Shown in pieces: positions 1 through 64,000 of a DNA stretch of 64,000 bases (its first letter is position 1; each line of letters begins with the position of its first letter). Source of the stretch: Verrucomicrobiota bacterium JB022 (GTDB taxonomy: Bacteria > Verrucomicrobiota > Verrucomicrobiia > Opitutales > Oceanipulchritudinaceae); the NCBI GenBank assembly GCA_030673845.1, contig JAUTCQ010000012.1, positions 371,218-435,217 of the forward strand, written 5' to 3'. Position numbers and translations under genes: made by a program. Below the pieces are notes generated by a model, which worked only from the letters and a program-made list of their open reading frames with translations, did not search any database and was not told the DNA's origin.

Positions 1-3000
1 TCGTCGTAGCCCAACACCAAGGCCGGGAAGGTGCTCACGCCCCCGCTGAAGTTGATCTTAACGACATTGTTGGCGTTCGAGCCGTTACGCTTCGAAAGGA
101 TAAGCCCTTCCGCGTGGCCGACGTTGAAGCGGCCGCCGGTGACGCGCGCCACCGCACCACGACCAGAGGTCACCTGATTGGCGAGGATCGCCGGGCCAGT
201 GATGTTCAACTCGCCGCCTTCGACCGAAAGAGCGGACCACGAATTGCCGGAGGGGATCGTCAGAGTGCCGACGTTGGCCACCCCACCCTGCACAAAGAAA
301 CCGGCGCGGCTGAAGGTGTTGGCCTCCGTTTCGGAATTGGAGGTGCGCTGCAGGCGGATCTCGCCAATATTGGCGACCCCACCCGCCACCTTTACCACTC
401 CGTCGCGGTTGCCCTTCGTGGTGATGAGGTTGATGTCGGCTCTGCCAGCATAGACTTGCACGCCGGATTGGCCGCCGTTGTCGAGCGTGATGGTGCTGGG
501 AACCTCCAGTTCGCCGCCGTCGACTTGTAACTGGGCGCTGGTGCCGATAGTCACATTTTCAGGGGCATAACTGCTGCCTTCACCAAGTCGGAAATATCCG
601 CTGCTGGTCGGCATCGTCAGGTCTCCCTCAATGTTGATAGGCTGGTAAAACCACGCCGTCCCGCCCCCGGTTTTGGTCAGCCCTTGATTTCCGGCCAAAG
701 GCACGGCGATCTGGGCGGGCGCTTGCAGGCTGGCCGCCGCCACCGTCGCGGCAGAATCGCCTTCGGCACCGCGATAGCCAGCCTCAATCGTGGGGGTGCC
801 GAGAGATTGAAGAGTCAGCACGTCGGTCTCTTCGTTTTCGCTGGCCAACGTCCAGCTCGCCACGGTGTCCACATCTGCGTCGTTGAAGAGCAGGCGGCCT
901 ACCGTGCGCGGGCTGTCGAGCACCACCGTGACGTCTTCTGCCAGCTCCAGCGAACCGAAATCGGCCGTGGTGCCCACGCCCCCGGGCACCGTGCCGCCTT
1001 GCCAATTAGCGGGGTCGCCCCACTCGCCATCTTCGAGCGACTGTGTCCAAACGCCGCTGCCCACCAGCCGCATCGCATAACTCTGGCCCCCGGTGTAGCT
1101 TCGGCTGCTGGCCTGGTTGCCGGCAAAATCCCAGACGGTGGAGTTCTCGGCGCGATCAAGGCGAATGCGGCCGTCGCCACCGGCTCCAGTCACCGTGACG
1201 TCGTAAACGCTGTCGCTGATCGGCGTGACGGAGGCAATGGTGCCGGTCATGCCCGAGCCTTCCAGCGAAAGTGCCAGGTCGTCCACGTCGAATCCGGTCA
1301 CGGCTTCGCTCCAGGTAACCCGATAGACGAGTGTGCTGGCCGAAGTGGCGGAGGATGCGGGTTGGTAACGCACGAGCGACGGGATCGTAGGGCCGGTCCG
1401 GTCGACCGTGACCGTAAAGGGCGGCGAAGCCGGGCTGGCGCTGCCTCCCGTTGTGGCAGTGGCGCGGTAGGCGTAAGTGCCTTCCGCCAGCTCCCTACTC
1501 GTCAAGTCGAGCATCCAGGCGCCGCTACTATCGGCGGGCACGCTGCCGACCAGCCCAGGCTCGCCTTCAAGGCGGATCTCGACGGTGCTGCCGGCGGGAG
1601 CTGTGCCTCGCAGGATCAGCGTGTTGTCGCTCGTCAATTGGTCGGAGTCCGAGATGCCGGTATCACTTTCGATCAATGTAAAGACAGGAGCTGCGAGGCT
1701 GGTATCGACGGCAAAGGCCGCCGAATCTGCCCCCGCGTTGCCCGCCAAATCGGTCGCGCTGGCCAGAAACTCGTGCACCCCTGCCGAAAGAGCTGCGCCG
1801 GTATAAGGCGCGCTCCACAGGCCACGCCCATCGGCGGTCGCGGTCGCCACGACACTTCCCCCAACCGCGCGCACTTCCACCGTTGCTCCCGGCTCGGCCG
1901 AACCCTGAAAAACGGTCTCTGGAGAGACGACGAGGCTGGAGATGACGGGCGCCTCCGCCGGTGTCGTATCGACCTTGACAACGAAGCCGCTTGAAAGGGT
2001 CGACTCCTGGCCCTCAATCGTAGCCGAGGCGAAAAAGACGTAATAGTTATCCTCCAGCGCAGTACCCGTATAGTCGAAGGTCCACTCGCCCGCAGCGTTG
2101 GCCACCGAGGTACCGATCACGCCCACACCGAGTCGCCGGAGGGTGACTTGGCTATTGGGTATCGCCGTGCCGCTCAACATCAGGGTGTTGTCGCTCGTGG
2201 TGCCATCGTCGGCAAAAGACCCTGTGTCGTCCGCGATCGCGGTGATCCAGGCACCTGGGACGCCCGCGTAGGCAATGGCATTGAGGTAGTCTTCGAGGTT
2301 GGTGTAGCCGTCTCCATCCGGATCTTCGTTGTGGTCCGGCGTCGTCAGGTCGAGACCGGCGGCCATTTCCCACCAGTCGGGCATCCCATCTCCGTCGGTA
2401 TCCACCGGAGCCAAGCCACCGGCGACGGTGCCTACGCCGCCCACGTCGTCCTCGTCGAAGATCTGTTGGCCGAGCGTTCCAAACGACAAAGTCTCTTCCA
2501 CCATGCGCGCGTCTACACTGTCGCGATGCAGGGAAGCGCCCGCGTGCTGCGCGATGTGTTCGAGAGACTCGTGGGCCGTGAGCAAGCGGGCCACGCCCGG
2601 ATATTCGTAGGGAGTGGCTTCTGAGACCACTTCGGTGAAGTCGCTGGGCGCAGCAGGTAGTGCGTCGAGGGCGCCATCGGGCGTGGCATCCTGAAAGTTA
2701 CCGGCGGCGTAGGTGTGGAAGTTGAGGTTGCCGCGAATAAAAGCCGGGGTGCCGCCCGTGTCGAAGCCGGCGATAAAGAGATTGTTGATGATGTTGGTGA
2801 AGCTTTCGCGGCCCGATTCGCCTCCGCAGATGTAGGCGCCACCCGAGCCCCAGTTGTAGACGACGTTATTGGTAAACTCGTGGGTGCCTTTGACCTTCGG
2901 GTTACGCATCCAGTTGTCGGCATACAGCGAACGGAAAACACTGACCGGCCCGGCGGGCTCCATCAGGCCGCCAGCGGAGTGAGTCAACAGGCCTTGGCCC

Positions 3001-3548
3001 ACGATACAATCCTGCAGGGTCACGTTTTCAGCTGAGCCCGTAACGGAAAAGGTCTCATCACGGCCCCAAGAGGCCGACACGTGGTCGAAGATCATGTCGC
3101 TACCGGAGGCAATGCCGACCGCGTCGGTCCCGCTATCGCCGTTGATGCCCTGCCGGAAGCGGATGAAGCGGCAGATGGTATTACTCGCATTGGAGAAGGA
3201 GACGCCGTTGCCGTAGATGGTGATGCCTTCCCCGGGGGCGGTTTGGCCCGCAATCGTGATGTTGCGGCTGACGGGGATGCGCGACGAAATCTCGATGATG
3301 CCGCCAACGGCGAAAACGACAGTACGGTCGGGCGCGCTCACGGCATCGCGGAACGATCCGGGGCCGGAATCGTTGAGGTTGGTGACGGTGTAGACGGAGC
3401 CGCCCCGCCCGCCGGTGGCTTGGGCTCCGAAACCTTCGGCCCCGGGGAAGGCCGGGAGCGCAGAAAGTGCGGCCGGGAGGGTGGCGAGGGTTGAGAGGCA
3501 GGCAAGGCAAAGCCTGCCGCGAGAGGATGGGATTCTCGGGATAATCAT
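1..3548 (-). CDS. Secreted PL1-type pectate lyase with Ig-like and autotransporter-type repeats (3' end outside window)
   Basis: The frame is open from an ATG at 3548 to the left edge, so at least 1,182 residues are visible and the C-terminus is missing. After a signal peptide (about residues 1-33) the mature protein starts AFPGAEGFGA followed by TGGRGG and NLNDSGPGSFRDA, the signature of PL1-type pectate lyases, which cleave polygalacturonate by beta-elimination. Near residues 380-410 are two acidic calcium-type loops, DTDGDGMPDWW and DPDGDGYTNLEDY. Several bacterial Ig-like repeats follow (about 440-760). The distal part has beta-rich repeats including GLTKTGGGTAWF, as in autotransporter-associated strand (PATR) regions. 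It lies downstream of two glycosidases and a GH28 enzyme on the same strand, separated from them by a terminator. Pectin cleavage outside the cell or at the surface is inferred; the exact substrate is not known. Confidence 0.85.
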   Translation of the reverse strand, partial: MIIPRIPSSRGRLCLACLSTLATLPAALSALPAFPGAEGFGAQATGGRGGSVYTVTNLNDSGPGSFRDAVSAPDRTVVFAVGGIIEISSRIPVSRNITIAGQTAPGEGITIYGNGVSFSNASNTICRFIRFRQGINGDSGTDAVGIASGSDMIFDHVSASWGRDETFSVTGSAENVTLQDCIVGQGLLTHSAGGLMEPAGPVSVFRSLYADNWMRNPKVKGTHEFTNNVVYNWGSGGAYICGGESGRESFTNIINNLFIAGFDTGGTPAFIRGNLNFHTYAAGNFQDATPDGALDALPAAPSDFTEVVSEATPYEYPGVARLLTAHESLEHIAQHAGASLHRDSVDARMVEETLSFGTLGQQIFDEDDVGGVGTVAGGLAPVDTDGDGMPDWWEMAAGLDLTTPDHNEDPDGDGYTNLEDYLNAIAYAGVPGAWITAIADDTGSFADDGTTSDNTLMLSGTAIPNSQVTLRRLGVGVIGTSVANAAGEWTFDYTGTALEDNYYVFFASATIEGQESTLSSGFVVKVDTTPAEAPVISSLVVSPETVFQGSAEPGATVEVRAVGGSVVATATADGRGLWSAPYTGAALSAGVHEFLASATDLAGNAGADSAAFAVDTSLAAPVFTLIESDTGISDSDQLTSDNTLILRGTAPAGSTVEIRLEGEPGLVGSVPADSSGAWMLDLTSRELAEGTYAYRATATTGGSASPASPPFTVTVDRTGPTIPSLVRYQPASSATSASTLVYRVTWSEAVTGFDVDDLALSLEGSGMTGTIASVTPISDSVYDVTVTGAGGDGRIRLDRAENSTVWDFAGNQASSRSYTGGQSYAMRLVGSGVWTQSLEDGEWGDPANWQGGTVPGGVGTTADFGSLELAEDVTVVLDSPRTVGRLLFNDADVDTVASWTLASENEETDVLTLQSLGTPTIEAGYRGAEGDSAATVAAASLQAPAQIAVPLAGNQGLTKTGGGTAWFYQPINIEGDLTMPTSSGYFRLGEGSSYAPENVTIGTSAQLQVDGGELEVPSTITLDNGGQSGVQVYAGRADINLITTKGNRDGVVKVAGGVANIGEIRLQRTSNSETEANTFSRAGFFVQGGVANVGTLTIPSGNSWSALSVEGGELNITGPAILANQVTSGRGAVARVTGGRFNVGHAEGLILSKRNGSNANNVVKINFSGGVSTFPALVLGYD

Positions 3549-3573
3549 AGGAGTATGGGGGAGTGTTGGGTGT

Positions 3574-3612
3574 CAAAAGAGACGACCGGCGCCGGGGGGG
3601 TGGCCGGTCGTC
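3574..3612 (-). terminator. Rho-independent terminator after the six-hairpin glycosidase gene
   Basis: A 10-bp perfect stem (GACGACCGGC / GCCGGTCGTC, 3581-3590 and 3603-3612) is followed on the minus strand by TCTTTTG. It lies between the gene ending at 3634 and the pectate lyase start at 3548, so the lyase probably has its own promoter. Confidence 0.8.
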
Positions 3613-3633
3613 ATCCTGAAATCAGGACGTGTG

Positions 3634-6600
3634 TCAGGGGCGTTCGAGGGTGGCGGCCATCAAGCCGATAACGACTTCGTTGGCGTGGGAGACGAGGTAA
3701 AGCTCCCGCAACTCCTTCGCAGGGTCGAGCGGCAGCGTTAGCACGGTAGCGGCCCCGCCGGGCACGTCTCCGCCCTGCCCTTTGAAGCTCTCAGGCTCAA
3801 GCAGGCGCACCTGACCCGTCTTCAGGTCCACGCGTGGCGGCAAGGGCCCGGGGCGGCGGAATTGGTAGTCGTCGATGAAGTAATCCTGCTCGATCGGCCA
3901 CCAGTTGCTCGGGTTGACCAGCGGTAAGCGGGCTTCGCTTCCGTCGGTGTAGCGGACGACCACAGTGCCGTTTTCGAGTCGGCTCTGCATGTGGTTGGTC
4001 GAGCCCGCCATGAGCAGGTGGATGCGGTGAGCGCGACCTTCGAGCGGCACCGTCAGCTCGTTCGGGTAGTTGTCCCACTGCGAGGCAAAGGCGATGTTCT
4101 GAGCCTCCGGAGCCGCAGGCGTCGAAAACCAGACACCGTTGGGCATTTCGAGACGGCCACCCAAGGCGCGCAGCCCGGAATCGTCGATCTCGGCCATGGC
4201 ATTGACGTGCCCAGCCCAGGCTCCGATGCCTTGAGCGGGGATCGCCAGCGACACGTAGGGCGATCGAGGCGAGCGGTACTTACCCGGCGCGAAAATCCCG
4301 GTCACGGAATCGTTGAAGCTCGGCGTTAGCTTAACCGGCTCCAGTTGACGACCGCGCGGGAGTGGCTCGCGCCAGTCGATGCCTGAAACGCCGGGAACCT
4401 CGGGCGAATCGTCAAGCGGCCAGGCGTGGGCAACCTCGATCGGCGCGATGGCCGACGCGCGCCACTCGATTTCGATTTCCCAGCGGTCGGCGGCGGGAGC
4501 CTCAAAGGTCAACCTGGAGATCGGCAGTTCACCCTCCACCTTACTGGCAACTTTGCGGCCATTGACCCGCACTTGAGCCTCCGTCGAGCGCGCGACAATT
4601 TTGCCGTGCAGCGTGGTGGGTTGAGCGAGACGGCTGGTCACCGTGTAACGGTCCGTTCCATCCTTGCGCTGGAAGTCGACCGCGACACTCGGGTGGTCAA
4701 GGGTCGCATGATCCCAGCGAAGCGGGAGGCCAGGCGCGAAGTTAAGCTTGCCCCCCAGCAAATCCGGTTGCAGGCCGAAGAGCCCTTCGACCAGCGTCCG
4801 CGAAAGCACCCCCGAACCGTCGGCAAAATCGCGCTGCGACTCCCGCCGGTAGACGTCGAGGTAATTCATCGAACCGACATTGCCGGGGCAGATGCCCATG
4901 AACATACTGGCCAGAATCGCGCTGCGCGTGATGCGGTAGGCCTCCTCTGCTCGGCCTGCCTGCCAGTAACCAAGGGCCGTGTGGACGTTCTCGCCCATGA
5001 CCACATTGTTGACCGACCACGTGTAAGGCATCCAGCTGGTGCTCGAAAGCACGTGCAGCGGCTCATCGGGGACACCGGGCCCATAGACCGGCAGGTGGGG
5101 GATGTGGGCATCGATCCAGCGTGTCATGGCGAGGGCTTCCTCGTCGGTCGGCAGCTCGGCGTCCATCAGGTGATAAAACGACCAGAGGCCCGGCTCGCGG
5201 TGCAGCAGCTGCCGCCCCAGCAAGTCCTTGTATTCGGCGAACATGCCGAGCTCGGGCATCCAGAGGACTTCCCGCATCGCCCGCGCAATCAGCTCTGCCT
5301 CCTGCGCATAGGGCGTTGCGTCGCGGCCCAGCTTCTCCGCCACCCGGGCCGCCATGATGTTGTGCCAGTAATTGTAAGCGCTGGTGTAGGCGACGCCGCC
5401 ACCGTGATACTGGAGATCGTCGCTGGCCCAAATGGCGGCGTAGGCTTCGTAGAGCGGGAGCTTGTCGGGGCCATACTCACGGCGAAACATGCGGCGCTCC
5501 CATGCGAGGTGGCGCTCGACCGTGGGCCAGACTTCCTCCGCAAATTCCAGGTCGCCCGTCCACATCAGGTGCCGAAAAAGGGCGTCGATGTAGACGAGAT
5601 TCATGTCGTAGTGGGAGTTGGCCATGTTGCCCTGGCTGTGCAAGGCCGTGCGGCTGCGGGCGAGATTGGTTGCCTCCTCCGGCGGGGCGAGCTGGTCGGG
5701 GATCGGTTCGAGGTTTTGCCGCGTAGGCCAATAGGCGAGGTGGCGACGGGCCCGGTCGTGCCAGCCCAACGCATCCATCGCATAGGGGCCGCGCCAACCG
5801 AGCAGCTTTGAGCGCCAGGCAATCGCCCCGTGCATGACGGCCCCTTGCGGCTCGTCCCAGACGGCATCCGCCGCCACGTTGAGGGCGGCCACGGCAGCGT
5901 TGAGGTAGGGGTCGGGCGTCTCGATCCGGATCTGGCTCGCCAGCTCGGCACGTTGCCGTTCGGCCCGCGCAAAGGCGGCCGCAAGGTTGCCTGGCGTGAC
6001 TCTGAAATCGGCGGGAGACTCCTGCACGGCATCGTCGGCGGAAGGGGTGCGCACGTCGAGGTAATCCTGCAGTTCCCCAGGCGCCTCGCCTTTGCTCGGG
6101 AGACGCTGGAGGCCGAGGTAGAACGGCTGGCCTGCCAAGAGCCTCACTTGCCCCATCAAAACGGGCCGATCAGGCGTAACCTGGCGCTCCTGCAGCAGCG
6201 CGCCCAAGTCGTTCCAGGCTTCTGCGGGGGCGAGGTGGAGTTGTGCGCCGGCGGGAAATGCGCCTGCCAGCGCGCCCGGCTTGGCCTCCAGCATGAAGGC
6301 AGCCTCATCCAGCGAATAGCGGTTGCCGGCGGCAAACTCGGGCTGCAGCTGGAACCATTGGCTGATCGGTACCTTTTCGGTCCCGATGTCGCCATCGCGC
6401 ACGCCACGTTGTCCATTGACGCCGCCATAGGCCCAGGCCAGCTCCAGGGAGGCGGGGACGTCGTGCACCGCAACTTGCAGCAGCAGGCCCTCGAAATCGC
6501 GCGCAGCCACGGCAGTTAGCTCCAGTCGACCTTTGGGCCCGAGCCAGTGTGGATCGCGGATTTCATAGACCATCGAGCCTGGGCGGTAGCGCGCCTCGAT

Positions 6601-6927
6601 CGTGGCCAGCTCGTGCAACCAAGCCGCTTTGTTGCCTTGGCGCAGGGCCAGGCGGAGATTGCCGCCACGCCCGGGCAGGTAGAGCACGAACTCGGGCCGG
6701 TCCCCCGCATCGACGCGGAAGCCGGTATTGCCGCCGTAGAGTGGGCGGTTGAAGAATTCCTCGCCGTTGGTGATGACGAAGTCGTGCCCCTCTGGCGTGT
6801 AACGCAGAGGCTGAGCCAACTGCCCCTCCAGGTTGGGGCGCAGACTGCGGCTGCCAGGCACTACCGCAGCGGACAAGGCGGTAGCGGCCATGAGCGCGGG
6901 AAGCAGGAAATGAAGAGTAAAACGCAT
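3634..6927 (-). CDS. Secreted six-hairpin (DUF4450-like) glycosidase candidate
   Basis: This 1,097-residue protein has a signal peptide (about 1-20, cleavage after ATALSA). The N-terminal part resembles DUF4450 proteins of Bacteroidetes and Verrucomicrobia polysaccharide loci. The middle (about 330-720) has the Trp- and His-rich helical pattern of an (alpha/alpha)6 six-hairpin glycosidase, for example LLGWRGPYAMDALGWHD and NMANSHYDMNLVYIDALF. A beta-rich region closes the protein. The start codon overlaps the stop of the upstream gene by one base (TAATG), so the two are translationally coupled. The neighbours are GH28, a second six-hairpin protein and a pectate lyase, which suggests action on pectin or rhamnogalacturonan fragments. 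I recognise the fold and the DUF, not a characterised activity; the DUF number is from memory of family features. Confidence 0.7.
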   Translation of the reverse strand: MRFTLHFLLPALMAATALSAAVVPGSRSLRPNLEGQLAQPLRYTPEGHDFVITNGEEFFNRPLYGGNTGFRVDAGDRPEFVLYLPGRGGNLRLALRQGNKAAWLHELATIEARYRPGSMVYEIRDPHWLGPKGRLELTAVAARDFEGLLLQVAVHDVPASLELAWAYGGVNGQRGVRDGDIGTEKVPISQWFQLQPEFAAGNRYSLDEAAFMLEAKPGALAGAFPAGAQLHLAPAEAWNDLGALLQERQVTPDRPVLMGQVRLLAGQPFYLGLQRLPSKGEAPGELQDYLDVRTPSADDAVQESPADFRVTPGNLAAAFARAERQRAELASQIRIETPDPYLNAAVAALNVAADAVWDEPQGAVMHGAIAWRSKLLGWRGPYAMDALGWHDRARRHLAYWPTRQNLEPIPDQLAPPEEATNLARSRTALHSQGNMANSHYDMNLVYIDALFRHLMWTGDLEFAEEVWPTVERHLAWERRMFRREYGPDKLPLYEAYAAIWASDDLQYHGGGVAYTSAYNYWHNIMAARVAEKLGRDATPYAQEAELIARAMREVLWMPELGMFAEYKDLLGRQLLHREPGLWSFYHLMDAELPTDEEALAMTRWIDAHIPHLPVYGPGVPDEPLHVLSSTSWMPYTWSVNNVVMGENVHTALGYWQAGRAEEAYRITRSAILASMFMGICPGNVGSMNYLDVYRRESQRDFADGSGVLSRTLVEGLFGLQPDLLGGKLNFAPGLPLRWDHATLDHPSVAVDFQRKDGTDRYTVTSRLAQPTTLHGKIVARSTEAQVRVNGRKVASKVEGELPISRLTFEAPAADRWEIEIEWRASAIAPIEVAHAWPLDDSPEVPGVSGIDWREPLPRGRQLEPVKLTPSFNDSVTGIFAPGKYRSPRSPYVSLAIPAQGIGAWAGHVNAMAEIDDSGLRALGGRLEMPNGVWFSTPAAPEAQNIAFASQWDNYPNELTVPLEGRAHRIHLLMAGSTNHMQSRLENGTVVVRYTDGSEARLPLVNPSNWWPIEQDYFIDDYQFRRPGPLPPRVDLKTGQVRLLEPESFKGQGGDVPGGAATVLTLPLDPAKELRELYLVSHANEVVIGLMAATLERP

Positions 6928-9065
6928 TACGGCATCTCGTTCATGTCTTCGACTTCAACCACCCAGGTGCCATCGTCCGGGAAGCCGGGGGCCTCGCGAT
7001 CGGGTGCATTCTCCCAGCCAGCTGCCATGAGCCCGACGGCATTGAGCAGCGAGGCGTTGACCGGCAGGAAGGCGACCACACCGTCTGGCTCCTTGGGGCG
7101 CCTCACATGTCCGGTAGGCATAAAGCGGGCTTCCGGAGCCGTGTTGGTCAGGATCGCCACCGCCACCTGCGGCATCTCCAGGCGGGTGCAGGTGAGTGCC
7201 GATGCTCCCATCGACCAGCTGACCCAGCGGCCCAGATTGTTGGGCGAGCTTTCGGTCACGGCCTTGAATGTGGCACGCATGATCTCGGGGTCGAGCTTGT
7301 CGGTCTGGGGCATGTAACCGAAGGCGAGAATCATTGAATTGGGGTCGGGGCGGCCATCGGTGTAGATGCCGTCAAAGGTCTCGATCTCCAGGTATTTGCC
7401 TTCGTAAGTAGCGAGAGGGGCGAGGCCTTCCAGCACTTCCTGCCACTGGGGGTCGCGCTCCAGGCCCATGCGTTCGCGCCACTCCTGCGCCAGCTTCAGC
7501 GCAAAGTGCCAGTAGTTGAGCTCAAAGGTGGGATTGCGCGTATCGTTCTCGTGGGTGCTCTCGCTCACCGCCTTGATGGGCGGGCCGAGGTTGTAGTAGC
7601 CCGTCTCGGGGTCTTTTTGCGCATAGCTGGCGAGGAAATCGGCCGAGGCGAAGACGATGTCGCGGTAATATTCCAGCGTCTCCGGCTTGGGGTCGTCGCG
7701 GTAGACCAGCTCGCAGAGGTAAATCGGGTTGGGCTGGTTCCAGATGATAAAGGGGTTGATCCCGCCCGGGCTCGGTCGCCCGTCGATGCCCGACATCTTG
7801 GGCCAGCGCACGCCTTTGAAGCCTTGCCGCCGCGCCACTTCCATCCCGGCGGGAAGGATCTTGCGGTACCATTCGAGGCTTTTGGCGAGGTAGCGGGTGC
7901 GGCCCCATTCATACCAGTGGGCGCTGTGCCAGAAATACATCTCCGAGTTGTGCTTGCCGAACCAGGTGATGTGCGTGAGGCCGCCTTCCGCCGGTGGGAA
8001 GCTGCCCGCGTAGTTCACGCGCATGAGGTATTGCGAGAGGATGATGCGGCGCTCCAGCTCGATCGCACGGGGGTCGGAAGACTTGTTGAGCTGCACTACC
8101 CCGCCGTCGGTCCAGTAGTCTTTCCAGCCTTTTTCGCTATCTTCCAGGATTGCCCCGGCACGCTGGGGCTGGCTGGGCCGCTCCGGCGAAAACTGGACGC
8201 CGAGGCGCAGGCGATCGCCCCCCTGCGGCGCGAAAACGAACTGGTGGGGCCCCGCCTCGCGCAGCTCGCCCTGCCCATCCGCGCGGATCGCCACATAGTA
8301 GCGTGTGCCGAGCGTGTCGCGCTGCAAGAGGTAGTCGCCCGTGCCCTTGCGGCCTGGCAGCAGCTTTGTCTGATGTGCTTCGGGCTGGTCGAAGATCAGC
8401 GGCGACTTGTTCTTGATGTTGGTATCGTAGCTGAGCGGGAAACGAAACGAGATACTGAGCCGCCCTTCCACCAATAGCGGGGACTCCACCGCAACGCCCA
8501 GGGTTGCCGCATCCGAGCCAGCGGCGGTGACGACCTCAACCGGCTCCCCATCGAGCAGGTAGGTGCTGTGCAGCAAGCCCGTCCAAAGGTCGAGATGTTG
8601 ATCGATGTCTTCGAGGTCGTGCTCGCGAAGCGGCTCACCGTCGAGGAGAAAGCCGATCTGGCCCAGCGGCACGGGGTGCGGATTCTGGCGGTAGTAGTTA
8701 CCAGCGGGCGAGCGTTGACGCGCCGGGTAGTCGATCTCGCGCCCGTAGAAGGGGTAGGCTTGGTAGGAATCTTCCAGCGCGAGGTTTTCGGTATTGGGAA
8801 AGGCGTGCCAGGCCCAGGTCGAGAGCGTCTCCAGCGGCAGGCCCTCGCGGTAGTAGATGCCGGGCAGGCTCTGCAGCCCGGTGACGTCGGCAGTGAAGGC
8901 AAAGTCGCCATTACCGACGGAGGCGGCCGCTTCGGGATCGACGACGGTAATGTGTGGATTGTGGCGCGTAACAAGGGCCTCGCGGTCGATCTTCGCCCAG
9001 GCAGGAGCGGCAATCAGGTGAAGCGCCAGGCAAAGCGCAGAGGGTAAAAGGAGTTGGGATGTCAT
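6927..9065 (-). CDS. Secreted six-hairpin glycosidase, GH65-like
   Basis: The protein has 712 residues with a signal peptide (about 1-24, cleavage after APAWA). The N-terminal half is a beta-sandwich with SVGNGDFAFTADVTG, a pattern seen at the start of GH65-like and related six-hairpin enzymes. The C-terminal half is helical and Trp-rich, with WFGKHNSEMYFWHSAHWYEW and a later NDTRNPTFELNYWHFAL, where catalytic acids would be expected. It sits 9 bp from the upstream polygalacturonase gene and overlaps the next gene by one base, so it belongs to a short pectinolytic operon. An exo-acting hydrolase releasing sugars from oligosaccharides is the likely role; substrate and exact family are not resolved. 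Confidence 0.7.
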   Translation of the reverse strand: MTSQLLLPSALCLALHLIAAPAWAKIDREALVTRHNPHITVVDPEAAASVGNGDFAFTADVTGLQSLPGIYYREGLPLETLSTWAWHAFPNTENLALEDSYQAYPFYGREIDYPARQRSPAGNYYRQNPHPVPLGQIGFLLDGEPLREHDLEDIDQHLDLWTGLLHSTYLLDGEPVEVVTAAGSDAATLGVAVESPLLVEGRLSISFRFPLSYDTNIKNKSPLIFDQPEAHQTKLLPGRKGTGDYLLQRDTLGTRYYVAIRADGQGELREAGPHQFVFAPQGGDRLRLGVQFSPERPSQPQRAGAILEDSEKGWKDYWTDGGVVQLNKSSDPRAIELERRIILSQYLMRVNYAGSFPPAEGGLTHITWFGKHNSEMYFWHSAHWYEWGRTRYLAKSLEWYRKILPAGMEVARRQGFKGVRWPKMSGIDGRPSPGGINPFIIWNQPNPIYLCELVYRDDPKPETLEYYRDIVFASADFLASYAQKDPETGYYNLGPPIKAVSESTHENDTRNPTFELNYWHFALKLAQEWRERMGLERDPQWQEVLEGLAPLATYEGKYLEIETFDGIYTDGRPDPNSMILAFGYMPQTDKLDPEIMRATFKAVTESSPNNLGRWVSWSMGASALTCTRLEMPQVAVAILTNTAPEARFMPTGHVRRPKEPDGVVAFLPVNASLLNAVGLMAAGWENAPDREAPGFPDDGTWVVEVEDMNEMP

Positions 9066-9074
9066 GGGGATTGG

Positions 9075-10706
9075 CTATTTTGCAGGGGTGAACTGGACGG
9101 CTTTGGCAGGCACTTCGGGACCAACCGCGACCGCTTTTTCCGGTGGCGATTGCAACTGGGCGCCCTTGAGGACGATGCCGCCACTCTGCTCGCCCTCGAC
9201 TTGCAGGAGGGGAGTCTCGGCGTTGGGCTGGCGCGTTTCCACGATTTCGACTTCTCGCGTATTCTTGAGATAAAATGCCGGCCCTTCCTGCGGTTCGATC
9301 ACGACGTTGCGGGCGGTGATACCTTCGGCGTCGGTCGCGGAGAAGCCGCGTTTAGCCCGGATGTGGACGTTCTCCAGCTTGATGTCGGAAACCGGGCGCT
9401 CGGGCAGACCGTCGATCAAGACAGCGTGGTTGGCCCCATCGCACTCGATGTCGCGCAGGGTGAAGTTGCGGAAGTGCGGCGGCACCTGGGTCAGCGGCTT
9501 GACGGTGCTGGCACCGTAGAACTCGTTGAGGCGGATGGCTTCGCGCCCGATGTCTTTCATCTTGATGCGCTCGACCCAGAAGTTTTCGACCACCCCACCC
9601 CGCCCACGCATCGACTTGACGCGGATGCCACGGTCGGTGCCGAGGAAGTAGCTGTCGTGGGCATACACGTTGCGGACACTGCCCGACATTTCGCTGCCGA
9701 CGACCACGCCGCCGTGGCCGGCATTGGCGTAAATGCGCCGAATGACAACGTTCTGGGTCGGGCGTCCCACCCGCCAACCGTCTTCATTCAGCCCGGCCTT
9801 GAGCACCACGCAGTCGTCGCCGGTCGAAAAGTAGCAGTCTTCGATCAGGATGTTCTGCGATGAATCGGGGTTGATGCCGTCGTTGTTGGGCCCTTCGGTC
9901 ACAACCTTTACGCCTCTTACGATGAGGTTGGTCGTATAGACGGGGTGAATCGTCCACATGGGGCCGTTGATAAAGGTAACGTTCTCGATCAACACGTTAC
10001 GGCAGCCGATGAACTGGATGAAGTTGGGGCGCAGGCCGGGAATGTTGTCGCCAAAGATGCGTTCGTTGGGCGGCACGCCGTCGAGCACCATCTGGTAAAG
10101 CTGCGCCACGGCTTTGGGCTGCAGGGGGCGGCGCCAGTCCCACCACATCTTGCCCTGGCCGTCGAAAACGCCGTCTCCGGTCACGGCAACATTAGTCGCG
10201 CCGTTGACGTAGATGGGCGGGCTGTAGTTGTAAAGTTCCATGCCTTCCCAGCGCGAGAAGACGACCGGCAGGTAGTCCTCCAGATCGGTGCTGAAGAGCA
10301 CGGTCGCGCCCTTTTCCACGTGCAGCTCGATGTTGCTTCGCAAGTGGATCGGGCCGGTCAGCCAGCGGCCTTCGGGGATCACCACGCGCCCGCCGCCAGC
10401 TTTGGAAGCGGCTTGGACGGCATCGGCAATCGCCTGGGTGACTTTCGTCTCGCCGCCGGCTTTTGCACCGTAGTCGCGGATGTTGAAGGTGCGGTTGGGA
10501 ATGGCCGGGACTTCAAGGTCCGGCATTTCAAAGTAAGGGCTGAGGTCGGTATAGCGCTCGGTCTGCTCGCCGCAGATCTGGGTTGGGTCGATGCCCCAGA
10601 AGTCGGTATGGTCGGGCGGCAGCTGCTGGGGCTCGGCCCAAGCTGAAGTGAACGAAAGGGCGGCAAGCACGCACGCCACAAGAGGTAGTCGGAGGGGATT
10701 TAGCAT
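9075..10706 (-). CDS. GH28 polygalacturonase
   Basis: This secreted glycoside hydrolase family 28 protein (543 residues from the ATG at 10706) would hydrolyse alpha-1,4-galacturonic acid linkages. An alternative upstream ATG at 10739 adds 11 residues, but the signal peptide (LPLVACVLAALSFTSAWA) fits the later start better. The right-handed beta-helix starts at FNIRDYGAKAGG. The family motifs are all present in order: NNDGINPDSS (equivalent to NTD), STGDDCV with the paired Asp, NAGHGG (His-Gly), and GIRVKS (equivalent to RIK). It follows a TonB-dependent receptor on the same strand after a terminator and leads into two six-hairpin enzymes, so it is part of a pectin utilisation cluster. Confidence 0.93.
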   Translation of the reverse strand: MLNPLRLPLVACVLAALSFTSAWAEPQQLPPDHTDFWGIDPTQICGEQTERYTDLSPYFEMPDLEVPAIPNRTFNIRDYGAKAGGETKVTQAIADAVQAASKAGGGRVVIPEGRWLTGPIHLRSNIELHVEKGATVLFSTDLEDYLPVVFSRWEGMELYNYSPPIYVNGATNVAVTGDGVFDGQGKMWWDWRRPLQPKAVAQLYQMVLDGVPPNERIFGDNIPGLRPNFIQFIGCRNVLIENVTFINGPMWTIHPVYTTNLIVRGVKVVTEGPNNDGINPDSSQNILIEDCYFSTGDDCVVLKAGLNEDGWRVGRPTQNVVIRRIYANAGHGGVVVGSEMSGSVRNVYAHDSYFLGTDRGIRVKSMRGRGGVVENFWVERIKMKDIGREAIRLNEFYGASTVKPLTQVPPHFRNFTLRDIECDGANHAVLIDGLPERPVSDIKLENVHIRAKRGFSATDAEGITARNVVIEPQEGPAFYLKNTREVEIVETRQPNAETPLLQVEGEQSGGIVLKGAQLQSPPEKAVAVGPEVPAKAVQFTPAK

Positions 10707-10737
10707 GGGTCGGGGTATTCGGTAAAGTAGCGGAGGC

Positions 10738-10774
10738 AAAAGGCGCCCGCAGCCGGGTAGAAAGCTGCGGGCGC
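10738..10774 (-). terminator. Rho-independent terminator after the TonB-dependent receptor
   Basis: A perfect 10-bp stem (GCGCCCGCAG / CTGCGGGCGC) is followed on the minus strand by CTTTTGCC. It lies between the receptor stop at 10793 and the GH28 start at 10706, so it could reduce transcription of the hydrolases relative to the receptor. Confidence 0.75.
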
Positions 10775-10792
10775 GCCTCGAGGAGACCAGCC

Positions 10793-13700
10793 TTAGAAGC
10801 TGAGGGTGGTGGTGAGGAAGAACGTCCGGGGCTGCTGGATGCGATAGACGGAGGGTGAACCGTCGGGGTTGGCACGAATGACCTTCAGGCCGCCGTCTTC
10901 AAAGGCATCCCGCACGTTGAGCTGGATCTTGAAGCCGAAGCGGTCGTTGAAGATCGGGCGCGAGTAGGAGGCCCAGAAGTCGAAGTAGTAGTTATCGTCG
11001 TCCCAGATCGGGCGGCTGGGGTCGTAGCGGTCGATGATGCCCGTATCGGGGTTTTCGAGCCCGTAGTAGCCGATCGAGGCCTTGTCTTCCCAACGAACCG
11101 ACCCACCGATGCCAACGCCATCCAGCGGGCCGTCGATAAAGCGGTAGTTGGTCAGCAGCGACCAACGCCATTCGCGGATTTGAGGGCGTGAGGTGCCTTG
11201 CGTGGCGGTCAGCAGGCGCAGCGGCGCTTCCACTACGCCGGTATACCATTCTTCCGGCGTGGAGCCGAGCGTCTGGGCCATGTTGGGCCACTGGTGCGTC
11301 CACCAGTTTACCGTGGCGGTGTTGTCCTCGTTCCTTACCTGGGCGTTTTGCCAGATGTAGAGGCGGCTGCCGGGCTCAGGATCGTCGAGGCTCCCGTCTC
11401 CAAAGAGCCAGCGTTGCGTCGAGGGAGCGACTTCGGACTCGACCGACTTCTGCTTCGTCGCGGTGAACTTGATATTCCAGTTGCGGGTGGGGTTGTAGTC
11501 GACCGAGAATTCAATGCCTTCCGCTTCGATCGTGCTGGTGTCGTTAAAGCCTCGACGGTTGTGCAGGTAGTCGACGGAGAGCCCGGAGCGTTCGGCAATC
11601 TCGTCGATGTAGGGCTGCGTCGCCTCGCTCGTCTCGTCCCACGCGTCCAGGGTGCCTGGAGCGAGTTGATTCTCCCACTCGATGTCTGCCGTGATCCGGT
11701 CGACGATGCCCCAGTCGCCTTCATTTTCCACGCGCTTGGCCCGGCTGGTGATCGTGGTGGTGTCGCCGCCAGAGCGGGCGTTCTCTCTGGTTGCTTCAAA
11801 CCAGTTGACCTTCACGATCAGCTTTTCCTCCAGCAGGAAGAGCGAAAAGCCGTAGTCTTCTCCTTCCCCTGTCGGCATGGGTAAGGACTGCAGGTAGAGG
11901 TCGACCGCCTCTTCTTCGGGCTCGAAGTTGTCGGACTTGTTGTAGTGGAAGCTCAGCCAGTCGACCGGACGCACCACGACGCCCATGGTTTTGGTGGTGC
12001 CGGAAACCTCGCTGAAGTAACGGTCGTCCCAGGTGTTCAAGGCGTAGTCGATGCCGCTGCGATAACCGTAATCGTTGATTACGGGGCTGAGGGAGCGACG
12101 GCTCGTCTGCGTGTCGTGGCGCCAGCCCATAGTGGTAATGATACGGTCTTTCCAGAAGTAGCTTTGCAACGCCCCGGCGTAGGATTCGAGCTCGAGCTCT
12201 TCACGGTTTGCCCCGTGCAGCAGCAGGCCTCCCATCGTGTTTTCGTAGACCCACTCCCCCATCGGCCGCCCACCCGCCACCGGATAGGTGGGGTCTCCGT
12301 CGCGGACCAGCTGGTTGTTCGCGTCGAGCATGGGGGCGAAGTGGCGCACGGTGGAGACGTATTGCTGACCGATGACCCCACTGGGGTACTCGTTGCCGGG
12401 CGTGGCGGGGCTGGAGAACGTAAAGACCGGCCCGGTGCCGTACTGCACCTGCGCGTCGTTCCCCACGTAGAAGATCCGGTTGAACGATTTTTGCACGTTG
12501 CCGCCGCCGTGCTTGTTGCTATTGGGGCTACTGATCCAGTCGTGGTAGGACGTGATGGCCTCGCGCCAGCGATAGGACTCCGTCTCGATGCTGCGGTATT
12601 GGCCGAGGCCCATCAGGTTGTGACGCCCCAGCCACTTCGACCACCCCTCGTTTTTGGTGAAGTCTATGTTATAGGCAACGGTCCCGCGGATTGTATCGTT
12701 GATCTCAAAACGGTCGTTGAGGTCGGGTTCCCAAATTTCGACGTAAGGCTTGAGGAAATAGGGGTTGGGCGTGCCATCGAGCAAGGTCTCGTTGACATCC
12801 ACAAACAGGCTGGAAGCGCGTCCATTGAGCGAGGTGGAGGTGCGGCGGGAAAAATCTTCGCGGCGGGCGGCCACCTCCACGAACAGGTTGTCGAGGATCT
12901 GCTGCTCGAGTGTCAATTCGTACATCTCGGCGTCATCTTCGCCCAGGTTGCCAGAGAGGAGGTTCACTTCTTCCCAGTCGTAGATCGATTGGTCGCTGAT
13001 CCCCGGCGAAATGAAGAGCGGCGACTCGTATTCGTAGGTATTGGAAACCAGCATCTGCTCGACCTCCATCTTCGACTCGGCGATGTTCTTTACCGCCAGC
13101 CGCTGCTGCATCCGGATGGGCTGCTGCGGGTTGCCATTGACGCTGTAATAGGCACCGTTGTCGACGAGGAAGGTCGGGCGGGTCGCGTTGGCCTGCGGGA
13201 TCAGCCCATTGTTGGACGCAGCCAGGACTGCATCGACGGAGGCCGACGAAAGTGGGATCTGCTGCCCGTTGAGCGACACCATCATCGTAGATGGGTTGAA
13301 GGTGGGGCTGCCTGCCTCACGCCAGGGCGTCACATAGTCCTGAGGCGTGACGACGGTCGCGCGCTGGTATTCGTTGTTGAGGTTCTCATACGAGGCGCGA
13401 ATCGTCGTGCCTTCGAAGGGCTTGTAGGTGCCGGTGACGAAGTATCGGCGCGTGGTGTCCTCGGTTGGATCCTGCTGGAACCCTTTGTCGTGGTAGACCC
13501 CCGCGACGCGGATCGCCAGCTTGTCTTCGATAATCGGCGTGCCGTAGTTGAAGCTCGCCCGAAAGTCGTCGAACGACCCTACCCGCAACGAGACCTCGCC
13601 CTTTGCCTCCGCATTCACGTAAGCGCGCATGGTACTGACGTTGACGAGGCCAGACGGGCTCCCGAGGCCATAAAGCACCGAATTCGGGCCGCGATTGATG

Positions 13701-14194
13701 GTGAGACGCTCAACGTTGTAAGCGTCGACCGGAATTGACCTGAGGCTGATAAAGTAATTCACCCCGCGCTCAGGTGCCGACAGCCCTCGCATCCGGTTGG
13801 CATCCTGTGGGCTCTGTTGAGCAGTCTGAGTCACGCCGCCGGAGCGGTCGATTTCGTAGGCGGTGTAGGTGTGGGTGCCCTCTACGCCGGCTTCATAGAG
13901 GAATACATCGTTGAGGTCGACGGAGGCCGTATCCTGCAGTTGCTGTGGCGTCACGACCGAGATCGACGATGCCAGATCCGCGATCCGTGAGTTCATCCGC
14001 GTGCCGGCCAAGGTGCTGGATGCATAATAGCCGACATCGTTTTCGCCGGTGGTGACTTCAAAAGGGGAAAGGTCGAACACTTCTTCTTCAGAGGCCTGTT
14101 GCCCCTGCGCCCACATCATGGGCAGAAGTGTGAAATAAGACATAGCAGTAGCGAGACGCCGCCGGGGTGTGCGGCCAAACATGGATGACAACAT
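10793..14194 (-). CDS. TonB-dependent outer-membrane receptor of the pectin locus
   Basis: The 1,133-residue protein has a signal peptide (ending near residue 30, MMWAQGQQA), a plug domain beginning VFDLSPFEVTTGENDVGYYASSTLAGTR and containing RGPNSVLYGLGSPSGLVNV, then a long beta-barrel ending in the aromatic residue of TTTLSF. This is the usual form of Opitutia TonB receptors, with a TonB-box-like stretch (EEVFDLSPFEV) ahead of the plug. There is no STN signalling domain, unlike the second receptor in this window. It is the first gene of the leftward pectinolytic set, so oligogalacturonide or rhamnogalacturonan import across the outer membrane is the inferred role. A start at the second Met (14182) is equally possible. 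Confidence 0.9.
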   Translation of the reverse strand: MLSSMFGRTPRRRLATAMSYFTLLPMMWAQGQQASEEEVFDLSPFEVTTGENDVGYYASSTLAGTRMNSRIADLASSISVVTPQQLQDTASVDLNDVFLYEAGVEGTHTYTAYEIDRSGGVTQTAQQSPQDANRMRGLSAPERGVNYFISLRSIPVDAYNVERLTINRGPNSVLYGLGSPSGLVNVSTMRAYVNAEAKGEVSLRVGSFDDFRASFNYGTPIIEDKLAIRVAGVYHDKGFQQDPTEDTTRRYFVTGTYKPFEGTTIRASYENLNNEYQRATVVTPQDYVTPWREAGSPTFNPSTMMVSLNGQQIPLSSASVDAVLAASNNGLIPQANATRPTFLVDNGAYYSVNGNPQQPIRMQQRLAVKNIAESKMEVEQMLVSNTYEYESPLFISPGISDQSIYDWEEVNLLSGNLGEDDAEMYELTLEQQILDNLFVEVAARREDFSRRTSTSLNGRASSLFVDVNETLLDGTPNPYFLKPYVEIWEPDLNDRFEINDTIRGTVAYNIDFTKNEGWSKWLGRHNLMGLGQYRSIETESYRWREAITSYHDWISSPNSNKHGGGNVQKSFNRIFYVGNDAQVQYGTGPVFTFSSPATPGNEYPSGVIGQQYVSTVRHFAPMLDANNQLVRDGDPTYPVAGGRPMGEWVYENTMGGLLLHGANREELELESYAGALQSYFWKDRIITTMGWRHDTQTSRRSLSPVINDYGYRSGIDYALNTWDDRYFSEVSGTTKTMGVVVRPVDWLSFHYNKSDNFEPEEEAVDLYLQSLPMPTGEGEDYGFSLFLLEEKLIVKVNWFEATRENARSGGDTTTITSRAKRVENEGDWGIVDRITADIEWENQLAPGTLDAWDETSEATQPYIDEIAERSGLSVDYLHNRRGFNDTSTIEAEGIEFSVDYNPTRNWNIKFTATKQKSVESEVAPSTQRWLFGDGSLDDPEPGSRLYIWQNAQVRNEDNTATVNWWTHQWPNMAQTLGSTPEEWYTGVVEAPLRLLTATQGTSRPQIREWRWSLLTNYRFIDGPLDGVGIGGSVRWEDKASIGYYGLENPDTGIIDRYDPSRPIWDDDNYYFDFWASYSRPIFNDRFGFKIQLNVRDAFEDGGLKVIRANPDGSPSVYRIQQPRTFFLTTTLSF

Positions 14195-14998
14195 AGGGTT
14201 TAGTTTGTAGGAGTAGGGTTTAGATTCCAGACCGCCAAGCCCACACTCAAGCGGCTGCCGATTTCGGCAATGACGATCTGGGGTTAAACATTTAGCATCA
14301 CCTCACGGGACTTGAGACCTCCGAATGCGATTCTGGTATCACTCATATCCGACACCAGACCAGGGGTTGATCATAAAAGCCTCACGAGGTAGCCACATCT
14401 TAGTATCCACATTCTAGATTGAAAAATCATTTCTGCATCTGACCGTCCGATTTCGCAAAACACAATCTACGTAAGCTGCTTGCAATAAATTAAATACACT
14501 AATATGTGCAAATTCCTGATCCTGCTATCGATAACAATACCTAGATTACAAGACTCAAATAAAAATCTGGAAAATCACCCCAGAATATCACTCTAATTAC
14601 GCGACAATCCATAAGGATTTCAGCCTAAATAGAAATTTTAAGAAATTGAAATCATTAGAAATGATAAAACGACATACAGGAAGCCTTACATCTTCATGCT
14701 CCTGACAACATCACAAACCTTGTCCCATATTGCTAGAATCCTATAATTCAGCAGACAAGAAGACACGAGGCTTGGTTAAAGACGAAAGCCCACAAGAGAA
14801 AGACGGTTGAAGCCCACCTTGGCGGCGAGTTCCTGAGGCGCTCAATTGGAGCGCTACGGCCGAGATTTCAACGAACTGTTGGACGATCGTAAACAGCTGC
14901 GTTAGTCACATCGTTGCGCAAGCCTCGACCATGCCACAATCACCCTCACCTTAAACTATACCTATCTGCGCAAGTTTTAGATAGACACCGTGCCGCAA
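14195..14998. other. AT-rich divergent intergenic region between the pectin locus and cas3
   Basis: About 800 bp without a convincing gene, between the leftward receptor and the rightward cas operon. Roughly 14290-14760 is visibly much richer in A and T than the rest of the window. From about 14765 composition returns to normal and a short coding-like remnant is seen (about 14850-14905), interrupted by stops. Promoters for both flanking units should lie here, but I could not assign -10/-35 elements with confidence. Confidence 0.7.
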
Positions 14999-17620
14999 AT
15001 GAGCCATTATGCCCACACCTCCGACATGAAAGACATTAGTCTCCACGAGTTCTGGGCGAAGACGGATGAAACGGGGCAACCCGCCCTCTCGGTGAGGGAT
15101 CATTGCCTGAATGTGGGAGCGGTGGCGCAGGCTTTGAGGGAAGGGCTGCCGCCCGGGCTCCGGGCGCAACTGCCGGACGGTGCGGTGAGCTTGGTAGCTT
15201 GCCACGATGTGGGCAAGATATCTCCGGGCTTCCAGCTCAAGAGCCCTGCGTGGGCACGCACTTATGGCGGCCTTTGCAAAACAGTAGCAGCGGCCTATCA
15301 GGACAACCATAGTCTCACGGGCTTCGATGCCTTGTTCAGCCACTACAGCCGAGAAGGCAAAGCGCCAGCGTGGCTGCTGGCGGTGGGCGGGCACCATGGC
15401 AAATACCTGATCGTAAAGCTACGACCATATGAGGAGGCCCCCAGCGGACAAGAGGTTTTTGTGACGCATCGGGAGCAACTGATCCGCGAATTGGTTGCAC
15501 ATTTTGGGGCGTTACCGACTGAGGCGATCAAGCCAAAGGCACCCCGCGTCCACTGGTTTACCGGCTTCATGATCCTGGCGGACTGGATTGGTTCGAGCCC
15601 GGAATGGTTCCCGCTCAACGAACCGGAGGCCTTGACCCGCGAGGTGGCGGTCGAGCGCGCCCAACGGGCGCTGGCGGACTTGGGTTGGGCTCGGCGGGGC
15701 GTGAAGGCCGGGCAGTCATTTGCCGAACTCTTTTCGCCTGACCCCGTTCGGCAACCGTTTCAGCCGCGTCCCCTTCAGCAAACACTGCTGGAGTCGGTGG
15801 ATGCACCCGGGCTCTACATCGTCGAAGCCCCGATGGGCGAAGGCAAAACCGAGGCGGCGCTGGCCCTCGCCTATGCCCGTTGGAGCGAGGGCGAAGAGCG
15901 GGGGCTCTATTTTGCGCTGCCCACCCAGTTGACGAGCAACCGCATTCAGGAGCGGGTCGAGCGCTTCCTGCAACGGGTGGTGGCGGAGCCTTCGGTCGTG
16001 GCGCTCATCCACGGCTCGGCCTGGCTTTCCGAACGCCGCAGCACGGTGGTGCAGCCCCAGGACGACGACAATACGCTCAGCGCCCACCAGTGGTTTTCGG
16101 ACAACCGCAAAAACCTGCTGCACCCGTTTGGTGTGGGCACGGTCGATCAAGCCTTGCTCGCCGCCATACCGGTGAAGTTCGCTGCCCTGCGTTTCTTCGC
16201 CCTCAGCGGCAAGGTGATCGTGATCGACGAAGTCCACTCCTACGACCCCTACACCAGCGTGCTGCTCGATTTCGCGGTGTCGGAGCTGCTGCAATGCGGG
16301 TGCACCGTTGTGATCCTGTCGGCCACGCTCACGCGCCAGCGTCGGGCCGAGCTGGTCCAGGCGGCTGGAGCGAAAGAGGAATCGCCCGTCGACAGCTATC
16401 CGCTGATCACGCGCGTGCGCTCTGGCGAAACGAAGGCCACCTCCATCCCGGTGGCTGGTGCGAGCCCCCGCCAGTTGGCCGTGGTGCTTGAACAGGCCGA
16501 TCCGGCAACGGAAGACTGGCTGCGTGATGCCGTGGAGGCTGCCGACCAAGGTGCGTGTGTGCTGATCATCCGCAACACGGTCGCACTGGCTCAGGAGACC
16601 TATCGCCTGGCCAAGAACGGCTGCCGCGAGGGCACCGAATGCGGACTGCTGCACAGCCGCTTCCCGCAGTTTGCGCGCGAAACCAACGAAGAGCGGTGGA
16701 CCGACAAGCTGGGCCCATCGGCGGAGAAACGTCCGCGCGGCTGCATCCTCGTGGGCACGCAGGTGCTCGAGCAATCGCTGGATATCGACGCCGACCTGTT
16801 GTTTACGGATCTGGCACCGATCGACCTCATCATTCAGCGGCTGGGGCGCCTTCATCGCCACCGCAGAGACCGCCCGGTCGGGTTCGAAACGGCACGGGCG
16901 GTCGTGCTGCAGCCAACGGTGCCGTGGGAGGCAAGTCTCGATGAGGCGCTCAAGGCCCTTGGCCCTTCGGCCTACATCTACCCTCCGTGGTCGCTGTATC
17001 AGGCTCAGCGGATCTGCCAGGCGCGGAATCAGATCCAGCTGCCGTCGGACATTCGGGAATGGCTGGAAGCGTCGGCTCTGGAGCCCGACACCCTGCCCGC
17101 GGCGGCGAAGGCGTTCCTTGAGGAATACCGTGAGGCCCGGCAAAAGCAGAGAAACGTGGCCGGTGGTCAACAGCGCTTCAGTGGAGACGTGAAGGACGAC
17201 GAGAGCCGCACGCGTTGGGGCAAGGACGACGCGGCCCTACTGGTGCTCGCCCGCAGCGTCAAATCGCTCCCGGCGGGCCAGACGCAGGTGGTATTGCTCG
17301 ATGGTTCGGAGCATAGGGTCGAGCATGGCCGCCGCTTCGATTTCGAGCTGGCAAAAGCGCTCCACCGCAACGCCGTCCGTGTGCGGCGATATTTGCTCAA
17401 AGGCGCGAAACCGGCCTCGGGGCTGCCTTGGCTGGGGCTGCACATCGACGGTGCCTTCCTCGCTCTTTGCCCCCGCGACAGCCTCGATTGCGAGGTGGTC
17501 GGCGCGGCGGAAGCGCTGCAGCACGACTTTTCCTACTCGCCCGAGCTTGGGCTGCACTACTTCAAAAAAGAGCAGGCAGGCCCCACCGCCTACGACACGG
17601 AAGAGCCTGCCTGGTTTTGA
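14999..17620 (+). CDS. cas3: Cas3 helicase-nuclease, type I-E
   Basis: Cas3 is recruited by Cascade to degrade target DNA. The N-terminal HD nuclease domain shows RDHCLNVG, ACHDVGKISPG and VGGHHGKYL. The superfamily 2 helicase follows, with Walker A APMGEGKTEAAL, a DEVH box in VIDEVHSYDPYTS, SATLTRQR and the motif VI region DLIIQRLGRLHRHRRD. I chose the ATG at 14999 (MSHYAH), since I-E Cas3 proteins often begin this way; a GTG three codons upstream is possible. The protein has 873 residues, normal for the family, and no domain appears broken. It is the first gene of the cas operon, and the GTG start of cas8e follows 17 bp after its stop. Confidence 0.95.
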   Translation: MSHYAHTSDMKDISLHEFWAKTDETGQPALSVRDHCLNVGAVAQALREGLPPGLRAQLPDGAVSLVACHDVGKISPGFQLKSPAWARTYGGLCKTVAAAYQDNHSLTGFDALFSHYSREGKAPAWLLAVGGHHGKYLIVKLRPYEEAPSGQEVFVTHREQLIRELVAHFGALPTEAIKPKAPRVHWFTGFMILADWIGSSPEWFPLNEPEALTREVAVERAQRALADLGWARRGVKAGQSFAELFSPDPVRQPFQPRPLQQTLLESVDAPGLYIVEAPMGEGKTEAALALAYARWSEGEERGLYFALPTQLTSNRIQERVERFLQRVVAEPSVVALIHGSAWLSERRSTVVQPQDDDNTLSAHQWFSDNRKNLLHPFGVGTVDQALLAAIPVKFAALRFFALSGKVIVIDEVHSYDPYTSVLLDFAVSELLQCGCTVVILSATLTRQRRAELVQAAGAKEESPVDSYPLITRVRSGETKATSIPVAGASPRQLAVVLEQADPATEDWLRDAVEAADQGACVLIIRNTVALAQETYRLAKNGCREGTECGLLHSRFPQFARETNEERWTDKLGPSAEKRPRGCILVGTQVLEQSLDIDADLLFTDLAPIDLIIQRLGRLHRHRRDRPVGFETARAVVLQPTVPWEASLDEALKALGPSAYIYPPWSLYQAQRICQARNQIQLPSDIREWLEASALEPDTLPAAAKAFLEEYREARQKQRNVAGGQQRFSGDVKDDESRTRWGKDDAALLVLARSVKSLPAGQTQVVLLDGSEHRVEHGRRFDFELAKALHRNAVRVRRYLLKGAKPASGLPWLGLHIDGAFLALCPRDSLDCEVVGAAEALQHDFSYSPELGLHYFKKEQAGPTAYDTEEPAWF

Positions 17621-17637
17621 GCCCCAATATTTGTAAC

Positions 17638-19092
17638 GTGAATCAATTCAACCTAATCACCGATGCGTGGATCCCCGTCCGCTGGCTCGATGGACGGAGC
17701 ACACGTGTCAGCCTCAAAGAGGCTTTTCTGCAGTCGGAGGCGATTGAGAACCTCGATTGCAGCCCCCCCGAGAGGGTTTCGCTGATGCGCCTTCTCGTTT
17801 GTCTCACCCAGCGAGCCAATCCCCCACCGGAAGACGAATCGGAGGCCGACTGGGAGGCCTTGCGCGAAAGTCTGGTCGGCAATGTCCTGGTCTATCTGGA
17901 ACAGCCCGAAATCTATCGCCACTTCGAGCTGTTTGGGCCGGGGCCGCGCTTCCTGCAGCGCAAGGTGGCCACATCGAAAGAAAGCGTGCCCGCCAGCAAG
18001 CTCTTCCCGGCTCTCGCGAGCGGCAACAACGCAACCCTCTTCGATCAGGCAGGCGACGACGCCAATGCCCGCGCCTTTGCCCCTGCCGACCTTGCCCTCG
18101 CGCTGCTGAGTTTCCAGAACTTCTATCCGTTGTACGGGGCTGGCTATAAAGGCAAAGGGCCGTGCGTCGACAGCAATATGGTCCACACCTACTTCGTGGG
18201 CAAAAACCTGCTCGAAACCATCGTGTTGGCCTGTCTGGATCTGGATTCGATTCAGATCGCCTGTCCGCAGGAGGGGCTGGGCCAGCCGTTGTGGGAACTT
18301 GACGACAAGACGGCTGCGGGCAAGGCGATGGCGACCCAGTCTTATCTGGGCCGACTGGTGCCGCGACACCGCAACCTGTGGCTCAAGGACGACGGCACCG
18401 GCTTTTGGCTGGAGAAAAACAGCCTGCAATACCCCACCTACGAGGAGATTCGCGAGCCGTCGGCCACCGTGGTGCCAGTCCCCAAAAAGGCCGAGCGCCG
18501 ATTACTCTCTGCACGCCTGGAAAGGGCGCTGTGGCGCGACCTGCACGAGATCACGGTGGTCCAGGCGGGCCAAAGCCACGCACCCCTCACGCTGCAGGTG
18601 CACTGGGAGCATGTGCTCAAGCGCACTCAACTGTGGACAGGCGCGCTCGTGACCGACCTGAAGGCCAAGATCATCAACACCGTCGAATCGACCCGCACGG
18701 TGCCCCGCGCCCTCTTTACGCCCGAAGGTAACACGCTCTACCAGAAGGGGATGGAGGAGGCTGAGGCTTGCTCCAAAAAGCTGTGGGCGGCGGTCAAAAA
18801 CTACTGGGAGGCGTTCAAGAACGATTCCCCACCCATCGCACAGGCCCAGAGCTACTACTGGACGGCTTTAGAGGGCCATCTCCAGCTCCTGCTCGATGCC
18901 GTGGCCAGTGAAGACAAGGCAGACACCGAGCGGCTGTTGGGCGAATGGCGAGCCGTCGCCTATAGCCAAGCCCGTGCCGCTTTTCAGCGAACCTGCCCGG
19001 CCAAAACCCCGCGCCAGATGAAGGCCCATATGGAGAGCCTCAACCGCTTTCGCCCGGCCAAGAAGCAACCGTCCAAAAAGGATGCCGCATGA
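17638..19092 (+). CDS. cse1: Cas8e (Cse1/CasA), Cascade large subunit
   Basis: This is the large Cascade subunit that recognises the PAM and recruits Cas3. The GTG at 17638 gives VNQFNLITDAWIPV, the characteristic N-terminus of Cse1 proteins, and a length of 484 residues, close to the usual 500. The frame stays open further upstream into cas3, but that extension has no family similarity. The family features LRLLVCLTQRA-like helix (residues about 40-55), LFDQAG and a C-terminal four-helix region are visible. It lies between cas3 and cse2 and shares an ATGA overlap with cse2, so the Cascade genes are translationally coupled. Confidence 0.93.
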   Translation: MNQFNLITDAWIPVRWLDGRSTRVSLKEAFLQSEAIENLDCSPPERVSLMRLLVCLTQRANPPPEDESEADWEALRESLVGNVLVYLEQPEIYRHFELFGPGPRFLQRKVATSKESVPASKLFPALASGNNATLFDQAGDDANARAFAPADLALALLSFQNFYPLYGAGYKGKGPCVDSNMVHTYFVGKNLLETIVLACLDLDSIQIACPQEGLGQPLWELDDKTAAGKAMATQSYLGRLVPRHRNLWLKDDGTGFWLEKNSLQYPTYEEIREPSATVVPVPKKAERRLLSARLERALWRDLHEITVVQAGQSHAPLTLQVHWEHVLKRTQLWTGALVTDLKAKIINTVESTRTVPRALFTPEGNTLYQKGMEEAEACSKKLWAAVKNYWEAFKNDSPPIAQAQSYYWTALEGHLQLLLDAVASEDKADTERLLGEWRAVAYSQARAAFQRTCPAKTPRQMKAHMESLNRFRPAKKQPSKKDAA

Positions 19093-19613
19093 GCACCGAC
19101 ACTTCACCTACTCATACCCAAACGTTCGTAAATCGTTTAGAAGAACTCAAAAGAGATCGGGGCGCCATCGCCGAGCTGCGGCGCTACTGGAGCCCCACCC
19201 TGCGCCACTACGCCTATCCGCACTTTGGACGCCTCGGGATCCTGAATCGCCAAAGCGACATGATCGTGGCCGCAGTTTTCGCGCAACACCCCCAGCACAG
19301 CGCCAAGGGCCTGAGCATCGGCCAGGCAGCCTTGAAAATCGCCGGTGGGCGGGCGGGGGCCGCTGGCTACGAAGCGGGCGAACGACACTTCCAACGTCTG
19401 TTAGCCTGTTCCGACGGCGATCTCGAAGATGTCGCCGATCAACTCCACCGCCTCGCCACCCGGCTCTCTCGAGTCGAGGGCAGCCCACTGAATTACGAGA
19501 AGCTTGCCCGCGATCTGACGGACTGGCGGTTTCAGCGCGCCGAGCAGGTGAAGCTGAGCTGGGCTCGCGATTTCTGGCAGGCTCCCAAGGAGGAAGACGG
19601 TAACCAATCATGA
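19089..19613 (+). CDS. cse2: Cse2 (CasB), Cascade small subunit
   Basis: At 174 residues this is a typical Cse2. The protein forms the belly dimer of Cascade and stabilises the crRNA-target hybrid. Visible features are an all-helical composition and the early RGAIAELRRYWSP stretch, a Cse2-family hallmark where basic residues contact nucleic acid, followed by a second basic cluster around SRVEGSPLNYEKLARDL. It overlaps cse1 and cas6e by ATGA on both sides, so its stoichiometry in the complex may depend on translational coupling. Confidence 0.92.
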   Translation: MSTDTSPTHTQTFVNRLEELKRDRGAIAELRRYWSPTLRHYAYPHFGRLGILNRQSDMIVAAVFAQHPQHSAKGLSIGQAALKIAGGRAGAAGYEAGERHFQRLLACSDGDLEDVADQLHRLATRLSRVEGSPLNYEKLARDLTDWRFQRAEQVKLSWARDFWQAPKEEDGNQS

Positions 19614-20245
19614 GCACCCCGAGCATGAACTACCTCGCCAAGATCGAAATCGACTACGAGCTGGCCTATAAGCAAGGGATTCTCGACTCCTACGCGTGGC
19701 ACCAGAAGGCCTGGAAAGCCTTCCCGGGGCGCGATGGAGAGGCGCGCGACTTCCTGACCCGCGTGGACGAGATCGACGGCGGCTTTCGCCTGCTGCTGCT
19801 CGCCCCGGTGCAGCCGACGCGGCCTAGCTGGTGCCCCGAAAATGGTTGGGCCTGCAAGGAGGTACCGGACGCGTTTTTCCAACGCTCCAGCTACCGGTTT
19901 TCGCTCGTTGCCAATCCGACGGTGAAGAAGCGGGCGCGCGCCAATGGCGAGCCGTTGAAGAACAGCCGCCGCGCCGCGATCAACTCCCGCGAAGAACTGC
20001 TGGCGTGGCTTGAGCGCAAAGGCTCGCAGCACGGCTTCGAAGTCGATTCCCGCACGCTCCAGACGCTGCCCCGCCCGCGTCAGATCTTCCTGAAGAAAGG
20101 GGCCGCCGGGCTCCACGCCGCCGTCGAGTTTCGCGGCACGCTCCAGGTCCGCCAGCCCGAGGCATTCTTGCAGGCTGCCCGTCAAGGGATCGGCCCGGCC
20201 AAGGCCTTCGGCTTCGGCATGCTCTGCCTCGTCCCTACCGCCTGA
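19610..20245 (+). CDS. cas6e: Cas6e (Cse3/CasE) crRNA endonuclease
   Basis: Cas6e cuts the pre-crRNA at the base of each repeat hairpin and stays bound to the 3' end. The 211-residue protein has the family N-terminal pattern YLAKIEIDYELA with a catalytic His candidate in SYAWHQKAWKAFP. The C-terminal glycine-rich loop is RQGIGPAKAFGFGMLCLVP, typical of RAMP proteins. The repeat in the downstream array has a 6-bp stem as expected for its substrate. The gene lies between cse2 and cas7e, whereas in Escherichia coli it follows cas5e; the ATGA overlap with cse2 shows this order is an integral part of the operon. Confidence 0.93.
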   Translation: MSTPSMNYLAKIEIDYELAYKQGILDSYAWHQKAWKAFPGRDGEARDFLTRVDEIDGGFRLLLLAPVQPTRPSWCPENGWACKEVPDAFFQRSSYRFSLVANPTVKKRARANGEPLKNSRRAAINSREELLAWLERKGSQHGFEVDSRTLQTLPRPRQIFLKKGAAGLHAAVEFRGTLQVRQPEAFLQAARQGIGPAKAFGFGMLCLVPTA

Positions 20246-20279
20246 ATTCTTTCATTTCACCCACATATCCTTTCGTACC

Positions 20280-21302
20280 ATGAAACACATTGAGCTTCAC
20301 ATCCTGCAGTCTTTCCCCGTCTCCTGCCTGAACCGGGACGACGTCGGTTCGCCCAAGTCCGCCCTCTTCGGAGGGGTGCAACGCGCCCGCATCTCCAGCC
20401 AATGCCTCAAACGCGCGGCCCGGCTCGAAGCCCGGGAGCTTTCGCCCCGCTTCCAAGGCGTGCGCTCGCGCCTGATCAAAAAGCCTTTCCACAACGCCCT
20501 GCTGGATGCGGGGCTGCCCGCCGAAGAGGCGGAAAAGAAGGCCGACGAGCTTTGCCTGCTCTTCTCGAAGACGGACAGCAAGAACCCGGCACAGGTGACG
20601 ACCGCCGTCTATCTCTCGCCCGGCGAGGTCAACCAGATCGCACAGGCGGTGGCCGGCGGTGAAGATCCCAAGAAGGCGATCAAGAAAGCCACCCGCACGG
20701 ACGCCGCCGACATCGCTTTGTTTGGACGCATGGTGGCCAATGATACCACCTTGAACATCGAGGGTGCGGCGATGGTCTCGCACGCCCTTTCCACGCACAA
20801 GAGCATCAACGATATCGACTACTTTTCCGCCGTCGACGATGGCAAGGTGGATACGGAAGACGCCGGCGCGGGCATGATCGGCACGCTGGAGTTCAACGCC
20901 TCGACCTACTACCGCTTCGTCGCGATCAACCTCGACTTGCTGGCCGCGCATTCCCACCTCGGCGAGCTGCCCAAGGAAGAGCGTGCCGCCATCCTCCGGG
21001 CATTCATCGAGGCGGTGCTGGTGGCGGTGCCCGGAGCGCGCAAAAACTCCATGAATGCCTCCACCCGCCCCTTCGAGGTGCTTGCGACGGTCAAGGAGCG
21101 CGGCCACCCCGTCCAGCTGGTCAACGCCTTTGAGAAGCCGGTGCGCGCAAACGATAGTGGCTACAGTGAGGCATCCAAAGAGCTGATGAAAACCGAGCTC
21201 GCAAATCTGAAAAAGCTCTGGGGCGTGGAATACCGCGAGGAGCTTTGGCTGACTGAACTGGGCATGCCCGCCATGCTCGATACCCTCGTGAAGTATGTCT
21301 GA
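20280..21302 (+). CDS. cas7: Cas7e (Cse4/CasC), Cascade backbone
   Basis: Six copies of this protein form the crRNA-binding backbone of Cascade. The 340-residue sequence begins MKHIELHILQSFPVSCLNRDD and has the Cas7e signature GSPKSALFGGVQRARISSQ with a following basic helix. Near residues 200-230 is FNASTYYRFVAINLD, and ARKNSMNAS later marks the other conserved patch. The 34-bp gap from cas6e is the largest inside the operon; cas5e starts within its last codons (ATGTCTGA). Length and motifs are intact. Confidence 0.95.
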   Translation: MKHIELHILQSFPVSCLNRDDVGSPKSALFGGVQRARISSQCLKRAARLEARELSPRFQGVRSRLIKKPFHNALLDAGLPAEEAEKKADELCLLFSKTDSKNPAQVTTAVYLSPGEVNQIAQAVAGGEDPKKAIKKATRTDAADIALFGRMVANDTTLNIEGAAMVSHALSTHKSINDIDYFSAVDDGKVDTEDAGAGMIGTLEFNASTYYRFVAINLDLLAAHSHLGELPKEERAAILRAFIEAVLVAVPGARKNSMNASTRPFEVLATVKERGHPVQLVNAFEKPVRANDSGYSEASKELMKTELANLKKLWGVEYREELWLTELGMPAMLDTLVKYV

Positions 21303-22020
21303 GGCTGCCCTCGCCATCTACCTCGACGGGCCTTTGCAGGCCTGGGGCGTATCCTCGCGCTTTCAACATCGCGACACCGAGCGGTTCCCGACCAAAAGCG
21401 CGCTCCTGGGCCTGATCGCCGCGGCCATGGGGCTGGACAAGGGAAGCGCCGACGAGGCCGCCGCCTTGGTTCGCCTGGGCGCGCTCCGCATGGCCGCCTA
21501 CCTGCTCGGGGCTCAGGCCGATTACGGCATGCAGCGCCTCGTCGACTACCACACAGTTGGGGCCGGCTATGACCGAACGGACCCGTGGCAAAAGCTGCTG
21601 ATCCCCCGCAAGGCCTCGGGTGGAGCGATCAGCAACGCCGTGTTGACCAACCGCACCTACCTGCTCGACGCGCGTTTTGCCGTGGTGCTCGAAGGGGCGG
21701 CGGACCAGCTCGAAGCGGTCGGCCGGGCGTTGGCAGACCCGGTGTGGGGCGTGTGGCTGGGGCGCAAGTGCTGCTTGCCCTCGGCGCCGCTCTATTGCGT
21801 GGCGGAGGCTTCGCGCACCGAAGCCCTCGACCGCCTGCTGCGGACGGTCAATGAGCGCCGCCAAGCGAGTGACACGCCCGCACTGGCGCTGCAGGACGGG
21901 ATCGAAGAACCTTCCGGTGAGGACGCCGCGCAAAGCGGAGTCTGGTATTGGAACGACCAGCCGCTCTCGTTTGGCCAGCGCGCGTTTGTCGGGCGGCCCG
22001 TCCGGCGCACCCAGAGGTAA
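21295..22020 (+). CDS. cas5: Cas5e (CasD), Cascade 5'-handle binding subunit
   Basis: Cas5e holds the 8-nt 5' handle of the crRNA. The 241-residue protein starts with the RAMP strand LAIYLDGPLQAWGVSSRFQHR, followed by RFPTKSALLGLIAAAMGLDK, both diagnostic of Cas5e. Further on are YHTVGAGYD and the loop VLTNRTYLLDARFAVVL. Its start overlaps the end of cas7e by 8 bp and its stop is 4 bp ahead of cas1, so expression is coupled with the rest of the operon. Confidence 0.93.
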   Translation: MSEAALAIYLDGPLQAWGVSSRFQHRDTERFPTKSALLGLIAAAMGLDKGSADEAAALVRLGALRMAAYLLGAQADYGMQRLVDYHTVGAGYDRTDPWQKLLIPRKASGGAISNAVLTNRTYLLDARFAVVLEGAADQLEAVGRALADPVWGVWLGRKCCLPSAPLYCVAEASRTEALDRLLRTVNERRQASDTPALALQDGIEEPSGEDAAQSGVWYWNDQPLSFGQRAFVGRPVRRTQR

Positions 22021-22024
22021 AACC

Positions 22025-22915
22025 ATGGCCCTCTTCGAACGTCCTCCGCTCGATACCCTCGCGCCCGCCCGCGACCGCTGGACCCCACTCTACCTGGAGT
22101 GGGGTCGCCTCGAAGTCGACGACTCGGCCATCAAGTGGCTGGGGAGCGACGGGCTGGTCTGCCCGATCCCGGTCGCGACCGTCTCGGCGGTCATCCTCGG
22201 GCCGGGCACGACGGTCACGCATGCGGCGATCAAGGCGGCGGCGCAGTGTAATTGCCCGATCTTCTGGATGGGCGAAGAGGGCCTGCGCTTCTACGCCTTT
22301 GGCGTCACGCCCAATCACGACAATTCGATGGCCCGGGTGCATGCCGCCGCCTGGGCCTCGACCCACGACCGCAACGAGGTGGCCCGGCGCATGTTTCGCC
22401 ACCGTTTCCCCCACGTGCCCACCGAAGGCGTGTCCATCAAGCAGCTCCGCGGGATGGAGGGCAAGCGGGTCAAGGAGATCTACAGCCAGTTGGGCGAGCA
22501 GTACGGCGTCACCTGGAAGGGGCGAAACTACAACCCCTCCAACTGGAACCTGGCCGACAACATCAACCGCGCCCTCTCTGCCGCCACGGCTTCTCACTAC
22601 GCGCTCATCGCCTCCGTCGTGTGCTCGATGGGCTTCATCCCGCAGCTCGGCTTTGTGCATCAGGCCGGGACGCTGCCTTTTGTCTACGACGCGGCCGACC
22701 TCTACAAGCACGAGACCGCTTGGCCCGCCGCCTTTGAGGCCATCGCCGTGAACCCTCAGGACGATGGCACGCTGGTGCGCAAACTCTTCAAGCAGCGCGT
22801 CGAAGACACCCGTATGCTGCGCCGCTGCCCGGACGATCTCAAGGCCCTCTTTGCCGGGCTCGACGATGCCCCGGCACCTGAAATGCACCCGCTGCAACCC
22901 CGCGCCGAGGCATGA
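22025..22915 (+). CDS. cas1: Cas1 integrase, type I-E
   Basis: Cas1 is the catalytic subunit of the spacer integrase. I chose the ATG at 22025 (MALFERPPLDTLAP), giving 296 residues; the frame is open far upstream inside cas5e, but that part is not Cas1. Active-site residues are recognisable: Glu in RGMEGKRVKEIY, His in FVHQAGTLPF and Asp in VYDAADLYKHE, as in the Escherichia coli Cas1 E141/H208/D221 set. The C-terminal tail ends in a short acidic/proline stretch. Its stop overlaps the cas2 start (ATGA), which fits the Cas1-Cas2 complex. Confidence 0.95.
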   Translation: MALFERPPLDTLAPARDRWTPLYLEWGRLEVDDSAIKWLGSDGLVCPIPVATVSAVILGPGTTVTHAAIKAAAQCNCPIFWMGEEGLRFYAFGVTPNHDNSMARVHAAAWASTHDRNEVARRMFRHRFPHVPTEGVSIKQLRGMEGKRVKEIYSQLGEQYGVTWKGRNYNPSNWNLADNINRALSAATASHYALIASVVCSMGFIPQLGFVHQAGTLPFVYDAADLYKHETAWPAAFEAIAVNPQDDGTLVRKLFKQRVEDTRMLRRCPDDLKALFAGLDDAPAPEMHPLQPRAEA

Positions 22916-23202
22916 CGGTGCTGGTCGCCAACGACGTGCCTCCCGCCATCCGGGGGCACCTGAAGCGGTGGTTCATCGAACCACGCCCCAACGTCTTCGT
23001 CGGCACGCTCAACGTGCGGACCCACCAGAAGGTGATCGAGTTTATCCTGCGCAACGCACCGCCGGAGTTCGGCTTCCTCAGCATCAGCTCGCACCCCAAC
23101 AGCCAGGGCTACGTGATCGAGCGCTTCGGGCCGCAAGGCAGCACCGGGCGGGAAGAGATCGAGCTCTCGGGCCTGCAACTGATCCCGGAAGCCAAGGCAT
23201 AA
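22912..23202 (+). CDS. cas2: Cas2, type I-E
   Basis: Cas2 forms the central dimer of the integrase. The 96-residue protein is of the CasB-type (I-E) Cas2 subgroup: MTVLVANDVPPAIRGHLKRWF, then PNVFVGTLNVR and a beta-strand YVIERFG near residue 70. It is a minimal Cas2 without the DnaQ-type extension found fused to Cas2 in some I-E systems. A gene for such a domain instead follows after 6 bp. Confidence 0.93.
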   Translation: MTVLVANDVPPAIRGHLKRWFIEPRPNVFVGTLNVRTHQKVIEFILRNAPPEFGFLSISSHPNSQGYVIERFGPQGSTGREEIELSGLQLIPEAKA

Positions 23203-23208
23203 CTAACA

Positions 23209-23802
23209 GTGGACCTCTTCCTCGATACTGAAACCACGGGCCTCGCGTCCACCCCCGTCGTGACGCGCCAGAACTTCCTGCAATGGCCGCGCGTCATCGC
23301 CGTGGCGTGGCTGCTGGTCGATGCCGAGCGAAACATCCGCTCGCAACAACGGCTGCTGATCCGACCCGATGGCTTCAAGGTGCCGGGCAACATCCAACTG
23401 CTGACGGGGCTCGCTCAACACCAGCTGGAGGCCGAAGGCATCCCGATTGCCGCAGCGCTGGAGCGACTGGAAGCCGACCTCGCCCCAGCCACGCAGATCA
23501 TCGGCCACAACCTGCGGTTCGACCTCAACGTGCTGGCGAGCGAACGCCTGCGCCGCGCCGATCACACGCGTTTCCCGCCCGCGCACCTGAAGCTGGTCTG
23601 CACCTTGCACCTCGCGTCCAAATCCCGCGAAGTCCGCAAACAAACCGGCCTGAGCGGACGCATCCCCCTGCGCCTGCTCTACGCCGGCCTGATGGGGCGC
23701 GAAATTGCCGGCCACCACGACCCCCTCCAGGACGCCCTCGCCTGCCGCGACATCTATTACCGCCTGCAAGACCTACGCCCTCCTACCCTACCAAAACCGT
23801 GA
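23209..23802 (+). CDS. Stand-alone DnaQ-like DEDDh 3'-5' exonuclease in the cas operon
   Basis: The 197-residue protein begins at a GTG (23209), 6 bp after the cas2 stop. It has the three exonuclease motifs of the DEDDh family: Exo I DTETTG (residues 6-11), Exo II HNLRFDLNVL (about 104-113), and Exo III HHDPLQDA with the HxxxxD spacing (about 168-175). A typical CxxC or clamp-binding tail is not seen. In some type I-E systems a homologous domain is fused to Cas2, and DnaQ-family exonucleases trim prespacers before integration. Prespacer processing with the adjacent Cas1-Cas2 is therefore the most likely role, by context. A general DNA repair function cannot be excluded. Confidence 0.85.
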   Translation: MDLFLDTETTGLASTPVVTRQNFLQWPRVIAVAWLLVDAERNIRSQQRLLIRPDGFKVPGNIQLLTGLAQHQLEAEGIPIAAALERLEADLAPATQIIGHNLRFDLNVLASERLRRADHTRFPPAHLKLVCTLHLASKSREVRKQTGLSGRIPLRLLYAGLMGREIAGHHDPLQDALACRDIYYRLQDLRPPTLPKP

Positions 23803-23844
23803 ATTTTGACCTTTTCACTTTCGTAAGCCTTTGATTTAACGAGA
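23803..23844 (+). promoter_or_regulatory. Short CRISPR leader
   Basis: Only 42 bp separate the exonuclease stop from the first repeat. The stretch is T/A-rich (TTTTGACCTTTTCACTTTCG and onward). Leader position at this side is supported by the perfect repeats here, the degenerate last repeat at the far end and the cas genes upstream. Array transcription may start inside the exonuclease gene or by read-through. Confidence 0.6.
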
Positions 23845-25337
23845 GTATTCCCCACCCGCGTGGGGATGGACCGCTGACCGGCAAAATCCACTGGCTCCGC
23901 GACATGTATTCCCCACCCGCGTGGGGATGGACCGGCCGCGCCGCCTGGGAAACGTGGCAGCAGGAGGTATTCCCCACCCGCGTGGGGATGGACCGCCAGG
24001 ATAGCTGCGAGTCGAGGTGAGGTGGAGGTATTCCCCACCCGCGTGGGGATGGACCGAAAAGGCGGAGATGGCCCGCCAAGGCCGCGCAGTATTCCCCACC
24101 CGCGTGGGGATGGACCGCCGTCACAGTGGGGCCGCTCCTGCGCGATGTGGTATTCCCCACCCGCGTGGGGATGGACCGTGGGGATGGAAATTCACGTTTG
24201 CTCAGTGTGGGTATTCCCCACCCACGTGGGGATGGACCGGGCAGTTGACAGCAGACGCGTGATCGTCCACAGTATTCCCCACCCACGTGGGGATGGACCG
24301 ATGATCGCGCTGAAGGACGACCCGATCTGGCTGTATTCCCCACCCACGTGGGGATGGACCGGCTTCGCTGACCGTCAGCCAGCCGCCTTCCGTGTATTCC
24401 CCACCCACGTGGGGATGGACCGGCGTAGCGCTCGGCCACGCGGAGCATCTGCTGGTATTCCCCACCCACGTGGGGATGGACCGGCGTTTACGGCCACGTC
24501 ACCCTCTCCGGTGAGGTATTCCCCACCCACGTGGGGATGGACCGGCCTCCTGAACCGCTCAAATTTTCTCAAACGAGTATTCCCCACCCACGTGGGGATG
24601 GACCGCATGAGCCTCGATAAACGCATGGCGAATTTCTGTATTCCCCACCCACGTGGGGATGGACCGCCGACATCGACGCGGCGCTCGCCAAGCAGGCGGT
24701 ATTCCCCACCCACGTGGGGATGGACCGATGTCACACAGGGCATCATCGGTGATCTGCTCGTATTCCCCACCCACGTGGGGATGGACCGCTCGGCCAACTT
24801 TCAAACCATCATCACGTTTTGTATTCCCCACCCACGTGGGGATGGACCGGTTGGAGGGTAACGGGCAGGCGTTCATTCAGCGTATTCCCCACCCACGTGG
24901 GGATGGACCGTCGGCTCATGATGATCGAATCGTGTGTGGTCGGTATTCCCCACCCACGTGGGGATGGACCGCGCCCACGCTGATGCAGGCGGCAAAGCCT
25001 ACGGTATTCCCCACCCGCGTGGGGATGGACCGCGACAGGCCAGTCGCCTCGGCAAGCGTGGCACGTATTCCCCACCCGCGTGGGGATGGACCGGCGAGGT
25101 GAGCCGTGGATAAGCACTGGCTGGAGTATTCCCCACCCGCGTGGGGATGGACCGCATGGGCTTACACTCTCCCTCAGCCTGAGCCTGTATTCCCCACCCG
25201 CGTGGGGATGGACCGTGCCCTACGCCTACCAACCACGCCCTGACGCTGTATTCCCCACCCGCGTGGGGATGGACCGAGCATTGCGACTACGCCCAGAAGG
25301 AGGCCCAAGTATTCCCCACCCGCGTGGGGAGCTACGG
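23845..25337 (+). CRISPR. Type I-E CRISPR array, 25 repeats and 24 spacers
   Basis: Repeats are 29 bp and spacers 32 bp, with an exact 61-bp period from 23845 to 25309. The repeat starts GTATTCCCC, forms a 6-bp stem CCCCAC/GTGGGG and ends ATGGACCG, which would be the 8-nt crRNA handle. It is read on the plus strand. Two repeat versions occur, differing at base 14 in the hairpin loop: G in repeats 1-6 and 20-25, A in repeats 7-19. The last repeat (25309-25337) matches only for its first 22 bases, marking the trailer end. I saw no duplicated spacers by eye and no spacer obviously matching this window. Confidence 0.98.
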
Positions 25338-25362
25338 GTATATTAAGCGGGGGCCCTTGGGG

Positions 25363-26406
25363 TTAGCCGCGCCAGATCCAGGCGCTTTGAGTGCTATCGT
25401 AGAGGTAGGGGTAGAATTCGGGGGTGGCGAAGAACCAGCCGCCGCTGCCGTTGCCGGTGTCGTGGATCCAGAGCCAGAAGCCGGTATCGCCGGGAGTTTC
25501 CGGCCAGACCCAGCCTTGGAGGGCGCTGAAATACCAGTCGCCGGTGGGCCAATACCATTCGAACCAGTCGGAATAATACCAGCCGGCGTCTCCTGCTTGG
25601 CTACCGCCAAAGGGGTCGACGGGACCCTGCCCGCCTCCGAGGGTCGCGTGGATCGACACGTTGTCGAGCAAGGGGGAGTTGGCCTCGACGATCGCTCCTG
25701 TGAGCGTGCCGCGGATGAAGATCCGGTTGACGCCGTTCAGGGGCTCATGGCTGGAAAGATCGACCTCGTATCTGGTGTCGAGATCGGTGAGCGTGGTGGT
25801 GACGCCCGTGCTTTCATAGCTGCTGCCGTCGGCCGAATACTCCCAGGCGATGTCGTAGGTGCCGCTGGCCTGCATCTTGCCGGCAAAGGCGAGCGTCCAG
25901 CTATGGGCGACTTGTCCGTCGCCAACGTGGGCTTCGAAGACGAAGCTCTGGTCGCTCATCCCCGGGTCGAAGGCGAGGGAATAGTTGTTGACGAAATCCT
26001 GCCCTTCCTCGGTCAAAAAGGTGACCTTCTGGCTGTTGCTGAAGCCGACCTCGTAGTATTCACTGTTGGCCCCTTCGTCGTTGGAAACAAGATCCTCGAA
26101 ATGCGTGATGCCTCGCTCCATGGGGTCGTTTGCATCGAGCATGATGCTGGAGCCGAATTGCCCCCCGTAGTAAAACATTCCATAGCTGGTTTCCTCGGGG
26201 CCGGTTATCCCGGAGTAGAGGCCCGTGGTGTCGAGGCCACTGAAGTCGGCATACATGTTATCGGTGAACGTGTAGTCTGCGCCGACGAGGCTGTAGGCGG
26301 CGTATTGGGAAAAATCCCAGCCCGCCACCAGAATCTGCTGGGCAGACAGCATGGGAGCGGCGCTCGGCAAGAGGAGCCAAAGGCAAGTGCGCGTGATTGA
26401 TTTCAT
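25363..26406 (-). CDS. Secreted protein, paralogue 1, with Trp-rich C-terminal module
   Basis: The 347-residue protein has a signal peptide (about 1-23), then a domain beginning ILVAGWDFSQYAAYSLVG that is shared over about 240 residues with the genes at 26608 and 27999. Shared stretches include YYGGQFGSS, QKVTFLTEEGQDFVNNY, AWEYSADG and IFIRGTL. The domain is beta-rich and of unknown function. From about residue 270 a distinct Trp/Tyr-rich segment follows (WYYSDWFEWYW, WYFSALQGWVWPE, FWLWIHD, YPYLYD, AWIWRG). In the third paralogue this position is taken by a PEP-CTERM signal. A GTMAC-N8-TTGGTAGA box lies about 98 bp upstream. Surface or extracellular location is likely; no enzymatic motif was found. 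Confidence 0.8.
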   Translation of the reverse strand: MKSITRTCLWLLLPSAAPMLSAQQILVAGWDFSQYAAYSLVGADYTFTDNMYADFSGLDTTGLYSGITGPEETSYGMFYYGGQFGSSIMLDANDPMERGITHFEDLVSNDEGANSEYYEVGFSNSQKVTFLTEEGQDFVNNYSLAFDPGMSDQSFVFEAHVGDGQVAHSWTLAFAGKMQASGTYDIAWEYSADGSSYESTGVTTTLTDLDTRYEVDLSSHEPLNGVNRIFIRGTLTGAIVEANSPLLDNVSIHATLGGGQGPVDPFGGSQAGDAGWYYSDWFEWYWPTGDWYFSALQGWVWPETPGDTGFWLWIHDTGNGSGGWFFATPEFYPYLYDSTQSAWIWRG

Positions 26407-26504
26407 CTGGGTCTTGGATCTTCTGTTCGTGAGAGAGCAGCGTGGCCGCCTTTTGGGGGGCGGACCGGCCTATTTACAGAGGGTAGACGCGCCACTGGCG
26501 GGAA

Positions 26505-26525
26505 TCTACCAATCGCACGTGTTAC
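26505..26525 (-). promoter_or_regulatory. GTAAC-N8-TTGGTAGA box upstream of paralogue 1
   Basis: On the minus strand GTAAC (26521-26525) is followed after 8 bp by TTGGTAGA (26505-26512). The same arrangement occurs at five other starts in this region. It is 98 bp from the start codon. It is a probable ECF-type promoter or regulator box; the spacing is shorter than a standard ECF -35/-10 pair, so its exact nature is open. Confidence 0.65.
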
Positions 26526-26544
26526 AAACGTGCAAAACATTGGA

Positions 26545-26580
26545 CAAAGAATACGCGACCGCCCGAGGGGAGGCGGTCGC
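26545..26580 (-). terminator. Terminator-like hairpin after paralogue 2
   Basis: A 9-bp perfect stem (GCGACCGCC / GGCGGTCGC) is followed on the minus strand by GTATTCTTTG, 28 bp after the stop at 26608. The T-tract is weak. Confidence 0.6.
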
Positions 26581-26607
26581 GGACGATCAGGAGAGCTGGG
26601 GCCCTGC

Positions 26608-27669
26608 TTACAAGCTCGTGAGCAGGAGGACGGGCGCGAGGACCCACTTGCCGTTGGCCTCATCCCAGAGCCAGGGGAAGACGCCGGGCTCGGTGTAGAA
26701 CCAGCGCCATTCGTCCTGTCGACCGTCGTGAGCCCAGAGCCACACACCCACCCCATCGGCATCGGGCTCGGGGCGGACCCAGCCGGCGAGGGTGTAATAC
26801 CACTCGGGGCTCTCGGGCGAGCGCCAGTAGAGGCCGAACCACGGGGAGGTGTAGAAGTTCGCGTAGAGTTGCTTGCCGTCGAAGGGATCGGCAGGGAGGA
26901 CGTTGGCGCGGATGGCCACATTGTCCATCTGGGGCGAATCGGTCACATCGCCGAAGGCACCCAGCGTGGCGCGGAAATAGACCGCACCCGCGCCCTCGAG
27001 CCCGGCCAACGCGGCGGCGTCGAGGCTGTAGCTGGCAGCCTCCGGCGTCAGCGTGTGGACGATGCCGGTGTTGGTGTAATTGACCCCGTCGGCCGAGTAT
27101 TCCCAGGAGATGGTGGTGGCGCCAAACAGGGAAAGCTTGCCCGCGTAGCTCAGCGCCCAGCCGTAGCCTTCGCGCCCTGCACCGACGTTGGCCTGGAAGA
27201 CGATCTTCTGGCCCGCCATGTCGGGCGCAAAGTCGAGCATGATGCTGTTGACGAAGCCTTGGCCTTCTTCGAGCAAAAAGCTGGTCTTGCTGGTGTCGTT
27301 GAATCCCGCGCCCCATTGCGGGTGGATGGCCGCTTCGCTGTTGGCGCTCAGGTCGCCGCTGGTGGTGATGCCGCGAAAAATATCGCTGCTGTCGACGAGG
27401 GCGTCGGAGCCAAACTGGCCGCCGTAATAGAAGGTGCCGTAGTGGTATTCGTCTGGCCCGCTGAAGGCGATGGAGTTGCCGCTCTGGTCGAGGCCGCTGA
27501 AATTGGCCCACAGGTGATCGGTAAACGTGTAATCGAGGCCGATCAGCGAATAGGCAGCGTATTGGGAGAAGTCCCAACCGGCGACGAGGGTTTCTTCCGC
27601 TTGGGCGAGAGGTGTGCAGGCTGCGGCGGCACAGCAGAGCAACGTACGAAGGTGTTGGAGAGATTTCAT
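26608..27669 (-). CDS. Secreted protein, paralogue 2, with Trp-rich C-terminal module
   Basis: The 353-residue protein is a paralogue of the two flanking genes: signal peptide to about residue 24, then ETLVAGWDFSQYAAYSLIG, HYGTFYYGGQFGSDA, SFLLEEGQGFVN and SWEYSADGVNY. After about residue 270 it carries a Trp-rich module (SPWFGLYWRSPE, EWYYTLAGWVRPE, VWLWAHD, EWRWFYTEP, FPWLWDEANGKWV) aligned with that of paralogue 1. A short hydrophobic tail VLLLTSL follows. The gene has its own upstream box and its own downstream hairpin, so the paralogues are separate transcription units rather than one operon. The function is unknown; cell-surface attachment or glycan contact by the aromatic module is an inference. 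Confidence 0.8.
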   Translation of the reverse strand: MKSLQHLRTLLCCAAAACTPLAQAEETLVAGWDFSQYAAYSLIGLDYTFTDHLWANFSGLDQSGNSIAFSGPDEYHYGTFYYGGQFGSDALVDSSDIFRGITTSGDLSANSEAAIHPQWGAGFNDTSKTSFLLEEGQGFVNSIMLDFAPDMAGQKIVFQANVGAGREGYGWALSYAGKLSLFGATTISWEYSADGVNYTNTGIVHTLTPEAASYSLDAAALAGLEGAGAVYFRATLGAFGDVTDSPQMDNVAIRANVLPADPFDGKQLYANFYTSPWFGLYWRSPESPEWYYTLAGWVRPEPDADGVGVWLWAHDGRQDEWRWFYTEPGVFPWLWDEANGKWVLAPVLLLTSL

Positions 27670-27759
27670 GGTGTAGTCGGTTTGAGGCCTGCCCAGTAGT
27701 AGTAGCGAGAAGGTATCTGGAGCGGGCAGGATAAAGACTGGTCGTAACCGGGGACCATT

Positions 27760-27780
27760 TCTACCAACGCCGTCGGTTAC
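27760..27780 (-). promoter_or_regulatory. GTAAC-N8-TTGGTAGA box upstream of paralogue 2
   Basis: On the minus strand GTAAC (27776-27780), 8 bp, then TTGGTAGA (27760-27767). The spacing is identical to the boxes of paralogues 1 and 3. It is 90 bp from the start codon. Confidence 0.65.
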
Positions 27781-27813
27781 GCTTTAGTAAATTTGAAACA
27801 AGCTATAACGAAC

Positions 27814-27852
27814 AAAAAGAGAGAGCGCAGTCACAGTCGACTACGCTCTCTC
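27814..27852 (-). terminator. Rho-independent terminator after paralogue 3
   Basis: A perfect 9-bp stem GAGAGAGCG/CGCTCTCTC (27819-27827 and 27844-27852), extended by further pairing in the loop, is followed on the minus strand by TTTTTG. Confidence 0.85.
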
Positions 27853-27998
27853 ACATCGAACAGGTACTATACTGATTCAACCAACGGCAAGTGCCTTTGG
27901 GCTCTCTTCTCTCTCAGCCTTGGATCTGGCCTCGGTTGTTACTATCGATTCTCTATCACGAACCTGTGAGATGTCTCACTAACTGACTTGAACAAGGA

Positions 27999-28910
27999 TT
28001 AAGCGCTGCGTTGACGACGGCGCAGCAAAGCTAGGCCTCCCGCGAGCAGACCCGCGAAGGCGGCGTAAGTGGAGGGCTCCGGAATTCCGGGCACCGCAGA
28101 AATCGACCCCACGGAAATCGAAGCATTATCCAGGTATGGAATGATGCCCGCGCCGTAGTTGCTGAGAGTGCCGCGGATGAAAATCTGCTCCACGCCGTCG
28201 AGTTCGTCGACCTCGCTGAGGTCCACGGTAAAGCTGGTATCCAGAGCGGTGAGGTTACTCGTGACGCCCGTTCCCAGGTAGCTGGTGCCATCGAGCGAGT
28301 ATTCCCAAGCGATCGCGCTGTTGCCCCCGCTGCTCATCCCAGCGAAGGAAAAGCTCCAGTCCTCACCCAGGTTGCCTTCGCCCACATTGGCCTCAAAGAC
28401 AAAGCTTTGGCCCGCCATGGCGGCATCGAAGGCCAGTCGGTAATCGTTGACGAAGTCTTGGCCCTCTTCGGTCAGGAAGGTTACCTTCTGACTGTTACCG
28501 AAGCCGACTTGGTAGTATTCGCTGTTCGCGCCGCCGTCGTTGGAGGTGAGGCTGCCGTTATCGGTGATGCTGCGCGTGAACGCCTCGCTGGCCTGCAGCA
28601 TGACGCTGGAGCCGAATTGGCCGCCGTAGTAAAACGTGCCGTAGTGGTATTCATCGGGCCCCGTGATGCCAGAGTAGTTACCTGTGCGGTCGAGGCTGCT
28701 GAAGTTACCGTACATATTGTCGGTAAAGTCATAATTTTCCCCGACTAGGCTGTAGGCGGCATACTGGGAAAAATCCCAACCGGCGACGAGCATCTGGGCA
28801 GAAACAGCAGCCGTCGACGAGCCCGAAAGCAACAGCAGGAGGCTGATAAGTTTGTGGTTTTTCATGAGCTGATAACTGAGGGAGTGATCAATGAGCAGAA
28901 CTTGAGACAA
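27999..28910 (-). CDS. PEP-CTERM secreted protein, paralogue 3
   Basis: The 303-residue protein shares its main domain with paralogues 1 and 2 (MLVAGWDFSQYAAYSLVGENYDFTD-type start, YYGGQFGSSVML, QKVTFLTEEGQDFVNDY, AWEYSLDG). It ends with a PEP-CTERM sorting signal: PEPS motif in GIPEPSTYA, a hydrophobic segment FAGLLAGGLALL and the basic end RRRQRSA. PEP-CTERM proteins are exported and then processed by exosortase in exopolysaccharide-producing bacteria. No exosortase gene is in this window. The Trp-rich module of the other two paralogues is absent. The signal peptide may begin at the internal MKNHKL (start 28863), since the longer form has an extended N-terminus. Confidence 0.85.
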   Translation of the reverse strand: MSQVLLIDHSLSYQLMKNHKLISLLLLLSGSSTAAVSAQMLVAGWDFSQYAAYSLVGENYDFTDNMYGNFSSLDRTGNYSGITGPDEYHYGTFYYGGQFGSSVMLQASEAFTRSITDNGSLTSNDGGANSEYYQVGFGNSQKVTFLTEEGQDFVNDYRLAFDAAMAGQSFVFEANVGEGNLGEDWSFSFAGMSSGGNSAIAWEYSLDGTSYLGTGVTSNLTALDTSFTVDLSEVDELDGVEQIFIRGTLSNYGAGIIPYLDNASISVGSISAVPGIPEPSTYAAFAGLLAGGLALLRRRQRSA

Positions 28911-28987
28911 GTGGCCAAACCATCGCGCTTGAGCTACAGCACCATGTGCTTGTGTCGTCTTCTTTCGGTCGAAACCCGCGCTCAGAT

Positions 28988-29008
28988 TCTACCAACGCAG
29001 ATTGTGAC
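28988..29008 (-). promoter_or_regulatory. GTCAC-N8-TTGGTAGA box upstream of paralogue 3
   Basis: On the minus strand GTCAC (29004-29008), 8 bp, then TTGGTAGA (28988-28995). It is 77 bp from the 28910 start and further from the internal start. Confidence 0.6.
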
Positions 29009-29032
29009 GAATGCGTGAAACCGCCTTCACTT

Positions 29033-29070
29033 ATAAATAAGAGAAAGCGGCCCGCTTTGCAGCGAGCCGC
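29033..29070 (-). terminator. Rho-independent terminator after the beta-helix gene
   Basis: A 10-bp stem with one T-G pair (GCGGCTCGCT / AGCGGGCCGC, loop GCAA) is followed on the minus strand by TTTCTCTTATTT, about 50 bp after the stop at 29120. Confidence 0.75.
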
Positions 29071-29119
29071 GCCTGATGAAGATCCTGAGGCGAAAGGGGC
29101 GCAAAGCCCCTCTTGGCGC

Positions 29120-30682
29120 TTAGTTCGCGAGGAAGCCGCGCTTGTTGGCCGCCGTCCAGCCAGTCGTCCAGAGAGCGCCGGAGGGGGCGAAAGCACCGCG
29201 ATAGCTGACGTCGGTGAAGAAGCCGCCACCCAGCTCGGAGCAAGAGGGGTTGAAGTAGGCCGGCAGGTTGCCGGTCGGGCGCGGGTTGAGCGTAGCCGAG
29301 CCGTTGTAGTTCTGGTCTTCGCCCGTCAGCGAGAAGCTGGCCGGGTTGGTGAAGGTGCTGCCGCCATTGGCGAGAGCGGTCAAGGCGGCGCCACTGGGGG
29401 CCGTGACATCGCTCATGGTGAAGCAGCCCACACCGAGGGTGCCGGCGGTGGCGTTGTCCGCCGAGGTGAAGGGCGAGAGGCCGGAATTGGCCACTTCCAG
29501 TGCCACGGAGCTACCGGTGTTCACGGTAATGGAATTCACGAGCCAGCCGTTGAAGCCGTTGCGCATCTGGATGCGGCCCTTGTCGGTCGTGGTTTGCGTA
29601 GCGGCGGAGCTAGCAGGCAGATCGGAGCCGACCACCGTCATGTTGTAGACGAAGGGATAGGAGAAGGGCACCGGGCGACCGTCGGCATTGATCGTCACAT
29701 CGCCGCCGCGCTCGGAGCTGTCCTCACCGTCCCACTCGCCGGCCTTGTCGCCACTGGCGGAGCCGAAGGGGTCGCCGTCCGTCTCGGTAAAGTAGGGCAT
29801 CACCGCAAAGAGAAACTGAGCTTTGCCCGTGTAGCCTTGGTCGAAGTCGAACTGGTCGTCCCCTGCAAACACCACGGAGATATTCTTGATGTTGACGGTG
29901 CCGCCGAAGATTTCCAGACCGTCATCGAAGGTGCTGTAGATGTCGATAAACTCGACCGTCGTGCCCGCGCCAACGCCCGCGAGAGTGAGGCCGTTGAGCT
30001 CGTTGGCCACATCCAGCTCGTCACCGCCGTGGCGGATCGAGATGTAGCGCAGGATGCCGGAGTCGTCGTTGGGGTCGAAACCGCCGAACTCGGTGTCGGC
30101 CGTTTGCGGGGCAATGCCCTCGATGTTGCCGATACCGGCCAGGATGTCACCGCCGGCACCCGTGCCGGTGCCGAGGTTGGTCGGAGCGCTACCGAGCACC
30201 ACGAGACCGCCCCAGAGGCTGACGTTACCGTTGCCGTTGCCGTCGAGCGGAGCGAGCGGGCTGTTCAGCGGATCCTGGTCGAGGAAGTCGCTGGCCTGGT
30301 TGTGGATGCTGGGGTTGAAGCGGGTGTAGTTGCCAAGGCTACCATCAGCAACGCTGTCGTTGTTCACGTCGACAGCCGCGGTGGTGAAAATGACCGGGTT
30401 GGTCGAATTACCTTGGGCGTTGATGCGGCCCGTCTTCGTCACGAGCAGCGACCCGGGAGCGGTGGAGCCGGTGCGGGGTTGGCCACGCACGATCGTGCCA
30501 GCCTGAATCGTCAGGGTAGCGCCATTCTTCACATAGATGGGCCCTTCAAGGATGTAGGGGGCGCCAGAGGAGTTCCAGGTAGTGTTGCTGGTGATATCGC
30601 CGCTCACGATGGTGTAAGCGGAAGCCGAAGTGGCGAGAGAGGAAACCGCCGCGAGGGCGAGGAGGCAGGAGGTGTATTTCAT
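29120..30682 (-). CDS. Secreted right-handed beta-helix protein
   Basis: The 520-residue protein has a signal peptide (about 1-22, cleavage after TSASA) and a repetitive Gly/Asn/Thr-rich sequence predicted to form a parallel beta-helix: LEGPIYVKNGATLTIQAGTIVRG, GGLVVLGSAPTN, ILRYISIRHGGDEL and FDDGLEIFGGTVNIKNI. It ends with VSYRGAFAPSG and WTTGWTAANKRGF, a C-terminal pattern I associate with secreted proteins encoded beside TonB receptors in several phyla. No lyase active site could be assigned. It has its own upstream box of the same type as the receptor gene next to it. A role in substrate capture or surface structure for that receptor is an inference. Confidence 0.75.
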   Translation of the reverse strand: MKYTSCLLALAAVSSLATSASAYTIVSGDITSNTTWNSSGAPYILEGPIYVKNGATLTIQAGTIVRGQPRTGSTAPGSLLVTKTGRINAQGNSTNPVIFTTAAVDVNNDSVADGSLGNYTRFNPSIHNQASDFLDQDPLNSPLAPLDGNGNGNVSLWGGLVVLGSAPTNLGTGTGAGGDILAGIGNIEGIAPQTADTEFGGFDPNDDSGILRYISIRHGGDELDVANELNGLTLAGVGAGTTVEFIDIYSTFDDGLEIFGGTVNIKNISVVFAGDDQFDFDQGYTGKAQFLFAVMPYFTETDGDPFGSASGDKAGEWDGEDSSERGGDVTINADGRPVPFSYPFVYNMTVVGSDLPASSAATQTTTDKGRIQMRNGFNGWLVNSITVNTGSSVALEVANSGLSPFTSADNATAGTLGVGCFTMSDVTAPSGAALTALANGGSTFTNPASFSLTGEDQNYNGSATLNPRPTGNLPAYFNPSCSELGGGFFTDVSYRGAFAPSGALWTTGWTAANKRGFLAN

Positions 30683-30795
30683 AGGTGTCGGTAGTTGCTG
30701 CGTTATATTTAATTACAACGTTTCTAGGATTCGTCCGCACTTGATCGTTATAGACCTTGATACGAACACTCATGAGTCGACAAACCGCCCCAACA

Positions 30796-30816
30796 TCTAC
30801 CATTACAGCCTGTGAC
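30796..30816 (-). promoter_or_regulatory. GTCAC-N8-ATGGTAGA box upstream of the beta-helix gene
   Basis: On the minus strand GTCAC (30812-30816), 8 bp, then ATGGTAGA (30796-30803). One base differs from the other boxes (A for the first T). It is 113 bp from the start codon. Confidence 0.55.
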
Positions 30817-30943
30817 GTTTAGGCAAAACCAGCGGATTAATACACAAACCTTTGCCATATGGACACTACAGAATCAGCAGGACATGGGAAACTTCTTTTG
30901 TGCTTCAATTATGACAATTTCAAAGATCTTTCTGACCGTCCGT

Positions 30944-30973
30944 AAAAAAAGGCGATCTCTATCTGAGATCGCC
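30944..30973 (-). terminator. Rho-independent terminator after the STN receptor gene
   Basis: A perfect 9-bp stem GGCGATCTC/GAGATCGCC (30951-30959 and 30965-30973) is followed on the minus strand by seven T. It isolates the receptor from the beta-helix gene. The rest of the 30683-31006 gap has the box described separately and no gene. Confidence 0.9.
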
Positions 30974-31006
30974 CTTCTACCAACCCATCTTATTCTGAGG
31001 TTTTGG

Positions 31007-34000
31007 CTAAAACTCGTAGGTCAGCGAGATGGAATAGTCGCGCCCCACTCGGTAGGTGCGTTTATGATAGTCTCGTATCGTCATATAAGGGTCGTAAGTC
31101 AACTTGCGCTCGCTGTCGGTCAGGTTCTTGACGCTAAAGCTCAGGTGCAGTGTTTCCCGGAGCCGCTGACGGATGGCAAAATCGAGTTCATAGAAGCTGT
31201 CATCATACTCACCATGGACCCCTCCAGTAACGGGCCCCTCCACGCTGAGGACATTACTGATCGCGTTGTAAGCAATGGTCACGCGGGTGCCAGTCGATTT
31301 ATTATCGTAGGTCACGTCCACATTCGCAATCCACTCCGGCTGGTCGTAAAGGCGCCTCTCGGTCCGTGGGCCCTGAAACGGTGCATCGCTTGGAGGCCGA
31401 ATATTTGAAGGAGCATTGCGGTACCAATTCCCCCGGTTAGAGGTAGCGATATCCAGGATCGATTGTGGAACCCCCACCACCGCATCAATATAGGTATAAT
31501 TTCCTCCCAGACTGAAGTCGTTTAGAAAATCGACACGCAAAAAATTCAGCTGCTTCCGGAATTCGATCTCTACGCCCCGCAAGTATGCCGTGTTGGGATT
31601 ATTGATCCAAGTGTGCACGTTGTCATAGGCACCTGCAGAGAGCTGGACCCGTTCAATTGGCCGGTCGACTTCTTTATAAAAGAAGCTTGTAGCCACCAGA
31701 TCGCCCGTCACCTGATCGACGTATTCGATCCGGAAATCGGTGCTTCGGACGTCTGAGGTCTCGAGTTGGGCGTTACCAAGCGTGATTTCGAGTTCGTCTG
31801 GAACAAAGGCGAAGTAGCCGGTATATTCACGAAAGGAAGGTCGCGCGACGGTCTCGTTATACTGCAACCGAATCGCCCAGCCTTGCCACGGACGAAATGC
31901 CGCTCCAACTGAGGGCAGGAGAAACGTTCGATCGATTGATCCTGCAACGTAGGTTCCATCCTCCCCCGGGCCGAAGTCGAAAAGTTGGGCGAGTCCAGAT
32001 CCGCTATCATCCACGAAAAGCCCCTCCACCGTGCGAATTCTATCCTCCGGATAGCGCGTGTCGCTGGCCATCTGGATCTTCTCCGCACGAAAGCCAAGAA
32101 TTAGATCTACCTTTTCTTTCCAGGTAAATACAATCTGCCCAAATCCTGCTTTCAGGTCGCGGGAGGCATCCGCATCTGCGTCATAATTACTGGAAGATGG
32201 CCGGTAGCTCGCACCGGCACTCGGTAGATAAAGGTCTTCGGGGTCGTCTGCAGTGTTACCAGCCCGGAAAAGCGAACGCCCTGTCAAGACCGCGCGCTCG
32301 GATTCATCACTCGAAACACCCGCCAGCACCGTTGCCGAAAACGCCGGAGAAAGCTCCCATTCCCCGTCCACTTGGATGCGGGCGAAATCCTGCTCTTCGT
32401 CCGTAAAGCGCCAACTGCGGTAGTTGTTGCTATTTTGGTCAACGTTCTGGAAAACACGGAATTTATTCACCGAAGGATCGAAAATGTATTCGGCCGACCG
32501 TGCATCCGGCTCATCCGTCTGAGTCTTGCTACGGCTGAGTGTCCAGGAAATCTCTAATGGGCGCGATCCCCAGCCCGGTATGGCGTGGTCTCCCAGGAGT
32601 TGCAAGCTGGTCAGCTTTCGCTCCTCATAATAGAGCAGATCCCAGTAGTAATCATTGTAAATACCACGTTCGATGTCATCGAGGACCAAGGTGCGAAACA
32701 GGCCATCCCAACCGTGTTCGTCATGGGATCGCTCTTCGTTCTCGTATTCAAAGCGGCCGTTCTCGTATTTTGCGACGCTGTCCTCACCCGCCTGACTATG
32801 GAACAGGTTGAGTGTCAGGCGGTGATTGGCCTTCGCATCCAAGTCCAGCTGGACGGCTCCCAGAGCAGTGAGATCCACGCTCGCTTTGGATTGAGTGACG
32901 TCATAGCGCGGGCCGTGAGGGGTCATCGTGCCATACCAGGTCTCGAAGTAGGAGTCTCCCTCGCTATCACGTCTGAAGCCTGGCACGTAATTTCTCGTCT
33001 GGTAGCTGCCGTCGGTCGTCTTGTAAGAGCTGTCGTAGCCGATGGTGACCATTGCTCGGGCGCGCCTTCCCAGGAGATCGAAGCCGCCTCCTCCACTGGC
33101 AAGGAAGCTGAGCCCGGGCGGTGGGCTCTCGTGTTGCGCCACCAGATCGATTCCTTCCGGCAACACGATCTCATATCCCTCGCTGTCCCAGATAATTTCT
33201 CTATCGAGCTCCAGGAAACCCGCCACATTGGGCCGGAAGACATCCATTGCGCGGTCTTTTGTGCCCATCGCCCAGGAGTCACTGCGACCGGGGTTGGTGT
33301 AGGTCACGTAATCGCGCTGGGCACGATCGTTGAAGCGGGTGCCGAAGCTGATGGAGCCGAAGGGCTGGTCGGGAATCTCCGTGGTGATGATATTGATGAA
33401 GCCACCGGCGGCGTTGCTGGGGGCCTCTGGGGAAAAGGTCTTCGAGACCTCCAGGCGGCTCACGATGTCCGACGAAAACAGATCGAGGTGCACCCCCTGC
33501 TTTTCCGGGTCGGCGCTGGGCACAGGCACGCCGTTGACCAGCGTGGCGCTGTAGCGCTCGGACAGGCCGCGGATAACCGCAAAGCGGCCTTCGATCACGT
33601 TGACCCCTGCTACCCGCGCAATCGCCTCGCTCATATCGCTGGCGGCGTAGCGCGAAATGTCTTCGGAAGACATCAGGTTCTGGAACTTCACGTCTTGCAT
33701 GCGCAGCTCCAGTGCGCCGACGTCTTCGTCGTATTCGTTCTCAACCGCAAAACTGTCGAGGCGGAAGGTCTCCAGCGCCGGTTCTGCGGGCACGTCCTGG
33801 GCCGCAGCGGCATTCTGCTCGGGCCGACGCACGACGTCTTCCGGGGTGAGCGGGCGCATCACAATCTGTCCATTCATGCGCTGGAAAACGACACCCGCCT
33901 GCTCCGACGCCTGCCAGAACAACTCGGCGAGGCTCAGAGGGCGCCCTACCGGCAGCTGCAGTCGAGCGTCGAGCGGTACTTCGCCCGTCTTGTAGGCAAA

Positions 34001-34276
34001 CTTGTAGCGCGTCTGCCCTTCGCACGCGGCCAGGAACTCCCGCAGCGAAATTTCCGCGTTTTCAAAGCGCACCGTAGCCTCCACCAGCGCCTGATCCTGC
34101 TGGTAGGCAAACGTCTCCGCCTGCAGGATCGGCGGCAGCAGCAGGAGGCCTACAACAGCGCTACGAAGGGTCGTCCAGAGCCACGCGCCGCAGCGGCCTC
34201 GAGCCGAAAAACTGGAGCGCCTTTGATGACAAAAATCTATGTTCACAAACAGTCCTTGCATGAGTGTGGTTAGCAC
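31007..34276 (-). CDS. TonB-dependent receptor with N-terminal STN signalling domain
   Basis: The protein (1,089 residues) has a late signal peptide (hydrophobic core VVGLLLLPPILQA, ending near residue 53), then a secretin/TonB short N-terminal (STN) domain of about 75 residues (VRFENAEISLREFLAACEG to GQIVMRPL). A plug domain follows with IARVAGVNVIEGRFAVIRGL and SNAAGGFINIITTEIPD, then a beta-barrel ending YSISLTYEF. STN domains signal ligand binding to a periplasmic FecR-type anti-sigma factor. The ECF sigma gene is immediately upstream on the same strand and fecR is divergent, giving a complete surface-signalling trio. The ligand is unknown. A start at the second Met (34261) is possible. 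Confidence 0.92.
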   Translation of the reverse strand: MLTTLMQGLFVNIDFCHQRRSSFSARGRCGAWLWTTLRSAVVGLLLLPPILQAETFAYQQDQALVEATVRFENAEISLREFLAACEGQTRYKFAYKTGEVPLDARLQLPVGRPLSLAELFWQASEQAGVVFQRMNGQIVMRPLTPEDVVRRPEQNAAAAQDVPAEPALETFRLDSFAVENEYDEDVGALELRMQDVKFQNLMSSEDISRYAASDMSEAIARVAGVNVIEGRFAVIRGLSERYSATLVNGVPVPSADPEKQGVHLDLFSSDIVSRLEVSKTFSPEAPSNAAGGFINIITTEIPDQPFGSISFGTRFNDRAQRDYVTYTNPGRSDSWAMGTKDRAMDVFRPNVAGFLELDREIIWDSEGYEIVLPEGIDLVAQHESPPPGLSFLASGGGGFDLLGRRARAMVTIGYDSSYKTTDGSYQTRNYVPGFRRDSEGDSYFETWYGTMTPHGPRYDVTQSKASVDLTALGAVQLDLDAKANHRLTLNLFHSQAGEDSVAKYENGRFEYENEERSHDEHGWDGLFRTLVLDDIERGIYNDYYWDLLYYEERKLTSLQLLGDHAIPGWGSRPLEISWTLSRSKTQTDEPDARSAEYIFDPSVNKFRVFQNVDQNSNNYRSWRFTDEEQDFARIQVDGEWELSPAFSATVLAGVSSDESERAVLTGRSLFRAGNTADDPEDLYLPSAGASYRPSSSNYDADADASRDLKAGFGQIVFTWKEKVDLILGFRAEKIQMASDTRYPEDRIRTVEGLFVDDSGSGLAQLFDFGPGEDGTYVAGSIDRTFLLPSVGAAFRPWQGWAIRLQYNETVARPSFREYTGYFAFVPDELEITLGNAQLETSDVRSTDFRIEYVDQVTGDLVATSFFYKEVDRPIERVQLSAGAYDNVHTWINNPNTAYLRGVEIEFRKQLNFLRVDFLNDFSLGGNYTYIDAVVGVPQSILDIATSNRGNWYRNAPSNIRPPSDAPFQGPRTERRLYDQPEWIANVDVTYDNKSTGTRVTIAYNAISNVLSVEGPVTGGVHGEYDDSFYELDFAIRQRLRETLHLSFSVKNLTDSERKLTYDPYMTIRDYHKRTYRVGRDYSISLTYEF

Positions 34277-34302
34277 TCCAAGGACGTCACTGAGTGATGC
34301 AA

Positions 34303-34323
34303 TCTACCAAGGGGGCGGGTTAC
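34303..34323 (-). promoter_or_regulatory. GTAAC-N8-TTGGTAGA box upstream of the STN receptor
   Basis: On the minus strand GTAAC (34319-34323), 8 bp, then TTGGTAGA (34303-34310), only 26 bp from the receptor start and inside the 85-bp gap after the sigma-factor gene. It would allow the receptor to be controlled by the adjacent sigma factor. Confidence 0.65.
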
Positions 34324-34361
34324 ATTACGGCAACAACTGGTCGTAACGTAGTGCCTGCGCT

Positions 34362-34955
34362 TCAGCTCAAGATCTCGCGCAGACGGGGCAGCTCGGGGGC
34401 GATCTGTTTCATCGCGAGCACCATATGGTTTTGCACCGTGCGCTCGGAAATGCCCATCACGCGGGCGATTTCGCGGTAGCGCATGCCTTCGAAGCGGTTG
34501 AGGCGGAACACGAGGCGGCGCTGCACAGGCATGGCCTCCAGCAAGGCCTGGATTTCCTGGTCGAGCTCCTGGTAAACGCCCGCCCCGGGTAGCTCGTGCT
34601 CCGCCGGCAGCGTTTCGTGGTTCACATGGTCGAGCGATGTCACCGGCTCACGCCGGCAGAACCGCACGAGGTCGATCGACTGGTTCTTCACGGCGGTGAA
34701 GAGGTAGGTCTTGAGCGTCTTCTGGATCGAGAGCAGCTTGCGGCGCGTCCACAAGGTTTGGAAGACGTTGGCGACGGCTTCTTCCGCCAAATCGCGCCGC
34801 TGCACGATCGTGTAGGCAAATCGGGCCAGCGGTTGGTAATAGCGGGTAAAGATGGCCCGGAGCGCTTCTTCATTACCGGAGGCGAGCAGCTCGACCAAAA
34901 CTTCGTCCGTCAGCGTCTGCTGAGCGTGGTTCCGTTTCTCCAAAGCTTCCTTCAT
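34362..34955 (-). CDS. ECF-family RNA polymerase sigma factor (FecI-like)
   Basis: The protein has 197 residues from the ATG at 34955 (MKEALEKRN); a longer reading from 35024 adds 23 residues without sigma similarity. Region 2 is visible as LLASGNEEALRAIFTRYYQPLARFAYTIV with AEEAVANVFQTLW, and region 4 as LLEAMPVQRRLVFRLNRFEGMRYREIARVMGISERTVQNHM, a helix-turn-helix that reads the -35 element. No anti-sigma-like extension is present. It is encoded directly upstream of the STN receptor and divergently from fecR, so it should be held by that FecR and released on receptor signalling. It is the best candidate for reading the six boxes in this region. Confidence 0.93.
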   Translation of the reverse strand: MKEALEKRNHAQQTLTDEVLVELLASGNEEALRAIFTRYYQPLARFAYTIVQRRDLAEEAVANVFQTLWTRRKLLSIQKTLKTYLFTAVKNQSIDLVRFCRREPVTSLDHVNHETLPAEHELPGAGVYQELDQEIQALLEAMPVQRRLVFRLNRFEGMRYREIARVMGISERTVQNHMVLAMKQIAPELPRLREILS

Positions 34956-35139
34956 AGGAGGGGAAATGGGGGGTTCGTGAGGAAAAAGGGCAGCGAAAGC
35001 CCTGAGGCTCCCGCACAGGCCCAACGGCTTGCAGGCAAGGGCAAGCAGGCCTTGTTTCGGCTCTATGATCAGCGAGACGGGTATGCTCCGGTCAATCGCA
35101 ATCGCTTTAGCCGTCGAATTGTCACATCGCCACGCAAAT

Positions 35140-35161
35140 GTAACACGGAGCCGTTGGTAGA
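35140..35161 (+). promoter_or_regulatory. GTAAC-N9-TTGGTAGA box upstream of fecR
   Basis: GTAAC (35140-35144) is followed after 9 bp by TTGGTAGA (35154-35161), 38 bp before the fecR start. The spacer is one base longer than at the other five sites. It would place fecR and the downstream TonB operon in the same regulon. Confidence 0.6.
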
Positions 35162-35199
35162 TCGCCCGGCAAGTTGTCGACCTCTCCCAAAATACGCCG

Positions 35200-36267
35200 A
35201 TGGAAAATGGTAGAGAACATGACGAGTTTACGGCCCTGTGCTTGCGCTACCTCTCAGGAGAAGCGTCGAGCGAGGACCGTCGCCACTTGGTGGAAGCACT
35301 GCGCGACCCGGCCAAACAGGCGTATTTTACCGGCCTGGAAGCGGCCTGGAACGGATTGACGGAAGAAAGCCTTGAGGCCGCTCCCACCTTCGATGCCGAC
35401 GAAGCTTACGCGCGCTTTGCGCAAGAGCGGCTAGCCCCTAGCAAGCCTCGCCGCACTCATCGTCGCTGGTCTTACGCCGGCGCCCCGCTCGCCGCCCTCG
35501 GCCTCGCGGCCTGTCTGCTCCTGATCGCTACCTTTTATTTGCTGCAGGGCGTGGGGGGCAGCGATGCCGCCCCGGTCAAATGGGTCCATCGCCAGAATCC
35601 GCTCGGGCAAACCTCGATGCTGACTTTGGCCGACGGGTCGCGCATCTACCTCAACGCCGACAGCCGCATCTCGTTCCCCAGCGATTTTGGCAATGGAGAG
35701 CGTTTGGTGCGCCTCGACGGCGAAGCGTTTTTCGAAGTCTCGCACGACCCCGCCCACCCCTTTATCGTCGAAGCCGGCGAGCTACGCACTCAGGTGCTGG
35801 GCACGCGCTTCAACGTGCAAACCTACGCCGAAATGCCGCGCCATGTGGTGACGCTCGTCGAGGGCCGCGTCGCCGTTACGCCACCCCGCACGCCACAAAG
35901 CTGGTCGAGCGACCCCGTGATCCTGCAACCGGGCACGGCGCTGGCCCTCGATACGCGCACGCTGCGTTCGGAAGTCGAGACCGTCGACGTACGCACGGTA
36001 GGCGCCTGGCGCTTCAACCGCCTGATCTTTGAAGACATGCCCTTGGCCGAAGTGGCCCAGGCTCTGGAGCGCCGTTTTGGCGTGGACATGGAAATCGACG
36101 GCGAGACGGCCGGCTCCATGCGCATCCGGGCCGAGTTCGGCGAAGAACCCCTCGAAGAAATCCTCCAGGTCCTCCGCCTCACCGGCGGGCTGGACTATCA
36201 GCTGATCCAAGACGAGCACCGCCTCGAAAAAGTCATCCTGCGGCCGCGCCAACCGGCGGTGCGCTAG
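35200..36267 (+). CDS. FecR-type anti-sigma factor
   Basis: The protein (355 residues) has a cytoplasmic N-terminal region that binds the sigma factor (DEFTALCLRYLSGEASSEDRR), one membrane segment (about 93-115, APLAALGLAACLLLIATFYLL) and a periplasmic FecR domain (SMLTLADGSRIYLNADSRI, VRLDGEAFFEV, PFIVEAGELRTQVLGTRFNV). The C-terminal part (FNRLIFEDMPLAEVAQALERRF to the end) resembles the DUF4974/STN-like module that contacts the receptor. It is divergent from the ECF sigma gene and 22 bp ahead of the DUF3450-exbB-tonB genes. Regulated proteolysis on receptor signalling would release the sigma factor (family knowledge). Confidence 0.93.
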   Translation: MENGREHDEFTALCLRYLSGEASSEDRRHLVEALRDPAKQAYFTGLEAAWNGLTEESLEAAPTFDADEAYARFAQERLAPSKPRRTHRRWSYAGAPLAALGLAACLLLIATFYLLQGVGGSDAAPVKWVHRQNPLGQTSMLTLADGSRIYLNADSRISFPSDFGNGERLVRLDGEAFFEVSHDPAHPFIVEAGELRTQVLGTRFNVQTYAEMPRHVVTLVEGRVAVTPPRTPQSWSSDPVILQPGTALALDTRTLRSEVETVDVRTVGAWRFNRLIFEDMPLAEVAQALERRFGVDMEIDGETAGSMRIRAEFGEEPLEEILQVLRLTGGLDYQLIQDEHRLEKVILRPRQPAVR

Positions 36268-36289
36268 CCTTATCCCGCGATTCCTCGCC

Positions 36290-37069
36290 ATGAAACCGAA
36301 CCTCTTGCCGTTCCTGTGCCTCTGCGCCGCGAGTCCGCTGGCCCTCGCACAGGCCGAACATTTAACCGAAACGCAGCGCCTGATCGACAAATGGGTCGAG
36401 ACCGAGCGCATCATCTCAGCCGAGCGCAGCGAAGCCAAGGCCGACCTGGAGATGCTCGCCGCGACCCGCGACTTGTTGCGCCAGCGCGTCGATGCGTTGG
36501 AGGATACGATTGCCGAACTCAAGCACGAGGCCGAAGCGCTCAACGACGAACGCGTCTCCCTCGTGCAGGAGCAGACCCGGCTCGAAGCATCCTCCGCCGC
36601 GCTCGCCCACCAACTGGCCGGCTTTGAGGCGCAGCTGAAGCAACGCGTCGAAACCTTTCCGCCGCCCTTGCAGGAAAAGCTGGCCAAGCTGCTGGTCCAG
36701 ATCCCCGATCGCCCCAACGCCAGCGATGTCGAAGTGGGCAAGCGCCTGGTGACGCTGCTAGGGGTGCTTTCCGAAGCGGCCAAGTTCAACCAGAGTCTTA
36801 CGCTGACCTACGAGATTCGCGAGCTGGAAGACGGCTCGGGCGTGCAGGCCGATACGCTCTACTGGGGCTACGCCTTCGCCATCTCCGCCGACGCCAGCGG
36901 GCACGCCACCTACTTTGGCCGACCGAGCGAAGCAGGCGCCTGGCAGTTCGAGCGCCTGCAAGACCATCAGCGCGAAACGCTTCAGATCATCGAAATGGCC
37001 GAGGGCAATACCGATGAAGCCCGCTTTGTCTCGCTGCCCATCCCCTTCCCTGCCGACTCCGTCCGTTAA
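36290..37069 (+). CDS. DUF3450 periplasmic coiled-coil protein of the TonB operon
   Basis: The 259-residue protein has a signal peptide (to about residue 20, PLALAQA), then a long coiled coil (about 40-120, with DLLRQRVDALEDTIAELKHEAEAL) and a compact C-terminal domain containing YEIRELEDGSGVQADTLYWGYAFAIS. This is the DUF3450 pattern, found beside ExbB/TolQ-type genes in marine Gammaproteobacteria TonB2-type systems. It is followed after 5 bp by an ExbB homologue with its own periplasmic coiled coil, so the two may interact and extend the energy-transducing complex across the periplasm. That interaction is inference. Confidence 0.85.
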   Translation: MKPNLLPFLCLCAASPLALAQAEHLTETQRLIDKWVETERIISAERSEAKADLEMLAATRDLLRQRVDALEDTIAELKHEAEALNDERVSLVQEQTRLEASSAALAHQLAGFEAQLKQRVETFPPPLQEKLAKLLVQIPDRPNASDVEVGKRLVTLLGVLSEAAKFNQSLTLTYEIRELEDGSGVQADTLYWGYAFAISADASGHATYFGRPSEAGAWQFERLQDHQRETLQIIEMAEGNTDEARFVSLPIPFPADSVR

Positions 37070-37074
37070 GCACC

Positions 37075-38517
37075 ATGTATCGCTTTTTCCTACTTTCCGG
37101 CTGCCTTGCCTTGGGCAGCATCTCCGTGGCTGCCCAAGCTACGGGTGCGTCGGCCCAACAGAGCGCCCAGGCGCGCGTCGAGGCCAGCCTGCAAGAGCTT
37201 TCGCAGCTCCGCCAAGAGACCGCCGAGCAAAAGCAGCCGCTCTCCCGCGAAGTCAGCGACTTGCAGGAGCAGCTGGTGGCCCTTGAGGGTGAGCTGGCCC
37301 AACTGCGCCGCGTGCACGACAGCCGCGACGTGGACCTCGCGACCTTGCGCCGTCAGGTGGATCAGCTCCGCCAGCAAAACGACTTTATCGACGACCGCCT
37401 GCGCGAGTATGTGGGCAATTTTTCGTCGTGGATCCACTACAGTGAGATCCCGCTCTACGAGGAAGCCATCGCCCAGGCCGAGCTTGCCCCCAATAACGTC
37501 AACCTCAGCCCTCCGGAGCGGCGCGAGGCTCAGCTCCAGATCGTGCAGACGACCTTCGAGCGGCTCGACCACCAACAGGGCGGCTACACCTACACGGGCG
37601 AGGCCTTGAGCGAAGACGGCCTGCTGCACCAGGGCACGTTCTGGGCTCTCGGGCCGACCGTCTACTTCGCGAGTGCCGACGGCAAGGTGTCTGGCATCGT
37701 GGAAAAGCGCCTCAACTCGAATTTCACCACCGTGGTGCCGATCCCCGGCACGGAGCGCTTTACCTTTACCGCAGCGTCTGCCGACAACGCCGTCGCCATC
37801 CCGCTCGACCCGACCAATGGCCGCGCGCTCCGCATTGCCACCGCCACCAAGAGCATTGGCGAATACGTGGAAGACGGCGGCCCGATCGGCTATGTGATCA
37901 TCGTGCTGGGCACCTGCGCCATCCTGCTCGCGCTGTTCAAGATCTACGACATCCTCCGCCTGCATGTGGAGCGGCCCAAGGCGCTCGACGAGATACTTGA
38001 ACAGCTCGACCGGGGCGACAGCACCGCAGCCCTCAAACGGGCCCAACAAGTGCCGGGCCGCGCGGGCGAAATCATGGTGGAGGGTGTGCACCACTACCGC
38101 GAGCCGCGCGAGCTGCTGGAAGAGCTCCTGTACGAGCGCGTATTGCACACCCGCCCCACCCTCGAGCGCTTCCTGCCTTTCCTCTCGCTCACGGCTGCCG
38201 CCGCACCTCTGCTCGGTCTGCTCGGCACCGTGGTAGGGATGATCAAGACCTTCAACCTGATCACGATCTTCGGCACCGGCGACGCCAAGAGCCTCTCCTC
38301 CGGTATCTCCGAAGCCCTCGTCACGACCGCGCTGGGCCTGATCGTCGCCATCCCCGTCTTGCTGATCCATGGGGCCCTCTCCCGCATGGCCAAGCGCCGC
38401 CTCGGCCTGCTCGAACAGACGGCCGTCGCATTCCTCAACGGCGCAGAATTGCTGAAACAGAAGGCGGCCCGTCAGCCGCACGCGATCAAGCGGGTGTCGA
38501 GCCATGAAACTGTTTGA
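37075..38517 (+). CDS. Long ExbB/MotA/TolQ-type proton channel with periplasmic coiled-coil domain (TtpC-like)
   Basis: The protein (480 residues) starts with a signal peptide (to about residue 22) and a coiled-coil region (about 25-105, QLRQETAEQKQPLSREVSDL). It then has a periplasmic domain with similarities to the DUF3450 C-terminal part (SPPERREAQLQIVQTTFERL, YTGEALSEDG), a first TM helix near 275-298 (YVIIVLGTCAILLALFKIYDI) and the MotA/TolQ/ExbB domain (FLSLTAAAAPLLGLLGTVVGM, ISEALVTTALGLIVAIPVLLIH). This organisation matches the TtpC proteins of Vibrio TonB2 systems. It overlaps the next exbB gene by 14 bp. Confidence 0.9.
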   Translation: MYRFFLLSGCLALGSISVAAQATGASAQQSAQARVEASLQELSQLRQETAEQKQPLSREVSDLQEQLVALEGELAQLRRVHDSRDVDLATLRRQVDQLRQQNDFIDDRLREYVGNFSSWIHYSEIPLYEEAIAQAELAPNNVNLSPPERREAQLQIVQTTFERLDHQQGGYTYTGEALSEDGLLHQGTFWALGPTVYFASADGKVSGIVEKRLNSNFTTVVPIPGTERFTFTAASADNAVAIPLDPTNGRALRIATATKSIGEYVEDGGPIGYVIIVLGTCAILLALFKIYDILRLHVERPKALDEILEQLDRGDSTAALKRAQQVPGRAGEIMVEGVHHYREPRELLEELLYERVLHTRPTLERFLPFLSLTAAAAPLLGLLGTVVGMIKTFNLITIFGTGDAKSLSSGISEALVTTALGLIVAIPVLLIHGALSRMAKRRLGLLEQTAVAFLNGAELLKQKAARQPHAIKRVSSHETV

Positions 38518-39172
38518 GCAAGTCTGGGGCATCTGGCAGAGCGGCGGCTGGGTGATGATCGCCCTGGGCGGCCTCTCGCTCGCGATCTACACGCAGGCCT
38601 ATCAGCTCTTGATCTTTACCTGGCGCTGCCGTCTGCAGGGCGAGCCGGAAAGCGACTGGCCCTTGTGGATCCAGTATCTGCGCACCGCGCCGCCCGGCCT
38701 CACCCGCCAGATCATCGAATACGCCCGCGGGCTCGATCCGTCGCATGCCGACGGCATCCGCCACCGCTTCGACGAGATCCGCGACGACATCGTGGGCGTG
38801 GTCGACCGCCGGGTGCGCTACATCGAGACGATGATCACCACCGCGCCGCTGCTCGGCCTGCTCGGCACCGTACTGGGCATGCTCTCGACTTTTCTCGGGC
38901 TGGCGACCTCCGGCGGGGGCGAGTCGATGGAGACGGTGGCCAGCGGCATCCGCGTGGCGTTGATCACCACCGCCACCGGCCTCACCATCGCGCTGCCCGG
39001 GCTCTTCCTCTCGATGCTGATCCGCCGCCAGCGGCAGCAACTGGAGGCCGGCATCGCGCAGCTCGAATCCATCACGCTCTCCACTTTCCACCGGCAGGGG
39101 CTGCCTCATCAAAACGGCCACGAATCCAGGATCCCGGTCGGCAACGCCTTTTCGCCTCCGCCCCGGCGCTAA
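38504..39172 (+). CDS. exbB: ExbB/TolQ-type proton channel
   Basis: This 222-residue ExbB homologue has three membrane segments: about 17-37 (WVMIALGGLSLAIYTQAYQLL), about 115-135 (TTAPLLGLLGTVLGMLSTF) and about 155-178 (IRVALITTATGLTIALPGLFL). These are the conserved channel helices that use proton motive force to energise TonB. It is shorter and lacks the periplasmic extension of the preceding gene. The start overlaps that gene by 14 bp, and exbD follows after 15 bp. Both ExbB forms in one operon fit a TonB2-type complex. Confidence 0.92.
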   Translation: MKLFEQVWGIWQSGGWVMIALGGLSLAIYTQAYQLLIFTWRCRLQGEPESDWPLWIQYLRTAPPGLTRQIIEYARGLDPSHADGIRHRFDEIRDDIVGVVDRRVRYIETMITTAPLLGLLGTVLGMLSTFLGLATSGGGESMETVASGIRVALITTATGLTIALPGLFLSMLIRRQRQQLEAGIAQLESITLSTFHRQGLPHQNGHESRIPVGNAFSPPPRR

Positions 39173-39187
39173 CCCGCCGCCCACGCC

Positions 39188-39595
39188 ATGAAACGCAAGC
39201 ACCGCCTCGAATCCGACCTCGGCGACGACACCAGGATCGACCTGTCGCCAATGATCGACTGCATTTTCATCCTGCTGATCTTCTTCATCGTCACCACCGT
39301 CTTCGTCGATGAAACGGGCTTTGAAATGATGAAGCCCGATGCTGCCGCCGCTCAGCCACAAGAAGACGCGCGCCCGATCCAGATCGAGATCACTGCGGCC
39401 GACCAGATCCGCCTCGACCAGGCACCGCTCAGCATCTCCCAGCTCGCCAACCGCCTCGGCAACCTGCGCATCGACGAAGAGACGACCGTCTCCATTCGGG
39501 CGCACGGCGACTCCCGTCACCAGACGCTGGTCGAGGTATGGGACGCTGCCCGCGCCGCCGGTATTTCCAAGATCAGCTTTACCACTTTCAACTGA
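39188..39595 (+). CDS. exbD: ExbD/TolR-type protein 1
   Basis: The 135-residue ExbD family protein has a short cytoplasmic N-terminus, a single TM helix with the essential Asp (DLSPMIDCIFILLIFFIVTT, about 18-40) and a periplasmic domain ending SIRAHGDSRHQTLVEVWDAARAAGISKISFTTF. Its TM segment is almost identical to that of the next gene, indicating a tandem duplication. The stop overlaps the second exbD start by one base (TGATG). Confidence 0.93.
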   Translation: MKRKHRLESDLGDDTRIDLSPMIDCIFILLIFFIVTTVFVDETGFEMMKPDAAAAQPQEDARPIQIEITAADQIRLDQAPLSISQLANRLGNLRIDEETTVSIRAHGDSRHQTLVEVWDAARAAGISKISFTTFN

Positions 39596-40002
39596 TGCCG
39601 CGCCGCCCTCTGCACGAATCCGAAGACGAAGCCGCCGAGATCAACCTCTCGCCGATGATCGACTGCATCTTCATCCTGCTGATTTTCTTCATCGTCACCA
39701 CCGTCTTCGTCGAAACGCCGGAAGTTGAAGTGGTGAAACCCGAGGCTATGACCGATGAGGCGCTCGACCGCCATAGCATCATCATCGCGATCACGGCCCA
39801 GGACAAAGTGATCTACGCGGGGCGCGAAATCGGCGTCTCCGGCGTGCGTCTGCGCCTGCGGCAGCTGCTGCAGGGCGACGACGTGCCCGTCATCATCCAG
39901 GCCGACCGCGAGACCAGCCACAGCGTGTTCTCCCAAGTCTGGAGCGAAGCCAAGAACGCGGGCGCGACCCGTATCCGCATCGCGACCCTCAACGAGTCCT
40001 GA
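39595..40002 (+). CDS. exbD: ExbD/TolR-type protein 2
   Basis: The protein has 135 residues from the ATG at 39595; the frame extends upstream but the part before MPRRPLH lies inside exbD1. The TM helix with conserved Asp is NLSPMIDCIFILLIFFIVTTVFVE, near-identical to ExbD1, while the periplasmic part has diverged (IIIAITAQDKVIYAGREIG, VIIQADRETSHSVFSQVWSEAK). Two ExbD subunits of differing periplasmic sequence could form a heteromeric stator. It is 6 bp ahead of tonB. Confidence 0.93.
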   Translation: MPRRPLHESEDEAAEINLSPMIDCIFILLIFFIVTTVFVETPEVEVVKPEAMTDEALDRHSIIIAITAQDKVIYAGREIGVSGVRLRLRQLLQGDDVPVIIQADRETSHSVFSQVWSEAKNAGATRIRIATLNES

Positions 40003-40008
40003 GCCCCG

Positions 40009-40686
40009 ATGTCCAAGCCCGCCACTTTTATACCCCCGACCGCGCGCACCGATTTTTCGCTCGGCCTGCTGCTCGGCACCATCTGCACCGTCTCGCTCTT
40101 TTTCCTGATGGCAGTGGCGCTGCTCGTCCGCGGCGCCGAACCGGAGCGCCCGAGCTACGAGGAGCAAACGCTTTCGTTCACGCCGCCCGAAGTCGAGCCG
40201 CCCGATGAGGAGCCCGAACCCGAGCCTGAGCAACAGGAACTCGAACCCGAGCTTAAGCTGGAGCCCCCGCCGCTCAGCCTCAGCCAGCTCGATGTGGCGC
40301 TGAACCCTGGCAAGGGCTCCAACCTGCTCCCCGCCGGGTTTTCGCTCGCCTCCGTCTCTGGCCAAAGTGCCGGGCTGAAGACTGCGGACATCCTCGACTT
40401 CAGCATGCTCGACCAGGCGCCGGAGATGCTCGACCGCCGCCCGCTGCGCCTCCCGCAACAGATCCTGCGCACTTATCGCGGCACCAAGGGCTCGGTCGAA
40501 GCTTACATCCTGCTCAACGAGCAGGGCGAAGTAGTCGACATCCGCGCCGAGCAATCCGACCTGCCCGCCGCCGTCATCTCGGCCATCATCGAAGACATCC
40601 GCCAGCGCCGCTTCACCAAGCCGACCAAAGACGGCAAGCCCGTGCGCGCCAAGGCCATCCTCCCCATCCCCGTCGCCATCAACTAA
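40009..40686 (+). CDS. tonB: TonB energy transducer
   Basis: This 225-residue TonB protein has an N-terminal membrane anchor (about 17-42, LGLLLGTICTVSLFFLMAVALLV), a Pro/Glu-rich spanning segment (about 50-90, EVEPPDEEPEPEPEQQELE) and a C-terminal domain (about 145-225) with LRTYRGTKGSVEAYILLNEQGEVVDIRA. The C-terminal domain binds the TonB box of outer-membrane receptors. As the partner of the local ExbB/ExbD set it probably serves the STN receptor and, possibly, the pectin receptor. The spanning segment is acidic rather than the usual Pro/Lys-rich mixture. Confidence 0.9.
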   Translation: MSKPATFIPPTARTDFSLGLLLGTICTVSLFFLMAVALLVRGAEPERPSYEEQTLSFTPPEVEPPDEEPEPEPEQQELEPELKLEPPPLSLSQLDVALNPGKGSNLLPAGFSLASVSGQSAGLKTADILDFSMLDQAPEMLDRRPLRLPQQILRTYRGTKGSVEAYILLNEQGEVVDIRAEQSDLPAAVISAIIEDIRQRRFTKPTKDGKPVRAKAILPIPVAIN

Positions 40687-40700
40687 ACCTCTCTTTTCTC

Positions 40701-42062
40701 ATGCGTCTGATCCAACTGCGCTCCTTTCGCCCATTGAGCCTGCTCCTGCTGGGCTCCGCCTCCCTCTTCCACGCCTCCCCTGCCCAATCGGCAGACTTCG
40801 TGCGCGACCCTGAGTGGCGGGCCGGCTTCCTCGGTTCTTACCGCGTGCTCGCCGCCGTCGAGCCGGAGATCACCGAAGACGAGCGTACCGCCCTGCGCGA
40901 AACGCTCAACCAGATGTCGACCAGCTTGCCAGCCGCTGCCCAGCACCTGCAAGGAGCCATCAACCAGCAAAGCAGCGCGGCGCTCAACCTCGTGCTCGGC
41001 AACCTCTACTTCCAGACGGGCGAGCTCGAACGCGCCCAGCAGCAGTATCGCCAGGCCATCGGCAAGCACCCGAATTTCCTCCGCGCCTACCAGAACCTCG
41101 GCCTGCTCGAAGTCCAGCGCGACCAGCACGACGACGCCATCCGCAGCCTCAGCAAGGCCATCGAGCTGGGGGCCAAGGAAGCGCGCCTCTACGGCCTGCT
41201 CGCCTACTGCTTCCTCCATCGCCAGGACTACCTCGCCGCCGAGCAGGCCTACCGCGAGGCCCACCTGCTCGACCCGGACAACCGCGACTGGCAGATGGGA
41301 CTCGTCCAGGTGCTCAGCCAGAGCGGCGACCATCAGGCCACGATCACCCTCTGCCGCCAGTTGCTGGACGAGGCCCCCGACAATGCCGTGCTCTGGAAGC
41401 TGATCGCCAACGCCCAGGTATCCCTTCAGCAGCCGCTTGCCGCCGCCAAGACCCTCGAAATGGCGCGCGTCTACTCCCCCGGAGACCCATCGTCGCTGGC
41501 CTTGCTCGGCGACATCTACTTCAACGAAGGCCTCTTCGCCCTTGCCCAGTCGAGCTACGCCGAAGCCATTGCCCAAAGTGGCGACCAGGCCTTTGAGCCG
41601 ACCTTGCGCATGGCGGGCCTGCTCTTGCGCAGCGAGGAGGTGGAACCAGCCTATGACCTGTTACAAAAGATCCAGCAGCACGCGACGATCCCGGCCAACC
41701 GCGAGCTGGATGTGTTGACCCTGCAGGCCAAGATCCAGCGGCGCCAGGGCAACGAGGCCGAAGCTACCGAAACGCTGCGCAAGATCGTGAACCTCGACGG
41801 GACCCAAGGCGAAGCCCTGCTTGAGCTGGCCGACTACCACTGGAATCACGGGGAGCAAGCCGCCGCCCTCGAGCGCCTGCAACAGGCCCAGCGCCTCGAA
41901 GCCTATCGCTTCGATGCCCTCGTGCGCCACGCCCAGCTACTGGTGAGCCTCAAACGCTACGACGAAGCAGCCGAACGCCTCAACCAGGCCCTGCAGCTCC
42001 GCGAAGAGCCCCGCATTCAGCGCTATTACGACCAGGTCCGCCGCGCCGCGCAAGGGGTGTAG
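40701..42062 (+). CDS. TPR-repeat periplasmic protein of the TonB operon
   Basis: The 453-residue protein has a signal peptide (to about residue 30, SPAQS) and then a chain of tetratricopeptide repeats (for example ALNLVLGNLYFQTGELERAQQQYRQAIGKHP and AYQNLGLLEVQRDQHDDAIRSL) covering most of the protein. TPR proteins close similar DUF3450-ExbB-ExbD-TonB operons in Gammaproteobacteria, where they assist TonB2-type transport. The gene follows tonB by 14 bp and is the last of the operon. Confidence 0.88.
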   Translation: MRLIQLRSFRPLSLLLLGSASLFHASPAQSADFVRDPEWRAGFLGSYRVLAAVEPEITEDERTALRETLNQMSTSLPAAAQHLQGAINQQSSAALNLVLGNLYFQTGELERAQQQYRQAIGKHPNFLRAYQNLGLLEVQRDQHDDAIRSLSKAIELGAKEARLYGLLAYCFLHRQDYLAAEQAYREAHLLDPDNRDWQMGLVQVLSQSGDHQATITLCRQLLDEAPDNAVLWKLIANAQVSLQQPLAAAKTLEMARVYSPGDPSSLALLGDIYFNEGLFALAQSSYAEAIAQSGDQAFEPTLRMAGLLLRSEEVEPAYDLLQKIQQHATIPANRELDVLTLQAKIQRRQGNEAEATETLRKIVNLDGTQGEALLELADYHWNHGEQAAALERLQQAQRLEAYRFDALVRHAQLLVSLKRYDEAAERLNQALQLREEPRIQRYYDQVRRAAQGV

Positions 42063-42088
42063 GAGTGAGTGCCCGCCAGCGACGGCCT

Positions 42089-42136
42089 GCCGCAGGAAGC
42101 AGATCTGCAGACTTGCAGATACGCCCAACCTGCGGC
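42089..42136. repeat. Palindromic hairpin between the TPR gene and the esterase
   Basis: GCCGCAGG (42089-42096) pairs with CCTGCGGC (42129-42136); the loop has a further palindrome GCAGATCTGC and CTGCAGACTTGCAG. No T-tract follows, so it is more likely a repeat element than a terminator. Confidence 0.5.
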
Positions 42137-42148
42137 ACGGGTAGATGC

Positions 42149-42949
42149 ATGGATACCATCGAGGGCATGGAAACCGTTGAGCTGTTTCACCGCGACTTTG
42201 GGCGCAATGGCAATCCGCCGCTCGTCTTGCTGCACGGCCTGCTGGGCTCGTCGCGCAACTGGATGCAAGTGGGCAAGCGCCTGGGCGAGCAATACGATGT
42301 GTATGCGCTCGACTTGCGCAACCACGGCCAGAGCCCCCACCGCGACGGCATGGATTACGCCGCGATGGCGGCCGATGTGGTGGCGTGGCTGGATGCCCAA
42401 GGCCTCGACGCCGTCCACCTCGTCGGCCACAGTATGGGGGGCAAGACGGCCATGCGGTTGGCCTGCGAGCATCCGGAGCGCGTGCGCACGCTGACGGTGG
42501 CCGACATCTCGCCGGTGGAATCTCCACCGCGCTGGCAGCGCGAGTTTGCCGCCATGCGTCGCCTTGATCTCGGCAGCCTCAAGACGCGGGGGGATGCGGC
42601 CCTGAAGCTGGAAGACGAGGTGCCGGACTGGGCTTTTCGCCAGTTTTTGCTGACCAACCTCGACCGCGATCCCGAGACGAAGGGCTTTATCTGGACCGTT
42701 AATCTCGCCGAGCTGGAAGCGGCGCTGCCCACGCTCTTTGCCGCCGGCCTGGAGCCCGACCAGCATTTCGACGGCCCCACCCTCTTCCTCAAGGGCGAGA
42801 ACTCCCGCTTTATCCGCGACGCGCACCTGCCCGTGATCGGCCAGCACTTCCCGCAAGCCCGCGTGGAAGTGATCCCCAAAAGCGGACACAACGTGCACTT
42901 CGACAACGTCGACGCCTTCATCGAGCAGATCGAAGCCTTCGCGCGCTAG
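42149..42949 (+). CDS. Alpha/beta-hydrolase, YbfF-like esterase
   Basis: The protein has 266 residues from the ATG at 42149; a start at 42167 (METVELFHRDFG) is equally plausible. It has an alpha/beta-hydrolase fold with oxyanion loop LLHGLLGSSRNW, nucleophile elbow VGHSMGGKTAM (Ser) and catalytic His in KSGHNVHFDN; the acid is probably the Asp of FIRDAHLP. The overall pattern (DLRNHGQSPH after the first strands) matches the YbfF/ABHD11 type of esterases acting on short acyl esters. It has no signal peptide. The stop codon TAG abuts the terminal inverted repeat of the MITE-like element that follows. Confidence 0.85.
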   Translation: MDTIEGMETVELFHRDFGRNGNPPLVLLHGLLGSSRNWMQVGKRLGEQYDVYALDLRNHGQSPHRDGMDYAAMAADVVAWLDAQGLDAVHLVGHSMGGKTAMRLACEHPERVRTLTVADISPVESPPRWQREFAAMRRLDLGSLKTRGDAALKLEDEVPDWAFRQFLLTNLDRDPETKGFIWTVNLAELEAALPTLFAAGLEPDQHFDGPTLFLKGENSRFIRDAHLPVIGQHFPQARVEVIPKSGHNVHFDNVDAFIEQIEAFAR

Positions 42950-43263
42950 TGTCTCATTGATCGGATAAAGAAAGATCATAATCTGGTTCGTCCGGATCGT
43001 TTGTCCACTCTACAGTGGCACCCCTCCGGGGTGCGGTTTTGGCCTTAGAAAACCCGGGGTGTCGATCCGCTATGGCGGATCTCAACCCCGCGCTAAGAGC
43101 TGGCAAGCCTCTGGCTTGCTAGATAATGCAGCATCCCGTAGGGATGCCAGCAACCTAGCCGGTGGTTGAGGACGCTTGGCGTCCGACACCACCGGACTGA
43201 ATCTTACAGGAGTTTGCACCCCGGAGGCGGTGCCACCCAGGCAGGGGCTGCTCAATGAGACAC
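42949..43263. mobile_element. MITE-like element with 12-bp terminal inverted repeats
   Basis: GTGTCTCATTGA (42949-42960) is repeated exactly inverted at 43252-43263 (TCAATGAGACAC), bounding a 315-bp segment without coding capacity. Inside are several perfect hairpins with a 7-bp stem and 3-base loop: GCACCCCTCCGGGGTGC (43018-43034), GCAAGCC-TCT-GGCTTGC (43103-43119) and GCATCCCGTAGGGATGC (43131-43147). GATCCGC/GCGGATC (43064-43081) and CCGGTGGT/ACCACCGG enclosing GGACGC/GCGTCC (43159-43195) are also present. No obvious target duplication is seen. The element fills the gap between the esterase and lpxA. Confidence 0.6.
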
Positions 43264-43320
43264 CAGGATACCGCAACTTTCTCCTTCCGCCCAGCCGCCG
43301 CAGGCGTCACACTAGCCGGT

Positions 43321-44139
43321 ATGTCTTTTCATGCCACGGCGGTGATTCATGAGGCCACGCGGGTCGACCCAAGCGTGACGGTCGGCCCGTATGCGGTGAT
43401 CGAAGACGGGGTCGAGATCGGCCCGAATTGCGTGATCGAAGCGCACGCGATGGTCCGCAGCGGCACGATTCTCGGTCAAGGCTGCCACATCTTCCCGCAC
43501 GCGGTCGTAGGCGGACTGCCGCAGGACTTGCGCTTCGACCCGAAGACGCCGAGCGGTGTGCGCCTGGGCGACCGCGTAACGGTGCGCGAAGGGGTGACGA
43601 TCCACCGCGCAACGCAGGCCGGTCAATTTACCTGGGTGGACGACGACGCCTTCCTGATGGCCTACAGCCATGTGGCCCACGACTGTAAGGTGGGCACCAA
43701 GGCGATCCTCGCCAACAACGTGATGATGGGCGGCTTTGTCGAGATCGGCGCGTTTGCCTTCATCGGCGGCGGCGCGGCCCTGCACCAGTTTATCCGTATC
43801 GGCGAGAGCGTGATGGTGAGCGGCGTCTCTCGCCTTACGCGCGACGTGCCACCGTTTTGCCTCGTGGCCGAGCGGGACGAGCTGAGCGGCTTCAACCTCG
43901 TGGGGCTCAAGCGGCGCGGCTTCGGCCTCGAAGCGATTCGCGACCTGAAGAAGCTCTACCGCGCCGTCTACTTCGACGGCGGCAACCCGAAGAGCTACGC
44001 CGAAGCCGCCCGCAAGGATCGGCTGGCCCAGACGCCCGAAGGCGAGCGTTTCCTGGAATTTTTCGCGGGCGGCAAACGCGGCTTCGTGCGCCCGGCACGC
44101 CGCCTCTCGCCCGGACCGGAGGAAGAAATTGATGAGTAA
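43321..44139 (+). CDS. lpxA: UDP-N-acetylglucosamine acyltransferase LpxA
   Basis: LpxA performs the first step of lipid A synthesis, transferring a hydroxyacyl chain from ACP to UDP-GlcNAc. From the ATG at 43321 (MSFHATAVIHEATRVDP) it has 272 residues, and the left-handed beta-helix hexapeptide repeats are clear. The catalytic His lies in YSHVAHDC and the acyl-ruler region in NNVMMGGFVEIGAFAFIGGGAALHQ, with C-terminal helices (ELSGFNLVGLKRRGFG). The frame extends upstream into the repeat element, but that part is unrelated. Its end overlaps pdxA by 8 bp. It indicates an LPS-bearing outer membrane. Confidence 0.93.
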   Translation: MSFHATAVIHEATRVDPSVTVGPYAVIEDGVEIGPNCVIEAHAMVRSGTILGQGCHIFPHAVVGGLPQDLRFDPKTPSGVRLGDRVTVREGVTIHRATQAGQFTWVDDDAFLMAYSHVAHDCKVGTKAILANNVMMGGFVEIGAFAFIGGGAALHQFIRIGESVMVSGVSRLTRDVPPFCLVAERDELSGFNLVGLKRRGFGLEAIRDLKKLYRAVYFDGGNPKSYAEAARKDRLAQTPEGERFLEFFAGGKRGFVRPARRLSPGPEEEIDE

Positions 44140-45043
44140 GCCCCTTGCCCTTACCTGTGGCGACCCGGCAGGTGTCGGCCCGGAGATCATTCAAAGCTGG
44201 CTGGCGGAGCTGCCCGCCGATCAACGCGACGACATCGTGGTGCTCGGGCCGGCGGACTGGCTGAGCGATCTGCCGGTGGCGGGCGAGGCGGTGGGGCCGG
44301 AAGACTTTGCCCTCACCCCCGGCGAGCCTAACCGCGACGGCGCGGTGGTGGCCTGGCAGGCGATGAAAGTGGCCGCGCAGGGCTGCATCGACGGGCGCTT
44401 CCGGGGCGTGGTGACGGGCCCCATCGCAAAGGGGCTGCTGCAGAGCATCGGCTACCCCCACCCCGGCCAGACTGAGTTTTTTGCCGCCGCCTGGGGTGGT
44501 GAGCCGAGCATGGCCTTCGTCGGCGAACGCCTGCGGCTGGTGCTTGCCACTTGGCACGACCCAATCATGCAAGTGGGCCAGCTCTTGCACGACAACCCGG
44601 GCTTGTTGACGCGGGCCGTCGAGCGGGCGGACTGGCTGGCGCGGGGCTATGGCGTCGAGCAGCCGCGCATTGCGGTGTGCGGCCTGAACCCCCACGCCGG
44701 CGAAAGTGGGATGCTCGGTCGCGAAGAGGTCGACTGGATCGACCCGCGCCTGGACGAGCTGCGCAACCGCTTCCCTGGCCTCTCCCGCACTTTGCCGGGC
44801 GACACCGTCTTTTTCCGCGCGCTGCGGGACGAATTCGACGTAGTCGTCGCCCTCTACCACGATCAAGGTCTCGGGCCGCTCAAGACGCTGGAGTTCGACA
44901 CGGCGGTCAACGTGACGCTGGGGCTGCCCTACGTCCGCACCAGCCCCGACCACGGAACCGCTTTTCACCTGGCTGGCAAGGGCCTCGCCAGCACCCGCAG
45001 CTTCGCCCACGCAGTGGAAGTCGCGCGTAGGCTGACGAGGTAA
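44132..45043 (+). CDS. pdxA: 4-hydroxythreonine-4-phosphate dehydrogenase PdxA
   Basis: PdxA oxidises 4-phosphohydroxy-L-threonine in pyridoxal phosphate synthesis. The start at 44132 (MSKPLALTCGDPAGVGPEI) is preceded by GGAGGAAG with 8 bp spacing (44118-44125), one of the few strong ribosome binding sites in the window. Metal-binding His residues are seen in SIGYPHPGQTEFFA, in ALYHDQGLGPLK and in SPDHGTAFHLAGKG. The length of 303 residues is normal. It overlaps the end of lpxA, so translation is likely coupled. Confidence 0.93.
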   Translation: MSKPLALTCGDPAGVGPEIIQSWLAELPADQRDDIVVLGPADWLSDLPVAGEAVGPEDFALTPGEPNRDGAVVAWQAMKVAAQGCIDGRFRGVVTGPIAKGLLQSIGYPHPGQTEFFAAAWGGEPSMAFVGERLRLVLATWHDPIMQVGQLLHDNPGLLTRAVERADWLARGYGVEQPRIAVCGLNPHAGESGMLGREEVDWIDPRLDELRNRFPGLSRTLPGDTVFFRALRDEFDVVVALYHDQGLGPLKTLEFDTAVNVTLGLPYVRTSPDHGTAFHLAGKGLASTRSFAHAVEVARRLTR

Positions 45044-45056
45044 GCGCTTGAAGGAT

Positions 45057-45153
45057 TTTCACGCTAAGCCGCTGAGCCGCAAAGAAGATAGAATTTCAGC
45101 CCTCCCACAGAGATTACTTGAGAAACCTTAGCGACTCTGCGCCTTGGCGTGAG
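45057..45153. repeat. Intergenic inverted repeat built of 8-bp units
   Basis: The left arm TTTTCACGCTAAGCCGCTGA continues as 8-base units CGCTAAGC, CGCTGAGC and CGCAAAG. The right arm (about 45126-45153, CTTAGCGACTCTGCGCC and on) is its imperfect inverse. The two arms differ mainly at every fourth base. Similar elements are common between genes of environmental bacteria (from memory). No gene is present. Confidence 0.6.
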
Positions 45154-45168
45154 GCCCAAAATTCTCTT

Positions 45169-47067
45169 TTATTTATGCCGGATGTAGTCAGGCTTGGCTG
45201 GCGGTTGAGCGTCGCCGCTGGTGAGCGGGATTTCGACGCGCAGCTCGTCGAGGCTTTCGCCGGGCACTTCGCGGGCGCCGAAGCGGCGGAAGAGGGCCAG
45301 CATGGCTTCGTTGTCGCGGTCGACGCGGGCCCATAATTTGTGCAAGCCGCGTGACTTCGCGACCGCGATCAGGCGCTCGATCAACAATCGGGCCATTCCA
45401 AGGCGGCGCTTTTTCTCGCGCACGACAAAGGCCATTTCGGCGCTCAGGCCGTCGCGCTCCAGGTAATAGCGCCCCACGGCGTGGATGACCTGACGCGGCC
45501 CCTGCAGCTCGAACAGCCCCAGCGCGAGGTCGCGGTTTTGATCGACCCCCACCAGTTCGAAGGCCCGTTCGCGGGTCATGCGGGTAACAGTAAAGCCGTA
45601 GCGGCGCAGGATCGTCTCCTCGGTGTGCGAGTAAAAGAACTCCTGCAGGCGGCGACCGTCCGAAGGGTTGAGCAGGCGCAGCACGTAGTCGATTCCGTCG
45701 CGCAGGCGCAGCTTGCTCCGCTGAAGCAGGCTCGAATCGTGTTCGGCCACCGGCGGGGAGAGCTGGAAATACGGCGGCACGAAGTTGTGCTGGCGGGCAT
45801 CGCGCAGCAGCTCTTCACGGAAATCCGGGTGCGCGATCTCGATCAGCTCCTGCACGCGCTCCTGGATCGACCGGCCGCGCAGGGTCGCAATTCCATATTC
45901 GGTGATGACGTAATGGATGTCGGCCCGGTTGATGCCCACGCCCGCGCCCGGCGGCATTTGCGCCACGATGCGGGAACGCCGTTGCCCCTGATCGTCGACC
46001 CAGGTGGAGGGTAGCGCGATGATTGGCCGCCCCCGGCGCGACATGGCGGCACCGCGGATAAAGTCGATCTGGCTGCCGATGCCGGCGCGGAACTTGCCTT
46101 GCACGCTGTCCATCGCCACCTGGCCAGTGAGGTCGACCAGCAAGGCGCTGTTCACGGCTACCACCCGGTCGTTGCGGGCGATGTTTTGCGGGTGGTTGAC
46201 AAATTCAGCCGAGCGGAGGTCGAGGTGCAGATTACCGTCGGCAAAGTCGTAGAGCGCCTGCGAGCCGAGCAGCGCCGTGGCCACCAGCTTGCCCGGCAGA
46301 AGGCGTTTGCGGCTGTTGTCGATCACCCCCTGCTCGAAGAGTTCGCGCGCCGCATCGCCCATCAACTCGCTGTGAAAACCGAGGTGGCGGTGCTGGCGGA
46401 GGGCTTGCAGGGCGGCATTGCCGACGGCCCCCACGCCCGTCTGGATCGTGTCGCCATCGTCGATCAGTTGGGCGGCAAAGTAGCCGATCTGCCGATGCGC
46501 GGGGGTCTGCTCCGGCGCGGGCAGCTCTGGCAGCGGCGCCTCGTGCTGGATCGCGTAGTGCAGGCTGGAAACGGGAACGTGCGCGAGCCCGCCAACGCGT
46601 GGCATCCGGGGGTTGATCTGCGCCACCACCCGCCGCGCCACGCGCAGCACGGCCGGCAGGAGCCCCACCGACGGCCCGAGCGAGCAATACCCGTAAGCAT
46701 CCGGCGGCGAGACCATGATCAGGGCCGTATCCATCGCGATAATGCCCTCCTCCAACATCTGCGGGATCTCGGAGGAATGGGCGGGCGTATAGTCGTCTTG
46801 CCCGGCGTTGACGAGGTCGCTCAGGCGTGGGTCGAGCACGAAGGCGTTGACCGAAAACTGGCGGCTGGGCGCACGCTCGGTCCAGGGGGCGGGCCCGAGC
46901 GTCAGCGTCTGGTGTAGCTGCAAGTCGTTGAAATAGCGCTCCTGCTGCAGCAACTGATCCATCAGGGCATGCGGGCAGGCGGCACCGGAGCCGAGGAAGA
47001 GCCGGCTGCCCGGGCGGAGGATGTCCCGCCAGTCGGGCGGAGGAGGAAGCTGCACCGAGATAGGCAT
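45169..47067 (-). CDS. Acetyl-CoA hydrolase/CoA-transferase fused to a GNAT acetyltransferase
   Basis: From the ATG at 47067 (MPISVQLPPPPDW) the protein has 632 residues. Residues about 1-430 form a class I CoA-transferase/acetyl-CoA hydrolase of the Cat1/Ach1/4-hydroxybutyrate CoA-transferase type: GIIAMDTALIMVSPPDAYGYCSLG, DGDTIQTGVGAVGNA, and the active-site Glu region in ITEYGIATLRG. Residues about 470-610 are a GNAT N-acetyltransferase domain (RRYGFTVTRMTRERAFELVGVD, EMAFVVREKKRRLGMARLLIERLI). The arrangement is known from other bacteria. A role in acetate or propionate exchange with CoA, or in regulating CoA enzymes by acetylation, is inferred; it may connect with the propionate module further right. 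Confidence 0.85.
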   Translation of the reverse strand: MPISVQLPPPPDWRDILRPGSRLFLGSGAACPHALMDQLLQQERYFNDLQLHQTLTLGPAPWTERAPSRQFSVNAFVLDPRLSDLVNAGQDDYTPAHSSEIPQMLEEGIIAMDTALIMVSPPDAYGYCSLGPSVGLLPAVLRVARRVVAQINPRMPRVGGLAHVPVSSLHYAIQHEAPLPELPAPEQTPAHRQIGYFAAQLIDDGDTIQTGVGAVGNAALQALRQHRHLGFHSELMGDAARELFEQGVIDNSRKRLLPGKLVATALLGSQALYDFADGNLHLDLRSAEFVNHPQNIARNDRVVAVNSALLVDLTGQVAMDSVQGKFRAGIGSQIDFIRGAAMSRRGRPIIALPSTWVDDQGQRRSRIVAQMPPGAGVGINRADIHYVITEYGIATLRGRSIQERVQELIEIAHPDFREELLRDARQHNFVPPYFQLSPPVAEHDSSLLQRSKLRLRDGIDYVLRLLNPSDGRRLQEFFYSHTEETILRRYGFTVTRMTRERAFELVGVDQNRDLALGLFELQGPRQVIHAVGRYYLERDGLSAEMAFVVREKKRRLGMARLLIERLIAVAKSRGLHKLWARVDRDNEAMLALFRRFGAREVPGESLDELRVEIPLTSGDAQPPAKPDYIRHK

Positions 47068-47128
47068 CGCGCGAGTCGTTAAACGGTTACAGCTTGCGGC
47101 GGGAAATCGCAACGTTTTCGATGCCTCA

Positions 47129-47797
47129 ATGCGGTCGAAGCTCATCGGTTGGGCGCTGGCAACCGTCCTGACGACATGGGCATGCGCTCAACGGCAGGAG
47201 GGCACGGTCGTACTCGCCGACGCCGCCAGCCGCACCTTGTGGGTCCAGGATGCAATGGGGCAAAGCCGGATTGGCCACGTGGCTCCAGCCGAAGCCGCCG
47301 CCTTGGCCCCCGGCACCCGCTGGAGCTGGACGGAGCATGAAGGCGTGTGGCAGGAGTTCTGGCCCGCCGGAGTCGGCCCCGAAGCGGTCGTAGACGCCCA
47401 AGGCCAGCGGGTGGATTGGGCCGAGGTGGTCGCCGGCCCCGCCATCGTCATCTTTACCCCGTGGCACGATGCCGACGCGGCCCAAGCCGCAACACTTGCG
47501 GATCGCCTCCCGGAGTTGATGGCTTTGCGAGACCAGGTGGCGCCCGAGGTGAATATCGTGGTCGTGCCGCTGGATGCCGAACCGCCCTCCCCTGCCACTT
47601 TGGCCCAGAGAACCGGGCAACCGTGGGCCACTGCACAGCCGAAAGTGCTGCAACGCCTGCGCCCAACGTTGATAGAAGGCGAAGACCTCTGCCAGATCGC
47701 CATTTACGCGCGCGGGAATGTTCAAAATTTGAGGATTAGCGCCTACTGGAATTCACTTGCGCTGCTGAAACTAGCGGTGAAGGCGGCAAGGGATTGA
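47129..47797 (+). CDS. Exported protein of unknown function, thioredoxin-fold-like C-terminal half
   Basis: The protein has 222 residues from the ATG at 47129, with a signal peptide (LIGWALATVLTTWACAQ). The stretch VVAGPAIVIFTPWHDADAAQAATLADRLPEL followed by VNIVVVPLDAEPPSP resembles the beta-alpha-beta core of thioredoxin/SCO-like proteins. The CxxC motif is missing (FTPWHD in its place), so redox activity is unlikely. It diverges from the CoA-transferase gene with a 61-bp gap and precedes an outer-membrane protein gene by about 80 bp. I do not recognise the family. Confidence 0.6.
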   Translation: MRSKLIGWALATVLTTWACAQRQEGTVVLADAASRTLWVQDAMGQSRIGHVAPAEAAALAPGTRWSWTEHEGVWQEFWPAGVGPEAVVDAQGQRVDWAEVVAGPAIVIFTPWHDADAAQAATLADRLPELMALRDQVAPEVNIVVVPLDAEPPSPATLAQRTGQPWATAQPKVLQRLRPTLIEGEDLCQIAIYARGNVQNLRISAYWNSLALLKLAVKAARD

Positions 47798-47876
47798 CAG
47801 GGTGCAACTCGGGAGCATTGTCGGGATTAACCTACTCAAGCCGTCGACCGGCCCCGTAAACGTCAACCGACAGTAC

Positions 47877-49058
47877 ATGCGTTTCGCCCATCAGATCTGG
47901 ATTTCCGCCGGCTGCAGCCTGTTAGCCGCCCCCCTCTTCGCGCAAGACCCCAACTATTTCCGCTTGCCACAGGCCAAGCCTTCCCTGGGGCAACTCGAAA
48001 TCGGTCACAGCTACATGCTCGCCCCCGACGTCAATTTCGGCGGCCTGGGCAATATCGCCGTCCCGACCATTTACGAGGAAGAAAACGGCGGGGCTCGCCC
48101 CTCTCAGGGCGACCTCGACCCGGGACGCTACGACAAATTTGCCGACGGTCACGTGGGGCAGGACTACATTGTGAAGACTGTCGATGGCTTCAGCTATCGT
48201 GAGCGCCCCAAGGACGGCAAGACCGGTTACTTCGGCTATAAAGAGGACCGACAGGTCGACCCGAGCCTTGAGAATCAGGACAACCTCGCCTTACACAACT
48301 TCGGCTCCGTTGCTTCCGATGCTTCTTACAAGGGTGACGGCTCCTCGGGCATGGGCTTCGACCTGAACTACAAACGCTTCCTCTCCGAGAAAAAGGGCCT
48401 CGGGTGGACGGCAGGCTTCAACTTCAGCGGGTTCGACAGCGACTTTAACGACAGCGTCGACGCTGGCTTGCGCGGCACCAAGTATCTTTACGAGCTGACG
48501 GGAGACGACTTGGCTGCACTCCCTGACAATGATGCCAAGGATGGCAAGAAGCCCTACAACGGTGACGACATCCGCGACGACAAAGACAAGACTTTCGTCT
48601 CGCTCAATCCGGATCTGATCAGTGGCATGACGCCCGATCAGCTCGATGACTATACCCATACCGTCGATGGCGACATCCGATTCCGCTCGAGCATGTTCTC
48701 CTTCCGCCTCGGGCCGACCTACAATCTCGACCTCACGAAGCGCATCAGCCTCAACTTTGCCGCCGGCGTCAGCAGCACCTACTACTCGGGCACGCTCGAT
48801 GCGATCGAGTTTCTCAATATCGAAGGCCTCGGCCAAGTCGGTACAACCGGCCTGACGAAGGAGCGCAACAGCGATGTGCTCTTCGGTGGCTACGTGGAAA
48901 CCAAGGCCGCCTACCAGCTCAATGAGCGCGTGAATTTCTACAGCGGCGTGCAGTATCAATCGAGCGGCAACTTCAACATGGCAGTCGATGATTACAACGT
49001 AGACGTTGACCTCGGCTCGCAAATGTATGTGAAAACTGGCTTCGGCGTGGCATTTTAA
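47877..49058 (+). CDS. Predicted outer-membrane beta-barrel protein
   Basis: From the ATG at 47877 the protein has 393 residues with a signal peptide (about 1-23, AAPLFAQ). The mature part has alternating strands rich in Gly, aromatic residues and Asp: [67 protein letters not shown]. It ends VKTGFGVAF, whose terminal Phe is typical of barrels assembled by BAM. Around residues 155-245 an acidic loop-rich region ([15 protein letters not shown]) could bind cations. The exact family and function are unknown. A longer reading from 47802 adds 25 residues ahead of the signal peptide and is unlikely. Confidence 0.7.
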
Positions 49059-49078
49059 GCGCCCGCCCCTCCTTGAGC

Positions 49079-49597
49079 ATGAACGAGTCCAGGAATTCTT
49101 TCAGCCGCGACGACCTGATCGCCTGCGGATACGGTAAGCTGTTGCAACCGGGCCACGCCCGCCTGCCCCTGCCCCCGATGCTGATGTTCGACCGCATCAC
49201 GCACATCTCCCACGAGGGCGGTAAATACGGGAAGGGCGAGCTGGTGGCCGAGCTCGACATACAGCCCGATCTCTGGTTCTTCGACTGCCACTTCAAGGAC
49301 GATCCGGTGATGCCGGGTTGCCTGGGCCTCGACGCCCTCTGGCAGCTGGTCGGCTTTTTCATCACCTGGTCGGGCCACTCCGGCAAAGGCCGCGCGCTCG
49401 GCGTCGGCGAGGTGAAGTTTACCGGCCAAGTGATGCCGGAAAACAAGCACGTCCGCTACCGCCTCGACATCAAGCGCGTGCTCAACGGCAAGATGAAGCT
49501 GGCGGTGGCCGACGGCACGGTGGAGTGCGACGATCAAGTCATCTACGTAGCCCACGGCCTGCGAGCCTGCGTCTTTGCGGAAGAACCGAAGCTGTAG
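49079..49597 (+). CDS. fabA: 3-hydroxydecanoyl-ACP dehydratase/isomerase FabA
   Basis: FabA dehydrates 3-hydroxydecanoyl-ACP and isomerises trans-2- to cis-3-decenoyl-ACP in anaerobic unsaturated fatty acid synthesis. From the ATG at 49079 ([13 protein letters not shown]) it has 172 residues, as in Escherichia coli. The active-site region [22 protein letters not shown] has the catalytic His and Asp in hot-dog fold position, and [10 protein letters not shown] precedes it. A TTG two codons upstream is an alternative start. The fabB gene follows 85 bp downstream, the usual partner. Confidence 0.93.
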
Positions 49598-49682
49598 GGT
49601 TGAGCCCGCCCACATTTCTGGCATATTTATAGGTCTCGCTCCCCCTGTTATCGCAATCGCTTCCCAAAAATCGAAATTTCCT

Positions 49683-50903
49683 ATGCAAGCACGTCGAGTC
49701 GTCATCACCGGCCTCGGGATCATCTCTCCTTTGGGAAACAACGCAGCGTCCGTCCTGGAATCGCTGCGAGAAGGCCGCTCTGGCATCGAATATAAAGCCG
49801 ACTACGCAAACAAAGGACTGCGCACCCACGTCGCCGGCACAGTAAAGGACTACGACGCCCTCGTGGCATCCGTAGATCGCAAGCTGAGCCGCTTCATGGG
49901 CGACGCCGCCCTCTTTGCCTACTTGGCCATGCAACAAGCGGTGGAAGACAGCGGCCTAGATGCCGATGTCGTCTCCCACCCCCGCACGGGCGTTATCGCC
50001 GGCTCCGGCGGTGGCTCGCCCTTCAACCAGATCGAAGGCTGGGCGACCCTGCAAGAGCGAGGTGTTCGCCGCATTGGCGCCTTCCGGGTCCCCCGTATCA
50101 TGGGTAACACCGTGGCGGCCAACCTCGCCACCGCGTTCCAGATCAAGGGCATCAACTACTCCATCACCAGCGCCTGCGCCACCAGTATCCATACCATCGG
50201 CGCGGCTTACGAGCAGATCCAGCTCGGCAAGCAAGACGTGATCTTTGCCGGCGGCGGTGAGGAGGAATCGGCTGAGTTGACCGCGTTCTTTGACGCAATG
50301 GGCGCCGTTTCCACCCAATACAACGACACGCCCGCCACCGCCAGCCGCCCCTACGACGTCAATCGCGACGGCTTTGTGGCCGCCGGCGGCGGAGCCATGC
50401 TGGTGCTCGAAGACTACGAGCACGCCAAGGCCCGCGGCGCCAAGATCTATGCCGAAGTGGTGGGCTATGCCGCCAACAGCGACGGTGCCGACATGGTCGC
50501 CCCCAGCGGCGAAGGAGCCGTGCGCTGCATGAAGATGGCGATGGAGACGGTCGACGGCCCGATCGACTACATCAACACCCACGGCACGAGCACCCCGGCG
50601 GGCGACATTACCGAGCTGCAGGCGATCCGCCAGGTTTTTGGCGACAAGATCCCCCCGATCAGCTCCACCAAGTCCCTGACTGGCCACAGCCTCGGCGCCA
50701 CCGGTGCCCAGGAAACGGTCTACTGCCTCCAGATGATGCAAAACGACTTCATCTGCGGCAGCGCCCACATCGAGGAACTCGACCCGGCGGCAGCCCCCTA
50801 CCCGATCGTGCGCGAAGCCCGCGAGGCCAAGCTCAAGCGCGTGCTGACGAATAGCTTCGGCTTTGGCGGCACCAACGGCTGCCTCATCGTGCAAAGCGTG
50901 TAG
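49683..50903 (+). CDS. fabB: 3-oxoacyl-ACP synthase I FabB
   Basis: FabB elongates the cis-decenoyl-ACP made by FabA. The ATG at 49683 ([18 protein letters not shown]) gives 406 residues. The Cys-His-His triad is clear: [11 protein letters not shown] (Cys), [11 protein letters not shown] (His) and [12 protein letters not shown] (His), with the C-terminal [14 protein letters not shown]. The frame is open upstream to 49575, but this has no family similarity. A strong terminator lies 29 bp after the stop, closing the fabA-fabB unit. Confidence 0.95.
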
Positions 50904-50931
50904 CGCCGTTCCGAGAGCACAGATATTTATC

Positions 50932-50966
50932 GCCCGCTGTGTCGATCACGACCAGCGGGCTTTTTT
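50932..50966 (+). terminator. Rho-independent terminator after fabB
   Basis: A perfect 8-bp stem GCCCGCTG/CAGCGGGC (50932-50939 and 50953-50960) is followed by six T. Confidence 0.9.
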
Positions 50967-51066
50967 ACAGGCTAAAGACGCCTCATCTACCGCCTGTAAT
51001 GCCCATCCTTTCTCTGCGGTAGATGTTAAATGCAGAGCTTCGCGACAAGGTCGGAGAAACGTGCAC

Positions 51067-51101
51067 AAAAAAGCCACCAAGACTTGTAAGTCGTTGGTGG
51101 C
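51067..51101 (-). terminator. Rho-independent terminator after tRNA-Phe
   Basis: The stem GCCACCAA/TTGGTGGC (51073-51080 and 51094-51101), with extra pairing GACTT/AAGTC in the loop, is followed on the minus strand by six T, immediately downstream of the tRNA. Confidence 0.9.
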
Positions 51102-51105
51102 AAAG

Positions 51106-51181
51106 TGGTGGCTAGGGGCGGGATCGAACCGCCGACACAAGGATTTTCAGTCCTCCGCTCTACCAACTGAGCTACCCAGCC
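51106..51181 (-). tRNA. tRNA-Phe (GAA)
   Basis: The 76-nt gene is read on the minus strand, with acceptor GGCTGGG/ctagcc pairing, D-loop GCTCAGTTGGTAGAGC, anticodon loop CTGAAAA (anticodon GAA), T-loop GGTTCGATCC and an encoded CCA end. It is a single-gene transcript with its own terminator. Confidence 0.95.
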
Positions 51182-51316
51182 TTCGCGTTAAGCGAAAACA
51201 CTTACCATGTATCTCGGCGCAGCTTCGTCAATCGTTCTTTTCTAAAAAGTGCGAAAATAATCCAGCATTGCCACCCCTGCTCCAGCAGGTCAGGCTGTCG
51301 CCCGGAGTTTATCGCC

Positions 51317-52330
51317 ATGTCGCGTTTCTTTTCCCTCTTTGTCGGCCTCGTCCTGATCGTCTTTGCCATCTGGTTTTACACCCGCCCGGATGAAGAGGCA
51401 GCGACGGCCCCTGCCCCAGCGACAACCACCCCGCGCCCGGCCCAAGCACCAGAAGCCTCCTCCCAGTGGGCAGAGCTGGATGCATTGGCCGCTGAACAAC
51501 CCAGCCTGGCCTCCGCCCGCGCCGCCGAGCTGCTGCAGGATACGCCGGCCGGGCTCAGCCCCACCGAGCGCGACGAGCTGCAAGGCAAGCTGGCGGCATG
51601 GCTGCCGTCGGCCATCGGCGAGCAACTGGCGACTGGCCGACGCGATAATGCCGAGCGTATGTGGGCCACCCTGGTCGCGCTCACGCCTGCAGGCTCTCCC
51701 CACCGGGCCGAGGCGCGCGAGCTTTGGCAAGCCGACCTGCTCCAGCACTGGCAGTCGGGCGAAGTCGAAGAGCCGGAGGAGCTTTGGAGCGAGGCCGACC
51801 GTCTGGGGCTCTTTGCCACGAGCGCGGCACTGGTGGAGGCTTACCAGCAATGGGCCTTGCAGCGCTTTGCCGCCGCCGAGCGCCAGGACGCTCCTGAGAG
51901 CGCACGTTGGCTGACGGAGGCCGCGACGGCCCGCACGGAAAACCCGGGGCCGCTGGGCGAGGTTCTGAAAGGCGAGGCTTGGAGCGTGCGAGCGCTCGAA
52001 GCGGTGGGCAACAAGCTCGTCGCCAGTGGGCAGACGGCCCTCGCCCCGCCTTTTTACGAGGCAGCCTTGGCCAAGGCGCGCACCGCCTCCCCTGTCTGGG
52101 GCTATACCGACACGCTCGACCCCGACGCCATCATCGCACGCCTGTCGCACAACCTCGCGCGGGCGTTGCTCACGACCGGGCGGGCCTTGAGCGCCAACCC
52201 GCAAATGTTGCGCACCACCTTGCCGGCGCGTCAGTGCTTCCTCAAGGCCCGCGCCCTGCAGCCAGCCGATCTTGCCCTGCGGACGGAAATCGAAGCCGCC
52301 CTCGCCTCCCCCAAGGCACCAGGGGCGTAG
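51317..52330 (+). CDS. Membrane-anchored helical protein of unknown function
   Basis: The 337-residue protein has one N-terminal membrane helix (about 5-21, FSLFVGLVLIVFAIWFY), a Pro/Ala/Thr-rich linker (to about 50) and then an all-helical Ala/Leu/Glu-rich region with TPR-like periodicity (AERMWATLVALTPAGSPHRAEAREL, LAPPFYEAALAKA). No catalytic motif is visible. The C-terminal domain would be outside the cytoplasmic membrane. The next gene starts 41 bp downstream. I do not recognise the family. Confidence 0.65.
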   Translation: MSRFFSLFVGLVLIVFAIWFYTRPDEEAATAPAPATTTPRPAQAPEASSQWAELDALAAEQPSLASARAAELLQDTPAGLSPTERDELQGKLAAWLPSAIGEQLATGRRDNAERMWATLVALTPAGSPHRAEARELWQADLLQHWQSGEVEEPEELWSEADRLGLFATSAALVEAYQQWALQRFAAAERQDAPESARWLTEAATARTENPGPLGEVLKGEAWSVRALEAVGNKLVASGQTALAPPFYEAALAKARTASPVWGYTDTLDPDAIIARLSHNLARALLTTGRALSANPQMLRTTLPARQCFLKARALQPADLALRTEIEAALASPKAPGA

Positions 52331-52371
52331 GCTGCCGCGCATAAGGGATTTGCAATGCGGCCCAAACCGCA

Positions 52372-52758
52372 TTGGATGGTGGCATGGATCGCTCGGTCAT
52401 CTATCACATTCTCCACCTCAGCGGCATCTTGCTGCTCTTCATCTCCTATGGCGGGCTCCTCGGGCGCGCCATGGCTGGCAGCGACAAGCCCGGCCTCAAG
52501 AAGTTTGCCGCCATTACCAGCGGCATCTCTCTCATCCTGATTCTTGTGGGCGGCTTCGGCCTGATGGCCCGCATGGGCTACAGCATCTCGCAGCCCTGGA
52601 TCTGGGTAAAGATCACGGTGTGGCTCTGCCTCGGCGGTATGGTGGCGCTGATCAATCGCCAGCCCAAGCTGGCCGGCCTGTGGTGGTGGCTTACCTGGCT
52701 GCTCGGGGCGACGGCGGTCACGGCGGTGTATCTCCACCCCTATGTGGATTTTCTTTAA
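52372..52758 (+). CDS. Small four-helix membrane protein of unknown function
   Basis: The 128-residue protein has four membrane segments (about 9-30, 44-66, 77-92 and 100-120) with a central KITVWLCLGGMVALI and a Trp-rich third loop (GLWWWLTWLLG). The pattern is reminiscent of small SirB- or HemJ-like membrane proteins, but I see no conserved haem-binding arrangement that would prove this. A start at the second Met (52384, MDRSVIYH) is likely as good. It may be co-transcribed with the upstream membrane-anchored protein. Confidence 0.6.
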   Translation: MDGGMDRSVIYHILHLSGILLLFISYGGLLGRAMAGSDKPGLKKFAAITSGISLILILVGGFGLMARMGYSISQPWIWVKITVWLCLGGMVALINRQPKLAGLWWWLTWLLGATAVTAVYLHPYVDFL

Positions 52759-52825
52759 AAAAGACTTGCGCAGGATCCCGAAAACCGATCTACTCTGGTC
52801 TTTCAGTTAACAACACAACTGACCT

Positions 52826-52902
52826 GCGGGGCTAGCTCAATTGGATAGAGCACCTGACTACGGATCAGGAGGTTAGGGGTTCGACTCCCTTGCCCCGTGC
52901 CA
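52826..52902 (+). tRNA. tRNA-Arg (ACG)
   Basis: The 77-nt gene has acceptor GCGGGGC/GCCCCGT, D-arm GCTCAATTGGATAGAGC, anticodon loop CTACGGA (anticodon ACG), T-arm GGTTCGACTCC and an encoded CCA. A bidirectional terminator follows 5 bp later. Confidence 0.95.
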
Positions 52903-52907
52903 TTTTC

Positions 52908-52940
52908 AAAAAACCGTCTTCATCACGAAGACGGTTTTTT
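52908..52940 (+). terminator. Bidirectional terminator after tRNA-Arg
   Basis: An 8-bp stem CCGTCTTC/GAAGACGG (52914-52921 and 52927-52934) is flanked by A6 on the left and T6 on the right. Confidence 0.9.
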
Positions 52941-53329
52941 GGTGTTTGAGGAGCGGGCTGGTGAAACCTCCGCCACCAATCAGGTCTGGCATCCAATGGA
53001 TGCGTAGAAGAATGCCGACGCACGCGAATATTATCCGCGCTCTGGGACTGCGGTGCTCCGCACCGATCTGGTTGATTTCTTCCGCATCGAACACTGGAAC
53101 AGGGGCGCAGGCAGGAGCCATTTTCGCTGGAGACGCGGGTTGTTCCACACAGTGCGGACGCTTTATCACATCTACGGGAAACCAGATCTGCGCGGAGCGC
53201 AGCAGTCCCAGAGCCATTCTGCAACGGATACAGCCCCCAGCTAGATGCACACGCGCTTTTCGCCGAAAGCACCCTCTAGGGGGCCAGTGCACCCCCTCAT
53301 TCTCGGCCCGTGCCTGATCCAGAACGTCA
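52941..53329. repeat. Intergenic repeat cluster with a paired hairpin element
   Basis: No gene is seen in this gap. It has a small hairpin GCATCC-AAT-GGATGC (52989-53003) and two 35-bp arms in inverse orientation, 53039-53073 and 53180-53214. Each arm has the conserved flanks GCTCTGGGACTG and GATCTGGTT around its own 6-bp hairpin. The four differences between the arms are compensatory within the stems. A further weak palindrome is near 53268-53292. Confidence 0.6.
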
Positions 53330-53368
53330 AAAACAGAACGCCGCCTCTCGCGGGGAGAAGGCGGCGTT
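53330..53368 (-). terminator. Rho-independent terminator after mutB
   Basis: A 9-bp stem AACGCCGCC/GGCGGCGTT (53337-53345 and 53360-53368) is followed on the minus strand by CTGTTTTTGA, about 37 bp beyond the stop at 53405. Confidence 0.85.
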
Positions 53369-53404
53369 GAGTCGCTATTATTCGGATCAGTTTGGGCGAA
53401 AGCC

Positions 53405-55588
53405 TTATTCGGCGTATTGCTGTTCGAGCAGGTCCATGACCTTGTTGGCCGAGTCCGTGATGACGGAGCCAGGCCCGAAGATCGCGGCGGCGCCGTGCTC
53501 GTAGAGGTATTCGTAGTCCTGCGCGGGGATGACGCCGCCGGCGACCACGATGATGTCGTCGCGGCCGAGCTTGGCCAGTTCACCGACCAACTGCGGCAGC
53601 AGAGTCTTGTGACCTGCGGCCAGCGAGCTCATGGCGACCACGTGCACGTCGTTTTCGACAGCTTGGGCGGCCGATTCCTCGGGGGTCTGGAACAAGGGCC
53701 CGATGTCGACGTCGAAGCCCATGTCGGCGTAGGCCGTGGCAACGACCTTGGCGCCGCGGTCGTGACCGTCCTGGCCCATCTTGGCGATCATGATGCGCGG
53801 GCGGCGGCCTTCCTTGTCGGCAAAGGCGTCGGTGCGGGCGCGCATCTTTTCGATGGCGCTGCTGTTGCCGTATTCGCTGCTGTAGACGCCGCTGATGGAG
53901 CGGATGACTGCCTGGTGACGACCGTAGACCTTTTCGAGGGCTTCGGAAATTTCACCAAGGCTGGCGCGGGCCTGGGTCGCCTCGATGGCGAGGGCGAGCA
54001 GGTTGGCCTTCACTTCGCCATTGGCGGCCTTGGTCAGGGCTTCGAGGCAGGCACGGACCTTCGACTCGTCGCGCTCGGCGCGGAGCTTTTCGAGGCGTTG
54101 GATCTGGGCGATGCGCACGGCCGTGTTGTCGATGTCGAGCACGTCGAGCGCGTCTTCCTTCTCCAGGCGGAACTTGTTCACGCCGGTGATGGTTTCGAGC
54201 TGGCTGTCAATACGGGCCTGGCGGCGCGCGGCAGCTTCTTCGATGCGCATCTTGGGCATGCCGCTCTCGATGGCCTTGGCCATACCGCCGAGCGATTCCA
54301 CTTCCTGGATGTGGGCCCAAGCCTTGTTCTTGAGGGCGTGGGTAAGGGCTTCGACGTAGTAGCTGCCGCCCCACGGGTCGATGATCTTGCAGATGCCCGT
54401 TTCGTCCTGGAGGAAGAGCTGGGTATTGCGGGCGATCCGGGCGGAGAACTCCGTCGGCAGCGCGATGGCTTCGTCGAGCGCGTTGGTGTGCAGCGACTGG
54501 GTGTGGCCCAGCGCGGCGGCCATGGCCTCGATGCAGGTGCGCGATACGTTGTTGAAGGGGTCTTGCTCGGTGAGGCTCCAGCCGGAGGTCTGCGAGTGCG
54601 TGCGCAGGGCAAGCGACTTCGGGTTTTTCGGGTCGAACTGGTTCACGATCTTGGACCAGAGGAGGCGGGCGGCCCGCATCTTGGCCACTTCCATGAAGTA
54701 GTTCTTGCCTTGGGCCCAGAAGAACGAGAGGCGCGGCGCAAAGGCGTCGACATTGATGCCGGCCTTGATCCCGGTGCGGATGTATTCGAGACCGTCGGCG
54801 AGGGTGTAGGCCATCTCGAGGTCGGCCGTGGCACCCGCTTCCTGCATGTGGTAGCCGGAAATCGAGATCGAGTTGAACTTCGGCATCTTTTGCGAGGTGA
54901 ACTCGAAGATGTCGGCGATGATGCGCATCGAAGGCTCGGGCGGATAAATGTAGGTGTTCCGCACCATGTATTCCTTCAGGATGTCGTTCTGGATCGTGCC
55001 GCTGAGGTCTTCCAGCTTGGCGCCTTGCTCGAGGGCGGCGACAATGTAGAAGGCCATTACGGGCAGCACCGCACCGTTCATGGTCATCGAGACCGACACC
55101 TTGTCCAGCGGGATCCGGTCGAACAGGATCTGCATGTCGAGGATCGAGTCGATCGCCACCCCGGCCTTGCCGACGTCGCCGACCACGCGCTTGTGATCGC
55201 TGTCGTAACCACGGTGGGTGGCGAGGTCGAAGGCCACCGAGAGGCCTTTTTGACCGGCCGCCAGGTTACGGCGGTAAAACGCGTTGGACTCTTCGGCGGT
55301 CGAGAAGCCAGCGTATTGGCGCACCGTCCAGGGGCGGAACACATACATCGTGGCATAGGGGCCGCGCAGGAAGGGCGCAATCCCGGCCTGATAGCCGAGG
55401 TGCTCCATGCCTTCGTAGGCATTACCCGTGTAGAGCGGCTCCACGGGGATCTGCTCCATCGTGTTCCAGACCAGCTCTTCGGCATTTTGGCCGGTGCGCT
55501 TTTCCAGATCGGCCTTCCATTCCGTGTAGGTGGGCTTGGCCGTGGCGGCGGGTTTCCAGTCGATCGACTTAAAATCAGGGGAAATCAT
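53405..55588 (-). CDS. mutB: Methylmalonyl-CoA mutase large (catalytic) subunit
   Basis: The protein (727 residues) interconverts succinyl-CoA and methylmalonyl-CoA using adenosylcobalamin. The TIM-barrel domain covers about residues 40-560 ([72 protein letters not shown]). The C-terminal B12 domain (about 595-727) has the base-off signature [10 protein letters not shown] (DxHxxG). It follows the small subunit by 2 bp on the same strand. Length and key residues are normal. It works with the epimerase and decarboxylase encoded just to the right. Confidence 0.96.
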
Positions 55589-55590
55589 GA

Positions 55591-57735
55591 CTACTTGAGG
55601 CGTTGCAGCAGAGCTTGGTTCATGTCGTAGTTGCTCACGCGGACGTTGACGAAGTTGTCGATCCCGGCTTCGCGCCAGGCGGCTTCACTGTCTCCCGGAG
55701 CGCCGGCGAGGATCAGGTAGAGATCCGGGTTGGCGGCCTTGAGGGCTTTGGCGAGGTCGACGGCCACTTTGCCGTAGGTCTCGTCGTCGGACGTAACCAC
55801 GGCGATGCGGGCGTTGGTTTCCTTGATCGCGGCCACGGCTTCGTCGATGCTGTTGAAGTCGACGTCGCTGAGGACGTTGAACCCGCCGACGCGATAGAAG
55901 GCGCTCGTCCAGTCGGCCCGGGCACGGTAGCGGCGACTGGGGCCGTAGTTGACCTGCAGGATCGTGGCCTTGTCGCCAAGGGCGAGCACCGACGAGCGGA
56001 GGTCTTCATAGGTCTGCGAGCCGCGCTGCATCTTGATGCGCTCGACTTGTTCGCTGCCGGTCTTGTTCTGGCGCAGGGCTTCGTTGATCTGGCCGAGCGT
56101 CATACCGGCCTTGGCGGCGTTGATCGCGGCGACGATCACGCCCGGGTCGGCGACGGGATCGGCGAGGCTGAGGCATTGCAGCGCGCTGTGCACCCCACCC
56201 TTCACCGCTTGCTCGCGTGCCTTCGTGGCCACGGCGCAGCGTTCCTTGGCGATGGCGGCGTAGTCGATCTCGCGGGGCTCGAGGGCCTTTTCCAGCGGAT
56301 TCGGGTAGTTGTTGGTGCCGACGATGGTGTCGCGGCGCTGGTGGATCTTCTTGAGCTTTTGGGCCAGCACTTCCTGCGTCTTGACCTGGGCAAAACCGTC
56401 GCGCAGGGCCTGGACCATGCCACCGGCGGTTTCGACTTCCTGGAAGAGCTGCCAGGCTTGCCCGGCCATCTGCTGGGTGAGGCTTTCCACCGCCCAGGAG
56501 CCGCCCGCCGGGTCGATGACTTTCGTGAGGTCGCACTCTTCACCGAGGATGTGGTGGAGGTTGCGGGCGATGCGGCGCGAGAAGTTGTCGGGCTCGCGGA
56601 TCACCTCGTCGAAGGTCCCCACGGCGAGGCCGTCCACGCCTGCGACCACGGCGCTGAAGCCTTCGGTGCAGGTGCGGAGCAGGTTCACATACGGGTCGAT
56701 CGTGGTCTTGTTCCAGAGGCCGGTGCGGGCGTGGATGTAGATCTTGCGGGCTTCCTCGGGCACTTCGAAGCTTTCGAGCACCTTGTTCCAGAGCATCCGT
56801 AAGGCGCGGAACTTGGCGATTTCGAGGAAGTAGTTGGGCCCGATCGAGAGGCTGAAGCGCATGCGGGGGGCCACCTTTTCGGGCTTGAGGCCGCGGGCCT
56901 GCATCGCGCGGAGGTATTCGACGCCGGTCGCGAGCGCGAAGGCCATCTCCTGGTGCGAGGCACCGCCTGCATTATGATAGACGTGGGTCTGCACGCCGAT
57001 CGTCTGCAGCTTGGGCGCGTTGTCGGCCGCGTAGGCCGTCAGCGCTGCCATCTCGTCGTAGGCGTGGCCCAGCTCGAAGGGCAGGCGGCCATTTTCGACG
57101 AGGAATGCGATCGGGTCGGCCTCGATGCAGCCTTGCAGCTCCTTGAAGTCGACCCCTGCCCGCTCGGCATAGGCGAAATAGAGGCCGCTGAGGGCGACGG
57201 GGCTCAGGCCCGCGCGCCAGTAGACGGAAATGTAGTTCAGGTAGATGCCATTGAACATCTGCGCCAGATCGCTCACGCCGGTGATCGACGTCCCGCAGAA
57301 GCCGACGCTCTGGGCGCAGGCGTGGTCGGGGTCGACCCCTTCGCGGCCGGGCTTGTCGAGCCAGATATTGAGCTCGCTCTGGCCGTTTTCCAGCTCGTGG
57401 CGGGCCACGGTGTTAAACTCCTTCGGCGTGCTCAGGCCCAGCTCTTGCGAGATCCACCAGGGGCGTTCGCGGTAGCCGCCTTTGGAAGCGCCACGCACTT
57501 TGGAGCCCTGGCCGGGCAGGTCGTCGCCCCATTGCACGAGCTTTTGCGCGTGCTCAAGCGTATAGAGGGGCTGGAGGTCGAAGCCCTCGTAGGTGGGCGT
57601 GACCATCACCTTGTCGAACGGGGCGCCTTTCAGGAGATCTTCGGCCGCCTGCTTCCATTGGTCGTAGGTGTGGGAGGGAAATTCCTCCAGCAGGCGTGAG
57701 TTCTCAGGCTGGTTGTGCTCTACGTCAGTTGCCAT
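55591..57735 (-). CDS. mutA: Methylmalonyl-CoA mutase small subunit
   Basis: The 714-residue protein is homologous to the large subunit along its length (barrel region [47 protein letters not shown]). In its C-terminal flavodoxin-like domain the cobalamin DxHxxG motif is missing; the corresponding region reads [20 protein letters not shown]. This is as expected for the non-catalytic MutA chain of heterodimeric mutases. It starts the leftward mutA-mutB operon, with the mce gene divergent across a 348-bp gap. Confidence 0.94.
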
Positions 57736-58083
57736 CGCGGTAACAGAATTAAGTGGGCGAGGAGGTGTGCGCCATCAGCGCATGAGCCACCACTATGCAA
57801 GATCGACTGATGCTGCCAAGCTTTTTTCTTAAGCATTTCTTATGACTCATTGCCTGATCTATTAGCCATTCTTGGCAGCACTTTGCCATTTCACGGAGGC
57901 TCATTCGGCTAATTGACAGCCTTCTGTCATTTAAGGCCTCGGGCGATTCACGATTTTGATTTCTTATCCACGAACATCGCGTCATTAATTTTGTTTATAT
58001 AAAGACTTGCAAGTCGGGTTCGAATCTTCTACCGATCATGCCATCTGATCTACCGGATAACTTCTCTTTAATCCACGAGTGCC
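57736..58083. other. Divergent regulatory region between mutA and mce
   Basis: The 348-bp, rather AT-rich gap should hold the promoters of both propionate-pathway units. A TTGACA occurs at about 57914 on the plus strand and TATATAAAG at about 57996, but no convincing promoter pair with normal spacing was found. There is no coding potential or cobalamin riboswitch-like box that I could recognise. Confidence 0.6.
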
Positions 58084-58488
58084 ATGATTACCCAGATCGA
58101 CCACATTGGAATTGCGGTGAAAAACCTCGACGAGGTCGTAGCCTACTATGAGCAAACCCTTGGCCTTCATTGTGAAGGCAAGGAAGAAGTGGCCTCGCAA
58201 AAGGTGCGCACGGCCTTCTTCCACGTAGGGGAAGTGCACATCGAGCTGCTGGAGCCGACCGACCCGGAGAGCCCCATCGCGAAGTTCCTCGAAAGCCGTG
58301 GCGAAGGCATCCACCACATCGCCTTTGGCACCGACGACATCACCGGCCAGCTCGCCCACGCCAAGAGCTCCGGCGCGCGCCTGATCCACGAAGTTCCGTT
58401 CGAAGGGGCCGCCAACAAGCTGGTGGCTTTCCTCCACCCGAAGAGCACACACGGCGTATTGACCGAGCTGTGCATGCCCAAGAGCTAA
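58084..58488 (+). CDS. mce: Methylmalonyl-CoA epimerase
   Basis: The 134-residue protein of the glyoxalase/VOC fold converts (2R)- to (2S)-methylmalonyl-CoA. The metal ligands are visible: His in ITQIDHIGIAV, Glu/His in FFHVGEVHIELLEP, His in GEGIHHIAFG and Glu in GVLTELCMPK at the C-terminus. The paired betaalphabetabetabeta units are of normal length. It lies first in the rightward gene set, 50 bp ahead of the decarboxylase alpha-subunit, and links the mutase product to the decarboxylase substrate. Confidence 0.95.
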   Translation: MITQIDHIGIAVKNLDEVVAYYEQTLGLHCEGKEEVASQKVRTAFFHVGEVHIELLEPTDPESPIAKFLESRGEGIHHIAFGTDDITGQLAHAKSSGARLIHEVPFEGAANKLVAFLHPKSTHGVLTELCMPKS

Positions 58489-58538
58489 AACGGGGCACCT
58501 CATCCACCTTACATTAACTTTTCTAATCTGAGCACACA

Positions 58539-60095
58539 ATGCCCATCGACCCCAAACTGATGGAAGCCCTGGAGGCCCGGCGCAAGGAAGCCGAGCTGGG
58601 CGGGGGGCAGGACAAGATCGAGAAGCGCCACGCGGCCGGTCAACTGACCGCCCGGGAGCGTCTCGCCGCCCTGTTCGACCCGGACACGTTCCAGGAATTC
58701 GGCATGCACGCCCAACACGCCTGCGTCGGTTTCGGCATGGCGGACAAGAAGATGCCGTCCGACGGCGTCGTGACGGGCACGGGCTACGTCAAGGGCCGCC
58801 CAGTAGCCGCCTTCGCCCACGACTTTACGGTCGGCGGCGGTGCGCTGGGCCGCATCCACGCCAAGAAGGTCTGCGACCTGATGGACTTCGCGATGAAGGC
58901 CGGGATGCCGATCGTCGGGATCAACGACTCCGGCGGCGCACGGATCCAGGAAGGCGTCGATTCGCTCTCCGGCTACGGCCAGATCTTTTTCCGCAACGTG
59001 GCGGCCTCGGGCCTCGTGCCCCAGGTGGCGATCATCGCCGGCCCCTGCGCTGGCGGCGCCGCCTACTCCCCCGCGCTGACGGACTTCCTCATCATGGTGG
59101 AAAACGAAGCCACCAATATGTTTATCTGCGGCCCGCAGGTGATCAAGAGCGCCACGGGTGAAAACGCCAAGCTGGAGCAGTTCGCCACCGCCCAGGCCCA
59201 CGCCGCCGTCTCCGGCAACGTGCACATGACAGCCAAGAGCGACGCCCACGCCGTCGAGCTGGCCCAGCAGTTGATGAGCTACCTGCCGTCGAACAACCTC
59301 GACGACCCGCCCCACCAGCTCACCGAAAACGTGAGCATGGACGAGGTGCAGGAGCTGAACGACCTCGTGCCCGAAAACCCGAAGGCCCCCTTCGACGTCC
59401 ACGTCGTGATCAACAAGATGTGCGACGAAGGCACGTTCTTCGAGATCATGCCGACGTTTGCGCCCAACCTGGTGACCGGCTTCGCCCGCGTCGACGGTTG
59501 CGTGGTGGGCATCGTGGCCAATCAGCCCAAGGTGAAGGCCGGCTGCCTCGACATCGACGCTTCCGACAAGGGCGCACGCTTCGTCCGCGTGTGCAACATC
59601 TACCAGATCCCGATCGTGACGCTGGTCGACGTGCCCGGGTTCTTCCCCGGCCTGAAGGAAGAGCGCGGCGGTATCATCCGCCACGGCGCCAAGATGCTCT
59701 TTGCCTACGCCGCCTCGACCGTCCCAAAAATCACCGTCATCATGCGCAAGGCCTACGGTGGCGCCTACCTGGCCATGTGCTCGAGCGACCTGGGCGCCGA
59801 CCTCGTCTTCGCCTGGCCGACGGCTGAAATCGCCGTGATGGGCGCCGACGGTGCCGTGAAGGTGATCTTTGGCAAGGAGCTGAAGGAAGCCGAAAATGCC
59901 GACGCCCGCCTGCAAGAGCTCGTCGAGCAATACCGCGACCAGTTTGCCAGCCCCTACCAGGCGGCCGCCAACGCGCTGATTACCGACGTGATCAAGCCGT
60001 CGCAGACCCGCGGCGCCGTCTCCCTCGGCCTGCGCACCCTGCTGAACAAGCGCGAGACCCGCCCGCCGAAGAAGCACGGCAACATCCCCCTCTGA
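58539..60095 (+). CDS. mmdA: Methylmalonyl-CoA decarboxylase alpha (carboxyltransferase) subunit
   Basis: The 518-residue carboxyltransferase moves CO2 from methylmalonyl-CoA to the biotin carrier. The N-terminal half has KRHAAGQLTARERLAALFD, the oxyanion loop GINDSGGARIQEGV and GPCAGGAAYSPALTDF. The C-terminal half has VPGFFPGLKEERGGIIRHGAKMLFAYA and MRKAYGGAYLAMCS. The sequence also fits propionyl-CoA carboxylase beta, but the neighbouring delta, biotin carrier and sodium-pump genes and the absence of a biotin carboxylase favour the decarboxylase. A hairpin follows its stop. Confidence 0.9.
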   Translation: MPIDPKLMEALEARRKEAELGGGQDKIEKRHAAGQLTARERLAALFDPDTFQEFGMHAQHACVGFGMADKKMPSDGVVTGTGYVKGRPVAAFAHDFTVGGGALGRIHAKKVCDLMDFAMKAGMPIVGINDSGGARIQEGVDSLSGYGQIFFRNVAASGLVPQVAIIAGPCAGGAAYSPALTDFLIMVENEATNMFICGPQVIKSATGENAKLEQFATAQAHAAVSGNVHMTAKSDAHAVELAQQLMSYLPSNNLDDPPHQLTENVSMDEVQELNDLVPENPKAPFDVHVVINKMCDEGTFFEIMPTFAPNLVTGFARVDGCVVGIVANQPKVKAGCLDIDASDKGARFVRVCNIYQIPIVTLVDVPGFFPGLKEERGGIIRHGAKMLFAYAASTVPKITVIMRKAYGGAYLAMCSSDLGADLVFAWPTAEIAVMGADGAVKVIFGKELKEAENADARLQELVEQYRDQFASPYQAAANALITDVIKPSQTRGAVSLGLRTLLNKRETRPPKKHGNIPL

Positions 60096-60112
60096 TCCCC
60101 CCCCTCTTTGCG

Positions 60113-60144
60113 CCGGGGTCGAAAGCCTTCCGACCCCGGATTTT
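60113..60144 (+). terminator. Hairpin (attenuator-like) between mmdA and mmdD
   Basis: A perfect 9-bp stem CCGGGGTCG/CGACCCCGG (60113-60121 and 60131-60139) is followed by ATTTT. It lies inside the operon, so partial termination or mRNA stabilisation for high mmdA expression is likely. Confidence 0.65.
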
Positions 60145-60194
60145 ACCGGAAAAACTCGCCAATTGATCCAACTGGCCCAAAGCTGGCCCCGCCC

Positions 60195-60557
60195 ATGCAT
60201 TTCCTTCCCGTCTTAGCCGTTGCCACCCTTTCGGATTCCCTGCCGCACCTGGTCGGCTTCGCCATCGTCCTGGTGGTGTTAGCCGCCCTCTGGGCCATGA
60301 CTGCCGTTGTCGGGCTCGTGATCCCCAAGCCGGCCCCGGTCGCCGCCAAGGCCGCCAAAGCCGCGCCGGCACCCGCCCCCCAACCCAAGGCAGCCGCCGC
60401 TGCCGCAGATGACTCCGAAGAGTTGGCCGTAATCTCGGCCGTCGTGGCCATGCTGATGGACGACCGCGCCCACCGGATCGTGTCGATCCGCAAGAGCGGC
60501 ACGGACTGGAGCCGTGAAGGGCGTCGCCAGCATCACGCCTCGCACCGCATACGTTAA
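60195..60557 (+). CDS. mmdD: Methylmalonyl-CoA decarboxylase delta subunit (OadG/MmdD-like)
   Basis: From the ATG at 60195 the protein has 120 residues. A membrane helix (about 15-42, LVGFAIVLVVLAALWAMTAVVGLVI) is followed by an Ala/Pro/Lys-rich linker and a C-terminal region with ELAVISAVVAMLMDDRAHRIVSI and DWSREGRRQHHASHRIR. This is the organisation of the small membrane subunits (oxaloacetate decarboxylase gamma, methylmalonyl-CoA decarboxylase delta) that hold the complex together. The C-terminal tail recurs in the next gene. The frame extends upstream to 60108, but this lacks similarity. Confidence 0.85.
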   Translation: MHFLPVLAVATLSDSLPHLVGFAIVLVVLAALWAMTAVVGLVIPKPAPVAAKAAKAAPAPAPQPKAAAAAADDSEELAVISAVVAMLMDDRAHRIVSIRKSGTDWSREGRRQHHASHRIR

Positions 60558-60567
60558 CTGAACCGCC

Positions 60568-61014
60568 ATGCTGAAGTCCTACCTCCTGGCTGCGCTGCAC
60601 CAAGCGCAGTATCAACTGGAAGCGGACGGTTCCATCCGCGGGAGCATCCCTGGCTGCCCCGGGGTCTGGGCCCGCACCGGCACCCTGGAGCAATGCCGCA
60701 GCGCCCTTGAGACGCTGCTGGAGCAATGGGTGTTGCAAAAGGTCTGGGCTCACGAGCCCTTGCCCGAATTCGAGGGCCGTCAGCTCCACGTGCATGCACC
60801 GGCCTTTTCCACGCCCGGCGCCGCCCCGGCACCCGCTTCCGCCTCCGCTGGCGGAGACGACCTGGGCACCGAGGAAGAAGCCGCCGCCCTCATGGCCATC
60901 GTCAGCATGATGATGGACAACCAACGGCACCGGATCGTGTCCGTCCGCCCCGTCGAATCCGCCTGGAGTCGCGAAGGCCGCCGCCAGATCCACGCTTCGC
61001 ACCGTCTACGTTAG
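60568..61014 (+). CDS. HicB-like domain fused to decarboxylase delta/epsilon-type tail
   Basis: The 148-residue protein has two parts. Residues about 5-70 look like a HicB/UPF0150 (DUF1902-type) fold: YQLEADGSIRGSIPGCPGVWARTGTLEQCRSALETLLEQW. Residues about 100-148 match the tail of the preceding delta subunit: EEAAALMAIVSMMMDN, HRIVSVR, WSREGRRQIHASHRLR. In Veillonella the epsilon subunit is a short copy of the delta tail, so this is probably the epsilon counterpart with an added domain. An Ala/Pro-rich linker joins the parts. No HicA toxin gene is nearby. A stabilising role in the decarboxylase complex is inferred; the function of the HicB-like part is unknown. Confidence 0.7.
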   Translation: MLKSYLLAALHQAQYQLEADGSIRGSIPGCPGVWARTGTLEQCRSALETLLEQWVLQKVWAHEPLPEFEGRQLHVHAPAFSTPGAAPAPASASAGGDDLGTEEEAAALMAIVSMMMDNQRHRIVSVRPVESAWSREGRRQIHASHRLR

Positions 61015-61053
61015 AATCCCGCATCCTTTCACATCCCTACCCATTTTGACATC

Positions 61054-61458
61054 ATGAAACGCAAGTTCCGCATTTCGCTGAACAACAAGGTCTTCGAGGT
61101 CGAGGCCGAAGTGATCGAAGAAGGTGGCAGCAGTGCCGTCGCCAGCCCCGCCGCCCCGGCTGCCCCCAGCGCACCGGTCGCCCCGGCCCCGACCGCCGCT
61201 CCGGTAGCAGCCCCTGCCCCCCAGGCAGCGGCCCCCGCCGCCGCCGCTGGCGACGTGCCGAGCCCGCTGGCCGGCAAGGTCGTGAGCATCGAAGCCAAGC
61301 CCGGCACGCAAGTGCAGGCCGGCCAGACGATCATGATCCTCGAGGCCATGAAGATGAACACGGAAGTTTCGGCCCCGCACGCCGGAACCGTCCAAGCGGT
61401 GCACGTTTCTCCCGGAGATGCCGTCGAAGAAGGCCAGCCGCTGCTGACGATCGCTTAA
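61054..61458 (+). CDS. mmdC: Biotin carrier (gamma) subunit of methylmalonyl-CoA decarboxylase
   Basis: The 134-residue protein has a short N-terminal strand domain (MKRKFRISLNNKVFEVEAEV), a long Pro/Ala linker (about 29-68) and a biotinyl domain with the biotinylation motif EAMKMN (about residues 94-99) in TIMILEAMKMNTEVSAP. It carries the carboxyl group from the alpha subunit to the membrane beta subunit. It is encoded between the HicB/epsilon fusion and the beta subunit, with 39 and 16 bp gaps. Confidence 0.95.
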   Translation: MKRKFRISLNNKVFEVEAEVIEEGGSSAVASPAAPAAPSAPVAPAPTAAPVAAPAPQAAAPAAAAGDVPSPLAGKVVSIEAKPGTQVQAGQTIMILEAMKMNTEVSAPHAGTVQAVHVSPGDAVEEGQPLLTIA

Positions 61459-61474
61459 CCGGAGGGACTGTATC

Positions 61475-62821
61475 ATGCAGGAGCTCCTCATCGATTTCTG
61501 GCACTCCACCGGGTTTCACGGCCTGGAATGGGGCATGGTGCTGATGTGGGCGGTTGTCGCCCTCCTCCTCTACCTTGCCATCGCCAAACAGTTCGAACCG
61601 TTGCTGCTGGTGCCCATCTCGCTGGGCGCCATGCTGGCCAACCTGCCGATCTCGGAGATTATCCTCGCCCCGCCCACCACCACCGTCCAATGGATCGAGG
61701 TGAGTGCGGTGCAGCCGGGGATACCGACCTACACGATCGACCAGCGGCCCAACGTGCCTCAAGAGCTGAGATTTCCGAGCGAGGAAGCCCAATCGGACGC
61801 CAAAGCCCACCACCTCACCCCCAACCACGATTACGGCATTCGCAGCCAGGTAGTCGAAGGTGACCGGGTGTATCAGGAGGTGGAGAATGTCACCCCGGGT
61901 GGACTCCTCTATTACATCAACCAGGGCGTCGTACTCGGCCTCTTCCCGCCGATCATCTTCCTCGGCGTGGGTGCCTTGACCGACTTCGGGCCGCTGATTG
62001 CCAACCCGCGCACGCTGTTGCTCGGCGGCGCCGCCCAGATCGGGATCTTCGCCACCTTCCTCGGTGCGGCCGCCACCCCGTGGTTTACGCTCAAGGAAGC
62101 CGCCTCCATCGGTATCATCGGTGGTGCGGACGGCCCGACCTCGATCTACACCTCGTCCATCCTTGCGCCCGATTTGCTGGGGGCGATTGCCGTGGCCGCC
62201 TACTCCTACATGGCGCTCGTCCCGGTGATCCAGCCGCCCATCATGCGCCTCTTCACGACCAAGGCGGAGCGCAAGATCCGCATGACGAAGCTGCGCAACG
62301 TGAGCAAGCTGGAGAAGCTGGTGTTCGCCGTAGCGGTGATGGGCTTCTGCTGCATCGTGGTGCCCAGCGCGGCCCCGTTGATCGGCATGCTCTTCATCGG
62401 CAACATCCTGCGTGAGTGCGGCGTTACCGACCGCCTCTCGAAGGCCGCCCAGAACGAGATCATCAACATCGTGACGATCTTCCTCGGGGTGAGCGTGGGC
62501 CTGAAGATGGAGAGCCACAAGTTCCTCGACCCGCGCACGCTCGGCATCCTGGCACTCGGCATCGTGGCTTTCGTGGTCGCAACCGCCGGTGGGGTGTTGA
62601 TGGCCAAGCTGATGAACGTCTTCAGCAAGACGAAGATCAACCCGCTGATCGGCAGTGCCGGCGTCAGCGCGGTGCCGATGGCCGCCCGCGTGAGCCACGT
62701 GGAGGGCCAGAAGGCCGACTCGTCCAACTACCTGCTCTACCACGCCATGGGCCCCAATGTGGCCGGCGTGATCGGCAGTGCGCTGGCAGCCGGTTACTTC
62801 ATCTCGGTGCTCGGGGGTTGA
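61475..62821 (+). CDS. mmdB: Sodium-pumping decarboxylase beta subunit
   Basis: The 448-residue membrane protein decarboxylates carboxybiotin and exports Na+. It has an N-terminal amphipathic helix, the motif YLAIAKQFEPLLLVPISLGAMLANLP, a hydrophilic insertion (about 66-140), then FLGVGALTDFGPLIANPRTLLLGGAAQ, GIIGGADGPTSIY with the essential Asp, and the C-terminal GSAGVSAVPMAARVSHVEGQKAD. Around ten membrane segments are expected. The family also includes OadB and GcdB; context decides for methylmalonyl-CoA. It closes the operon that conserves energy from succinate-to-propionate conversion. Confidence 0.93.
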   Translation: MQELLIDFWHSTGFHGLEWGMVLMWAVVALLLYLAIAKQFEPLLLVPISLGAMLANLPISEIILAPPTTTVQWIEVSAVQPGIPTYTIDQRPNVPQELRFPSEEAQSDAKAHHLTPNHDYGIRSQVVEGDRVYQEVENVTPGGLLYYINQGVVLGLFPPIIFLGVGALTDFGPLIANPRTLLLGGAAQIGIFATFLGAAATPWFTLKEAASIGIIGGADGPTSIYTSSILAPDLLGAIAVAAYSYMALVPVIQPPIMRLFTTKAERKIRMTKLRNVSKLEKLVFAVAVMGFCCIVVPSAAPLIGMLFIGNILRECGVTDRLSKAAQNEIINIVTIFLGVSVGLKMESHKFLDPRTLGILALGIVAFVVATAGGVLMAKLMNVFSKTKINPLIGSAGVSAVPMAARVSHVEGQKADSSNYLLYHAMGPNVAGVIGSALAAGYFISVLGG

Positions 62822-62852
62822 TTCCGGCGACAGTTTGTTTTCTACTGCGGCA

Positions 62853-63782
62853 ATGGGCTCGATGCTCATTGCCGCTTTTTATAAATTCGTATCGTTCCCG
62901 CAGTTCCGCGACTGGCAGCCCCGCATCTTCGAGCGAGGCGAGCAACTGGGCCTGCGTGGCACGGTGCTGGTCGCGCATGAAGGGGTCAACAGCACGCTCG
63001 CGGGCCCGCCCGAAGGCGTCCGCACATTCCTGGATTACCTGGAGCACGAGGTGGGGCTTGGCCCGATCGAGCGCAAGTATGCGGAGACGGCCGAGATGCC
63101 CTTCCGCCGCTGGAAGGTGCGCCTGAAAAAGGAGATCGTGACGATGGGCCAGCCGGGCATCGACCCGAACCAGATCGTGGGCACCTACGTCGCTCCCCAG
63201 GAGTGGAATCGCCTGATTACCGACCCGGAGGTGGTGGTAGTCGATACGCGCAACGATTATGAGGTGGAGCTGGGGACCTTCCAGCGCGCGATCAACCCCA
63301 ATACCGAGTCGTTTCGCGACTTCCCGGAGTGGGTGCGCGAGAACCTCGACCCGGCCCAGCATCGCAAGGTCGCGATGTTTTGCACTGGGGGCATCCGTTG
63401 CGAAAAGGCGACCGCCTACCTCAAGCAACAGGGCTTTGAAGAGGTCTACCACCTGCAGGGCGGCATCCTGAAGTATCTGGAAGAAGTGCCCGCCCAAAAC
63501 AGTACGTGGGAGGGCGAATGCTTCGTCTTCGACGAGCGCGTGACCGTCAACCACGAGCTGGAGCCGGGCACGTATGCGCTCTGCGGCGGCTGTCGCCACC
63601 CGATCGACGCCGGAGACCAGCGCAGCGCCTACTACGAGGAAGGCGTCTCCTGCCCCTACTGCTACGAGGGCCTGAGCGAAGAAAGGCGCGCCAGCCGACG
63701 CGAGCGCCACCGCCAGATGCAACTGGCCAAGCAGCGCGGCTACGATCACCTGGGGGCGAAGCTGCCGCTGCCGGAAGCTTAA
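62853..63782 (+). CDS. trhO: tRNA uridine(34) hydroxylase TrhO (rhodanese family)
   Basis: TrhO (formerly YceA) makes 5-hydroxyuridine at position 34 of tRNAs. From the ATG at 62853 it has 309 residues; 62862 is an alternative start. The N-terminal ferredoxin-like domain is AAFYKFVSFPQFRDW, GLRGTVLVAHEGVNSTLAG. The rhodanese domain has VVVVDTRNDYEVELGTF and the catalytic Cys loop MFCTGGIRCEKATAYL. The C-terminal zinc-type Cys motif is ALCGGCRHPI and SCPYCYEG. Its stop overlaps the stop of the convergent gene at TTAA. Confidence 0.93.
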   Translation: MGSMLIAAFYKFVSFPQFRDWQPRIFERGEQLGLRGTVLVAHEGVNSTLAGPPEGVRTFLDYLEHEVGLGPIERKYAETAEMPFRRWKVRLKKEIVTMGQPGIDPNQIVGTYVAPQEWNRLITDPEVVVVDTRNDYEVELGTFQRAINPNTESFRDFPEWVRENLDPAQHRKVAMFCTGGIRCEKATAYLKQQGFEEVYHLQGGILKYLEEVPAQNSTWEGECFVFDERVTVNHELEPGTYALCGGCRHPIDAGDQRSAYYEEGVSCPYCYEGLSEERRASRRERHRQMQLAKQRGYDHLGAKLPLPEA

Positions 63783-64000
63783 CTCGCGGCCGCGAAGCGC
63801 TGACGCAGCCAGCGAATGAAGGCAGGCCCCTTGATGCCTACGCCATTGAAATTCGGCTCCAGCATCAGGACGTCTGCCAAGGTGAGCCGGGCAGCATCTT
63901 CCTGAGGCCGGAACGAGTCGACTTGGTTCAGTAGCTCGGTCATGTGCCCATCCAGCTCGACCTCGCCCGGGAGAAAGTCCGCGGAATCCGCATCCATCCG
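63779..64000 (-). CDS. C-terminal end of an unidentified gene (5' part outside window)
   Basis: The minus-strand frame is open from the right edge (64000) to the stop at 63779-63781, giving 73 codons. There is an internal ATG at 63997, but the frame continues upstream through an Arg codon, so this is probably the end of a longer protein. Visible sequence includes FLPGEVELDGHMTELLNQVDSF and IKGPAFIRWLRQRF. I do not recognise the family. It converges with trhO. Confidence 0.5.
   Translation of the reverse strand, partial: RMDADSADFLPGEVELDGHMTELLNQVDSFRPQEDAARLTLADVLMLEPNFNGVGIKGPAFIRWLRQRFAAAS

Follow-up and report, generated by a model that had tools for sequence, protein, structure and literature searches.

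Candidate composite promoters with a FecI-like core and a PhoB-type box at an ECF sigma/FecR/receptor locus of Verrucomicrobiota bacterium JB022

In the PUMA3 system of P. aeruginosa (sigma-VreI, VreR and VreA), a surface-signalling ECF sigma factor acts at promoters with a pho box of two direct repeats upstream of the -35/-10, and sigma-VreI cannot bind them without PhoB (PMC4971064). By analogy, sigma-VreI with PhoB is the nearest precedent for the JB022 locus analysed here, where a candidate pho-type box also lies upstream of the sigma -35 in the target promoters. However, vreAIR is itself switched on by PhoB, whereas the JB022 sigma gene carries no box; VreA is a small receptor-like protein with no transport role, whereas a full TonB receptor is encoded here; and the half-sites here are about 5 bp further upstream. 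The JB022 locus was not assigned to PUMA3. The E. coli FecI-FecR-FecA (ferric citrate) system likewise comprises an ECF sigma factor, FecR and an STN receptor, the receptor promoter being under sigma control. Unlike in E. coli, the predicted targets in JB022 also include fecR together with a private TonB/ExbB/ExbD operon, and each unit has a separate promoter to which a response-regulator box is joined.

Phosphate-responsive systems of similar make-up are also known. The sections of PMC8115612 on the F. johnsoniae PUSIII/PUSIV clusters describe a TonB receptor, a beta-helix-type lipoprotein (exoprotein), FecR and an ECF sigma factor together, strongly induced by phosphate depletion. These are Bacteroidota clusters with T9SS-linked proteins, for which those sections describe no promoter architecture, whereas the secreted proteins of JB022 carry a PEP-CTERM tail or a W-rich C-terminus, and a dedicated TonB operon belongs to the locus. 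In Caulobacter crescentus, the phosphate-starvation exoprotein ElpS (CC0170) is paired with the TonB receptor CC0171 and a T2SS, and the part of PMC2996285 dealing with it describes no ECF/FecR control; no T2SS is adjacent in JB022. Homologues of the JB022 beta-helix protein in Sphingomonas and Indioceanicola show an ElpS-like pairing with a TonB receptor, and such common gene neighbourhoods give indirect support to a possible kinship with the ElpS/FI-FII beta-helix exoprotein family (ElpS, Fjoh_3856). The Vibrio TonB2 system with TtpB/TtpC/TtpD (PMC6957404) is an iron system. The DUF3450, TtpC, ExbB, ExbD, TonB and TPR set is common to it and to JB022, where the set is joined to fecR under a predicted sigma-type promoter.

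Gene content of the locus

Verrucomicrobiota bacterium JB022 (reported as an uncultured Puniceicoccaceae-type bacterium; 4.35 Mb, labelled G000) was compared with its sister species Puniceicoccaceae bacterium 5H (G001), which has a syntenic locus. The window is the whole stretch of 64,000 nucleotides analysed. The genes concerned are as follows.

25363..26406, minus strand: secreted paralogue 1, W-rich C-terminus (homologues in G001)
26608..27669, minus strand: secreted paralogue 2, W-rich C-terminus (homologues in G001)
27999..28865, minus strand: secreted paralogue 3, PEP-CTERM tail, starts ATG 28865 (TIGR02595; paralogy)
29120..30682, minus strand: secreted beta-helix-type protein (tblastn homologues)
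31007..34276, minus strand: TonB-dependent receptor, predicted N-terminal STN domain 33848-34105 (PF07715, PF00593; fold comparison)
34362..35024, minus strand: ECF sigma gene of TIGR02985 type, likely start ATG 34955 (TIGR02985 135.1 bits against a cut-off of 126.4; Pfam sigma-70 r2, r4_2)
35200..36267, plus strand: fecR, membrane anti-sigma factor/transducer (PF04773, PF16344)
36290..42062, plus strand: post-fecR operon of DUF3450 (TtpB-like), coiled-coil ExbB-type (TtpC-like), ExbB, two ExbD, TonB and TPR (TtpD-like) genes (Pfam)

An ECF sigma gene thus stands beside a FecR-type anti-sigma gene, as in FecI/FecR systems. The receptor has a full plug and barrel by Pfam. A Pfam sequence search of it returned no STN domain, so that this assignment needed fold comparison: the domain model (pLDDT 88) matched the signalling domains of FecA, FpvA and PupB in Foldseek (query TM 0.60-0.66, probability 0.97-1.0, E ~0.02-0.09), and the modelled fold places an N-terminal STN signalling domain on the receptor. 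Gene order in the post-fecR operon is identical in G001, and most of the DUF3450-ExbB-ExbD-TonB set also occurs on Alteromonas/Pseudoalteromonas plasmids. The beta-helix-type protein fell into no Pfam family, had no sequence relative in PDB and gave, for its putative right-handed beta-helix fold, an AlphaFold model of pLDDT 38, while its tblastn homologues adjoin phoBR-pstS and TonB receptors. No Rfam family was found at the locus, the two tRNAs detected lying elsewhere.

Core of the predicted promoters

Read directly from the sequence, three elements recur at conserved spacing before these genes. Two of them had been recognised in the original prediction, which proposed that the ECF sigma factor, FecR and STN receptor encoded alongside control a candidate regulon. 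All five of its GTMAC-N8-[TA]TGGTAGA sites, and the N9 site upstream of the rightward fecR (35140-35161), were found to be exact, and six matches were observed in the window against a mean of 1.4 in shuffled windows (at most two mismatches allowed). Scanning of this and related genomes had also been proposed. Over the whole 4.35 Mb, GTMAC-N8/9-WTGGTAGA matched six times, all at this locus, and its reversed control gave no match. The half-motif WTGGTAGA on its own gave 151 genome matches, approximately the chance rate, so specificity resides in the pairing of the two blocks. In G001, GTNAC-N8/9-WTGGTAGA gave five exact matches, all at the syntenic sigma/receptor locus, which with two variant sites (upstream of fecR and of a third secreted gene) holds seven promoters of composite type. 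Conservation in the sister species and the lack of further genome copies uphold a local regulon of co-directional units; the accompanying proposal of a short-spaced ECF promoter was not supported.

The third block, CGWCY, was missed in the original prediction; each of the sites has it, 15-16 bp downstream of TTGGTAGA. The predicted promoters are as follows.

26485..26525, minus strand: paralogue 1 promoter; GTAAC 26521-26525; -35 TTGGTAGA 26505-26512; -10 CGTCT 26485-26489
27740..27791, minus strand: paralogue 2 promoter; distal TTTAC 27787-27791; GTAAC 27776-27780; -35 27760-27767; -10 CGACC 27740-27744
28967..29019, minus strand: paralogue 3 promoter; distal TTCAC 29015-29019; GTCAC 29004-29008; -35 28988-28995; -10 CGACC 28967-28971
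30775..30816, minus strand: beta-helix gene promoter; GTCAC 30812-30816; -35 ATGGTAGA 30796-30803; -10 CGACT 30775-30779
34282..34323, minus strand: receptor promoter; GTAAC 34319-34323; -35 34303-34310; -10 CGTCC 34282-34286
35129..35182, plus strand: fecR-TonB operon promoter; distal GCCAC 35129-35133; GTAAC 35140-35144; -35 35154-35161; -10 CGACC 35178-35182

[CTG]G[AT]C was found at a spacing of 15 or 16 in 20 of 20 aligned promoters and almost never at other spacings, and CGWCY is present in all 11 sites of G000 and G001 that were originally found through GTNAC and TGGTAGA alone. The other TGGTAGA-N15/16-CGWCY matches in these two genomes all lie within reading frames of at least 450 nt and have no GTNAC at the proper distance. 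A scan of G000 with the full composite returned the six sites, one metallophosphoesterase promoter (of a second system) and two coding-like matches shared with G001. These patterns point to TTGGTAGA as the -35 and CGWCY as the predicted -10 in normal ECF geometry, their 15/16 bp falling within the ~15-17 bp that separate the conserved -35 and -10 of ECF promoters. A further copy of TTGGTAGA at 30976-30983, with neither GTMAC nor CGWCY, was ruled out as a promoter. No published promoter consensus for the TIGR02985 sigma group was found in the literature searched.

One of the two options offered originally was an unusual ECF promoter in which GTMAC would serve as -35 and GGTAGA, a short distance on, as -10. 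Both are conserved in the same orientation, but a spacer of ~10 bp does not suit the sigma2-sigma4 distance, and because the spacing becomes normal once GGTAGA is taken as the -35 and CGWCY as the -10 this reading was dropped as very improbable. The other option offered, a separate regulator site, holds for the GTMAC half. It is hardly conceivable that the repeats are non-regulatory and were merely copied with the genes through local duplication of one upstream region: the secreted genes do form a set of three paralogues, and a recently duplicated leader is common to rec1 and rec2 of G001, but the unrelated beta-helix, receptor and opposite-strand fecR genes have only the three blocks in common, the intervening sequences differ, and the blocks persist in another genus next to decayed genes.

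The listed GTG start of the receptor (34276) is only ~5 bp beyond the predicted -10, so the start must be downstream of it and is probably ATG 34261. No box-type promoter was found upstream on the sigma gene's own strand, where the best matrix score (7.8) is below all 16 training sites and comes from the fecR box region read as its reverse complement.

The upstream tandem box

On sequence grounds, GTMAC belongs to a separate tandem repeat, of which it forms the proximal half. In 12 of 17 promoters KTMAC is matched at four or more of its five positions at a distance of exactly 11 bp upstream of it, whereas 5000 shuffles gave a mean of 0.80 and a maximum of 6; the tandem KTMAC-N6-GTMAC ends 8-9 bp before the -35, and L071 and L073 each have three in-phase GTSAC repeats. 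Such an 11-bp-period tandem is what marks the sites of PhoB/PhoP-type response regulators, and those 12 promoters have the direct repeats of this period and the GTCA-type half-sites of a PhoB box. Distal half-sites are poor (TTTGC or GTTGC) in three of the six G000 promoters, and the G001 fecR half-site is at a distance of 5 bp rather than 8-9. The KTMAC pair alone matched 32 times in a genome scan and 26 times in the reversed control; single pairs are not evidence alone, since this is no enrichment. The strict composite of tandem box and TRGTAG was absent from the other order-level genomes sampled save for a lone match in G260. In G036 the related promoters have no tandem box in any consistent form, and the sigma promoter can therefore exist without it.

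GTMAC might instead be recognised by the sigma factor itself, as an upstream extension of its promoter that the holoenzyme touches, with no separate regulator; its presence at a nearly fixed distance in all promoters of G000 and G001, and in a sigma-2 target of the same genome, would allow this. Such a reading is improbable given the exact 11-bp repetition in two or three copies, the similar boxes at genes without an ECF core (for example an alkaline phosphatase gene, an LRR kinase gene and a small TonB-like gene), and the lack of a GTMAC box in G036 at promoters belonging to the same sigma family.

Strong boxes in the JB022 genome lie upstream of an alkaline phosphatase gene, of a metallophosphoesterase gene, and of both sigma and fecR in the second system; a further one precedes an LRR histidine kinase gene. 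The pstS promoters have a weak version (matrix p ~0.04-0.06), a matrix scan found no box at the phoB-like gene, and the best PhoB homologue in the genome scores 238.9, below the PhoB equivalog cut-off of 296.2. On the Alteromonas plasmid pBGP9, a beta-helix protein, a TonB receptor and a DUF3450-ExbB-ExbB-ExbD-TonB set lie beside phoB-phoR-pstS, with perfect boxes (GTAAC-N6-GTCAC and GTAAT-N6-GTCAC). PhoB as the reader of the box is supported by this phosphate context, namely the phosphatase-gene boxes, the Alteromonas neighbourhood and the phosphate-depletion response of the F. johnsoniae cluster. Where such genes adjoin phosphate genes in other phyla, however, they may have been shared horizontally, regulation not necessarily being carried along. 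The tandem box could also be bound by another OmpR/PhoB-family regulator answering a non-phosphate signal, the ECF promoter part being unchanged. Tandem sites of 11 bp are common to PhoB-family regulators, and the weak pstS boxes, the low-scoring homologue and the LRR histidine kinase box are consistent with such a regulator, but the boxes at phosphatase genes of the same genome and the homologous Alteromonas module make it unlikely.

A proposed two-signal model and its significance

The reading we favour, and consider probable, is that these are composite promoters in which a promoter of the local FecI-like sigma factor is combined with a PhoB-type box, both signals being needed for full output. 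We infer recognition by the local sigma factor, PhoB as the binder and the two-signal logic itself. Binding of a ligand, in all likelihood an organic phosphorus compound, to the STN receptor would send a signal through FecR and release the sigma factor, which would read the downstream part of all six sites and so drive all six units. Low phosphate would activate PhoB, and this PhoB-type regulator, bound to the upstream KTMAC-N6-GTMAC part, would help sigma-RNA polymerase onto the six promoters. Ligand and phosphate shortage jointly would give full output of the receptor, the beta-helix protein, all three of the secreted paralogues, and FecR along with the private ExbB/ExbD/TonB energiser. The feedback loop would be negative, because fecR is under a composite promoter and the sigma gene is not.

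The broader picture is evenly poised between right and wrong: a Verrucomicrobiota regulon with a PhoB box at every output promoter, whose organophosphorus receptor, secreted partners and private TonB motor would be made only with both ligand and phosphate shortage, under negative feedback from the anti-sigma factor. For a FecI sigma factor of Bacteroidota type (TIGR02985) in Verrucomicrobiota, the analysis offers a promoter model (-35 TGGTAGA, -10 CGWC), and the coupling of a response regulator with an ECF sigma factor at the promoter, shown experimentally in Pseudomonas, may recur in a distant phylum. If true, these unannotated genes, encoding the uncharacterised beta-helix proteins, the secreted paralogues and the receptor, would gain a testable role in phosphorus scavenging.

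Promoter core of the locus

The five GTMAC-N8-WTGGTAGA boxes proposed as the mark of a local ECF/FecR/STN-receptor regulon, and the N9 version upstream of fecR, were all found to be exact. These six are the only copies in the whole 4.35 Mb genome, all within the proposed locus, and the reversed pattern gave no occurrence in a control scan of the same genome. WTGGTAGA by itself occurs 151 times, and specificity therefore resides in its pairing with GTMAC. A lone TTGGTAGA, with neither GTMAC nor CGWCY, lies at window 30976-30983, just ahead of a hairpin 3' of the receptor gene.

Alignment revealed CG[AT]C[CT] exactly 15 or 16 bp past TTGGTAGA in 6/6 window promoters and in 7/7 promoters of the same-genus sister genome, Puniceicoccaceae bacterium 5H (G001). 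Judged from sequence, TTGGTAGA is the -35 and CGWCY the -10 element of an ordinary ECF promoter geometry, with GTMAC standing outside the pair. The original prediction, that the box may be an unusual short-spaced ECF promoter or a separate regulator site, holds in that the box contains a predicted ECF -35; GTMAC and GGTAGA do not form a -35/-10 pair, the predicted -10 being CGWCY. Eleven of the 13 sites had been gathered before the -10 was examined, so the result is independent for those 11; by our estimate from base composition, the chance of CGWCY is about 1% per site. The remaining TGGTAGA-N15/16-CGWCY matches in the two genomes all fall within reading frames of at least 450 nt and have no GTNAC at the appropriate spacing.

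The G001 sigma orthologue is 61-64% identical to that of the window, and the whole locus is syntenic there, with the receptor duplicated. All five exact boxes of G001 lie at the syntenic locus, where fecR and the remaining secreted gene are each preceded by a variant box. The duplicated receptor gene (G001 C31:65-73 kb) has kept its promoter and leader almost unchanged. In another genus of the family (G015, L041:11900-13600) the locus has decayed: pieces of fecR, of sigma region 4 and of a secreted gene are left, and two of its promoters can still be made out. More distant sigma factors (L071-L073, 39-43% identity) accompany AGGGTAGA or NTAGTAGT, 16 bp and GGTC upstream of a receptor-beta helix-PEP-CTERM operon, and G036 promoters read TAGTAAG, 16 bp, TGTC; these five promoters were selected by visual inspection of intergenic sequence and do not add independent support for the spacing.

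The upstream tandem box

In 12 of 17 promoters (9/14 without L071-L073) the proximal half-site is preceded, at a distance of exactly 11 bp, by a KTMAC matching at 4 or more of 5 positions; 5000 shuffles averaged 0.80 such promoters and never exceeded 6, and other offsets gave 0-4. Both G001 receptor promoters carry GTCAC-N6-GTCAC, L073 carries GTCAC-N6-GTCAC-N6-GTCAC, and L071 GTCAC-N6-GTCAC-N6-GTGAC. PhoB and PhoP bind direct repeats of 11-bp period with GTCA-like half-sites. The KTMAC pair alone is not enriched genome-wide.

A tandem box, GTCACCGAAACGTCAC, is identical in both species upstream of an LRR-domain histidine kinase (L112:6239-6254, L113:6627-6642), preceded in the window genome by a phytase gene. 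A triple 11-bp GTAAC repeat, also conserved in both, precedes the gene for a small protein with a TonB C-terminal domain:

L146:1501-1527 (window genome, C17:29775), triple GTAAC repeat
L143:1501-1527 (G001, C15:66234), triple GTAAC repeat

Genes of the locus and a probable phosphate link

The leftward units encode three secreted paralogues, a secreted beta-helix-type protein (a label taken from the original prediction and repeat-like sequence) and a TonB-dependent receptor. The third paralogue has a PEP-CTERM tail (TIGR02595); the other two (window 25363-27669) have instead a tryptophan-rich C-terminal region, for which no family match was found. Directly downstream of the first paralogue lies a CRISPR-like array (window 23849-25340) of ATCCCCACGCGGGTGGGGA-type repeats at 61-bp spacing, with 12 exact matches and a gap between 24154 and 25008. 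The sigma factor scores over the TIGR02985 cut-off, FecR has both FecR domains, and the operon 3' of fecR encodes DUF3450, two ExbB-type proteins, two ExbD, TonB and a TPR protein. Searching the receptor against Pfam gave no STN domain, even with a permissive cut-off; the structure model of its 86-residue N-terminal region (window 33848-34105; pLDDT 88) matches the FecA, FpvA and PupB signalling domains as well as the secretin N0 domain, so the receptor is of STN type at fold level, as had been proposed.

A matrix built from the ECF promoters and run over upstream regions of other genes gave strong scores for an alkaline phosphatase (PF00245), for a metallophosphoesterase (PF00149), for a TonB receptor gene adjoining a phytase and for three genes of a second system on contig C20: fecR, the sigma gene and the receptor gene, whose site falls within the preceding coding sequence. 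It was weak at pstS and found no box at a phoB-like gene. A PhoB candidate (C13:258613), beside a PhoR/PnpS-like kinase, scores under the equivalog cut-offs.

The second ECF/FecR/TonB-receptor locus (L110:3241-8466 and L039; contig C20, ~79-96 kb) holds an alkaline phosphatase and two metallophosphoesterases. A single sigma gene was found at this locus, 38% identical to that of the window and ~16 kb away from fecR. The promoters of the locus read TAGTAGC or TGATAGA, N16, TGTC, with tandem boxes.

Homologues of the beta-helix protein, mostly at 27-34% identity, occur on plasmids. Alteromonas macleodii pBGP9 encodes phoB, phoR, a phosphate-binding protein, a 2OG oxygenase, the beta-helix protein and a TonB receptor, followed by DUF3450, ExbB, ExbB, ExbD and TonB. 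In Pseudoalteromonas the order is DUF3450, ExbB, ExbB, ExbD, TonB, a hypothetical gene, beta-helix protein and receptor, and in Sphingomonas and Indioceanicola beta-helix protein, receptor and T2SS. The Alteromonas beta-helix and DUF3450 genes bear perfect tandem boxes (GTAAC-N6-GTCAC and GTAAT-N6-GTCAC). In F. johnsoniae, a gene cluster for a beta-helix-type lipoprotein, a TonB receptor, FecR and a sigma factor ranks among those most induced by phosphate depletion (PMC8115612); Caulobacter ElpS/CC0171 is a similar pairing, of a phosphate-starvation exoprotein with a TonB receptor (PMC2996285).

Regulon extent and a possible two-signal switch

A genome scan with the full composite returned the six sites, one second-system metallophosphoesterase promoter (TGATAGA-N16-TGTC) and two matches, present in G001 too, that resemble coding sequence; the predicted regulon of the window's sigma therefore seems purely local. 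No such promoter precedes the sigma gene in either genome and fecR has one in both, which would place the anti-sigma under sigma control.

The original observation was confirmed and extended, its interpretation upheld in part. On sequence grounds the locus is a FecI/FecR/STN regulon with promoters bearing a PhoB-type box, of which we know no described example in Verrucomicrobiota. P. aeruginosa offers a precedent: sigma-VreI needs PhoB to bind its promoters, the pho box is located 5' of an ECF -35, and mutation of either pho-box repeat abolishes activity (PMC4971064, which also describes the pho box). Box, -35 and -10 follow one another in the same order in the window promoters; by our count of positions, the box there is shifted ~5 bp upstream. 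Sigma freed through receptor-FecR signalling would be the first input and PhoB at low phosphate the second, making a two-signal switch, in which FecR made under sigma control would act as negative feedback, unlike a self-amplifying loop.
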